A stretch of 35,081 bases of DNA. It comes from a virus. The stretch is taken from IMG/VR virus record IMGVR_UViG_3300037558_003022, positions 1 to 35,081 of that record, one strand, 5' to 3'. Below, in pieces: positions 1-35,081 of the stretch (position 1 is the first letter of the stretch; the number at the start of each line of letters is the position of its first letter). A program made the translations under genes and the position numbers. The notes below the pieces were generated by a model. That model did not search any database. It was not told the DNA's origin and saw only the letters and a list, made by a program, of their open reading frames with translations.

Positions 1-2025
1 TCAGGGCAGCGTGCCTTCGTCGGCCAGTAGGAAATCGTGCATCGGCCAACCTTCGAATTCGTCATAGTCGCCCGATGAATCGCGCAGGTTGCCCGCAAGA
101 CCTGTATACGGTGCCATCCCGGCCGCGGTCAGCTTGGCATATCGCCAGGTCAGTCCGCTGGGATCCTGTCCCAAGTTGATCGTTACCTTGCGGTCCGAAA
201 CGGTCACCGACGTGATGGCGACCGGCGTCTCCAGGTTGTCTACCACGGTGAAGCCGTAATTCGCCTGCAGCGGCACGAGATTGGTATCAATCGTCAGCGA
301 GCGCGATGCCACCAGGACGATCGCGTTGCCGTCCTCGTAGAAATCCACGATGCGCAGCGCCTGCCGGCCGGTCATCATCGCGTGGCGCGCGGCATAGGCG
401 CCCATGCGCCGTACGCTGGCAGCCGCGGCGTGTACGTCTTCCGCCCAGTCGAGCGCCCATGTCGGCGCCACCTGCTCAACCAGATCGCTCTGATCGTCTG
501 CATCGCGCAGGCCCATGGCGATTTCCCAGACCTGGTCGATGGTCGAACCGCCCGCATCGCTGCCATCCTGCACCACGTAGGTCTTGCGCGGATAATCGCC
601 CGGCACCGCTGCACGGCTGTCGGCGTCGTAATCTTCGGCAAGCTGGATCACCAGCGGGGTAAAGACAGCGCGGGTATCGCCCGCAGATGCGTTGGCGATC
701 CCCTGCCAGTACATCTGGCCCATGTGGTGGAAATCGCTGCCCAGGCCATCGGCGAATGTCTTGGCAGCGGCAACCTGCGTGATGCCGGGGGTATACTCGT
801 CAGGCGCGGCACCTTTGGACAATTCCTGTACCGTACGCCCGGCTGCCGCGTTCGTGCCCATCACGATCGGCCGATCGCCGCGCACATTTGATGGCAATCC
901 GGCATCCATCCGGCGTTCATTGTAATAAGCGGCAAAGCCGTAGATCGGCCGCTCGTTCCCGCCGATCGTCCCGGCCTTCAGGTCCAACACCGCGGCCCCG
1001 TCCAGCGCGAACCCCTTGGCACCATATTCCTGGCGCATGCTGATTGCCGCTTGGTTGCCGGCCGCGTTCGACTGGCCGGCATTGCCCATGTAAGAGACCA
1101 CAGCCGTGCCGGTTGCCAGCTCATCCTTGATCGTGCCGCGCCCCGGCGCGATGCGCGGATCGGTCACCACCGTATCCGCTGCCTCGCCATCGCTGGCAGT
1201 GAATTTTACGGCGAAGATAGCATCGTTGTTGTCATCGGCATCGATGTAATTCGGCGTTCCTACGTTGCCGCCAGTCCATTGGTTATAGGCAGCGCCACCG
1301 CTGGCGATACGTCCAATCACCCCATTGCCGACGAAGCCGGTGAAGGCCCCGGCAGGAACCGAAAGTGCACCTGAAAAGCGATTGTACCCGGCCGTCAGGG
1401 AGAAGGTCACCTCGTCGACCAGAGTGAGCGCTCCGGTGCCAGCGTCGCGCGTCCAGCTGCGTGCGCGGGCTTCCCCCGCTGCGAAGGCGATGAACTCGAA
1501 TTCGCGGACCGTCTGATCGCGCGGCGATGGTTGGTTGATCGTTACGTTGGCCGAGCCTACGGCCGCAATGACCACCGCCGCTTCAATATCGTCGATATTC
1601 CCAAAGACATAGGATTCGCCAACGGTATCCAGCAGCGTCACTTCCAGGTTCTTGATCCGGCTTTCCAGCGTGGCTGCATCGCCTATCAGTTCAACGGCGA
1701 TGGCATGCAGCGTGCCGGTGTTGTCCCACGTACCTCCGCCGCTCGCTCCCGTCTTCACATACAAATCGTTATTGGCAGGGTCGCCATCGCCGTGGACCAG
1801 CGCCACCGTTTCAGGATCATGCGCCAGGTCGGCGTCCAGTTCGGCCTTGGTTGCATAGCTGACCGAAACCAGGGCGCCAAGGGCGGCATTCGATATCGCC
1901 GCCTCGATCAAAATGCCCAGGATGCGCTGTTCGGCCTTGCCGGGATTGTGCGCACCGCTCGATGCCACGCCATCGGTGACGAAATCGCGGTACACCTCTT
2001 CGAACTTGTCAGTGATAGCGCCCAT
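1..2025 (-). CDS. Tail-associated SGNH/sialate esterase-like protein
   Basis: Protein of 674 residues, last of the tail genes in the window. A GQSN block (residues 317-320, Ser319 as likely nucleophile), a WQG block (440-442) and a late D-x-H block (Asp530, His532) match the order of SGNH hydrolases of the sialate O-acetylesterase type. The first 300 residues are beta-rich and probably attach to the particle or form a stalk. The role is inferred: de-acetylation of surface glycan during adsorption, as for tail-spike esterases. The ATG follows GGAAGACGAGTA, a good ribosome site, 20 bases after the tail-tip gene. The stop codon is the first three bases of the window, so the gene is complete. Exact substrate is unknown. 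Confidence 0.72.
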   Translation of the reverse strand: MGAITDKFEEVYRDFVTDGVASSGAHNPGKAEQRILGILIEAAISNAALGALVSVSYATKAELDADLAHDPETVALVHGDGDPANNDLYVKTGASGGGTWDNTGTLHAIAVELIGDAATLESRIKNLEVTLLDTVGESYVFGNIDDIEAAVVIAAVGSANVTINQPSPRDQTVREFEFIAFAAGEARARSWTRDAGTGALTLVDEVTFSLTAGYNRFSGALSVPAGAFTGFVGNGVIGRIASGGAAYNQWTGGNVGTPNYIDADDNNDAIFAVKFTASDGEAADTVVTDPRIAPGRGTIKDELATGTAVVSYMGNAGQSNAAGNQAAISMRQEYGAKGFALDGAAVLDLKAGTIGGNERPIYGFAAYYNERRMDAGLPSNVRGDRPIVMGTNAAAGRTVQELSKGAAPDEYTPGITQVAAAKTFADGLGSDFHHMGQMYWQGIANASAGDTRAVFTPLVIQLAEDYDADSRAAVPGDYPRKTYVVQDGSDAGGSTIDQVWEIAMGLRDADDQSDLVEQVAPTWALDWAEDVHAAAASVRRMGAYAARHAMMTGRQALRIVDFYEDGNAIVLVASRSLTIDTNLVPLQANYGFTVVDNLETPVAITSVTVSDRKVTINLGQDPSGLTWRYAKLTAAGMAPYTGLAGNLRDSSGDYDEFEGWPMHDFLLADEGTLP

Positions 2026-2045
2026 TACTCGTCTTCCTTCGCTGT

Positions 2046-4127
2046 TCAGGTCACTGTGGCCGTCACCGATCCGATGGCGGCGCTGGGGTTGCCGGCCGCG
2101 TCGTATCCACGCGCCCAGAAATAGTGGGTGCCGGCGGCAAGCCCGGCCTCGGTGTGGGTCTTCAGCTCGCCAAGGCCGCCCGTGAACTCGCCGCCGATCT
2201 GGGTGGCGGTGCCCAGATTATCGGCCGTGTTCTCGAACAGCTTCACGTGATCGAAGACAGCTTGCGGGTTGCGCCAGTCGATCACCGCCTCGCCTGCCGC
2301 GCCCGCTGCCGCCGAAAGGCCGGTGGGTGCCGGCACGCTGGTGGCCGCTGTGGGGGTAATGGTGGCGGTGGCGCTCCACGCGCTGGTCCGTCCGCCGATC
2401 GACCGAGCCCGCACGCGCACTTCGTGCTCGATCCCGCTGTTCACCGGGCCGCTGCGCGCGCTGAAAGTCGCATCATCGACCACCATGGTCACCCATTCGC
2501 CAGCGGGCGTTTCGCGCAGCTGCGCTTCGAAGGTCAGACCTTTGCGGCCGGGATCGTCCCATGTGGCAGCGATCGCTACGCCGTTCGCATCGCCGAACGA
2601 AAGCGCGACTGCAGACAGGGCGAGGCCGGTGGGCGCCGCAAGCGTGGGATCGCCTTTCGGCGGCGTCGAGCTGGCTGGCGGCGTCCCTTCAACGGCGGTG
2701 GCATCGTCCAGCCAGTCGCCCGGCTTCACCTGCGACAGTTCGGCCTCGATCGACTTGGTGCGCACGAACAGCCGCAGACGCTTGATCTCGAACCAGGCAG
2801 CGATGCCCATCACGTCGGTCTCGAGCCGGCAGAACCTTCGGCCCAACAGGTCCAATCCGCGCAGATCCAGCAGCGCGGTCAGATGCCAACGGTCAGGGTC
2901 CAGGCTTTCGGCATGGCGGTATCCCACGCGGATCGCCTGGTTGTGATGCGGGATGTAATTGGCCGGCAGCGATTGCGGATCGCTGTTGGGATCGGATCCG
3001 CTGTTCGGCACGGTCAGCGTGTTCGCTTCCTGCTGGCGGTAGCCAATCGCGCTTTCGGTATAGAGGACCTTGATCGCGCTGGTGCGGTGGCGCGTGGTCG
3101 GCCCCTGTTCCACGCTCAGCGCCTTGATCGCATCATCGGTGATGGTGACGTCGGGTTCTTCCCACCGGCCGGCCTGGATGTTCAGCTTGCCGTTGGCATC
3201 CTGGAAGGCCCAGCCATCGGCCGCCTTCAGCATGTCGGCAAACACATCTTTACGGTCTTCGTTGACCAGCGAATAGCTGGCCCAGCAGCGCCAGCGCGCG
3301 ACGGTGCCCCCCACGGCGGCGGGCACCTGATCGTCCGATACCGCCGCCTCGATCGCGATATTGGTCCAGTTTACATTGTCGTATCCGCCGCCATAGCCAT
3401 CGCTGTCGGCCCAGTAATTCGCCGTCACCAGCGCCCAGTTGTCCGACCACGGCCAGGTGGTGGGATCGTCCACCCGTTGCGGGCCAGTGCCCATCACGAC
3501 GAAGCCTTCGCCATCATCGTAGATTACGGCCGTGCTGTCCTGTCGCGGATCGTAGCAGGAGCACCCTTTGCGGACCTGCGAATATTCGGGGATCCGGCCG
3601 TTATAGACTGCGTTGAAGTCTTCCTGGTCTACCGGGTCGCAGATGATCGCGACATGCGCGCAGCCGCGCTGGCGGTGGTCGGCCGTCCATTCGGGAAAGA
3701 TGGCGGTCAGCTCGCCGATCGCGCTCTGGTTCGGATCGCCGGGCCGGGTGATGATATGCACCGCGCCCTTGAAGCTGGGATCGCTGATCGTGCCGCTGCC
3801 ATCCACGTTCACCACTTCATCGTGCAGGCGGTGCTCGATGATGTCGTTCTCGTGACCCGTGCCCAGCGTCAGAACCTTGCCCAGCGTGCCTTCCTTGCTC
3901 GCCTCGAAGCTAACCTGCCCGCTGGTGTGGACAATGCCCCAGTTCTTCTTGCGCGATCCCACAGCCGCGCGCGTTTCGATCTGGCCGTCTTCGGGCTTCG
4001 GTCGACCCGGCTTGAACAGCTGGCTGAGGCCGAAGGTGATCGCGAAGGTGACGACATGCGCGATGATGCTGGCCGCCAATTGGGACAGCCCCCACTTGAA
4101 GAGCACGCCTGCTATGGCCTGGGGCAT
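2046..4127 (-). CDS. Tail tip / host-specificity protein (J-like)
   Basis: Protein of 693 residues. The ATG at 4127 was chosen because GGAGG lies just upstream; a longer reading frame has a basic, shadow-like start. The N-terminus is hydrophobic (about residues 2-38). A central region rich in Trp, Tyr and Asp resembles the tip-attachment proteins of lambda J and gene-transfer-agent type. Two fibronectin-III-like beta modules fill the last 200 residues or so. The gene overlaps the stop of the upstream small gene by 16 bases. Its place after the tape measure and three small tip genes fits a receptor-binding tail hub. The family is assigned from layout and composition, so the exact subfamily is uncertain. 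Confidence 0.7.
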   Translation of the reverse strand: MPQAIAGVLFKWGLSQLAASIIAHVVTFAITFGLSQLFKPGRPKPEDGQIETRAAVGSRKKNWGIVHTSGQVSFEASKEGTLGKVLTLGTGHENDIIEHRLHDEVVNVDGSGTISDPSFKGAVHIITRPGDPNQSAIGELTAIFPEWTADHRQRGCAHVAIICDPVDQEDFNAVYNGRIPEYSQVRKGCSCYDPRQDSTAVIYDDGEGFVVMGTGPQRVDDPTTWPWSDNWALVTANYWADSDGYGGGYDNVNWTNIAIEAAVSDDQVPAAVGGTVARWRCWASYSLVNEDRKDVFADMLKAADGWAFQDANGKLNIQAGRWEEPDVTITDDAIKALSVEQGPTTRHRTSAIKVLYTESAIGYRQQEANTLTVPNSGSDPNSDPQSLPANYIPHHNQAIRVGYRHAESLDPDRWHLTALLDLRGLDLLGRRFCRLETDVMGIAAWFEIKRLRLFVRTKSIEAELSQVKPGDWLDDATAVEGTPPASSTPPKGDPTLAAPTGLALSAVALSFGDANGVAIAATWDDPGRKGLTFEAQLRETPAGEWVTMVVDDATFSARSGPVNSGIEHEVRVRARSIGGRTSAWSATATITPTAATSVPAPTGLSAAAGAAGEAVIDWRNPQAVFDHVKLFENTADNLGTATQIGGEFTGGLGELKTHTEAGLAAGTHYFWARGYDAAGNPSAAIGSVTATVT

Positions 4128-4552
4128 GGCACCCTCCAGGCATATTCGGGCTCGACCCGCACGATCTCGATGCCTTCGCCGCCGCGCGCGGCCATCATCG
4201 GCGCCTGGCCGTCGGTCCCCGCTTTGAGGCAAAGGCTGGCGGTTGGCCGGTGGTCCACGCTGGCGATGATCGCCAGATCGCCGCGGATAACGTCATTGGC
4301 GATCGGCTCGCATCCCAGCTGCTGTAGCGCCTCGGCCGCGATCTCCGCTACGCCATAAGGATCGCGCGCAATGTGCATCACCTGCGAACGCGATGGTCGG
4401 TGTGTGAATCGCCGGCCGGTCAACTGCTCGGCATAATCCAGCAGGTCGATCGCGCAATTGGCATCGGGCAAGCAGAACGGCTGCGCCAGCCAGCGCTGCA
4501 GCACCGCCGCGATCGCTGCCTCGATCGGCGCAGGGGCAACCACCGCCGCCAT
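4112..4552 (-). CDS. Small tail-tip protein, NlpC/P60-like (DUF6950-like)
   Basis: Protein of 146 residues starting at the ATG in a TGATG overlap with the stop of the upstream gene. The N-terminal half has the pattern of DUF6950/NlpC-type tail peptidases: a Trp, then Pro-Phe, then a Cys (the NCAIDL segment) followed by an Asp-rich helix. The clear catalytic His of active NlpC enzymes is not obvious, so this may be a structural relative. In siphoviruses and gene transfer agents a peptidase of this kind sits immediately before the host-specificity gene, as here. It may locally open peptidoglycan during entry. Confidence 0.55.
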   Translation of the reverse strand: MAAVVAPAPIEAAIAAVLQRWLAQPFCLPDANCAIDLLDYAEQLTGRRFTHRPSRSQVMHIARDPYGVAEIAAEALQQLGCEPIANDVIRGDLAIIASVDHRPTASLCLKAGTDGQAPMMAARGGEGIEIVRVEPEYAWRVPCPRP

Positions 4553-5148
4553 CAGTAATCGGGCCAAGTTGTGGTGATGCCGCCCGCCAGCAGGCCCACG
4601 AATTCGAAGCCGCGATCGCCAGGAAAGCGCGCGTTCTGATCGGCATCGGTGTACATGGCATGGCGCGGCCGGCTGCGCAGGGCGAAGATCTGTTCGGCGG
4701 TGATCTCGATCGATCGTTCGCCTTCCTCGGTGAAGGAAAAGCTGGGGCGCAGCATACGGAATGCCGCGATGGCAAAGGGCATGTCCCAGCAGCGCTGGTT
4801 GTACGGATCGGCCTCGTCAGGCTCGCCATGAAACTGGATGTATGCGCGGACCCAGCGGCCGCGCGCTTCGCTGTTCCATTCCTCGCGGCACTTGGTCAGG
4901 ATGTCCTGGTCGATACCCGACAGGGTGAATTTCGCCTCGGGCGCTTCGCCATTGATCGCCTGCTCGATCCCGGTGGCATCGCCCAACGTCCCGATGCCGA
5001 ACCAGCTTTCCCCGTCATTGGTATCCAGGCGGCCGTTCTCCGCCCACAGGCGCACGGTATCGCTGGCGAATTCGAAGGCGAACAGGAACGAACATTCGAC
5101 CTTCGCCCCGGCAAGGTATGCGCGGATGGTGTCGGGGAACAGGCTCAT
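4552..5148 (-). CDS. Tail-tip protein (position of DUF2163/GTA gp13)
   Basis: Protein of 198 residues between the distal-tail candidate and the NlpC-like gene. The slot matches the DUF2163 (gp13) protein of gene transfer agents, but the GFTDHD signature of that family is absent, so the family is not confirmed. The sequence is beta-rich and soluble with no signal peptide, and the C-terminus carries an Asp/Arg-rich segment followed by a Trp-Pro-Asp-Tyr end. The ATG follows GAGGG by about 6 bases. It probably forms part of the tail tip or hub. Confidence 0.55.
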   Translation of the reverse strand: MSLFPDTIRAYLAGAKVECSFLFAFEFASDTVRLWAENGRLDTNDGESWFGIGTLGDATGIEQAINGEAPEAKFTLSGIDQDILTKCREEWNSEARGRWVRAYIQFHGEPDEADPYNQRCWDMPFAIAAFRMLRPSFSFTEEGERSIEITAEQIFALRSRPRHAMYTDADQNARFPGDRGFEFVGLLAGGITTTWPDY

Positions 5149-5182
5149 AACCCGCCCTCAGGCAGCAAGGCGGTAGGGCCGA

Positions 5183-5839
5183 TCATACGAACCGCTCCAC
5201 CAGCTCCAGCGAAGGCGCGCCGTATCGCGCGCGCCGGAGCAGCAGCTCGCCCTGGTCATCGTCGATCAGCCCCGCGATCATCGTGGGCTTCAGCTTCAGC
5301 GGTTCGTTGACATAGGCCGATCGGAAGCTGGGCGTGGTCTCGATCGTCGCCACGCTGCCTTCCCACCACACGCGCCGCGCGATGTAGGGATGCTCGCCCA
5401 GGCCGAAATACAGGCCCGCTTCCAGCAACTGCCCATACTGGCCGAAGTCGGCGGTGATCGTCCGCTGTCCCTGCGCGCCCGAAACGATCACGCCTTCCAG
5501 ATCGTCAGCCAGGTGCATGGCGCCGTCGCTGAAGGTCGCCCCGTCGCTCCACGGCACCAGATGCGCGCCGATCGCGCTGTCCTTGGCCCGGTGCCACAGG
5601 TCGAACAGCGGCACGCGCACCGTGTTGGCCCGCCCTTCGAACAGCGCCATCATCGCACGCCAGGCCTTCACCTCGTCGCCGAACAGATTGCCGAAGGTCA
5701 GCTTCAGGCCGAAGGGCGGCCGGATCGCCGGCGCGGATTGCGTGAAGCCGTTCAGGCTGCGCGACAGGCCCACGGTGGCGCGCGGCGGCAGCACGGCAAT
5801 ATCCTGCGGCACCAAATTGGCTGGCCAATTGAAGATCAT
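5183..5839 (-). CDS. Distal tail-like protein
   Basis: Protein of 218 residues that starts in an ATGA overlap with the tape-measure stop, so it is translated with it. The start (MIFNWPANLVP) and the WRAMMALFEG, RVPLFDLW and YFGLGEH segments recur in tail proteins encoded just after the tape measure in siphovirus-type transposable phages. By position it should form the distal tail ring that joins tube to tip. No catalytic motif or membrane segment is seen. The assignment rests on position more than on motifs. Confidence 0.55.
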   Translation of the reverse strand: MIFNWPANLVPQDIAVLPPRATVGLSRSLNGFTQSAPAIRPPFGLKLTFGNLFGDEVKAWRAMMALFEGRANTVRVPLFDLWHRAKDSAIGAHLVPWSDGATFSDGAMHLADDLEGVIVSGAQGQRTITADFGQYGQLLEAGLYFGLGEHPYIARRVWWEGSVATIETTPSFRSAYVNEPLKLKPTMIAGLIDDDQGELLLRRARYGAPSLELVERFV

Positions 5840-8199
5840 TGGCGCCGCTCCAGCGTATCCTGCACGCGCGATGCGGCGACCTGATCGTAACCAGCCACTG
5901 CAGCCTGCGCTTCGCCGCGGGCGATCTGGTTCATCTGGTCCAGCAGATCCTGCGTCACCACCGCACCGCGCAGATCATAATAGTTGGACGATCCGCCGGC
6001 AGCGTTTGCGCCGCGCATGCCGCCATTGTCGTTCGCACCGGCCGGATCGATGCGGCCCGGCGCCAACGGCAGGAACAGCCCCGGCGCAGTGCTGCGCTCG
6101 TTCACGGCGTAGATCTTGCCGGGCGACACTGGGCCGCCTTCGGCGCGCCCGCCGCCAAAGATGCCTAGGACGGAAGAAAACAGCCCGCCGACGAAATCTC
6201 CGGCCCCGGCGCTTTGCAGCGCTTCTGCAAACGGGGCGATCAGCACCTGCTGGATGAACATGTCGATGATGCCGCTAAGGAACGGATCATCCACGCCAAG
6301 TGCGTCGGTAATCCCATCGCGCATGCCGGCGCGCAGATGTTCCAGTTCGTCGATTACCAGCTGCTCACCCCACCGGCGCATTTCTTCGGGGCCCATGTTC
6401 AGATCGTCGGTATAGCGCTCCAGCGGGCCGCGCTGGTCCAGCCTCATCCCCTCGCGATCGGCAGCCTGCCGTTCCTCCAGCAGCGCACGCGCCTGCGCCG
6501 CATCGAGGATGCGCCCCTGGGCGATATCCTGCTCCAGCAGCTTGCGCTCGATCTCCTGCTGCAAATCAAGCGCGCGCTTCTCCAGCGCGAACCTTTCATC
6601 CAGTCCCAGCGCAACGCCCGCCTGCGCGTCCAGCGCATCGGCCTGCATCGCCAGCATTTCCAGCGCCATCGCATTCTCGCGCTCGGAAATGCGCTGCAGC
6701 TCTGCCTGGCCCAGCAGGCCGGGCTCTTGCACTACGATCGCGCCATCGGCGCCTACGGCCTCGCGCTTGCCGTACAGCAGGTCCAGATGCGCCAGCATCG
6801 CTTGCTTCTGCGCGGCGGTGAAATCCTTGTTGTTCTGGATCTGGCGCTCGCGTTCATCGCGCTCGGCGCCCAGCAGGTCCATTCGGATCGCAAGCTCATC
6901 ATCGATGCTGGTCGCCAGCTGCAGGCGAGCGCGCAGCTCTTCCTGCTGTTGCTGGGCCAGTTCCGATAGGTAGCGGTCCTCGATGCGGGCAATTTGGTCC
7001 GCTGCACTGCGGCCCGATCGGCGGGAACCGCCTCCGCGACCGCCACCATTTTCCGGCTGCAGGAATTGCTGAAGGGCGCCCTGATCGCCGCTGAGCGATT
7101 TGTCGGCATCAGTGTAATAGGCCTCATTCTCAGCGCCGATATTGAAATTCTGGATCGCCTGGAGCGCCTTGTTCAATGCCTCATCGTCGATCTGATTGGA
7201 GCGCCGAAGCGAGTTCAGGCCGCTGACAGCGCCGGCATATCGTACGTTTCGATCTTCGCGGGAAAGGCCGTCCAGACCGTCCATGTAGGAGGCAACAATA
7301 TCCGCAGTGGGATCCCCGGTTCGGACTAAACGGACTCCACCCATCAGGCCGGCCTGCACTTCCACCGAGCCCTTTCGGATATCGATCATTTCCTTGCGCG
7401 CAGCCGTTTGCATCTTTCGAGCATCGATCTGCCCCGCGATCGCCTGCGCTCGCGCGTTCGCCAGCAGTGCGACCGTGTTCTCCTTCAGCTTGCCGGTGGT
7501 CAGGTCGATCGCGTTGCCGACGATACTCTGCGCATCCGCAAAGGAATTGCTGGCGAGCTCGGCGGCCTCGAACGCCTCTTCAGCTTCCCATAGCGAACTG
7601 ACCAGCGGCACCAGCGCCGTCGTCGCCGCCATTAACCCCAGGCCCCAAGGCCCACCCAGAAAACCGATGAGGCCCTTTGCACCGCCCTGCATCAGGCCGA
7701 TCGCCTGGACCACCTGCATGCCCTGGCTGGCGAAGATCTGCATCGGGCGAGCGCCAAGGCTGTACATCGTCGCCACATCGCCCAGCTGCATCGCCAGCTG
7801 CTGCGATCCTGCGCGCTGGGCGTTCGTCAGCTCGATGTTCTGCTGCTGTGGAACTTGCGCCAACTCGTAAGCAGACTTGGTCTGTTTCAGCGTGGCGATC
7901 TGCTCGCGGTGCTCCGCTTGCACCAAACTCAGCGCGGTCTTCGTCTCGAGAAGCGATCGGTTGTATTCCTCCACCGAAATCTCGCCCGCCTTCAGAGCGG
8001 CCTTGGCCTGGTCGATTTCGCGCTTGGCTGCTGTCTGGCTGGCAGCGAGGCGCGCGATCGATGCGTCGGCATCCTTGTATGCCTGGACGTAGGCGCGGGC
8101 TTCGCCCTCGGATTGCTCGATCGCGCGGTCCAGGTCCGCCACGGCACGCTGCGCGCCTTCGCTATCGCCGGAAATCACCAGTGCGGTACGCAGCGTCAT
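5836..8199 (-). CDS. Tail length tape measure protein
   Basis: Protein of 787 residues. Residues 1-125 are long charged coiled coil, 170-215 contain a Gly/Ala-rich hydrophobic segment, 390-560 is again coiled coil rich in Gln, Glu and Arg, and the C-terminus ends in a Gly-rich stretch (GGPVSPG, then VNERSTAPG) typical of lambda-type tape measures. It would set tail length and pass DNA and itself through the envelope at injection. Using about 1.5 angstrom per residue, known for siphoviruses, the tail would be near 120 nm (inference). The ATG follows GAGAAGG. The gene comes directly after the chaperone GT frame, the classic lambda order. No lytic domain was seen in it. Confidence 0.85.
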   Translation of the reverse strand: MTLRTALVISGDSEGAQRAVADLDRAIEQSEGEARAYVQAYKDADASIARLAASQTAAKREIDQAKAALKAGEISVEEYNRSLLETKTALSLVQAEHREQIATLKQTKSAYELAQVPQQQNIELTNAQRAGSQQLAMQLGDVATMYSLGARPMQIFASQGMQVVQAIGLMQGGAKGLIGFLGGPWGLGLMAATTALVPLVSSLWEAEEAFEAAELASNSFADAQSIVGNAIDLTTGKLKENTVALLANARAQAIAGQIDARKMQTAARKEMIDIRKGSVEVQAGLMGGVRLVRTGDPTADIVASYMDGLDGLSREDRNVRYAGAVSGLNSLRRSNQIDDEALNKALQAIQNFNIGAENEAYYTDADKSLSGDQGALQQFLQPENGGGRGGGSRRSGRSAADQIARIEDRYLSELAQQQQEELRARLQLATSIDDELAIRMDLLGAERDERERQIQNNKDFTAAQKQAMLAHLDLLYGKREAVGADGAIVVQEPGLLGQAELQRISERENAMALEMLAMQADALDAQAGVALGLDERFALEKRALDLQQEIERKLLEQDIAQGRILDAAQARALLEERQAADREGMRLDQRGPLERYTDDLNMGPEEMRRWGEQLVIDELEHLRAGMRDGITDALGVDDPFLSGIIDMFIQQVLIAPFAEALQSAGAGDFVGGLFSSVLGIFGGGRAEGGPVSPGKIYAVNERSTAPGLFLPLAPGRIDPAGANDNGGMRGANAAGGSSNYYDLRGAVVTQDLLDQMNQIARGEAQAAVAGYDQVAASRVQDTLERRQ

Positions 8200-8203
8200 C
8201 GCT

Positions 8204-8892
8204 CTATCCTTCTCCGCCGTTCAGTTCGATCGTCGCCGCGCGCTCCATCACGCGCACGCCCTTCCACTGTTCAGCAGTCACGGTAATGCCCGCCATTTCG
8301 AGCCCGGCTTTCGCCGCGGTGTAATCGAGCCCGAGATAGCGATAGGCGCCCATGCCGATCGGCGCGGTTCGCCATTGGGTGGATATTGCAGTGAAGGCCC
8401 GAACGATCGGCCAGTTATCCGGCCATATATCCATCTCGCGTGCCGGCGTGACCGCTGCGCGCAGTCGCTCGATCACCTCGGGCGGAAAGCCGAATGCTTG
8501 CGCGTCTTGCGCTGCTTCGCCGGGACCGGCGGCGCCGCCCACAAGGGCGCGCGCCGCCACTTTCAGTTTCCCTCCTTCGCCCCGTTCAGAGCGGCGAAGT
8601 ATGTCTTCACAATCGCCTTGCGCGCCCAGGGCAGGCGGGTGACCTGGTCGCGAACATTGTCCGAATACTCGAGGGTCTTCCCCTCCACATCGCCGATATC
8701 GTGCAACTCCACGATGATCCGCTCGAGGAACGCCTTCACGCTGGTGGCATCCAACATGTCGAAGCTCTCGGCCTCGTCCATGCCGATCGCGCGGAAGGTC
8801 GCGGCGAAGCTCTGATCCTCGAACCCGCCATCCACCGGCACCTTGGCGGTTACTGTGTGGCGGAAGGTCGGCTCTGCGGCCAATTTGAACAT
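8204..8892 (-). CDS. Tail assembly chaperone long form GT, made by -1 frameshift
   Basis: Predicted fusion of 229 residues: 109 from the upstream frame, then 120 from the -1 frame that begins at Leu (CTG at 8566-8564) and ends at 8204. The downstream part lacks a start codon or ribosome site of its own. Its PEVIERL, DIWPDNWPIVRAF, STQWRTAP and YLGLDY segments match the DUF1799 type of chaperone extension. The slippery heptamer lies exactly where the frames join. As in lambda, the minor GT product should bind both tube protein and tape measure while the short form G coats the tape measure. The tape-measure gene starts 5 bases after this frame. Confidence 0.85.
8563..8892 (-). CDS. Tail assembly chaperone, short form (G-like)
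   Basis: Protein of 109 residues with a beta-rich first half and helical second half, as in phage tail assembly chaperones (lambda G, HK97 gp14). It ends with the TGA at 8565-8563 directly after the slippery site. The ATG follows GAGAAGGAT. It lies between the tube gene and the tape measure, which is the invariant position of these chaperones. It is the major product of the frame-shifted pair and is expected in assembly but not in the finished particle. Confidence 0.82.
   Translation of the reverse strand: MFKLAAEPTFRHTVTAKVPVDGGFEDQSFAATFRAIGMDEAESFDMLDATSVKAFLERIIVELHDIGDVEGKTLEYSDNVRDQVTRLPWARKAIVKTYFAALNGAKEGN
8566..8572 (-). other. Programmed -1 ribosomal frameshift site GGGAAAC
   Basis: On the coding strand the zero frame reads GAG GGA AAC TGA. 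The heptamer G GGA AAC has the X XXY YYZ form, and slipping back one base gives GGG AAA, then CTG AAA GTG in the open downstream frame. The zero-frame stop follows at once. The lambda G/GT site is GGGAAAG, one base different. No downstream pseudoknot was worked out. Confidence 0.88.
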
Positions 8893-8955
8893 GCGTGTAG
8901 ATCCTTCTCAGAAGGGCCTGAGGCGCGTCTATCGCTGCCCGGCCGCAGGTGGTGG

Positions 8956-9894
8956 TCAGGTCAGCGTGATGGTCCACTGATCGTCGCCGGCATTGGTGGG
9001 CAGCGGGGTCAGCGACAGCGGCCATTCGGCCACGTTCTGCGATTGCTCGATCCCGGTCAGGCGCCCCAGCGAACAGGTCGGCGCGCCGATCGTCACGATC
9101 TTGCCCGCCTGTGTGCCATGCACCAGCTGCACCGCCTGGCGCGTACGAGCCTCGGCGATCGCATAGGGATTGAACGTGCTCAGCGGCAGAGCTTCCACCC
9201 GGGCGGAAATGCTTTCGCTCCTGTCGACGATCAGCATTTCCTCGCGGCCGATCAGCAGGCGCTGCTGCACGTCGTTGCCCAGGTTGAAGCCGAACTGCGA
9301 CAGCACCATCGCCTGCCCGCCCACGCTGAAGGCCGGCGTGTTCTTGTTGCTGGCCACCTGCGGCACCTGGAATGCGGACAGGTCCGGCGTTACGCGCACC
9401 GCTTCGGCCGGGGTGTTGAACAGCCCCATCAGCGTGAAGCGCGCCACCGGGATCCCTTGCGCGTTCAGCGTGATGTTGGCGGTACCGCGAACGCCGGTCA
9501 GCTTGTGCTGGGTATTGCCCATCCAGAAATAGATGCTGGACGATTCATGCCCGTCGCTCACCGGGTTGTAGGTAACGCTGGTGGCCGCGACGATCGTTTC
9601 GGCCGCCGCGCAGCTGCGCATCAGGATGCCCCAGCCTGGTGCGGTGCCGGCTGCGCCGGAACCCTGCAGCTCGACCGATCCGGTCAACGTCACGTAAAGC
9701 CCGGCGGGGATCGTTTCCTGCGCGCCGAGGTGCGGGCGTTCGATATTGCGGGCGATGTCCTGACCTTCCATCGGGCGCAGCTCGACATCAGTCATCAGCA
9801 TGGCATCGGCAGCAACCGGTTCGGCATCGGTGCCATAGGTACCTTCGATCTTCGCCAGGATGATCTTGGTCTTCCACTTGATCGGATCGGCCAT
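8956..9894 (-). CDS. Major tail tube protein
   Basis: Protein of 312 residues, beta-rich, with no membrane segment. The N-terminus (KIILAKIEGTYGTDAEP) and the central Gly/Thr-rich beta repeats match siphovirus tail tube proteins in transposable phages. It should polymerise into the non-contractile tube. Expression is likely high: a strong GGAGGGG ribosome site precedes the ATG. It follows the tail terminator and a small gene, and precedes the chaperones. No sheath gene accompanies it, which supports a flexible, non-contractile tail. Confidence 0.78.
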   Translation of the reverse strand: MADPIKWKTKIILAKIEGTYGTDAEPVAADAMLMTDVELRPMEGQDIARNIERPHLGAQETIPAGLYVTLTGSVELQGSGAAGTAPGWGILMRSCAAAETIVAATSVTYNPVSDGHESSSIYFWMGNTQHKLTGVRGTANITLNAQGIPVARFTLMGLFNTPAEAVRVTPDLSAFQVPQVASNKNTPAFSVGGQAMVLSQFGFNLGNDVQQRLLIGREEMLIVDRSESISARVEALPLSTFNPYAIAEARTRQAVQLVHGTQAGKIVTIGAPTCSLGRLTGIEQSQNVAEWPLSLTPLPTNAGDDQWTITLT

Positions 9895-10074
9895 TTACCC
9901 CTCCTTCGTTTCGGGCTTGGTCGGCGCGGCGGCATCCGCCTGCGGCTCGGCCGGGCGCGGCTCGGCCGGCTTGGTGTGCGCTTTGCGCTCCAGCTTGCCG
10001 GTGCCAGCATCGGCCACGTAGCTGCCGCCCTTCTTGGGCAGCGCGATCGGTGCAGGTTTCTTGGGTTTGGTCAT
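9895..10074 (-). CDS. Small hypothetical tail-region protein
   Basis: Protein of 59 residues found by reading the gap between the tail terminator and tube genes. It starts in an ATGA overlap with the upstream stop and ends TAA directly before the tube ATG; its last codons form the tube gene's GGAGG ribosome site. The N-terminus is Lys/Pro-rich with a LPKKGGSYV segment seen in small proteins at this place in siphovirus-type transposable phages. The rest is Ala/Pro/Glu-rich and probably disordered. Function unknown. Confidence 0.65.
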   Translation of the reverse strand: MTKPKKPAPIALPKKGGSYVADAGTGKLERKAHTKPAEPRPAEPQADAAAPTKPETKEG

Positions 10075-10520
10075 GACGTCGTGATCCTCAGCTGGTCATC
10101 CAGGGCGAAATCGATTTCGAAGATCAGGGCCCCGCCGCTTGCGCCGATCAGATCGGCCTGAACCAGCTTGAACACACCGATCGCATCAGCGGGCGCCCAT
10201 CCGGCCACGGCGTTGATCGTGGCGCGCGCCAACGGCACCAGGTCGGCTACGGCTTTTGCGCGCAGCGGATCGCCTGCCACGCGCACCACCAGCACCACCT
10301 TCACGATTTCATCGAAGCCCTGGCGGAACAGGCCGCTCGCCACATCGGCGGCGCCGCCGCGTAAGCCGCCCGGCAGCACGAAACCGCCTGTCTTGGAGGG
10401 CAGTTTTTTGCGCTCCACCAGATCGGCGAAATCGGCGGCTTCGCCCAGTTGGCCGGCCAGTTCTGTAACTTCGGCCTCGATGCGGGCGGCAACTTCTTCG
10501 ATGCGGAAGGGCGCGCTCAT
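10071..10520 (-). CDS. Tail terminator / completion protein-like
   Basis: Protein of 149 residues with alternating helices and strands, starting in an ATGA overlap with the upstream DUF1320 gene. Its position between the head-tail connector gene and the tube gene, its size, and the VVLVVRVAGD strand with the ALIFEIDF strand near the end fit tail terminator proteins that cap the tube and join it to the head. The family call rests on position and general pattern. Confidence 0.58.
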   Translation of the reverse strand: MSAPFRIEEVAARIEAEVTELAGQLGEAADFADLVERKKLPSKTGGFVLPGGLRGGAADVASGLFRQGFDEIVKVVLVVRVAGDPLRAKAVADLVPLARATINAVAGWAPADAIGVFKLVQADLIGASGGALIFEIDFALDDQLRITTS

Positions 10521-10939
10521 ATGAAGCCCTTCAGGTTCCGCTCTGTGAAGGGGCGCTCGCGATCGGTCACGCGCACGCCGCTGGCGCCGGTCCCTTCGGG
10601 CTCCAACCCTTCGGCGGGCAGGCGGATGGTGCCGGCCGCGATCTCGCGCAGGGCCCGCATGGCATCCTTGTAATCTTCGGTGATCTTGGCGTCGGGCTCG
10701 TAAGTATGCAGCTTGTAGATCGCGATCGCCGCGGCCAGATCCGCCAGCAGCGGCGGTGTATTGGCCAGCGGCAGTTTGTACCGTCCGGCCAGATACCCAT
10801 CGATCGCAGCGTCGGTATCGGCGATCGCGCCATCCAGCACGCCGTCATCGACCACGCCCGAACCGTCGCGATCGGCGAGCTGCAGCAGCAGGTCAGCGCC
10901 AAAGCGCGCGGTCAGTTTGGCGAGGTCAGTATAAGACAT
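10517..10939 (-). CDS. DUF1320 head-tail joining protein (Mu gp36-like)
   Basis: Protein of 140 residues with the DUF1320 pattern: MSYTDLAKLTARFG, then an Asp-rich DRDGSG segment, then a helix with IDGYLAGRYKLPL, and a long Ala-rich helix. In Mu the homologue follows the head genes. The compact helical fold resembles head-tail connectors such as HK97 gp6, so a role as head completion or adaptor protein is likely. It starts 3 bases after the gp35-like gene and overlaps the next gene by ATGA. Confidence 0.82.
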   Translation of the reverse strand: MSYTDLAKLTARFGADLLLQLADRDGSGVVDDGVLDGAIADTDAAIDGYLAGRYKLPLANTPPLLADLAAAIAIYKLHTYEPDAKITEDYKDAMRALREIAAGTIRLPAEGLEPEGTGASGVRVTDRERPFTERNLKGFI

Positions 10940-10942
10940 CTG

Positions 10943-11710
10943 TCAGACGCGGCCGAAAACGCGCTGGCTCAGCTCAGCAAGCTGTTCCGTATCGGCATCG
11001 AAATCGGCGTTCGAACCGACCAATGCATACAGATCGGCCGCAGCCTGGCGATCGACCGGCTGTTCGACCCCGTCCGGGTATCGGATTGCGCATGTGAGCT
11101 TGTCCTCGCCCAGTATGGCGAGGATGCGCCGCATGCCGTCGATGTCCTTCACGAAACTCGCATCGGTGAAGATTGTCGGCTCCTTACCAAAGCGGTAGCC
11201 ACCGCGGCGGAACCCCTTCTTGGGGCCGGTCACTACCAGCACAGGAACATCGTGTTCGGCGACCGGGGGCTGAGCAGTCGCCCCCGGTTGTTTCTCTTCA
11301 CCTTGCGCATCCTTCCGATCGGTTGATGCGGTCGGCGCCTGCTCGCGAGACTCATCGGCCAGCGCCGCCGACGCACCTGCCGTGCCCGCGGGATCAGCAG
11401 CATCGGTGCCCCTGGCCTCCGATACCTTTGCTTCGGCTTCATCGTCGGATGCGGCCGCACCCTCGGTTTCAGCGTCGGCCCCGCTGGCTTCGTGAATTCC
11501 GGTGTTTTCTTCTGCTGCGTCCTTCAGCTTCTTCGCTGCAACAATCCAGTCGGCGAACTTCGCGCCGGAGGGCATGCCTTTCAGCGCCTCGAGCGTTGAG
11601 ACATCGGCCAGTGCAAGGGCAGCGACGGTCTTCATGCCGGCCGCTTCCAGCTTTTTCGCTGTGGCCGGGCCGATGCCGTCGATGTCGGTAAGCGTTGCGG
11701 GGGTGCCCAT
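10943..11710 (-). CDS. Mu gp35-like (HI1506-related) protein with N-terminal helix-hairpin-helix
   Basis: Protein of 255 residues in three parts. Residues 3-50 contain a helix-hairpin-helix (LTDIDGIGPATAKKLEAAG), a non-specific DNA-binding fold. Residues 60-150 are acidic and Ala-rich, probably disordered. Residues 150-255 match the HI1506/Mu gp35 family, with the FRRGGYRFGKEP core. In Mu gp35 lies just after the major head protein, as here. The role in Mu is not settled. The added DNA-binding module could help hold DNA at the portal or inside the head (inference). A strong AAGGAGA precedes the ATG. Confidence 0.72.
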   Translation of the reverse strand: MGTPATLTDIDGIGPATAKKLEAAGMKTVAALALADVSTLEALKGMPSGAKFADWIVAAKKLKDAAEENTGIHEASGADAETEGAAASDDEAEAKVSEARGTDAADPAGTAGASAALADESREQAPTASTDRKDAQGEEKQPGATAQPPVAEHDVPVLVVTGPKKGFRRGGYRFGKEPTIFTDASFVKDIDGMRRILAILGEDKLTCAIRYPDGVEQPVDRQAAADLYALVGSNADFDADTEQLAELSQRVFGRV

Positions 11711-11725
11711 CGTGGTCTCCTTCGG

Positions 11726-11790
11726 GTCCTTTCGAAAGGGGCAGGCTTCCAGCCTCTTTCGAAAAGACCCGCCGCCTTTTCAGCGGCGGG
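11726..11790 (-). terminator. Tandem hairpins after gpT, likely partial terminator
   Basis: In the 104-base gap between gpT and the gp35-like gene, the transcribed strand first forms a perfect 8-base GC stem (11783-11790 with 11768-11775, 7-base loop) followed at once by TCTTTTC. A second long hairpin follows: 11726-11738 pairs with 11756-11768 with one mismatch, and 11743-11747 with 11751-11755, leaving a 4-base bulge. Both outer arms carry TTTCGAAA. It may reduce readthrough so that the major head protein outnumbers the tail proteins. Confidence 0.6.
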
Positions 11791-11814
11791 CCCTCTTCAT
11801 CGGGTGGCGCGCAA

Positions 11815-12714
11815 TCAGGCGAGCCAGGGAACGACCAGCAGCTCGGCCGTGCCCTTCCATTCGTTGGTTTCGCCGCCGGCGGCGTTTTCGCTGTTCAGGA
11901 TCTTGCGGCCGGCGCTTTCCAGGCTGGGAGGAACGACCAGCAGGTTTGGCATGATGCCCAGCGGGCGGCCGTAATCGCCCTTGAAACTGGCCATCTTCGC
12001 GCGCGCATCGACATAGCTGTCCGCATCGAGCGTCTGCTTCGATCCGAAGGCCTGCTGCCAGAAACCGAAGCCCGCGTTCATGCGCGCATCGACGCCGTAA
12101 ACGTATTCGTTGCGATCGAAGACGTTGTCGTCGGTGGCCTTGTCCTTTGCCACCAGCTGATCGAAGTCGCGGCGCACCTGCAGCAGGATCGGCTTGATCA
12201 CGCGGCGGGTGTCGAGCAGGAACCACGGCGTGCCAGCGCCGCCGCCGGTGTTGGACACCGACTGCTCTTCGCCATCCTTGTCCAGGACCGGGTGATCGGT
12301 GTCGAAGAAGTTCTGCCCATCGTAGCATTCGGTTGCGAAGCCGGCGTTCAGCAGGTCCCAGATCAGCCGCTCGGGCTTGGTGACGGTGCTTTCGCCCATC
12401 TGTTCGAACAGCAGGGCATAATGGCCCAGATTGTCCGTTTCGATGTCGTCGCGATCGACGCCCAGCGTCAGCTCGAACTTCTTTTCCTTGATGGCGTAAT
12501 CGTGCTCGGCGATGTTCTGGACCACACGGTCGCCGATCCATTCGCGCACGTCGGGCATCTTGCCCAGCCAACCGTACTTCTGTTCCTTCTGGCTCGCCTT
12601 GACGCGGGTAGCGATCTTGTCGGCCTGCGGCTTGGCGGCCGACTGCTGACCTTTCTGCATCGCAGTGGAATAGCCGGTGCGCAGGGCAGCCAGATTGGCG
12701 CTATTGATGATCAT
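11815..12714 (-). CDS. T: Major head subunit (Mu gpT-like)
   Basis: Protein of 299 residues, full length for the Mu gpT family. The family pattern is plain: KYGWLGKMPDVREWIGDR (48-65), the VDRDDIETDN segment, and YDGQNFFDTDHP near residue 130. The fold is HK97-like by family knowledge, and the protein builds the icosahedral shell. It follows the DUF2190 decoration protein and the protease/scaffold, and is followed by a terminator-like structure. GAGGGA lies upstream of the ATG. Confidence 0.95.
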   Translation of the reverse strand: MIINSANLAALRTGYSTAMQKGQQSAAKPQADKIATRVKASQKEQKYGWLGKMPDVREWIGDRVVQNIAEHDYAIKEKKFELTLGVDRDDIETDNLGHYALLFEQMGESTVTKPERLIWDLLNAGFATECYDGQNFFDTDHPVLDKDGEEQSVSNTGGGAGTPWFLLDTRRVIKPILLQVRRDFDQLVAKDKATDDNVFDRNEYVYGVDARMNAGFGFWQQAFGSKQTLDADSYVDARAKMASFKGDYGRPLGIMPNLLVVPPSLESAGRKILNSENAAGGETNEWKGTAELLVVPWLA

Positions 12715-12727
12715 GGTTCAGGGTCCC

Positions 12728-13132
12728 TCAGTGCGTGATCCAGACGCCCTGGGCGTCCACATCGTAGATGGTGCCAGCGGCCGAGCGGGTGCCCGTGCCA
12801 TCGGTCAGCGCGACGGTTTCATCGTCGACCACGTAGGCGGTCTTCCCGATGTCCTCGCGGCCGATCTCGTCGGCGGCGGCGCTGTTGGCGTAACGGAACG
12901 TGCCCTTGCGCACGTCCACCGCCAGGTCGCCTGCCGCGCCCCCGGTGTTGTCCGCGCGCGCTTCGGCGCGGCCGACAGCGGTCAGCGTCGTGGCGACCGC
13001 GCCCGGCGTCGCATCGCCAGCTGCATTCAGGCACACCAGTGCGCCGGCGAAGATCGTGGTGTCGGCCGCCACGGGGAACTGGCGAATATCGCCTTCCTTG
13101 CGCGGCGTGTTGCGATCGGCGGAAAGGGCCAT
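12728..13132 (-). CDS. DUF2190 capsid decoration protein
   Basis: Protein of 134 residues. The ATG at 13132 was chosen because GGAGG sits about 9 bases upstream; an in-frame upstream start would run into the protease gene. The sequence is Gly/Ala/Val-rich and beta-stranded, with the AGALVCLNAAGDATPG segment typical of DUF2190 proteins, which act as head cement or decoration trimers. It is placed between protease/scaffold and major head protein. Confidence 0.8.
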   Translation of the reverse strand: MALSADRNTPRKEGDIRQFPVAADTTIFAGALVCLNAAGDATPGAVATTLTAVGRAEARADNTGGAAGDLAVDVRKGTFRYANSAAADEIGREDIGKTAYVVDDETVALTDGTGTRSAAGTIYDVDAQGVWITH

Positions 13133-13133
13133 G

Positions 13134-13742
13134 TCAGATTGCCTCCTGTTCCACGCCGAGTTCCCCGGCGCGCGTTTTCTTGAATTCGGTCGGATCAAGG
13201 CCCATCAGCGAAATTACGCTGTTGTCGGCGTCGTCCAGCTCGGCGGTGCGGGTGGGAACGTCGCGCTGCGAATGCAGCGAAGTGCCGCCCACTTTCGCCA
13301 TCGCGCCGATCAGCGTTTCGGTACGCTGCGGGTTTTCCTGGTGCATCGCGATGTACAGCGCGCGCTGCGGCTTCACGCCCACGCGGCCTTCGGCGATCGC
13401 ATTGTCCACGAAACGGGTGGCTGCCTGCAGCGCCTGGTCCGACTGCATTTCGGCAAGCTGGGTGCTGACTGCAGTCAGCTGGCCCTGCAGCGAGGTGATG
13501 ATTTCGGTCTGGCGATCGTCATTGCCTGCAGACTGCAGCGCGGTGATGGTGGCGGCGATATCGCCGCTTTCGTCCAGCCCAAGCTGCTCGCGGATCGGCG
13601 CCATGGCCGCCTGAACGGCCGTTTCGGTGGCGGCTTCATCGGCCGCGCCTTCCATCGCCTTGCGCAGCGCCGCCTCGATCGCGGCATCGTCGGCTTCGGC
13701 ATCGAGCTTCAGCAGCTCGATAAGCATTGCCCTGAAATCCAT
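13134..13742 (-). CDS. Z: Internal scaffold product (Mu Z-like)
   Basis: An in-frame ATG at 13742 (residue 160 of the protease) follows AGAAGGAAAGCGAA, a much better ribosome site than that of the full gene. It would give a 202-residue product that is only the helical scaffold half. In Mu the scaffold Z is made in exactly this way from inside gene I. The sequence shows the start and ribosome site; use of it is inferred from Mu. Confidence 0.72.
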   Translation of the reverse strand: MDFRAMLIELLKLDAEADDAAIEAALRKAMEGAADEAATETAVQAAMAPIREQLGLDESGDIAATITALQSAGNDDRQTEIITSLQGQLTAVSTQLAEMQSDQALQAATRFVDNAIAEGRVGVKPQRALYIAMHQENPQRTETLIGAMAKVGGTSLHSQRDVPTRTAELDDADNSVISLMGLDPTEFKKTRAGELGVEQEAI

Positions 13743-14219
13743 TTCGCTTTCCTTCTGATGCAGGGCTGTCAGCCCTTGAAGATTGGGGTCATTGACCAGG
13801 CTCGCGCGCTTGATCGCGGTGATCAGTCCTGACATCGTGTGCTGGATGACCGGGGAGATGCCGCGATACGCCTTGTCGGCGCGCAGCTGGCGGCCGGTGC
13901 CCGTCCATTCGACCAAGCCCCAGATCCCGTCGGAACGGGCCTGCAGCTCGACGATCCAACCGCGTGCAGGGGCGCTACGGCCCTTGGGCGCAGCCAGATC
14001 GGTGGAATGGCACTCGTCCAGAACCAGGCGGTCCCCATCGCCCAGGCTCGCGGCCGCCAGCGCTTCATAGTCCTCGACCGTATAGGGGCCGCGCCCGTCG
14101 CAAGTGCGGATCTCGCCGCCGCCCGGCAGCAGGTGCAGCCATTCGCGATCGCCGCTGTCAGCAGCAACATCCCCCAGGGGGAGGGCGGAACAAAGGGCAA
14201 GGGCGCTTTTCGTCGTCAC
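13134..14219 (-). CDS. I: Head maturation protease with scaffold (Mu gpI-like)
   Basis: Protein of 361 residues with the Mu I protease arrangement: LHLLPGGGE and CDGRGPY near residues 29-46, DECHSTDL with His71, the APARGWIVEL strand, YRGISPVI with Ser122, and SLVNDPNLQGL. His71 and Ser122 are the likely catalytic residues (inference from family pattern). After residue 160 the protein is a coiled coil rich in Ala, Glu and Gln, the scaffold part. The start is GTG at 14219 with no clear ribosome site, and a TAA blocks the frame further upstream. A dyad element shared with the lysin gene lies 25 bases before the start. It would process the scaffold and head proteins during capsid maturation. Confidence 0.9.
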   Translation of the reverse strand: MTTKSALALCSALPLGDVAADSGDREWLHLLPGGGEIRTCDGRGPYTVEDYEALAAASLGDGDRLVLDECHSTDLAAPKGRSAPARGWIVELQARSDGIWGLVEWTGTGRQLRADKAYRGISPVIQHTMSGLITAIKRASLVNDPNLQGLTALHQKESEMDFRAMLIELLKLDAEADDAAIEAALRKAMEGAADEAATETAVQAAMAPIREQLGLDESGDIAATITALQSAGNDDRQTEIITSLQGQLTAVSTQLAEMQSDQALQAATRFVDNAIAEGRVGVKPQRALYIAMHQENPQRTETLIGAMAKVGGTSLHSQRDVPTRTAELDDADNSVISLMGLDPTEFKKTRAGELGVEQEAI

Positions 14220-14244
14220 GAAAGCCTGATTGGCACCGTGAATG

Positions 14245-14273
14245 CGGCGATGGCATGCCCGCGGGGGCGGGCA
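14245..14273 (-). promoter_or_regulatory. Candidate late-activator site before protease I
   Basis: Contains the dyad TGCCCGC-N4-GCGGGCA (14256-14273). Its 29 bases match 23331-23359 at 26 positions. It ends 25 bases before the GTG of the protease gene, which lacks a clear ribosome site. There is no T-run after the dyad on either strand, so an operator or activator site is more likely than a terminator. In Mu the C protein activates separate late promoters before lys and before I, the same two places. Confidence 0.55.
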
Positions 14274-14392
14274 GCAGTGCGATTAGTTGTGGGGGAAGGA
14301 CCAGCAACGATTCGTCGCCGGGTCGCCATCTCGCTGCCACAGCAAGGGTCCGCATGGCAATGCGCTTGTGCCGATCAGTGCGCGCGCCATGC

Positions 14393-14884
14393 CTATTGCT
14401 CGAGCAATCCTTCCAGATGCTCGTCGGCGATCGCGACGATCTCCAGCTCCTCTTCGTCGGACAGATCCAGCCATCGCCTGGCGGGAATATTGCCCCAGGG
14501 CAGCGGATTGCCGCGCGCGTCGCTGCCGAAGGCACCCTTGGCCGCGCCTTCCTGCATCGTGCGGGCGTAGGCCAGCGAAGATCCGATCACCACGCCATCC
14601 CTGGATACGATGCGCTGGATCTGCCGCGAAAGCGCCTTTGAAGGGCCTATGAGAGGGCGATTAAGCGTGCCGTAGCCAAGCCGTTTATAGCGATCCATCG
14701 TGGATTGCCGCTTGGGGGTCCAGGGCTTGCCTTCCGGGTCGGTCCCGCTGCGAAACCGCGCCCGCCGCTGTTCCAGCAGGTATTCGCCGATATCGGTATA
14801 GACAGGCGTCATGTCGTCCAGGCGGGCCGCGGCTTCGCGCAAGGCCTTGCGGGCCGCCTCCCCGTTGAGTTCGTAATCGAACAT
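14393..14884 (-). CDS. G: Virion morphogenesis protein (Mu gpG-like)
   Basis: Protein of 163 residues of the phage virion morphogenesis family. The signature ARFRSGTDPEGKPWTPK (residues 42-58) is clear, followed by a basic helix (TMDRYKRLG) and a SLAYARTMQEG segment. In Mu, gpG is needed for particle assembly and is linked to head-tail joining; it may act as a tail completion factor. The ATG follows CAGGAGAGATA. It lies after MuF as in Mu. An untranslated gap of about 175 bases follows, holding the dyad before the protease gene. Confidence 0.88.
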   Translation of the reverse strand: MFDYELNGEAARKALREAAARLDDMTPVYTDIGEYLLEQRRARFRSGTDPEGKPWTPKRQSTMDRYKRLGYGTLNRPLIGPSKALSRQIQRIVSRDGVVIGSSLAYARTMQEGAAKGAFGSDARGNPLPWGNIPARRWLDLSDEEELEIVAIADEHLEGLLEQ

Positions 14885-14938
14885 GCCTATATCTCTCCTG
14901 GCGCGGATCGGGCCGCCCGGCCAATAACCGGGAACGGA

Positions 14939-16228
14939 TCAGGACGTTGGCTTCGGGCCGCGCTCTTCCACTTCGATGAACAGGGTCTTCAGCGCTACGG
15001 TGCGGCGCAGTCGGCCGCGCGCCGCCCAGCGGGCCACGAAGGTATCGTTGCCGATCGTCAGCCGCTGCTCGAACAGATCTTCGCCCATGTCCGATTTCCC
15101 CGGCAAGCGCACCAGCTCGCCCGCACTGGCGATGCGCGGCAGCTGCGCGAAATCGGCGATCGTCACCGCGCGCTGGTTGCTGCGCCATTCCCGCAGCGGG
15201 TCGCCATGTTCGCTGCGAACATGGCCCACCGCCGATGGGTCCAGACTGAAATCGAAGCCGTCAACCGATCGGCCCAGTTCCGCCTCGATCGCGCGCGCCT
15301 GATCGCTGCGCAGCCGACCCAGCGTACGCGCGGGTGGCGCGGGCAGGTCGGGCTTGGGCTCGAGCACTTGGGCAGCATAGCGGCGCGTATTGTCTGCGGT
15401 GCTGGGCAGCGCGCGATAGCTGTCCGCCAGGGCGTCGGCCGTCTCGGCCGGCAGGCTGTCCATGAAGGCCTTGGCAATCTGATATTCCCAAGCGCCCACC
15501 TTGCGCGCCATTGCCTGCACCGTTTCGGAAACGCTGGCGCCGGGTGCATAATCCCAGCCCTTGCCGATACCAGGCGGCGCGCCGGTCGTTGGATCGCGCG
15601 TGTTCCATCCCTCGGGCAGGCTCTTGCCGGGCACGCCGCCCACGCGCTTGATCCCGCGTGTCGATCGCGCGCCCACCACATAGCAGGAACAGCCCCAGTC
15701 GCTCGGCGGATAATGGGTTTTCCAGAAGGGGTGATCGGGCGGCAGCGCAATGCCGTCCCAGCTCAGATGCTGTGGCCGCGGCTCCAGGCTGCCTCCATGG
15801 CGATAAACCCACCAGGGAAACTTGCCCGCCTGTAGCTGGGCATACCGGCCGGCGGCATAGCTGGTGTAGGAATTGGTGCGATAGATAACGCCCACGCGCC
15901 AGGCCTCGCCCCCAGTGCTGCCTTCACCGGCCCAACCGGTCCAGCCATGGCGCTTCACGATCCCACGGAAGTCACGCCGGAATTCCTCGATACCGCGCCC
16001 TTCCGCGATCGCCTTGTCCACCGCAGCCGCCAGGTCCGACAGCAGGTCCGCCTTGACCGCGCCGGCCACCATGAACGCATCGTCATGCGCAGCCCCGGTG
16101 ATATCGTCCCACCGGCGGGTCGGCACCTGGTTGCCCAGCTTGCGACGGAAGAATGCAACCTGTTCGGTGAACGGACGGCCCAGCGCACCCGAAACGCTGG
16201 ATGGGTGCTGCTCGCTGTCGCCGGCCAT
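14939..16228 (-). CDS. F: MuF minor head protein with C-terminal nuclease/toxin-like domain
   Basis: Protein of 429 residues from the ATG in a TGATG overlap with the portal stop; a GTG one codon earlier is also possible. Residues 1-110 are helical and bind the portal region in the family. Residues 119-209 are the MuF core: YAAGRYAQL, FPWWVYR, DGIALPPDHPFW, YPP and GCSCYVVGAR. The last 125 residues or so (from about 303) form a separate alpha/beta domain with His336, His341 and a late Thr-Val-Ala-Leu-Lys-Thr strand. It resembles the barnase/EndoU/colicin/RelE-like nuclease tails that phages fuse to MuF. The core would be injected or structural; the tail could act as an effector in the infected cell. 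The nuclease call is tentative. Confidence 0.85.
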   Translation of the reverse strand: MAGDSEQHPSSVSGALGRPFTEQVAFFRRKLGNQVPTRRWDDITGAAHDDAFMVAGAVKADLLSDLAAAVDKAIAEGRGIEEFRRDFRGIVKRHGWTGWAGEGSTGGEAWRVGVIYRTNSYTSYAAGRYAQLQAGKFPWWVYRHGGSLEPRPQHLSWDGIALPPDHPFWKTHYPPSDWGCSCYVVGARSTRGIKRVGGVPGKSLPEGWNTRDPTTGAPPGIGKGWDYAPGASVSETVQAMARKVGAWEYQIAKAFMDSLPAETADALADSYRALPSTADNTRRYAAQVLEPKPDLPAPPARTLGRLRSDQARAIEAELGRSVDGFDFSLDPSAVGHVRSEHGDPLREWRSNQRAVTIADFAQLPRIASAGELVRLPGKSDMGEDLFEQRLTIGNDTFVARWAARGRLRRTVALKTLFIEVEERGPKPTS

Positions 16229-17799
16229 CACGCGCTCTCGTTGGTGATGTCGCTCCGCCCGGCGGCGTGTGCGGCCGCAAGCCCGCCCGCGATCACGTCG
16301 GCCAGTCCGGCGCTTTCGATGTCACCGAACGCGCCTGACAGCATTTCGCGAAATTCGTGCAGGTCGCGTGCGCGCTCCAGCATGGTCTCGATCGTGCCCG
16401 CCATTTCCTGAATATGGGTATCGCCTTCTCCGGCCAGTTGCAGGGCGATTTGTTCGGCCGGGTGCGTCGGGTTCTGGCGCGAATGCAGCGTCAACGCGCT
16501 CCGATCGGCACCGGGCTGCGCGGGATCGAATGCGATCTGCGCCGGTGCAGGTGCTGTCAGGATCTCGTCCCGTTCGCCCGGATCGCTCAGGCCGAACTTG
16601 CCGCGGATCTCGGTGGCGCTGACGCGCAGGCCCAGCGGTACCATCTCCTTCAGGCTTTCGGACAGCAGCTTCAGGTCTTCCTGTTCCGGCCGCGTGATCG
16701 TAACCTTGGGATAGGCATTACTTGGCCCGAACTCGAGATCGCACCACGGCCGCACCAGATCGCGATTGAGTACGGCCGATGCCGCCTTGCCATCCGCTTT
16801 CTCGATGTCTTCGCGCACGTCGTTGTGAGCGTTCGCCTGCCCCGATCCCAAGCCTCCGGCCTGCGCATCGGTGGTGTTGGTCTGGCCCAGAACGGCTTTC
16901 GACACCTGCCGGTCCAGCCAGTCGGCCCGTTTTTCGTAGAGGGCGGAACCAGCGGTCACATTGCTGGCTTCGACGAAATCGATATCCATCCCTTCCGGAA
17001 TGATCGCCGCGCAATCGCCCGCGATGTTCGCAACCGCGCGGTACAGCGTGTCGCGATCGTCCTGGCTGGCCCCGGCATGGTATTTGCCCACGCGGATCGG
17101 CTGCCCGTAGGTCTGGGTGAAGATCGCCCAGTCGCGCTGGGTGTAGGCCTTGAACATCCAGCTCCAGGCCGCCAGACGCGCCAGGCCCGATCGGATCTGC
17201 AAACCGCTCTTCGCCTTGATCTGCATGCGGATGAACTTGAATGCCGGCAGCGGCGTATCCTTGCCCCTGCCATCCTCGCCGCCGCGTAGCAGCGGGGTAC
17301 GCCCGTCACGATCATATCTGAAGAACCGCGGATCGCACCATTCGAGGCGCGCGGGCAGGTACTGGCCTTCGCTCACATCCCAGATGATTTCGGTGAAGGA
17401 AATGCCCTTGCCGATCGCATCGAGGATATCGAACATTTCATCCGCCAGCTCGTCGCGCTTCAGCCATTCGCTGACCATGTCGGCGCGCCGCTGGTCTTCC
17501 GCGCTGTCCGATGCCGGTTCCACCGTGATGTCCAGCTGGCTGACGGCGCGCTTGCGCGTGCCCAGGACGCCCACGTAATGCAGGTCGCGTTCCTCGATCT
17601 GTTCGGCGAGTTCGAAATAGCTCAGCGGTTCGCCCTCGTCGGCTTCGCGCAGGATAGTGGCCAATCGGCGGGGGTTCAGTCCGTCGGCCGGATACCCCGC
17701 GATCGGTTGCCGCACTCCTGCCAGCGTGGGTCCCGCCACTTCGCGCGTCAGCACGGCCTTACGCAGCGGATTTCCCCATTGATCGACCAGCGCCGTCAT
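16228..17799 (-). CDS. DUF935 portal protein (Mu gp29-like)
   Basis: Protein of 523 residues, the usual length for the DUF935 portal family. Recognisable segments are EPLSYFELAEQIEERD, the GKGISFTEIIW strand, RWEE-like Trp-rich middle, and the long helix after KAVLGQTNTTDAQAGG. Twelve copies should form the ring through which DNA enters and leaves, contacting terminase and MuF. The last 90 residues are helical and acidic. It follows the large terminase after 127 bases and overlaps the MuF start by TGATG. The ribosome site (AAGGGAA) is weak. Confidence 0.92.
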   Translation of the reverse strand: MTALVDQWGNPLRKAVLTREVAGPTLAGVRQPIAGYPADGLNPRRLATILREADEGEPLSYFELAEQIEERDLHYVGVLGTRKRAVSQLDITVEPASDSAEDQRRADMVSEWLKRDELADEMFDILDAIGKGISFTEIIWDVSEGQYLPARLEWCDPRFFRYDRDGRTPLLRGGEDGRGKDTPLPAFKFIRMQIKAKSGLQIRSGLARLAAWSWMFKAYTQRDWAIFTQTYGQPIRVGKYHAGASQDDRDTLYRAVANIAGDCAAIIPEGMDIDFVEASNVTAGSALYEKRADWLDRQVSKAVLGQTNTTDAQAGGLGSGQANAHNDVREDIEKADGKAASAVLNRDLVRPWCDLEFGPSNAYPKVTITRPEQEDLKLLSESLKEMVPLGLRVSATEIRGKFGLSDPGERDEILTAPAPAQIAFDPAQPGADRSALTLHSRQNPTHPAEQIALQLAGEGDTHIQEMAGTIETMLERARDLHEFREMLSGAFGDIESAGLADVIAGGLAAAHAAGRSDITNESA

Positions 17800-17844
17800 T
17801 TTCGGTTGTTCCCTTGGATTGAAATGCCCCCTAGCGGCAATTTT

Positions 17845-17913
17845 AAAGGCCCTGAGAAGGCGGGTGCGGAAAATTTGGCTGTCACGGGGCCTTGGATGGC
17901 CTCAGCGGCCTTT
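17845..17913. repeat. Inverted repeat between terminase and portal genes
   Basis: Arms AAAGGCCCTGAG (17845-17856) and CTCAGCGGCCTTT (17901-17913) pair with a single bulged base across 44 bases. The repeat lies 13 bases after the terminase stop in a 127-base gap and is followed by AAAATT on the transcribed strand. It could be a weak terminator, an RNA-stability hairpin or a protein site. Nothing else is recognised in the gap. Confidence 0.4.
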
Positions 17914-17926
17914 CTCGCGCAAATTC

Positions 17927-19621
17927 TCATATGGCACCCATTCCGCGACCGGCGCCCAGTGGCGGGCGCCACCAGTTGCGGCTTTCGCCATCATCGTCAT
18001 CATCGGCGCCGTGGCCCGTGCCAGTCCCCGCTCTGATCGGGCGATAGGCATAATCGGGAATGGTTTCGTTCATCGTTGCAGCGTGGAAGTTCCACAGCGC
18101 GATCGCGCCGTCGCCGTGGCGCTTGCCGCCATCGGTACCCTTTGTGCGGATATCGGTCGGCATCTTGGCCACGCCGCCGATCGTCTGCAGCTGGCGCAGG
18201 TCGCCGCGGATATCGGCATCGGCCGGGATCAGGATCGTCCCGTCCTCGAACGCCGCGCGGAACCGCGGGCCGGTTTCGCGCCGCCAGGCATCGGACGGCA
18301 TCAGCTCTACGATGCGTTCGGGCCCGTATCGCTGGGCGGCTTCCTGCGCCAGCGCCATGCCGTTGCCGTTCGCATCCAATATGCCGCCGCCGAAGCGGTT
18401 CAGATCCATCACCAGGTCCACCGCCCAGAACAGCGCCTGCTTCTGCTGATCGTATGGGCACTGCGCCATTTCGATGATCAGCGGCACGTGCCGCTTCAAC
18501 TGCTGGTCGGTAAAGCCAAGCGCCAGACAGGTGCGATCCTGCCGCATGGCGAAGTCTTCGCCCAGGAACCAGGTGAAGCCCTGGCCGGCATATGCCTTCA
18601 GCACCGGGCGCACCTGTTCTTCTAGCCACATCAGCATCTCGGCCTTGCGGGTGCGTTCGGGCCAATGAACGAATTCGCCCAGTTGCGCGTGCCTGGGTGG
18701 TGGGCTCCAGCGGCGCAGTTGATAGCGATCGGTGCTGCAGGCTTCGATCCAGGCCAGCGGCAACAGAACGCCTTCGCCTTCGCGGGCAATAGCGTCCAGC
18801 TCTTCGCGCATTGCTTCCACCCGGCTGCCATAGGCGCGGCGGATCTTGCGGTACCACTCGGCTTTGCCTTCCGGGCTCGGCTCCCAACCGCGCATCAGGC
18901 ACACCCGCTCGTACAGCCCGTTCTCCACCGCATCGTCGAATGTGATGGTGTGGATCGAATAATCGTACTGACCGGCGCGGGTTTCCTTGATCAGCTCGTT
19001 GAACGGGTTGAGGTTGCCATTGTGGGTGGAAATGATCCGGATCACGCCACCCCAGATCAGCAGCGCGTTACAGGCATCGATCACTGCGGCCACATTGCGG
19101 TGGAACGCGGCTTCGTCGATGATCACGCGGCCCTGCAAGCCGCGGATATTGGCCGGGTTGCTCGACAGTGCGACGATCGCGAAGCCCGATGCAAAGCGAA
19201 TGCGATAGGCGGCGATCTGTTTGCTCGATCCGTCCGGCTGCACGTCGTCGAACAGGAATTCGTCGATCGTCAGCAATTCCTTCGCCACGTGCTTTGCAAA
19301 GCCTGCGCAGGTGCTGATGAACTCCAGCCCTTTGTCCTTCGTATCGCCGATGTAATAGGTCGAATCCCCGCCCGCGCTTTTCGCGGCGGCCGCGATCATC
19401 GTGCTATCCAGCGCCTCGGCAAAGGTGACCCCGGTACGGCGGCCCTTCTCGGCCAGCTTCAGCGGCGATGTGTCCTCGATCCACGCCTTCTGGTGCGCCA
19501 TCAGGATGCCATCGGCCAGCGGGTCCAGATCGGCGGGTGGCACCGTGCCCGGCACCCAGTCGTCGATCGGCGATCGCGGCGGTGCCTGGTCGGCCGTGGG
19601 GAGGGTGTCGGCCTCGATCAC
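17927..19621 (-). CDS. Terminase large subunit (Mu gp28-like)
   Basis: Protein of 564 residues. The ATPase has a variant P-loop (KGRRTGVTF, 59-67), Walker B VIIDEAAF (166-173) and a coupling motif STHNG (198-202). The RNase H-type nuclease half shows acidic residues in GEDFAM (Asp356), LDANGNG (Asp417) and RHGDGAIAL (Asp504). It packages DNA from the transposed phage genome by headful cutting, as in Mu. The C-terminus has an acidic run, then a Gly/Trp/Pro-rich end. The start is a GTG in a GTGA overlap with the small terminase stop, so the two are translationally coupled. Confidence 0.95.
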   Translation of the reverse strand: MIEADTLPTADQAPPRSPIDDWVPGTVPPADLDPLADGILMAHQKAWIEDTSPLKLAEKGRRTGVTFAEALDSTMIAAAAKSAGGDSTYYIGDTKDKGLEFISTCAGFAKHVAKELLTIDEFLFDDVQPDGSSKQIAAYRIRFASGFAIVALSSNPANIRGLQGRVIIDEAAFHRNVAAVIDACNALLIWGGVIRIISTHNGNLNPFNELIKETRAGQYDYSIHTITFDDAVENGLYERVCLMRGWEPSPEGKAEWYRKIRRAYGSRVEAMREELDAIAREGEGVLLPLAWIEACSTDRYQLRRWSPPPRHAQLGEFVHWPERTRKAEMLMWLEEQVRPVLKAYAGQGFTWFLGEDFAMRQDRTCLALGFTDQQLKRHVPLIIEMAQCPYDQQKQALFWAVDLVMDLNRFGGGILDANGNGMALAQEAAQRYGPERIVELMPSDAWRRETGPRFRAAFEDGTILIPADADIRGDLRQLQTIGGVAKMPTDIRTKGTDGGKRHGDGAIALWNFHAATMNETIPDYAYRPIRAGTGTGHGADDDDDGESRNWWRPPLGAGRGMGAI

Positions 19622-20190
19622 GACTTAACGCCCAGGAACTCGCGCCGCATCTGCGCGATCGCATCGGCTGACAGGCCAGCTTCGCGTACCACCTGTTCCG
19701 CCCGATCGGCGGCGGCCTCGACCTGTTCGGATACGCGCCGCTCCAACTGCTTGCGATATTCGTCCGATTTCGACTGCGCGCCCACCGCCGATTGCAGCGA
19801 TCGGGAAAGCTCCATGATTTCCTTCGTGCTCAGCTCGCCGCCTTCCAGCGCCTGGTAGGCGGCGGTCTTGATCATCTCGGCCACCATCACGGTCACTTCG
19901 TCGGGGCCTTCGGGCCCCAGCGTCTCGACCAGCTCGGCCGACATACGGCGTACAGCGTCCAGCTGGCGGAACTGGCGGGCCTTGCGGATAGAATACCGGC
20001 CGAAGGCGCTCTTGCTGATCGGGTCGATACCCTTGTCCGCAAGGCGCAGGTTGAACTCTTCCAGGATCGTGGTCTGCGGCAGCTTGTTTTCGCGCAGCTG
20101 CTCCAGCGCCCACACGATATCTTCCTCTGCCTCTTCGGGCAGCATGTCGATCGACGACAGATGCCCGCGGCCGCGTGCCTCGCGCTTCAT
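19618..20190 (-). CDS. DUF3486 protein, small terminase subunit (Mu gp27-like)
   Basis: Protein of 190 residues, start at the ATG in an ATGA overlap with the small membrane gene. The N-terminus (basic, then SSIDMLPEE) and the helix-turn-helix-like stretch with FGRYSIRKARQF are typical of DUF3486. The C-terminal half is coiled coil. Family members are paired with the Mu-type large terminase and are taken to be the DNA-recognition subunit. The stop is fused to the terminase GTG. Confidence 0.88.
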   Translation of the reverse strand: MKREARGRGHLSSIDMLPEEAEEDIVWALEQLRENKLPQTTILEEFNLRLADKGIDPISKSAFGRYSIRKARQFRQLDAVRRMSAELVETLGPEGPDEVTVMVAEMIKTAAYQALEGGELSTKEIMELSRSLQSAVGAQSKSDEYRKQLERRVSEQVEAAADRAEQVVREAGLSADAIAQMRREFLGVKS

Positions 20191-20405
20191 GCGCCCCTCC
20201 GCCGCTTGCGCCGCCGCCAGGCCAGCTCGATCGCATCGGTGCTCAGGAAGATGACGGCCAGCACCAGCAGCGCAGGCCAGATCGCCGCGACGGCCAGTGC
20301 CACCCACTTGCGAAGATGCAGCTTCACGTTCAGCAGATCCATCGCGAGGAGGTAAACCACCCCCGCGCCGATCAGATATCCGATACCCACGATGACCGCG
20401 CCCAT
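20187..20405 (-). CDS. Small membrane protein, possible holin
   Basis: Protein of 72 residues with two predicted membrane helices (about 3-21 and 33-55), a short loop between, and a strongly basic tail (WRRRKRRRGA). This form is common in class II holins, but no family is recognised. It starts 1 base after the winged-helix gene and overlaps the small terminase start. It is one of two holin candidates here; the four-helix protein at 21331-21786 is the other. Confidence 0.6.
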   Translation of the reverse strand: MGAVIVGIGYLIGAGVVYLLAMDLLNVKLHLRKWVALAVAAIWPALLVLAVIFLSTDAIELAWRRRKRRRGA

Positions 20406-20406
20406 A

Positions 20407-20715
20407 TCACTCGGCCTCCGCCGGGCGGGTCACACCTTCGATCACGCCGCGTTCGTCCAAATGGTCGCGCCCGCAGCGCGCGATCCGGGCGATCGGCATC
20501 TCGCCGGCCATTTGGATCTCGATCGCACCCAGCGTTTCCAGCTTGCGCAGCTGGGTGAAAACCCAGTCGCGATCGCGCCTGATGCCGTACACATCCAGCG
20601 CGCGCTGCAGCGGCAGAATGGATAGCCGGCCGTCAGTCTGCTCCGCCAGTTCACGCAGGATCTGCAGCCGCGCATCGGCAGCAAGCCGCTCCTTCAGGTC
20701 CAGCCCGACATTCAT
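20407..20715 (-). CDS. Winged-helix small protein (VpaChn25_0724-like)
   Basis: Protein of 102 residues. ARLQILRELAEQ, then an alternating helical core, VFTQLRKLETLGAIEI as the likely recognition helix and wing, and a C-terminal GVIEGVTRPAE segment agree with the small phage protein family found in Mu-like phages between the lysis genes and the terminase. A DNA-binding fold like ArsR regulators is likely. Its target is unknown; it could modulate late transcription. It starts in an ATGA overlap. Confidence 0.7.
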   Translation of the reverse strand: MNVGLDLKERLAADARLQILRELAEQTDGRLSILPLQRALDVYGIRRDRDWVFTQLRKLETLGAIEIQMAGEMPIARIARCGRDHLDERGVIEGVTRPAEAE

Positions 20716-21338
20716 TTATCCAGTCCTTTCGGGATCAGCACATCGTAAAGCCGGTCGATCTGTCGGCCGATGATCTTGAGGTCGGAGACCGCAGCGCTCA
20801 CCTCGCGCGCCATGCCGTCCTGCTTCTCGCGAATGCCGGGCAGCTGCGTCACGATATTGTCGATCGCGCGGCGATTGCCTTCGACCTGCTCACGCAACGC
20901 CGGCAGCGTAGCCAGCTTCTCGGCCACATCGTCGCGATGCTCTTTCAGTTCTGCCGATAGCGATCGCAGGCTGCGTGACAGGGCTTCGATCGCCTGGTTG
21001 CTCAGCGCGCGGTCGCGGCGCATGGCCTGCAGTTCCTCGTCCACCTTCAGCAGCGCGCCGGCGAACTGCTCGGTCTTTTCCTCCTGGGCGCGCAGCTCGG
21101 CCTCGATCCGCCTTAGGTCTTCGGCTGATGCACTGTTCGCTTGCAACTGGCTGATCTGCTCGCCGAAGCTCGACAGCTTGCTCCCAAGCGCCTTCATCTC
21201 ATGGCCGAAATTGTTGACCTTGTGCTGTACCGCTCCGGTGCCCACCGGATTGGCCGCGCCGCCGCGCCAGATCACGTAGCCGATTCCGGCAAGGATGATG
21301 GCGATGATCGCCAGCTCCAGCAGTTTGCCGCTATCCAT
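20712..21338 (-). CDS. DUF2730-like membrane-anchored coiled-coil protein
   Basis: Protein of 208 residues. Residues 8-25 form one membrane helix; the remainder is a long charged coiled coil (about 40-190). Mu-like phages carry a DUF2730 protein of this form (Mu gp25 slot) next to the lysis genes, but its role is not known. The long helical region could span part of the periplasm or bind cell-envelope partners. The start overlaps the upstream stop by 8 bases; the stop overlaps the next start by ATGA. Confidence 0.7.
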   Translation of the reverse strand: MDSGKLLELAIIAIILAGIGYVIWRGGAANPVGTGAVQHKVNNFGHEMKALGSKLSSFGEQISQLQANSASAEDLRRIEAELRAQEEKTEQFAGALLKVDEELQAMRRDRALSNQAIEALSRSLRSLSAELKEHRDDVAEKLATLPALREQVEGNRRAIDNIVTQLPGIREKQDGMAREVSAAVSDLKIIGRQIDRLYDVLIPKGLDK

Positions 21339-21786
21339 TGTCCGCGTCCCCGTCCTTCGATGTCTTGAATAGTTTGCCGAAGGCGCCGCGCGCGGCTTCG
21401 AACCCTGCCGTCACTGTTTCCTTCACCTGACCGCCCAGCAGCTCGATCAGGGAATATCCCGAAAATCCCAGTCCGATCGAAAGCACGAAGGCGAACAGCC
21501 AGCCTGGACGCGCCTCGAGGATCCACAGCTGCACCGCCACCACCATCAGCAGACTGACCACCAGGAACCGGGGCGTTCCCAGCGATCGTTCCTTGGGAAG
21601 TGCCAGAAACCGTGCGCAGAGCACGCCCAAAAGGCCCAGCGCTGCGGTGATGACGGGCACCTCGATACCGCCGATCACCAACACGGTTTCGGCCTGGGGC
21701 GCTGCCTTATCCAGCGGCACACTCGCCATCGCAGCCAGCACCCAGCTGACAGCGAATTTGTGGAAGGCCACGGGCCCCTCGATCAT
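21331..21786 (-). CDS. Multi-pass membrane protein, candidate holin
   Basis: Protein of 151 residues with about four hydrophobic helices (near 8-22, 33-60, 72-90 and 95-112) and an amphipathic, basic C-terminal tail. It lies in the lysis cassette just after the spanins and a zinc-finger gene. Since the lysin lacks a signal sequence, a holin is needed, and this is the best candidate by size and position. No sequence family was recognised. It starts in an ATGA overlap. Confidence 0.55.
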   Translation of the reverse strand: MIEGPVAFHKFAVSWVLAAMASVPLDKAAPQAETVLVIGGIEVPVITAALGLLGVLCARFLALPKERSLGTPRFLVVSLLMVVAVQLWILEARPGWLFAFVLSIGLGFSGYSLIELLGGQVKETVTAGFEAARGAFGKLFKTSKDGDADNG

Positions 21787-21998
21787 CGCATACGCCTTTC
21801 CAGCTTGGCCTGGCAGTCGATGCAGCGGGTCGCGCTGGGCAAGGCCGCCCGGCGCGCAGCCGGTATTTCCTCGCCGCAGTCCTGGCAGAACTCATCACCC
21901 TCCAGGGCCAGCTTCGCCTTCATGCGCTCGATCTCGCGTTCGCGCTCTGCCTCGGCAAAAGCACCGCTGCTTTCGATAGCCCGTTCGCCCAGTTCCAT
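21783..21998 (-). CDS. TraR/DksA-type zinc-finger protein
   Basis: Protein of 71 residues from the ATG in a TGATG overlap with the Rz-like stop; a GTG one codon upstream is possible. A coiled N-terminal helix is followed by a CxxC-N17-CxxC zinc finger (FCQDCGEE and RCIDC). TraR-like phage proteins bind RNA polymerase through the secondary channel and can replace DksA with ppGpp. Here it probably shifts host transcription during late growth. The acidic residues at the tip of the helix expected in DksA are not clearly placed. Confidence 0.85.
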   Translation of the reverse strand: MELGERAIESSGAFAEAEREREIERMKAKLALEGDEFCQDCGEEIPAARRAALPSATRCIDCQAKLERRMR

Positions 21999-22666
21999 CA
22001 CTGCGCTCCCTGGGCGTTCGGATCGCCTGAATTGGGATCGACTGCGTTCTGCTTCAGCAGCCAGTCGATCAGGGCGTTCAGCTGGATCGCTTGTTCGGTG
22101 GCGATCACATCCCGGTCTAATTGTTCGGCGGGATCTCGATCGAAGGCGAAAGGAAGTCCATTATCACCGGCCGCTTCAGCAGGTCCGCTGCCGGCAGCGG
22201 AAAGGCGGGGCATTGCGATACTTGTGCCCGCACCGGCAACACCGGTTCCGGATTGTAGCTGTTCGCGCAAGCGCTCAGCACGGGCATGCAGGCCAGCAAG
22301 CTGGCGGCGATAATCTGCTTCCACCGCATCGGTGATCTCCTGTTGTTCGCCCCTCACGCGGTCCAGGCGCTTTTGCTCGAGGCGCGCGGCCTCGGCTTGG
22401 GCGGCCCGGTAGTCGATCTTGGTCTGTTGGTGCGCCACGCGTTCGTCGTTGCGCTCCTGCCGCGCCGTATCGCGCTCGAAAGTGCGATCGGCGATGCGAT
22501 CGCGCAGGGCAGGCTCGATCCAGATCAGCTGGACGGCGCAGATCGCTCCCAACATGGTGATAGCTGCATGGCGCCAGTCGCTGGTCACCCACTCGAACAA
22601 TGCGCGCAAAACGCGCGCGACCATTCGGCCAAGGCCAATCGCCCAGCTCAGCAACGTCCCGATCAT
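21998..22666 (-). CDS. i-spanin (Rz-like)
   Basis: Protein of 222 residues, starting in an ATGA overlap with the lysin stop. An N-terminal membrane helix (about 33-52) is followed by a long charged coiled coil (about 60-140), the usual inner-membrane spanin form. A complete Rz1-like lipoprotein gene lies inside it in another frame, which is strong support. The protein should join with Rz1 across the periplasm to fuse the membranes at lysis. The tail after residue 140 is low-complexity and encodes the nested gene in parallel. Confidence 0.85.
   Translation of the reverse strand: MIGTLLSWAIGLGRMVARVLRALFEWVTSDWRHAAITMLGAICAVQLIWIEPALRDRIADRTFERDTARQERNDERVAHQQTKIDYRAAQAEAARLEQKRLDRVRGEQQEITDAVEADYRRQLAGLHARAERLREQLQSGTGVAGAGTSIAMPRLSAAGSGPAEAAGDNGLPFAFDRDPAEQLDRDVIATEQAIQLNALIDWLLKQNAVDPNSGDPNAQGAQ
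22117..22329 (-). CDS. o-spanin lipoprotein (Rz1-like), nested in the Rz-like gene
   Basis: Protein of 70 residues wholly inside the Rz-like gene in a different frame. The start follows CAGGAGATCACCG, a strong ribosome site. A lipoprotein signal (MRWKQIIAASLLAC, lipobox LSAC with Cys21; Cys14 is a weaker option) precedes a Pro-rich mature part with PEPVLP and EIPPNN. The Pro-rich outer-membrane lipoprotein with a nested gene is the hallmark of Rz1. Confidence 0.88.
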   Translation of the reverse strand: MRWKQIIAASLLACMPVLSACANSYNPEPVLPVRAQVSQCPAFPLPAADLLKRPVIMDFLSPSIEIPPNN

Positions 22667-23304
22667 CGCCCCAGCCTTTCGGCCCGGTTCAGCCAGCCCT
22701 TCAGGAATTTCGCCTGGCTCGGATTGCGTCGCACGATCGCGTGGTAGCGATCCTTCACCGCTTCGCGGAATTCAATGACCAGCTGTGTGGCGTGGCGCTC
22801 CCACATCGAATTGAAGGCGGATAGGGTCCGATCGCCGATCTGCCCGTCTACCTTCAGCGGGATCGTGCGGTACTGCCCTGCGCGCAGCACAGCATTGATC
22901 GCCTGCTGCAGCAGCTTCTTTGCCGCATGGTTGCCCCCGTTCACTCCCTGGTCGAACAGCATCTCGCCGATCGGCTGCGGAAAGCTCTCGCACTCCAGCA
23001 CTTCCCAGAAAGATCGCTTGTACAGCGATTTCGCATCGCCCACGCTCAGACGGCGGACATCGGCCCCGTCGATATCGCCATCCATGTCCAGGTCGAAGTC
23101 GGCATAGCCATCCAGATCCTCGTCGATCTGGCCCTCGGCCTTCAGGAAGCGGAGCGAAATTCCGTATTTCGTCGCACCGCCGCGATCGACTGGATCGTCG
23201 ACGAAGCCGCCTTCGATGCCCAGAAGGTCGGCAAAGGCGTGTTCGAACCGCTCGCTGAAGGCGGTAGCCACGATCGGTTCTGGGGGTGATTTCTCGGCGT
23301 CCAT
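22663..23304 (-). CDS. GH108 N-acetylmuramidase endolysin with EF-hand-like insert
   Basis: Protein of 213 residues. IEGGFVDDPVDRGGATKYGIS (30-50) is the GH108 active-site block with Glu31 as the likely catalytic acid. Residues 61-83 hold an Asp-rich EF-hand/dockerin-like loop (DLDMDGDIDG). The C-terminus has the peptidoglycan-binding type segment after VNGGNHAAKK (DGQIGDRTL). No signal peptide, so it needs a holin. The ATG has no ribosome site and follows a 7-base-pair hairpin and the dyad shared with the protease gene. It cuts the glycan strand at lysis. Confidence 0.92.
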   Translation of the reverse strand: MDAEKSPPEPIVATAFSERFEHAFADLLGIEGGFVDDPVDRGGATKYGISLRFLKAEGQIDEDLDGYADFDLDMDGDIDGADVRRLSVGDAKSLYKRSFWEVLECESFPQPIGEMLFDQGVNGGNHAAKKLLQQAINAVLRAGQYRTIPLKVDGQIGDRTLSAFNSMWERHATQLVIEFREAVKDRYHAIVRRNPSQAKFLKGWLNRAERLGR

Positions 23305-23305
23305 G

Positions 23306-23325
23306 GCAACCGGGTGTACGGTTGC
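23306..23325 (-). promoter_or_regulatory. Hairpin directly upstream of lysin start
   Basis: GCAACCG (23306-23312) pairs with CGGTTGC (23319-23325) around a 6-base loop. It ends 1 base before the lysin ATG, which lacks a ribosome site. It could hold the start region closed, or be an activator site if the transcript starts within or after it. Confidence 0.45.
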
Positions 23326-23330
23326 AGCGC

Positions 23331-23359
23331 CGTCGATAGCATGCCCGCGGGCGCGGGCA
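23331..23359 (-). promoter_or_regulatory. Candidate late-activator site before the lysin
   Basis: Contains the dyad TGCCCGC-N4-GCGGGCA (23342-23359; the arms extend to 8 bases at 23341-23360). It is 26/29 identical to 14245-14273 and ends 26 bases before the lysin start. It lies in the short gap after the Mor/C activator gene. Placement matches the Mu late promoters Plys and PI. Confidence 0.55.
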
Positions 23360-23365
23360 TCGGCA

Positions 23366-23725
23366 TCAGATCTGGAAAGAAAGCTGGGCGCTGCCCTTTT
23401 CGGGCGGGCTATCCATGCGGTCGAACATCTTATCGACGCCGGTTTCGGTCATTCCCAGTTTCGTGGCGATCTCGCCATTGGAATCGCCATTGGCGCGGTA
23501 ATGCCTTGCGCGGATCGTCCGGGCAAGAGGCACGCGAATTTGCGCCGGCGAATAAAGCGCGGCGAGCTTTCCCGCCCGCTCTTCGCCCAGTGCTTCGGTG
23601 ATCGGGTGATCGGCCTTGATTTCGCCAGGCACATACAACCGACGCCCGCCGAACTTTTCGGCGAGGAGGATCAGGCCCTCTTCACCCAGAAGCGCGATCA
23701 GGCTGGCTGTAAGCTCTTCACTCAT
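23366..23725 (-). CDS. mor: Mor/C-family middle/late transcription activator
   Basis: Protein of 119 residues. An N-terminal dimerisation helix and the GGRRLYVP strand are followed by a helix-turn-helix GDSNGEIATKLGMTETGVDKMF (79-100), as in the Mor/C family. In Mu, Mor turns on the middle promoter and C the late promoters; only one family member is visible here, so it may do both. The start overlaps the upstream stop by ATGA. The gene is next to the lysis cassette as in Mu, and a candidate target dyad lies right after it. Confidence 0.92.
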   Translation of the reverse strand: MSEELTASLIALLGEEGLILLAEKFGGRRLYVPGEIKADHPITEALGEERAGKLAALYSPAQIRVPLARTIRARHYRANGDSNGEIATKLGMTETGVDKMFDRMDSPPEKGSAQLSFQI

Positions 23726-23973
23726 CGTTGTAGCACCGCCGCGTGCTGACCCGGATGATCGTCGGGAAGAACGGTGGTTACGGCTTCGCCGCGCACCACG
23801 AAGATAAGCCCGTCCACGCGCACCAGATAATCGTGTTCGCTCAATGCGCGGGCTGCTGAATGCGCCCGCTCGAGCGAAGCTTCGATCTGCAGCCGCATGG
23901 CTTCTACCTCGACGCCGCCCGCCCGCTCGAGAAAGCGGACCATGGCATGATCGGTTACGCGCAATCCGGTCAT
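23722..23973 (-). CDS. Small conserved phage protein
   Basis: Protein of 83 residues from the ATG in a TGATG overlap; a GTG one codon upstream is possible. The sequence has a VTDHAMVRFLERAGGVEVEAMR start, a helical middle, and a beta C-terminus (DYLVRVDGLIFVVRGEAVTTVL), a pattern I recall from small proteins common in phages. Function unknown. It overlaps mor by ATGA and may be a partner in early-to-late control. Confidence 0.68.
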   Translation of the reverse strand: MTGLRVTDHAMVRFLERAGGVEVEAMRLQIEASLERAHSAARALSEHDYLVRVDGLIFVVRGEAVTTVLPDDHPGQHAAVLQR

Positions 23974-24149
23974 CACCCGGTCACCATAATGCCAAGCAGT
24001 ACCGATACGATCCCGACCGTCGCCGCCACGATCACCGCGCGGATCGCACGCTTGCCATTCGATTTCTGCTGCCGGCCCAGTTCAGGCAAATCCAGCCAAC
24101 CGAGCGTCTCGTATTCACGCTTCAGCGGTCGTTCGTTACGGTCGAACAC
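23973..24149 (-). CDS. Small single-pass membrane protein
   Basis: Protein of 58 residues found by reading the gap. GTG start at 24149 follows GGAGAG. A polar N-terminal part is followed by one C-terminal membrane helix (about 35-56). It overlaps the upstream gene by 14 bases and the next by TGATG. No family recognised. Confidence 0.65.
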   Translation of the reverse strand: MFDRNERPLKREYETLGWLDLPELGRQQKSNGKRAIRAVIVAATVGIVSVLLGIMVTG

Positions 24150-24447
24150 GATTGCTCTCCTTCTGCAATTTGGCTTCCGCCTGTTTGCGCCAGTTTTGAA
24201 GTGCGCCCAGCAGGCAGCTGGTCGATCGCGCAGTCAGTCCGCACATGCGGATCTGGGCGCCCTGCCAGTCACGGCTGATCCGTGCGCCTGCCGCTTCCAG
24301 GGTCGCGCACACTTGCTCTTCCACTTCGTCGCGGCGGGCCACGAACCGCGTCCAATCGCTGCCGGTGCGGAAGGTGCCGACCCGCCTCAGCGGGGCGATC
24401 CCACGGCGCTCGACCAGCGTCAGCGCAGCCTTCAATTCGGCGTTCAT
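24136..24447 (-). CDS. Hypothetical early protein
   Basis: Protein of 103 residues, starting in an ATGA overlap with GemA and ending TAA. The sequence is basic and helical, with LVERRGIAPLRRVGTF and a WTRFVARRDEVEEQV segment. Two Cys residues are present but no metal motif. No family recognised; it may bind nucleic acid, as it is positively charged. Confidence 0.62.
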   Translation of the reverse strand: MNAELKAALTLVERRGIAPLRRVGTFRTGSDWTRFVARRDEVEEQVCATLEAAGARISRDWQGAQIRMCGLTARSTSCLLGALQNWRKQAEAKLQKESNRVRP

Positions 24448-25148
24448 GCTTCCGGCACCGGGTTGGCCAGCTCGCGCAACTTGTTGCCCAGGGCCTTGGC
24501 CAGGCGTCCGTAATCCTCGGCGCTGTATCCGCCCTCGGTCGCCGCCGTGTCGATACCGCACAGCCTCTTCGCCGCGATGTCCAGGTACCATTCGGCCGGA
24601 ACGTGGTTGCCGGCCTTCAGCTTGCCCAGGATCACTTCGCACAAGTGCATCTGCAGCTCTTTCGGGCTCAGCTTGTGCCCGTCATGCGCCGCGGTCTGTC
24701 GCCAGCCATGGCGCTGTGCCATCGCCTTCAGCGCCTCGATCAGCTTGTGGGCGTCGCGCTGGTTGGCCCAGCTCAGCCGCTCGCACTTCAGTTGGCGCCG
24801 GGCAAATGCCTCCAGCGCTTCCTCGGCAGGGTTCTGCACCACGCCCAGGTGATGCAGGCTGATCCACAATGCGCGCGCCTTGCGTGCCATCGGATGGGTC
24901 GCCGCTTTCTTTCCGGCGCGGGGCAGCGGCCTGAAGCCGATGGCTTTCATTCGCTCGATAACGCGCGCCAATTGTGCATCGGTGCAGTCGCCCGCGCTGC
25001 CGTGCCCGGTCTGTTCGAAAAGCAGTTGCCGATAATCGTCTTCGTCCATCGCCAGCTGCTTCTTGGCGACGTGGATCTTGGCCAGCATCGATCGGCGATG
25101 CTGGCTTGCGCGATCGAAGGTCGCAGCGCGTGCTGCCACGGCCGTCAT
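24444..25148 (-). CDS. gemA: GemA-like regulatory protein (DUF1018)
   Basis: Protein of 234 residues. The first part (MLAKIHVAKKQLAMDEDDYRQLL) and the later ARALWISLHHLGVV and YSAEDYGRLAKALGNKLR segments are typical of the DUF1018/GemA family of Mu (gp16). In Mu, GemA affects host gene expression and DNA supercoiling. Start from an ATGA overlap with the DnaA-like gene; the longer in-frame start is rejected because it lies inside that gene. Confidence 0.87.
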   Translation of the reverse strand: MTAVAARAATFDRASQHRRSMLAKIHVAKKQLAMDEDDYRQLLFEQTGHGSAGDCTDAQLARVIERMKAIGFRPLPRAGKKAATHPMARKARALWISLHHLGVVQNPAEEALEAFARRQLKCERLSWANQRDAHKLIEALKAMAQRHGWRQTAAHDGHKLSPKELQMHLCEVILGKLKAGNHVPAEWYLDIAAKRLCGIDTAATEGGYSAEDYGRLAKALGNKLRELANPVPEA

Positions 25149-25483
25149 GCCAGATCTCCACTGCGCTCGCGTTTGAATGCGGCGAAGCCCCTGCACAGGG
25201 CCACGAACCTTTCGTCGCGCTCGATCAGGCTATCGGCATTCACCGCGGAATTGATGATCGTCGCGTGATTGCGGCCGCCAAGCATCGTGCCGATGGCCGG
25301 GTAACTTGCTGGCGGGTTGCCCGTATGGTTGCGCATTATCCACGTGAACAGCGAACGCGCCCTCAGCAATGGGCGGACCCTGCGCTGGGAAGTCAGTTCG
25401 TGCCGATCGAGTTGGAGCTGTCTCTTGATATAGGCGAAAGCCAATTCGCCGATCCGGTAATCCTCTACGCCGATCTGTCGCAT
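25145..25483 (-). CDS. DnaA domain IV-like DNA-binding protein
   Basis: Protein of 112 residues. The C-terminal half has the DnaA DNA-binding signature: a helix with RARSLFTWIM, then SYPAIGTMLGGRNHATIINSAV with GGRNHATI replacing the usual GGRDHTTV. The ATPase and N-terminal DnaA domains are missing. It may bind DnaA boxes to recruit or block host replication, or serve as a local regulator. Such stand-alone domains occur in alphaproteobacterial transposable phages. It starts 1 base after the small membrane gene. Confidence 0.8.
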   Translation of the reverse strand: MRQIGVEDYRIGELAFAYIKRQLQLDRHELTSQRRVRPLLRARSLFTWIMRNHTGNPPASYPAIGTMLGGRNHATIINSAVNADSLIERDERFVALCRGFAAFKRERSGDLA

Positions 25484-25484
25484 T

Positions 25485-25637
25485 TCAGTTCTCCAGCATC
25501 GCCGCCAGCGCGACCAGGACGATCCCGCCGGCGGCTAGAATTGCGGGTAAGGCGATCGCCTCGCGGCGGGCGGCTGCTCGGCCTTCCTGCGCAACGAAAT
25601 CGGAGATCGCCCGGCGGATAAGTGCGGACATCGTCAT
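25485..25637 (-). CDS. Small membrane protein
   Basis: Protein of 50 residues in an ATGA overlap with the MuB-like stop. An amphipathic N-terminus (MTMSALIRRAISDF) is followed by basic residues and one membrane helix (about 30-47). No family recognised. Confidence 0.6.
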   Translation of the reverse strand: MTMSALIRRAISDFVAQEGRAAARREAIALPAILAAGGIVLVALAAMLEN

Positions 25638-26593
25638 GTTCCGACCGTGCGGCGGGAAAGCTGTGCCCAGGCATCCTGAACATGCTTCACATTCAGCTCG
25701 GCATGCTCTGAAATCGCCAGCATCTTCGCCAGCTCCAGCGTGAAGGTCACGCCGCGCAACGCGCCGGGCAGCTGCGCGATGCGGTGGATTTCGCGTGCGA
25801 TCGCCGGGTCCATGATCCCCCATGCATCCAGCAAGACGTCGACATCGTCTGGAAGCGGTCGGGACCGGACGATCGATTGCGCCACCCGGCTGAACAACTG
25901 GGCGAATGCAGCGGCGCGCGATCCACCGTCGATTTTCTGCTGCACCTGTTCGTTGCCCAACAGGGCGATGCCCATGCCAGTGGTGTCATGCCAGTGGCGC
26001 ACTTCCTCGATCGACTGGACGGTCAGATGCTGCGCTTCGTCAAGGATCAGCAGGGGGTCCTGCAGCTTGGATGCGCGATCCTTGATCTGCATCGACATGC
26101 TCTGGATGTCGCCCGGCGGGCTTGCGACGCCCATTGCATACAGCACTGCTCGCAACATGGCGCGAATGCCTGATGTCGCGGGGCTTATGGTGACCAGATA
26201 GACATTGGAATTGCAGCTCTCGAAATGCTTGGCGGTGATGCTCTTGCTCATCCCCGGGCCCATCGCGGCCATGGTGATCCTGCCCCGCTTGGCCCAGGTC
26301 AGCAGGCTGATCAGCTGCAGGCTGGTGGCTGTCGGATAGTAGTCTGGCAGCTCCACGGCCTTGCTGGCAGCGGCTGCTTTTGCCGCCAGCGTCTGGCGAT
26401 AGACGAAAACCTCTTCCGCGATCAGCTCGCCGGGCGCCCCATACTTGTTGTGGGCGAACAGGCTCAGCGTGCTGCCCGATCGGCCGATGCGCGCCTCCAG
26501 CTGCTTCCAGCTCAGGCCCGTTTCTTCCTTGTGCTGGTTCAGCCAGTTGCGCTGCTGCTCGACATCGATCTGCTGTTTCTTGGGATCGTTCAT
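25634..26593 (-). CDS. B: MuB-type AAA+ transposition target protein
   Basis: Protein of 319 residues. N-terminal helix-turn-helix (about 17-50, LSWKQLEARIGRSGSTLS) as in MuB, then an AAA+ core with a P-loop MGPGMSKS (111-118), Walker B LLILDEAQ (181-188) and sensor Asn214 (LLGN). The P-loop has Ser at the place usually held by Gly before Lys, which is unusual. The protein should bind target DNA, activate the transposase and give target immunity. It comes after the transposase with a strong inverted repeat between. Confidence 0.92.
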   Translation of the reverse strand: MNDPKKQQIDVEQQRNWLNQHKEETGLSWKQLEARIGRSGSTLSLFAHNKYGAPGELIAEEVFVYRQTLAAKAAAASKAVELPDYYPTATSLQLISLLTWAKRGRITMAAMGPGMSKSITAKHFESCNSNVYLVTISPATSGIRAMLRAVLYAMGVASPPGDIQSMSMQIKDRASKLQDPLLILDEAQHLTVQSIEEVRHWHDTTGMGIALLGNEQVQQKIDGGSRAAAFAQLFSRVAQSIVRSRPLPDDVDVLLDAWGIMDPAIAREIHRIAQLPGALRGVTFTLELAKMLAISEHAELNVKHVQDAWAQLSRRTVGT

Positions 26594-26623
26594 GCTACCC
26601 GTGTCTCCGTCCTTCGTTGGGCA

Positions 26624-26663
26624 CGGCGCACGGGGGCGGGTTCCAATCGATCCCCGTGCGCCG
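26624..26663. repeat. Perfect 12-base inverted repeat between transposase and B genes
   Basis: CGGCGCACGGGG (26624-26635) and CCCCGTGCGCCG (26652-26663) are exact complements around 16 bases. It lies between the transposase stop and the B gene start. No T-run follows, so a stable RNA hairpin that adjusts A/B ratio, or a protein site, are both possible. Confidence 0.6.
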
Positions 26664-26669
26664 ATCTCT

Positions 26670-28646
26670 TCATGTCTGGTTGTCGGTCACCAGGCGCAGC
26701 GCATTGAACACGCGCGTCTGGCGATCTTCCTGTTCTTCCTGATGCGGCTTCATCGCGGCGGCGGCCGCGCCCGCCGTTCCGCGATGGCGCGCAATGCGAA
26801 CCACTGACGGTTCCGGGGTGATCGGCTTCGGCGCATCGGGCTGAAGTGCGGCCACTTGATCAGCATCCAGCAGCTGCTGCGCCTCGATCGCGGCCTTTGT
26901 GGCCTTGCTGACATTGGCGGTCAGCTTGGCACTGCGCTTTGCGGCATCGGAATCGGAGAACCCGGTATCGGCGATAACCGGTGCAGTGCCCAAGAAGCGG
27001 CCTTCACGATCGTAAACGTGGATCTCGCTGTGCAGATTGTCCGGGTCGAACCTTACGGTGACCTTCTGCCCCGCAAGCGCGCCGATCTCGGTCGACCAGT
27101 AGCGATTGCCGAACAACGCGATCTCGCCCGTTGTTCGGTTCACCAGCTTCTGATCGGCAGCCAGCAAGGCCATGCGCAATTGCGCATCGTCGGCCTTCTT
27201 GATCGGCGCGATTGCATAGCTTTCGGCGAACGTCCGGTCGAAACTGCGCCCTTTGCACACTCCCCCGCGCCGGTTGGGCCGGGCGTTGTGATCGCGCACC
27301 CCGTTATCGACATGGGCGACAAACTCGTCCCATTCGATTGCACGGCTGCCGTAATTGTCGGGCTTCGCCACCGGGCTGTTGCCGGTATATGCACCTTCCA
27401 TGGCCGGATGCTTGGCGATCCGGTCGCACATGTCGCGAAATGCGCGTTCGATCGGCTTCGATTGGCCGCGATAAGGCAGGGCCCAGTGGATATCGATGCC
27501 CAGGCCGGTCAGCAGGCCCGTTGGATCTTCGTCGCGGATCTTGAATCGGAACCGGCTCTTCGCACCGCCGGTGATCCACTTGCTGGCAAAGCCGCGGCCG
27601 TTATCCAGTACGCAGGCCATGGGAATGCCGAACTCGCGGAACAGATCGGCGAACACCAGGCGCACCGCGGCGGCATTTTCGGTCAGCGACAGCCGCCAGG
27701 CCACCACCTTGCGGCTGTAGATATCCTGGATTGCCACCATGATCGGCCGGATCGGCTTGCCGGTTTCGGGCGATCGCACGAAAACGTCGAACTTGTGGCC
27801 GTCGATATTCACGCATTCCAGCGCATGCATGTCCGCAACCGAACGGCGCTGGGCAGGCTGTGCACGGCGCAGCGCTTCAGGCCCTTCGCGCTTCAGCTTC
27901 ACCACATCACGGGGCAGCTCGCGCTTCAGCCGCCTGCTGAATGTGCGCGCAGAAGGCATTGAGAGGCCTCTTTCCGCCGCGATTCTGGCCGTGCGATCGT
28001 AACAGCTGGTCAGCGTGGGCTGCGACGGGCGCAACCAGTCGCTCTTGAACACGGTCCACAGACCTTCATCGATCTCCGCTTCCGATCCGCCGCCTTTGCG
28101 GCGTGGGGCCAGCGCAGGCAGTCGGTTGGCTGCATCGATTCCGTCCACCGCGCGCAGCCAGTTCCACAGCGTCGCCTTGCCGACCGATCGTTCCGCTGCA
28201 ATTTCGGCTACTGCGGCAGTCTTCGTCGCCCCGGCAGCCACCAAAACTTCGATCTCGCACACGATATCCAGTCGGAACTGGGCGACTTCACGCACCTTGG
28301 CGGTTTGCTGTTCGAACCAGCGCCAGCCATGACGATCTTCGCTGCGTTTCTCGCTTATCTGCGGCTTCGCGATCAGGCCGCGGCGCGCTAGCTCCAACTG
28401 GACCGCAGGGGGAAGCAGCGACGCGTGAAATTCATGGCCACCGCCATGCCCGCGCCGCGGCCTCACCAGCAGGCCTCCATCGGCATCCGCTTTGCTGTAC
28501 CAGCGTTCCTCCTTCGCGCGCCGGGCGATAGATCGCTTGTCGCCTGGCAAACCGGGCAATGCCATCTCGGCAAGGTCCGCGGCAGAGAACCAGGGCGAAT
28601 CCTGCGGCGCATCCGGCGCTAATCGTCTTGCCTGTCCGGTCCCCAC
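26670..28646 (-). CDS. A: MuA-type DDE transposase
   Basis: Protein of 658 residues. The N-terminus (20-80) is a MuA end-binding type winged helix (WFSAADLAEMALPGLPGDKRSI). The catalytic triad is Asp282 (NIDGHKF), Asp348 (VLDNGRGF) and Glu400 (KPIERAF); spacing is close to MuA. A beta-barrel (about 515-560, with FGNRYWS) and a basic C-terminal helix region complete it. It cuts and joins phage ends for replicative transposition. The start is GTG directly after the upstream stop, with GAGAGG upstream. It is likely under early-promoter control by repressor and Ner. Confidence 0.97.
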   Translation of the reverse strand: MGTGQARRLAPDAPQDSPWFSAADLAEMALPGLPGDKRSIARRAKEERWYSKADADGGLLVRPRRGHGGGHEFHASLLPPAVQLELARRGLIAKPQISEKRSEDRHGWRWFEQQTAKVREVAQFRLDIVCEIEVLVAAGATKTAAVAEIAAERSVGKATLWNWLRAVDGIDAANRLPALAPRRKGGGSEAEIDEGLWTVFKSDWLRPSQPTLTSCYDRTARIAAERGLSMPSARTFSRRLKRELPRDVVKLKREGPEALRRAQPAQRRSVADMHALECVNIDGHKFDVFVRSPETGKPIRPIMVAIQDIYSRKVVAWRLSLTENAAAVRLVFADLFREFGIPMACVLDNGRGFASKWITGGAKSRFRFKIRDEDPTGLLTGLGIDIHWALPYRGQSKPIERAFRDMCDRIAKHPAMEGAYTGNSPVAKPDNYGSRAIEWDEFVAHVDNGVRDHNARPNRRGGVCKGRSFDRTFAESYAIAPIKKADDAQLRMALLAADQKLVNRTTGEIALFGNRYWSTEIGALAGQKVTVRFDPDNLHSEIHVYDREGRFLGTAPVIADTGFSDSDAAKRSAKLTANVSKATKAAIEAQQLLDADQVAALQPDAPKPITPEPSVVRIARHRGTAGAAAAAMKPHQEEQEDRQTRVFNALRLVTDNQT

Positions 28647-29099
28647 CTATTTGTCCTCTCGTATGGTCTGTGTCGTTCCCGACAGGCCGCGCTTTTCCGC
28701 CTGAAGATCGCGGATCAGCAGGTCGATCTGGCCCAGGCGCGCGGTGCGCACTTCCTCGCCCACCAGCAGCGCCGCTCCGATCTCGCGCATCAGCGGATCC
28801 AGCAGGTCCTGCCTGCTGGTCACCACGGCCAGCGCCAGCAGGCGGCTCATCGGCACCCGGTGTTCGATCCGTGCCGGGCTCGAATAGGCATCCAGCATCG
28901 CCCGGCTGATCGGTTCATCCAGCAACACGCTCATTTCGGCCGCGATCACTTCGCGCGTGCGCGGATCAGTATTCAGCATGGTGCCCACGGTCTCGTTGAT
29001 GCGGCGCTCCAGACCCGCCAGCTCGGCTCGGCCGCGGCGGGGTGCGGGCGCTTCGAAATCGAACGCCACCTGGTCGGGATGGGCCTTGGCCTTAGGCAT
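28647..29099 (-). CDS. Conserved hypothetical gene before the transposase
   Basis: Protein of 150 residues, largely helical. Its RRINETVGTMLNTDPRTREVIAAEM, YSSPARIEHRVPMSRLLAL and LIRDLQAEKRGL segments look conserved, and it sits directly before the transposase. Function unknown; a DNA-binding or transposition accessory role is only a guess from position. The start follows GGAAGGGCGGG and overlaps a tiny upstream reading frame by 8 bases. Confidence 0.65.
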   Translation of the reverse strand: MPKAKAHPDQVAFDFEAPAPRRGRAELAGLERRINETVGTMLNTDPRTREVIAAEMSVLLDEPISRAMLDAYSSPARIEHRVPMSRLLALAVVTSRQDLLDPLMREIGAALLVGEEVRTARLGQIDLLIRDLQAEKRGLSGTTQTIREDK

Positions 29100-29172
29100 T
29101 GTTCGCCCGCCCTTCCGCCGTTGGTCCGGCGTATGCTGTCTCGAGCTGTTGGATCGCGACCCGGCTTTTCAC
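29092..29172 (-). CDS. Possible 26-residue peptide
   Basis: A GTG in a GTGA overlap with the preceding stop, with GGAGAGG 5-6 bases upstream, opens 26 codons ending TAA inside the next gene's start. The chain of overlaps supports it; its shortness argues against it. No family recognised. Confidence 0.35.
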   Translation of the reverse strand: MKSRVAIQQLETAYAGPTAEGRANNA

Positions 29173-29315
29173 CGATTGCCTCTCCAGCTCTCGGCCAGCT
29201 GCTCCATCGCGCTGGGCACAGTGTTCAGATCGATCCGGAACTCGTTCCGCGGGTGGCGCTTGGAACGGCTGCAGTCGGTAGCGCCGGTTTTCTCCCTCTG
29301 GTTTGCCTTGGCCAT
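29169..29315 (-). CDS. Small basic protein
   Basis: Protein of 48 residues from the ATG in a TGATG overlap with the upstream stop. The N-terminal half is Lys/Arg-rich (MAKANQREKTG, SRSKRHPRNEF) and the rest is a short helix. Too small for a family call; it may bind nucleic acid. Confidence 0.5.
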   Translation of the reverse strand: MAKANQREKTGATDCSRSKRHPRNEFRIDLNTVPSAMEQLAESWRGNR

Positions 29316-29623
29316 CACATTGCCCACCATGCGCAAAGGGCGGTGGTTTCGATCGCGATAGCCACCAGTGCCCAGGTGAACGCGCCATTCACATGGCCAT
29401 CGTCCGCGGCCTCTGCCGGCATTTGGCGTGCTTCGGCAAAATACGGGTCCGCTTCCAGATACTCGCCGGCATTGTCGCGCATGTCGCGGCTCCCCTGGCG
29501 GTAATGGTCCAGGATCTTCGCCCACTTCACGGGGTCGGTCACCGTCGCCCCCAGCGGCAGCTCGCGCTCCAGGGCAAACCCGTGCAGGCTGGCGCATGCG
29601 AATTGGTTTGGCGTTTCGGCCAT
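29315..29623 (-). CDS. Hypothetical protein with C-terminal membrane helix
   Basis: Protein of 102 residues. The ATG at 29623 follows GGGAGGAAAA, which decides the start over a longer frame. A soluble N-terminal part (DPVKWAKILDHYRQGS) is followed by a hydrophobic C-terminal helix (about 80-101, FTWALVAIAIETTALCAWWAM). It is probably tail-anchored in the membrane. No family recognised. Confidence 0.6.
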   Translation of the reverse strand: MAETPNQFACASLHGFALERELPLGATVTDPVKWAKILDHYRQGSRDMRDNAGEYLEADPYFAEARQMPAEAADDGHVNGAFTWALVAIAIETTALCAWWAM

Positions 29624-29625
29624 GG

Positions 29626-29859
29626 TCAATTTTCCTCCCACCAATATGGTTTCTTGGATGCCTCGGGCGTCGCGATCGGCGCGGGGGCCACGCATTCCGC
29701 CCGGTGCTTTTCAGCCATCCTGTTCTGCAGCGTGCGTGCGCGATCGCGGGCAGCCTGCAGCTTCAATTCCAGGTCTGCCTCTCGCGGGGTGATCCCGCGC
29801 TGCAGCCCGTATTCGAAGCATTTGCGGTGGTGGCGCAGCTGTTCGGCGCGGGTCGGCAT
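29626..29859 (-). CDS. Small helical early protein
   Basis: Protein of 77 residues from the ATG in a TGATG overlap. It is a charged helix (MPTRAEQLRHHRKCFEYGLQ, then a coiled coil) with an Ala/Pro linker and a C-terminal KKPYWWEE. No family recognised. Confidence 0.58.
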   Translation of the reverse strand: MPTRAEQLRHHRKCFEYGLQRGITPREADLELKLQAARDRARTLQNRMAEKHRAECVAPAPIATPEASKKPYWWEEN

Positions 29860-30083
29860 CACGGGTGCCCTCCTGCCGCGATCACGGCCGCCGCCAGTTG
29901 GGCGCTGCCCCGTTCCAGCGCAGCAACCGTCAGCCGATCCTCGGCCATGCTCCAATTGAAGCTACGCACAGCGTTCTGCACTGCGCGCTTCGGCAGGTTC
30001 AGGTCCGCTGCAATCTCGATTGGCTTGCATCCGGCGTCGGACAGCTCGAAAATGTGTCTCTCGAACGGCTCGAGGTCGATCAT
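29859..30083 (-). CDS. Small helix-turn-helix protein
   Basis: Protein of 74 residues. HIFELSDAGCKPIEIAADLNLPKRAVQNAVRSF (10-42) fits a sigma-region-4-like or MarR-like helix-turn-helix. The rest is a short Ala-rich helix. It starts in an ATGA overlap with the LexA-like gene. It may be an early regulator or a DNA-packaging adaptor; no family could be named. Confidence 0.62.
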   Translation of the reverse strand: MIDLEPFERHIFELSDAGCKPIEIAADLNLPKRAVQNAVRSFNWSMAEDRLTVAALERGSAQLAAAVIAAGGHP

Positions 30084-30358
30084 CGTACACCTCCGATCGG
30101 GACAGCCCGCAGCGGTGCTCCATCGGGCGCGCGAGGCAGGGGAATCTGGGCAAGAATTTCGATTGATCGCGCCACGCCGGGAGTCGTACGGATCGCACCT
30201 CGCTCTTCCAGCGCAGTGATCTGCCTATGAACGGAACTGCGGTTTGCTAGGCCGAGGCCGCGCGCAATCTCTTCCATAGTCGGCGCGAAGCCGTTGGCTT
30301 CGATCGATCCGGCGATGAAGCGCAGCGTTTCGCGTTGCGTTGGGGTCAGCGCCAGCAT
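30080..30358 (-). CDS. Stand-alone LexA-type winged-helix protein
   Basis: Protein of 92 residues. LTPTQRETLRFIAGSIEANGFAPTMEEIARGLGLANRSSVHRQITALEERGAI matches the LexA N-terminal DNA-binding domain throughout (helix-turn-helix about 28-50). The LexA dimerisation and autoprotease domain is missing and the last 25 residues are Pro-rich. It starts in a TGATG overlap with the methyltransferase stop. It may bind SOS-like operators without being cleaved, or act as an early regulator. Confidence 0.78.
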   Translation of the reverse strand: MLALTPTQRETLRFIAGSIEANGFAPTMEEIARGLGLANRSSVHRQITALEERGAIRTTPGVARSIEILAQIPLPRAPDGAPLRAVPIGGVR

Positions 30359-31047
30359 CACGCGATCCCCTTGATCGGTGCGATCGGCTCGCTCAGCTTG
30401 GGCAGCCAGATGGTCCGCGTCTGCCCGGGTTTGGTCGGGCGCATGGTGTCCCAGACCACCCAGCAGTAATCGATCATTCCGCCACGAAAGGCGCGATTGC
30501 CCATCGCTGCGATGCGATCGCCCGGCGGCATGCTCGGGCGCTGGGTCAGGTGCAGGATGGCCTGCGGGGGATGGTCGGCTGCGAACAGGTTGAAGCGAGC
30601 CTGGCTGCTCAGCCACTTGTTCGGCATGAGGAAGCACACGCGCCCGTCGGCAAGGCTCATTGCCTTGCGCGCGAAATCCTCTGCGATCCCTTTGATATAG
30701 CTGTAAGGCGGGTTGCAGATGATGCTGCACGTGCCCGGCGCCTTCGTCTGGTGCAGGAAGTTTCCGCTGAACCAGCGCGGCCGCGCCAGATCCGGGCAGG
30801 CGTCGAACTGCTCCCAGGCGAAATTGTCGACTAGGTCTGACCCATAAGTTTGCAGGCCCAGTTCCCAGGCCGCCTGCAGCGTATTGCCCAAGCCGCAGCT
30901 CGGATCCCAGACGCCATGACCTAGGGCTCGCTCGCGTTCGAAATCGCCAAGGGCGGCAGCCAGCTGGCGCGCGCACCAGATTTCGTCGACATACCAGTCC
31001 AGCGGATGGCGCTTGGCATGCCGGCCGGATGAAATCTCACCGCGCAT
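30358..31047 (-). CDS. DNA N6-adenine methyltransferase-like protein
   Basis: Protein of 229 residues from the ATG in a TGATG overlap with the ParB-like stop; GAGGGGAA is upstream. Motif I is DPSCGLG (48-54) for S-adenosylmethionine, motif IV is NPPY (112-115), and the order I then IV without a large recognition domain fits a small gamma-type or phage adenine methyltransferase. It probably marks phage DNA against host restriction; target unknown. No matching restriction gene is seen. Confidence 0.82.
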   Translation of the reverse strand: MRGEISSGRHAKRHPLDWYVDEIWCARQLAAALGDFERERALGHGVWDPSCGLGNTLQAAWELGLQTYGSDLVDNFAWEQFDACPDLARPRWFSGNFLHQTKAPGTCSIICNPPYSYIKGIAEDFARKAMSLADGRVCFLMPNKWLSSQARFNLFAADHPPQAILHLTQRPSMPPGDRIAAMGNRAFRGGMIDYCWVVWDTMRPTKPGQTRTIWLPKLSEPIAPIKGIA

Positions 31048-32057
31048 CACAGCTTCCCCTCTTCGGCCATGCGAAAGGCGATTGTGTTTGGCGGGAATTT
31101 AGGATCGGGCTCTCGCAGCAGCTCCCTGAGAACATCGCGTTCTTCGTGGGTGAATTGCTTGTAGAGTTCCGGCAGCAGGCGCTTGCGCTCGGCGCGGCCA
31201 AGTCGGGACCACCCGCCCTTGATCTGGTCGTAGAACTTCTGGTGGGCAGCCGGGGCTGGGCCCTCGGGCCGATCGATCCCGGCCTGCACCCGCGCCTCGT
31301 CCGCACTCAGCTCGCTATCCGCCAGCAGCGCCTCGATCACCGCGCGCCGATGCAGTTCGTCCGGTACCGCGCAGATCTTCTTCAGCTGGCTGGCGTTCTC
31401 GCCCACCACCGGATGCTTCGCCAGCGCTTCGATCAGGTCGGGGAACGGCTCGATCAGCAGGCGGAATAGCGAAAGATCACGCCGGATTGTTCGGCGGTCT
31501 AAGCCAAGCGCGTCGGCAACCGATTCCTGCCAACTGTATGCTGCGGACATCTTGTCCGCAGCATCGTCAGCCTCCTGCTGAAGCACTTGGTCGGCAGTAG
31601 TCTCCTTATCTTTTACACGCTGCCAACGCGCCTTCGCTCCAAGCTGGTGCTGCTTCAGATCGCCATGCTCTCGCGCGATGCGATCCTGCGCGGCCTGGAC
31701 CAGTGCCGCGGTGAATTTCGCGCGCTCGATCGGCCCCAGCGGGCGGCGGTGCAAATTCTCGCTGGCTTCCAGGTCGGCCAAGTCTTCGGCTTGGCCTTGG
31801 ACTTCCAGCGCATAGACCTGGATGCCTTCCATTTCGCACCCGCGCAGGCGATGCAGGCCGGTCACCAGTTTCCACGGCTGGTTGCCCTTGCGCGGCTGCA
31901 CCTTGATCGGGTCGCGCTGGCCATCCACCGCGATCAGGCGCCCCAGTGCCGTGGCCTTGTCCTCGTGATAGAAGCCGATGCGGTCCGGCACGAAGATCTC
32001 GGCCGGGTCCAGCGCCATCACCTGCGCATTGGCGAAGAACGGCGGGTGGCTGCTCAT
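31047..32057 (-). CDS. ParB-like nuclease/CTPase-fold protein
   Basis: Protein of 336 residues. The N-terminal ParB/Srx-like fold shows DGQRDPIKVQP, WKLVTGLHRLRGC (GxHRxxxC block near residue 70) and ASENLHRRPLGPIERAKF. A middle helix-turn-helix follows (ESVADALGLDRRTIRRDLSLF, about 185-205). The last 130 residues are helical. Roles could be DNA segregation, a gene regulator or an early-DNA-modifying accessory factor. GGAGGTGA lies 5 bases before the ATG, preceded by a perfect 10-base hairpin. Confidence 0.84.
   Translation of the reverse strand: MSSHPPFFANAQVMALDPAEIFVPDRIGFYHEDKATALGRLIAVDGQRDPIKVQPRKGNQPWKLVTGLHRLRGCEMEGIQVYALEVQGQAEDLADLEASENLHRRPLGPIERAKFTAALVQAAQDRIAREHGDLKQHQLGAKARWQRVKDKETTADQVLQQEADDAADKMSAAYSWQESVADALGLDRRTIRRDLSLFRLLIEPFPDLIEALAKHPVVGENASQLKKICAVPDELHRRAVIEALLADSELSADEARVQAGIDRPEGPAPAAHQKFYDQIKGGWSRLGRAERKRLLPELYKQFTHEERDVLRELLREPDPKFPPNTIAFRMAEEGKL
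32045..32057. repeat. Direct repeat copy 1 at a start codon
   Basis: GGTGGCTGCTCAT recurs exactly at 32446-32458, 401 bases away. On the coding strand each copy is a start codon followed by Ser-Ser-His codons, and both are preceded by a GAGGT ribosome-site sequence. Segment between the copies holds a hairpin and a rightward gene. Confidence 0.6.
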
Positions 32058-32458
32058 GCGTCACCTCCACGGTCGGGGCTTGACGCCCCGACCGCTTCGG
32101 TCATCCTGCCCTCGTCACAAGCCGCAGGAGATTTGCTATGAAGTCCTTGGCCGACCGCATCATGGCGCTCGAATACTACGTCTTGGCGCTCACTCTTGCC
32201 GCCGAGAATGCAACGCCAGGCACGGCCGATCGCATCGCGGCCCAAGCGCATCAATTTGCGGATAAGCTGAGCGACCCGTTTCCCGGTGCTGCGCGGGAAT
32301 TGCGGGGCCTTGCCGATTCCTACACTGGTGGGCTTGGACTGCCCGCCAATGAGTGAACCCGCCTGGGCTGCCTTCAGTGACATGCGATAGGCAACAACGC
32401 GCCGCGCCACTTCTTCGCCAGACATCGAAGTCAGGTCTATGCGCCGGTGGCTGCTCAT
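32054..32458 (-). CDS. Hypothetical early protein, mostly antisense to a rightward gene
   Basis: Frame of 134 codons with an ATGA overlap at both ends, which supports translation in the leftward operon. Only the first 35 residues or so (MSSHRRIDLTSMSGEEVARR) look like ordinary protein. The remainder overlaps 32138-32356 on the other strand, in the aligned codon phase that often keeps antisense frames open in GC-rich DNA. The gene may be real, or only its start may be a relic of a duplication. No family recognised. Confidence 0.35.
   Translation of the reverse strand: MSSHRRIDLTSMSGEEVARRVVAYRMSLKAAQAGSLIGGQSKPTSVGIGKAPQFPRSTGKRVAQLIRKLMRLGRDAIGRAWRCILGGKSERQDVVFERHDAVGQGLHSKSPAACDEGRMTEAVGASSPDRGGDA
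32070..32094. repeat. Perfect 10-base hairpin before the ParB-like gene
   Basis: CGGTCGGGGC (32070-32079) pairs exactly with GCCCCGACCG (32085-32094) around TTGAC. On the leftward transcript it ends just before TGGAGGTGA, the ribosome site of the ParB-like gene. On the rightward strand it would lie in the leader of the 32138-32356 gene. No T-run follows. Confidence 0.65.
32138..32356 (+). CDS. Rightward small protein, paralogue of 32542-32808
   Basis: Protein of 72 residues, helical, ending GLGLPANE. A strong ribosome site (GCAGGAGA, 6 bases before the ATG) supports it. The other rightward gene ends HLGLPAND, and both share DR-(I/M), an AAE-x2-(T/A)PG segment and this C-terminus. Base differences within LGLPAN are in third codon positions on this strand, which favours coding here over the opposite strand. 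No family recognised. Confidence 0.68.
   Translation: MKSLADRIMALEYYVLALTLAAENATPGTADRIAAQAHQFADKLSDPFPGAARELRGLADSYTGGLGLPANE
32446..32458. repeat. Direct repeat copy 2 at a start codon
   Basis: Exact copy of 32045-32057. Flanking GAGGT ribosome-site sequence is also shared with small differences (GAGGTagCGaa against GAGGTgaCGc). Confidence 0.6.
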
Positions 32459-33123
32459 TTCGCTACCTCACTTAGACAGTGACCGGCTTCTGCAGTGCGC
32501 TTAGCCTGCTCCCCATCGTCAACGGATACGGAGCGCGAACAGTGACCATGACCACCGAAGACCGCATGCGGATGTTCGAAAATCGCCTTGGCTATCTGGA
32601 AGCCAGACTGTCTTCCCTGCGCCACATCGCCATCGCCCATATTCGCGCCGCGGAAGAAAGTGCGCCAGGCGTCGCGAAGCGAACTTTCGCCACGGCAAAA
32701 CGCCAACATGCCTTCGAAGCGGCGGAAAATGCGCCGGGTGACGAAGGCATTCTCGATGCGATGATCGATGAGATCGATCAGCATCTCGGCCTGCCCGCGA
32801 ACGACTGATGCTCGCGCATCTGCCTCGATATCGCGCGCCTCGCGCTCTGCTTCGTCGATCAGCGCCTGCGCCTCGGCGCGGCGTTGCTCTCGCCGTTCGG
32901 CCAGCCCACCATCATCGATCAGCTCGACATGGCACAGCAGCTTGCCTTTCAGCGATAGGACGGCGGCGCGCTGGTGCGGCGCATGGGCCACGCACACCGC
33001 CACGATGCGGTTCGCATACCTGGTCGCCTCATCTGACCAGTATCGGAGGCCAAAGACCTCGATCTGTCCTTCTGCATCGATCCCGACCGGGGCCACGCGA
33101 ACGGCATCATGCGGATGCGTCAT
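32455..33123 (-). CDS. MuA C-terminal barrel-like early protein
   Basis: Frame of 222 codons with ATGA overlaps at both ends. Residues 18-70 (GQIEVFGLRYWSDEATRY and following) resemble the beta-barrel of this phage's own transposase (GEIALFGNRYWSTE). Residues 74-105 are a Glu/Ala/Arg-rich helix. After residue 105 it overlaps the rightward gene 32542-32808 and looks less like real protein. Function unknown; it may bind transposase or DNA. Confidence 0.6.
   Translation of the reverse strand: MTHPHDAVRVAPVGIDAEGQIEVFGLRYWSDEATRYANRIVAVCVAHAPHQRAAVLSLKGKLLCHVELIDDGGLAERREQRRAEAQALIDEAEREARDIEADARASVVRGQAEMLIDLIDHRIENAFVTRRIFRRFEGMLAFCRGESSLRDAWRTFFRGANMGDGDVAQGRQSGFQIAKAIFEHPHAVFGGHGHCSRSVSVDDGEQAKRTAEAGHCLSEVAK
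32542..32808 (+). CDS. Rightward small protein, paralogue of 32138-32356
   Basis: Protein of 88 residues from a GTG at 32542, or 86 residues from the ATG at 32548; GGAG lies 8 bases before the GTG. Helical with AAEESAPG and ends HLGLPAND. It is antisense to the MuA barrel-like gene. Similarity to the other rightward gene in the translated frame supports it. Function unknown. Confidence 0.6.
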   Translation: MTMTTEDRMRMFENRLGYLEARLSSLRHIAIAHIRAAEESAPGVAKRTFATAKRQHAFEAAENAPGDEGILDAMIDEIDQHLGLPAND

Positions 33124-33368
33124 GCCGCCACCGCCTTTCGCGCGCGCCGGCGCTCGTTCTCGGCAGCGATTTGGTCCAACGCAGCGTAGATCTTGGTAAT
33201 CGATGCCATGTTCGCACCGACCGGATCAGGATTTTTTTTGGACCGCTTCCACCGGTAAAATGTCGTGGGGTGAACGCCTGCACGCTGGCAGACGAAACGG
33301 ATCGAGACACGCTCTTCATGCGCCCGATTTTCGATGTCTTCGACGGTGGTTTGCTGGTCCATGGCCAT
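33120..33368 (-). CDS. Ner/Cro-like early regulator
   Basis: Protein of 82 residues, or 80 from a second ATG at 33362. A helix-turn-helix spans about 20-45 (SIRFVCQRAGVHPTTFYRWKR), with a basic C-terminal helix. It is the first leftward gene, opposite the repressor, the place of ner in Mu, where it lowers early and repressor transcription. No ribosome site precedes either ATG, which suggests a short-leader or leaderless message. Next gene starts in an ATGA overlap. Confidence 0.82.
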   Translation of the reverse strand: MAMDQQTTVEDIENRAHEERVSIRFVCQRAGVHPTTFYRWKRSKKNPDPVGANMASITKIYAALDQIAAENERRRARKAVAA

Positions 33369-33447
33369 AGCAATATAGCATTTATGCCATCATGCAATAG
33401 CAAATGTGCAAGGCGATTGCTAAGTTCGCCTTTGCTATCGCATTGAT
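33369..33447. promoter_or_regulatory. Divergent promoter/operator region of repressor and Ner-like gene
   Basis: Compared with its surroundings this 79-base gap is AT-rich. Four TAGCAAW half-sites occur: 33368-33374 and 33398-33404 forward, 33416-33422 and 33431-33437 reversed. The second and fourth sit in larger arms ATGCAATAGCAAA (33392-33404) and TTTGCTATCGCAT (33431-33443), inverted with one mismatch. TATATT at 33372-33377 on the minus strand could be a -10 box. Likely site for repressor and Ner. Confidence 0.72.
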
Positions 33448-34125
33448 ATGGAGGGCCTCGAACGAGACACAGAGCTGCTGCATCGGTTGGCCGAATTCAC
33501 CGGCTTGCGCCCGGCAGCCATCGCACGTGAAGCAGACGTGGCCGTTACGACGATCAACCGGCCATTCAATGGCTCGGCAACGACACGGCTCAGTCAACGC
33601 ACTCTAGAGAAGCTGAAAGAGGCTTTCCCAGGGTTCCCTGGCTGGGAAGATGTACCCATGGCGGCTTCGGATCGTCGGGTGCCTTCTATTCATGCTGACC
33701 GATCGGCTGCGCCAACCGATAGTTTAGCAATTCCGATGCTCGAACTAGGCTATGGGATGGGCGGCACCTTCCTCGACGGCGTCGATCCGGGCGAAGTGAT
33801 CGAACACTTCCCGCGCGCTTTTGTCCGGATGTTCACCAGCGCACCGGAACAGCTGCTGTGCTTCTCGCACGGCATTGGTGACAGCATGTATCCGACCATC
33901 GGTGATCGCGATGTCCTCCTGATCGATCGCAGCCGCGATACGATCAGCGTGAACGATCAGATCTGGGTGCTGTCGGTAGGCGGCATCGGCATGGTAAAGC
34001 GCGTGCGAATGGGTGGGGGGAAGGTCACGCTGCTGTCGGACAACGAGAATGTGCCCGATTACGATCCCGGCGATGATGAGTTGCAGATCATTGGCCGCGT
34101 GGTGGCCGTGGTGCGGCGAATATGA
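33448..34125 (+). CDS. S24-family phage repressor (CI-like)
   Basis: Protein of 225 residues. N-terminal helix-turn-helix about 20-45 (LRPAAIAREADVAVTTINR) and a LexA/CI peptidase domain with Ser146 (GDSMYPT) and Lys184 (GMVKRV). No typical Ala-Gly cleavage pair was seen; YGMGG (102-106) lies where it would be, so self-cleavage is unproven. It should hold the early promoter silent in the lysogen and may be induced by SOS signals. No ribosome site precedes the ATG, as in leaderless CI messages. Four more genes follow with 4-base overlaps. Confidence 0.9.
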   Translation: MEGLERDTELLHRLAEFTGLRPAAIAREADVAVTTINRPFNGSATTRLSQRTLEKLKEAFPGFPGWEDVPMAASDRRVPSIHADRSAAPTDSLAIPMLELGYGMGGTFLDGVDPGEVIEHFPRAFVRMFTSAPEQLLCFSHGIGDSMYPTIGDRDVLLIDRSRDTISVNDQIWVLSVGGIGMVKRVRMGGGKVTLLSDNENVPDYDPGDDELQIIGRVVAVVRRI

Positions 34126-34496
34126 CCGTGAACCGATCAGGAATGTGGCAGCGATTGGCTATTCCTGCTGAGAATCGCAGTAAGGATCTGGCTGATACAA
34201 CGACGACTGGTGTTTCGTCATATGCGCATTATATGAGGCAGCGCTATTCGCAGCTGATTGATGGCAATTTTGTCTGGTGGGTTTTTCGGTACGATTGTGA
34301 TGGATGCGAAGAAAGGTTCGCCGATTTGGACGGCGTTGCCTTGGAACCCTCCCACGCTTTCTGGCGATCTTACTTTCCGCCTCACGGCCCCGGTTGCGGC
34401 TGCTATGTCATTGGCGCTCGATCCGAGGCTGGCATAGATCGAGTAGGTGGAGGGCGCGAGAAGTCCTTACCTAGCTGGGTTCTCGATAGCTTATGA
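34122..34496 (+). CDS. Stand-alone MuF-core protein in the repressor operon
   Basis: Protein of 124 residues. Residues 35-118 align with residues 124-208 of the MuF head protein in this window; about 40 of 86 positions are the same by eye. Shared marks are RY-x-QL, F-x-WWV, DG-x-AL, H-x-FW, PP, GC-x-CYV-x-GARS and RVGG. The portal-binding N-terminus and the nuclease-like tail are absent. Cys59/Cys62 with Cys92/Cys94 could form a metal site. The ATG overlaps the repressor stop (ATGA). GC is about 45-50% against 65-70% for structural genes, so it was acquired separately. It could interfere with heads or ejected MuF of incoming phages, or be a gene relic; function unknown. Confidence 0.75.
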   Translation: MTVNRSGMWQRLAIPAENRSKDLADTTTTGVSSYAHYMRQRYSQLIDGNFVWWVFRYDCDGCEERFADLDGVALEPSHAFWRSYFPPHGPGCGCYVIGARSEAGIDRVGGGREKSLPSWVLDSL

Positions 34497-34783
34497 GATA
34501 TTTTGTCGCTCTATTGATCTTTGTTGGCGGCTGCTCCGACGAACGTTTTTCGTCCTGTCAAGAACTAGAGACCAAGTACCTCTCGCTTGTGTCGGAAGCC
34601 AATCAAACTGCTACCTTTGGTTCGGCGACTACGAATGAAGAGTTAAGGCGTGAGGCCGCTCGGCTCGACGATGATAAACTTAGGGAGCTCGAACTCTCTT
34701 TCTTGGATCTCTCCGACCAATGTGGCGATCGTGCGGCCATGGTCGCACATGGCAAGGCTATTCGTTTGGTGTTCGGAGAATGA
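34493..34783 (+). CDS. Small lipoprotein in the repressor operon
   Basis: Protein of 96 residues starting in an ATGA overlap. MRYFVALLIFVGGC is a short lipoprotein signal with lipobox VGGC and Cys14; Ser follows Cys, so by the usual rule it would go to the outer membrane. The mature 83 residues are helical and acidic (RREAARLDDDKLRELELSF). Low GC as in the preceding gene. Phage lipoproteins expressed in lysogens can block receptors or DNA entry; such a role is an inference. Confidence 0.72.
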   Translation: MRYFVALLIFVGGCSDERFSSCQELETKYLSLVSEANQTATFGSATTNEELRREAARLDDDKLRELELSFLDLSDQCGDRAAMVAHGKAIRLVFGE

Positions 34784-34902
34784 GCTTGCGCGAATGGTCG
34801 GATCGGAATGCCTTGCCGGCTGAAAGGCATGCCATTCAGCGCGAAGCAGTTCTGCTCGGCGCGATCATCGTCCTCGCCACCGTGGCGGGGCTGCTGGCGT
34901 GA
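34780..34902 (+). CDS. Small membrane protein in the repressor operon
   Basis: Protein of 40 residues with an ATGA overlap to the lipoprotein stop. The polar N-terminus (MSLREWSDRNALPAERH) is followed by one C-terminal membrane helix (about 22-40). GC returns to near 60%. No family recognised; it may partner with the lipoprotein across the envelope. Confidence 0.6.
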   Translation: MSLREWSDRNALPAERHAIQREAVLLGAIIVLATVAGLLA

Positions 34903-35081
34903 AAGGCTATTTGTACGTGGCCGATGAAAGCGGCGTCGAGATCGAAGGATCGCGCCGCTATCTCACACGCTGCAGATCTCGCGAAGAATACCAGGCGATC
35001 CTGCGGGATCTGGAAGCCGCGGCCGGCGATGGCTGTACGGTGCTCGACAGTGAACAGGACCGGCGCAGCTCCGCCAACTGA
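34899..35081 (+). CDS. Small soluble protein at the window's right edge
   Basis: Protein of 60 residues from a GTG in a GTGA overlap. It is complete, with its TGA as the last three bases. MKGYLYVADESGVEIEGS suggests beta-strands, then a helix (REEYQAILRDLEAAAG). No family recognised. Operon may continue beyond the window. Confidence 0.55.
   Translation: MKGYLYVADESGVEIEGSRRYLTRCRSREEYQAILRDLEAAAGDGCTVLDSEQDRRSSAN

Follow-up and report, generated by a model that had tools for sequence, protein, structure and literature searches.

Why a phage repressor should be followed by four small genes, one of which resembles part of a head protein, was the question raised by one end of a viral record from IMG/VR. 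This record, called the window in the following, was analysed over its full length of 35081 b. It belongs to a temperate, Mu-like phage of sphingomonad-type alphaproteobacteria, with its main genes on the minus strand.

Organisation of the repressor operon

Five genes with consecutive four-base overlaps were located on the plus strand at the repressor-bearing end (Table 1). From gene 1 to gene 5, the joins were ATGA, ATGA, ATGA and GTGA. Coordinates, joins and strand of the five-gene operon claimed in the original prediction were all reproduced from the sequence. The repressor matched Peptidase_S24 (E 1e-14) and the transcriptional repressor family phrog_4 (E 6e-25). The last base of gene 5 was the end of the record, from which the phage end itself is absent.

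On its other side, the repressor was separated by a divergent control region from a Ner-like regulator, which matched HTH_Tnp_1 (E 3e-6) and phrog_66, excisionase and transcriptional regulator (E 1.5e-4). Boxes of the type ATAGCAA or TTGCTA(T) were repeated in the control region at 33367, 33397, 33417 and 33432 and, judged by this pattern, are probably operators. The Ner-like gene was adjoined by a gene for a 222-aa protein with a weak match to the C-terminal (beta-barrel) part of Mu transposase (E 0.0016). The probable transposase of the window is encoded separately.

As at the left end of phage Mu, the repressor and the Ner-like gene diverged and the repressor was transcribed toward the phage end. 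In contrast to Mu, the repressor was of the S24 type and carried cargo; to our knowledge, the Mu c repressor has no co-transcribed cargo. Because of the gene overlaps with the repressor, we infer expression of genes 2-5 in the lysogen. Translated in series with the repressor, they would be made in the lysogen and would fall silent with the repressor on induction.

Table 1. Features of the window and of related phages
Feature	Sequence	Position	Strand	Length (aa)	Remarks
Gene 1, lysogeny repressor	Window	33448..34125	+	225	HTH and S24 peptidase-like, LexA/CI type
Gene 2, stand-alone MuF-core protein (sMuF)	Window	34122..34496	+	124	ATGA overlap with repressor
Gene 3, lipoprotein	Window	34493..34783	+	96	
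Gene 4, single-span membrane peptide	Window	34780..34902	+	40	Conserved tail gene of the slot
Gene 5, soluble protein	Window	34899..35081	+	60	Conserved tail gene of the slot
Divergent control region	Window	33369..33447			Between repressor and Ner-like gene
Ner-like HTH regulator	Window	33120..33368	-		First gene of the divergent early operon
Protein adjoining the Ner-like gene	Window	32455-33123	-	222	
Probable transposase	Window	26670-28646			
Full-length minor head protein MuF	Window	14939..16231	-		Head module; PBECR3-like C-terminal nuclease region; parental type of sMuF
Cargo behind repressor	L003			182	Lipoprotein
Cargo behind repressor	L004, L005			114 to 116	Lipoprotein
Cargo behind repressor	L006				DUF2846 protein
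Cargo directly behind related repressor	L007			105	Exported protein, weak relative of the window lipoprotein
Cargo behind repressor	L008	6453-6941			tRNA_anti-like lipoprotein
Cargo behind repressor	L092			85	Membrane-anchored protein
Cargo behind repressor	L106			146	Lipoprotein
Secreted SNase homologue behind repressor	L038	6649-7008			E 1e-7
Repressor-linked tRNA_anti-like lipoprotein	L047	6672-7127			
Repeated gene-5-start-like sequence	L092	3624-4183			
sMuF	L106				Phage of G288, also IMG/VR 2623620434; early operon ahead of transposase
sMuF	L116/L138				Beside tyrosine integrase, another prophage
Longer MuF core	L137	1288-1905	-	205	Behind MuB, Mu-like early region, G877
Longer MuF core	L162	4737-5381		214	Behind GemA, Mu-like early region

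Identity and origin of sMuF

The product of gene 2 had been described as a MuF-core protein, and this was borne out by BLASTP. Residues 31-117 of sMuF were 51% identical (89 aa, E 6e-26) to residues 118-205 of the phage's own MuF. Against the profile Phage_Mu_F (PF04233), sMuF scored 17.9 bits over positions 34-112 of 112, with a cut-off of 29.6. It corresponds to the middle domain of the minor head protein; both the N-terminal region and the C-terminal nuclease-like part are missing. It ends directly behind the MuF core, and the C-terminal toxin domain is absent. Its gene is located outside the head and packaging module, which holds the full-length copy and the portal gene (16228-17799). AF2 gave pLDDT values >90 for most of residues 41-120 and disorder for residues 1-30, and the core is predicted by this model to fold alone. 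The best structural matches of the predicted fold were phage head-morphogenesis domains, with modest E-values (best 8e-4). A chance similarity to MuF was ruled out by the BLASTP match together with the fold match. In PDB, no sequence match for MuF and no convincing fold match were found. The searches yielded neither a characterised relative of sMuF nor a solved MuF structure showing the portal-binding face.

The own full-length MuF matched Phage_Mu_F (E 1e-11) and, weakly, PBECR3 (E 0.012). PBECR3 was also detected in the MuF of the close relative L141 (E 3e-4) and in that of L157 (E 1e-11). The full MuFs of the window, L141, L157 and L158 ended in exchangeable C-terminal domains, PBECR3 and MuF_C, and resembled MuF effector fusions.

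MuF polymorphic toxins and 'short MuF' share with sMuF the MuF core domain and their occurrence in temperate phages (PMC5576092). They are encoded in the packaging module and are full-length MuF proteins, some of which carry a C-terminal domain, 'short MuF' being full-length MuF without the C-terminal extension (PMC5576092), whereas sMuF lies outside the head genes and has neither the N-terminal region nor any C-terminal domain. It might be argued that sMuF shields the lysogen from an injected MuF-PBECR, by capturing incoming nuclease-bearing MuF or by competing in packaging, in the manner of an immunity protein. This would agree with the PBECR3 or other effector-type C-terminal domains of the full MuFs found here and with the proposal that such MuF fusions are injected (PMC5512222; PMC5576092). 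However, the immunity proteins predicted for MuF toxins are encoded by small genes that follow the toxin gene immediately and are not MuF homologues (PMC5576092), and binding between MuF cores is without evidence. An immunity-like function of sMuF is therefore regarded as very improbable.

Base composition separated both cargo genes from their surroundings. GC3 was 0.52 in the sMuF and lipoprotein genes, compared with 0.67 in the repressor and 0.78 in the full MuF gene, in agreement with the low GC content of genes 2 and 3 that had been noted before. Gene 4 had a GC3 of 0.73, gene 5 of 0.69, and the other window genes measured were between 0.67 and 0.83. As GC3 was low in genes 2 and 3 alone, the foreign stretch is limited to both cargo genes. 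A recent duplication of the own MuF as the source of sMuF was ruled out by the sequence identity and the difference in GC3 between them.

The repressor-linked slot in related phages

Relatives of the repressor were present on the viral contigs L003-L006 (66-78% identical repressors) and, as further relatives, on the sphingomonad genome contigs L007 and L008. L092 was picked up via gene 5 and not via the repressor. Whole-phage comparison covered L003 (G1005), L004 (G1006) and L092 (G1009). Their full MuFs were 90-93% identical to that of the window, and the other virion genes were mostly 80-96% identical, with few variable ones. sMuF and the window lipoprotein were absent from all three. The layout of repressor and cargo was retained in close relatives with different cargo (Table 1).

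Genes 4 and 5 recurred with other cargo in L004 and L092. Homologues of gene 4 were found behind this cargo in L004 (44%) and L092 (65%). Gene 5 was 78% identical in L004 and 80% identical in L092, and distant relatives of it occurred in two sphingomonad genomes. The start of gene 5 was apparently present twice in L092, as a truncated copy behind gene 4 and as a full one about 380 b later. L004 extended about 590 b past gene 5 to the phage end. Genes 4 and 5 as host DNA beyond the phage end were ruled out, since both recur inside related phages and these further bases of phage end follow them in L004. A non-coding end sequence beyond the operon was common to L004, L006 and L007. It stopped at TGT(A/T)AGGTGAC in L004 (about 9966) and L006 (about 9526), after several shared blocks that are probably the transposase binding sites of this phage group. 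From the left ends shared by these three phages, it follows that the operon is part of the phage and is read in the direction of its end.

Thus, these phages have a modular left-end slot, in which cargo is swapped while the repressor and the tail genes stay. The whole operon as one conserved device was ruled out, as genes 4 and 5 also occur where genes 2 and 3 are missing. The original prediction of a repressor-linked device held in so far as a variable accessory cassette is tied to the repressor, but the four genes are not a single device: genes 4 and 5 are kept separately, and the variable insert consists of genes 2 and 3. Variable genes behind the repressor, whose search in other transposable phages it had suggested, were present. 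The cargo differed between relatives and was intact, where broken remnants only had been named as the contrary outcome.

An exported protein was part of the cargo in all nine phages including the window, and six of the nine had a lipobox protein, from several unrelated families; as the signal rule was simple and home-made and the nine phages were chosen from the repressor relatives, these counts are a description and not a formal test. None of the 38 other window genes passed the same lipobox rule. In remoter repressor relatives, the cargo was more mixed. In L023, L038 and L039, a small secreted homologue of staphylococcal nuclease (SNase) was coupled directly behind the repressor. It could be a repressor-linked periplasmic nuclease attacking incoming phage DNA. 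A tRNA_anti-like (OB-fold) domain (PF12869) was carried by lipoproteins linked to the repressor in different phages, namely L008, L047 and, by eye, L022.

The lipoprotein as candidate exclusion factor

The prediction of gene 3 as a lipoprotein was supported by the lipobox FVGGC with Cys14 and Ser at position +2, which is of the outer-membrane type by the E. coli rule. Its product combines signal peptide, lipobox and small size, as expected of a superinfection-exclusion lipoprotein. No match was obtained in Pfam, PHROG, NCBIfam or PADLOC; known exclusion families are very diverse. In a pairwise test, the exported protein of L007 showed weak similarity (27% identity, E 1e-4).

Expression of small phage lipoproteins of several types was shown by plating to exclude phages in a type-dependent manner (PMC11893012). 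Among them, Lpp021 and Lpp010 of the mEpimmI phages are likewise small lipobox proteins of unrelated types that are swapped among close temperate phages (PMC11893012). Their genes are part of the structural cluster, whereas that of the window is translated in series with the repressor, and they had no sequence family in common with the window cargo in the searches made. Since exported or lipobox cargo recurred behind the repressor and the rule was passed by none of the 38 other window genes, the lipoprotein is most likely a superinfection-exclusion factor. It would block the entry of related phages at the envelope, and for this function, predicted by analogy, we consider the chances to be evenly balanced.

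The cargo may instead serve host fitness, as lysogenic conversion unrelated to phages, for example by a helpful envelope lipoprotein. The slot cargo of relatives includes DUF2846, tRNA_anti-like and secreted SNase-like proteins, none of which is proven to be anti-phage. However, the rapid swapping of cargo among near-identical virions better fits a conflict between phages, and exclusion lipoproteins are an established prophage trait. A benefit for the host alone appears unlikely.

Stand-alone MuF cores in other phages

MuF cores were searched for in sphingomonad and other alphaproteobacterial genomes and in viral contigs. Two further stand-alone genes, each encoding about 100 aa and delimited as in sMuF, were identified in other sphingomonad phages, L106 and L116/L138. 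For the L106 gene, the start was set by us within a longer open frame. The L106 phage also has a full MuF in the head module and a repressor followed by a lipoprotein. Longer cores were encoded in L137 and L162; in G877, the 205-aa core is accompanied by a full MuF at a distance of about 8 kb. sMuF alone as the query found no match in viral_contigs. The profile search of the same set gave one more stand-alone copy, L109/L156, from the phage already represented by L106, as well as the 214-aa core of L162, whose row was left out of alignment A7. Most other profile matches were rejected as full head-module MuFs (L110, L111, L157-L161). Among 50,697 deposited phage records, each matched record had one place only, and the stand-alone form was unseen at that sensitivity. 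Plasmids gave one weak match, located in a phage minor head gene. Stand-alone MuF cores were rare in the genome samples as well.

The motifs GCE and D(L/F)D were common to the three sMuFs and stood in place of the E/H-P-R..HL.W of full MuFs. The sMuFs also had an additional Cys near the conserved CxC. In the tree, the window and L106 sMuFs were grouped with a support of 91/88. A clade of all three was weak (69/13), with the third copy joining on a long branch. At about 48% identity, the window and L106 genes differed at 35, 32 and 57 sites of the first, second and third codon position, respectively (124 in total). The excess at third positions is consistent with a constrained protein; part of it may predate the truncation.

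Debris, with a piece of a head gene carried passively between the repressor and a lipoprotein that alone matters, would account for the absence of sMuF from all close relatives, its score below the Pfam gathering threshold and the single copy known at this exact place. On the other hand, start and stop of sMuF are in perfect translational coupling, the same boundaries and motif occur in two other phages at unrelated positions, and the frame has been kept with the third-position excess, albeit partly perhaps from before the truncation. We consider passive carriage improbable. A similarly low probability is assigned to a function of sMuF in regulation or nucleic-acid binding, either in the early phase of the phage or in the control of lysogeny. 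For this function, the core of the parental MuF proteins, which accompany the injected DNA, would have been recruited for transposition or gene control, perhaps via a metal site (conserved C/H and CxC). The early positions of the cores in L106, L137 and L162 and the extra Cys of the sMuFs fit this function, but sMuF has no similarity to DNA-binding families, the integrase-side and repressor-side copies are in accessory positions, and the metal site is read from the alignment only.

Accessory genes beside a repressor and exclusion lipoproteins are both known. In the literature searched, which was covered in part, no description of a stand-alone MuF core in accessory or early positions was found; we regard this as a lead that falls short of proving novelty. 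The same partial search found no papers on sphingomonad transposable phages or on truncated-capsid dominant negatives.

Proposed function of the cargo genes

In the proposed mechanism, sMuF would be a cytoplasmic decoy of the minor head protein. When a related phage superinfects, sMuF would occupy the MuF site on its portal or prohead, and defective heads would be formed. Precedents for the principle are Tab, with which a transposable prophage blocks the assembly of virions (PMC10884400), and the Tai systems, in which prophage or satellite proteins stop virion assembly (PMC11364771). With Tab/anti-Tab of JBD26, which like the window phage is transposable, and with Tai, sMuF would share the use of a small prophage protein against the virion assembly of superinfecting phages. 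Tab and Tai differ in targeting tails, whereas sMuF is a head protein in miniature. Tab has its own promoter, is located between terminase genes and is paired with an anti-defence gene, anti-Tab (PMC10884400), whereas sMuF is encoded behind the repressor and has no known partner gene. A decoy derived from a virion protein would in principle correspond to the capsid-derived restriction factors of endogenous retroviruses.

The position of the L106 sMuF in a lytic early operon and of the L137 and L162 cores in early regions argues against the decoy, as a phage would harm itself there by blocking its own heads. Poisoning of the head assembly of related phages by sMuF, suggested by these analogies, is the preferred reading of its function, though rated as doubtful. 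Somewhat less probable still is the wider proposal that phages several times excised the MuF core into mini-genes on the repressor, early or integrase side, as a virion-derived restriction factor disabling the head assembly or DNA delivery of related phages.

Since MuF cores are also found by themselves away from repressor operons, sMuF and the lipoprotein need not work together. The superinfection-exclusion idea of the original prediction is thus retained for the exported and lipoprotein cargo that recurs at this place, but not for a necessary cooperation of both proteins. The two cargo genes probably help the infected cell to keep rival viruses out. The explanation as a whole, a repressor-coupled slot with an exclusion lipoprotein and an sMuF decoy, is tentative and falls just short of an even chance. 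A gene behind the repressor in these phages is probably an anti-phage or conversion gene expressed in the lysogen, so that exclusion factors could be collected by position. If sMuF were a decoy, it would be a defence built from the phage's own structural protein and would open the poorly understood role of MuF to experiment.

Three regions of the window (1-2025, 5836-9025 and 20712-21338, -) were far more variable among close relatives than their neighbours. Tail tip or fibre genes are probably encoded in the first two, which are thus candidates for receptor matching with the type of lipoprotein.
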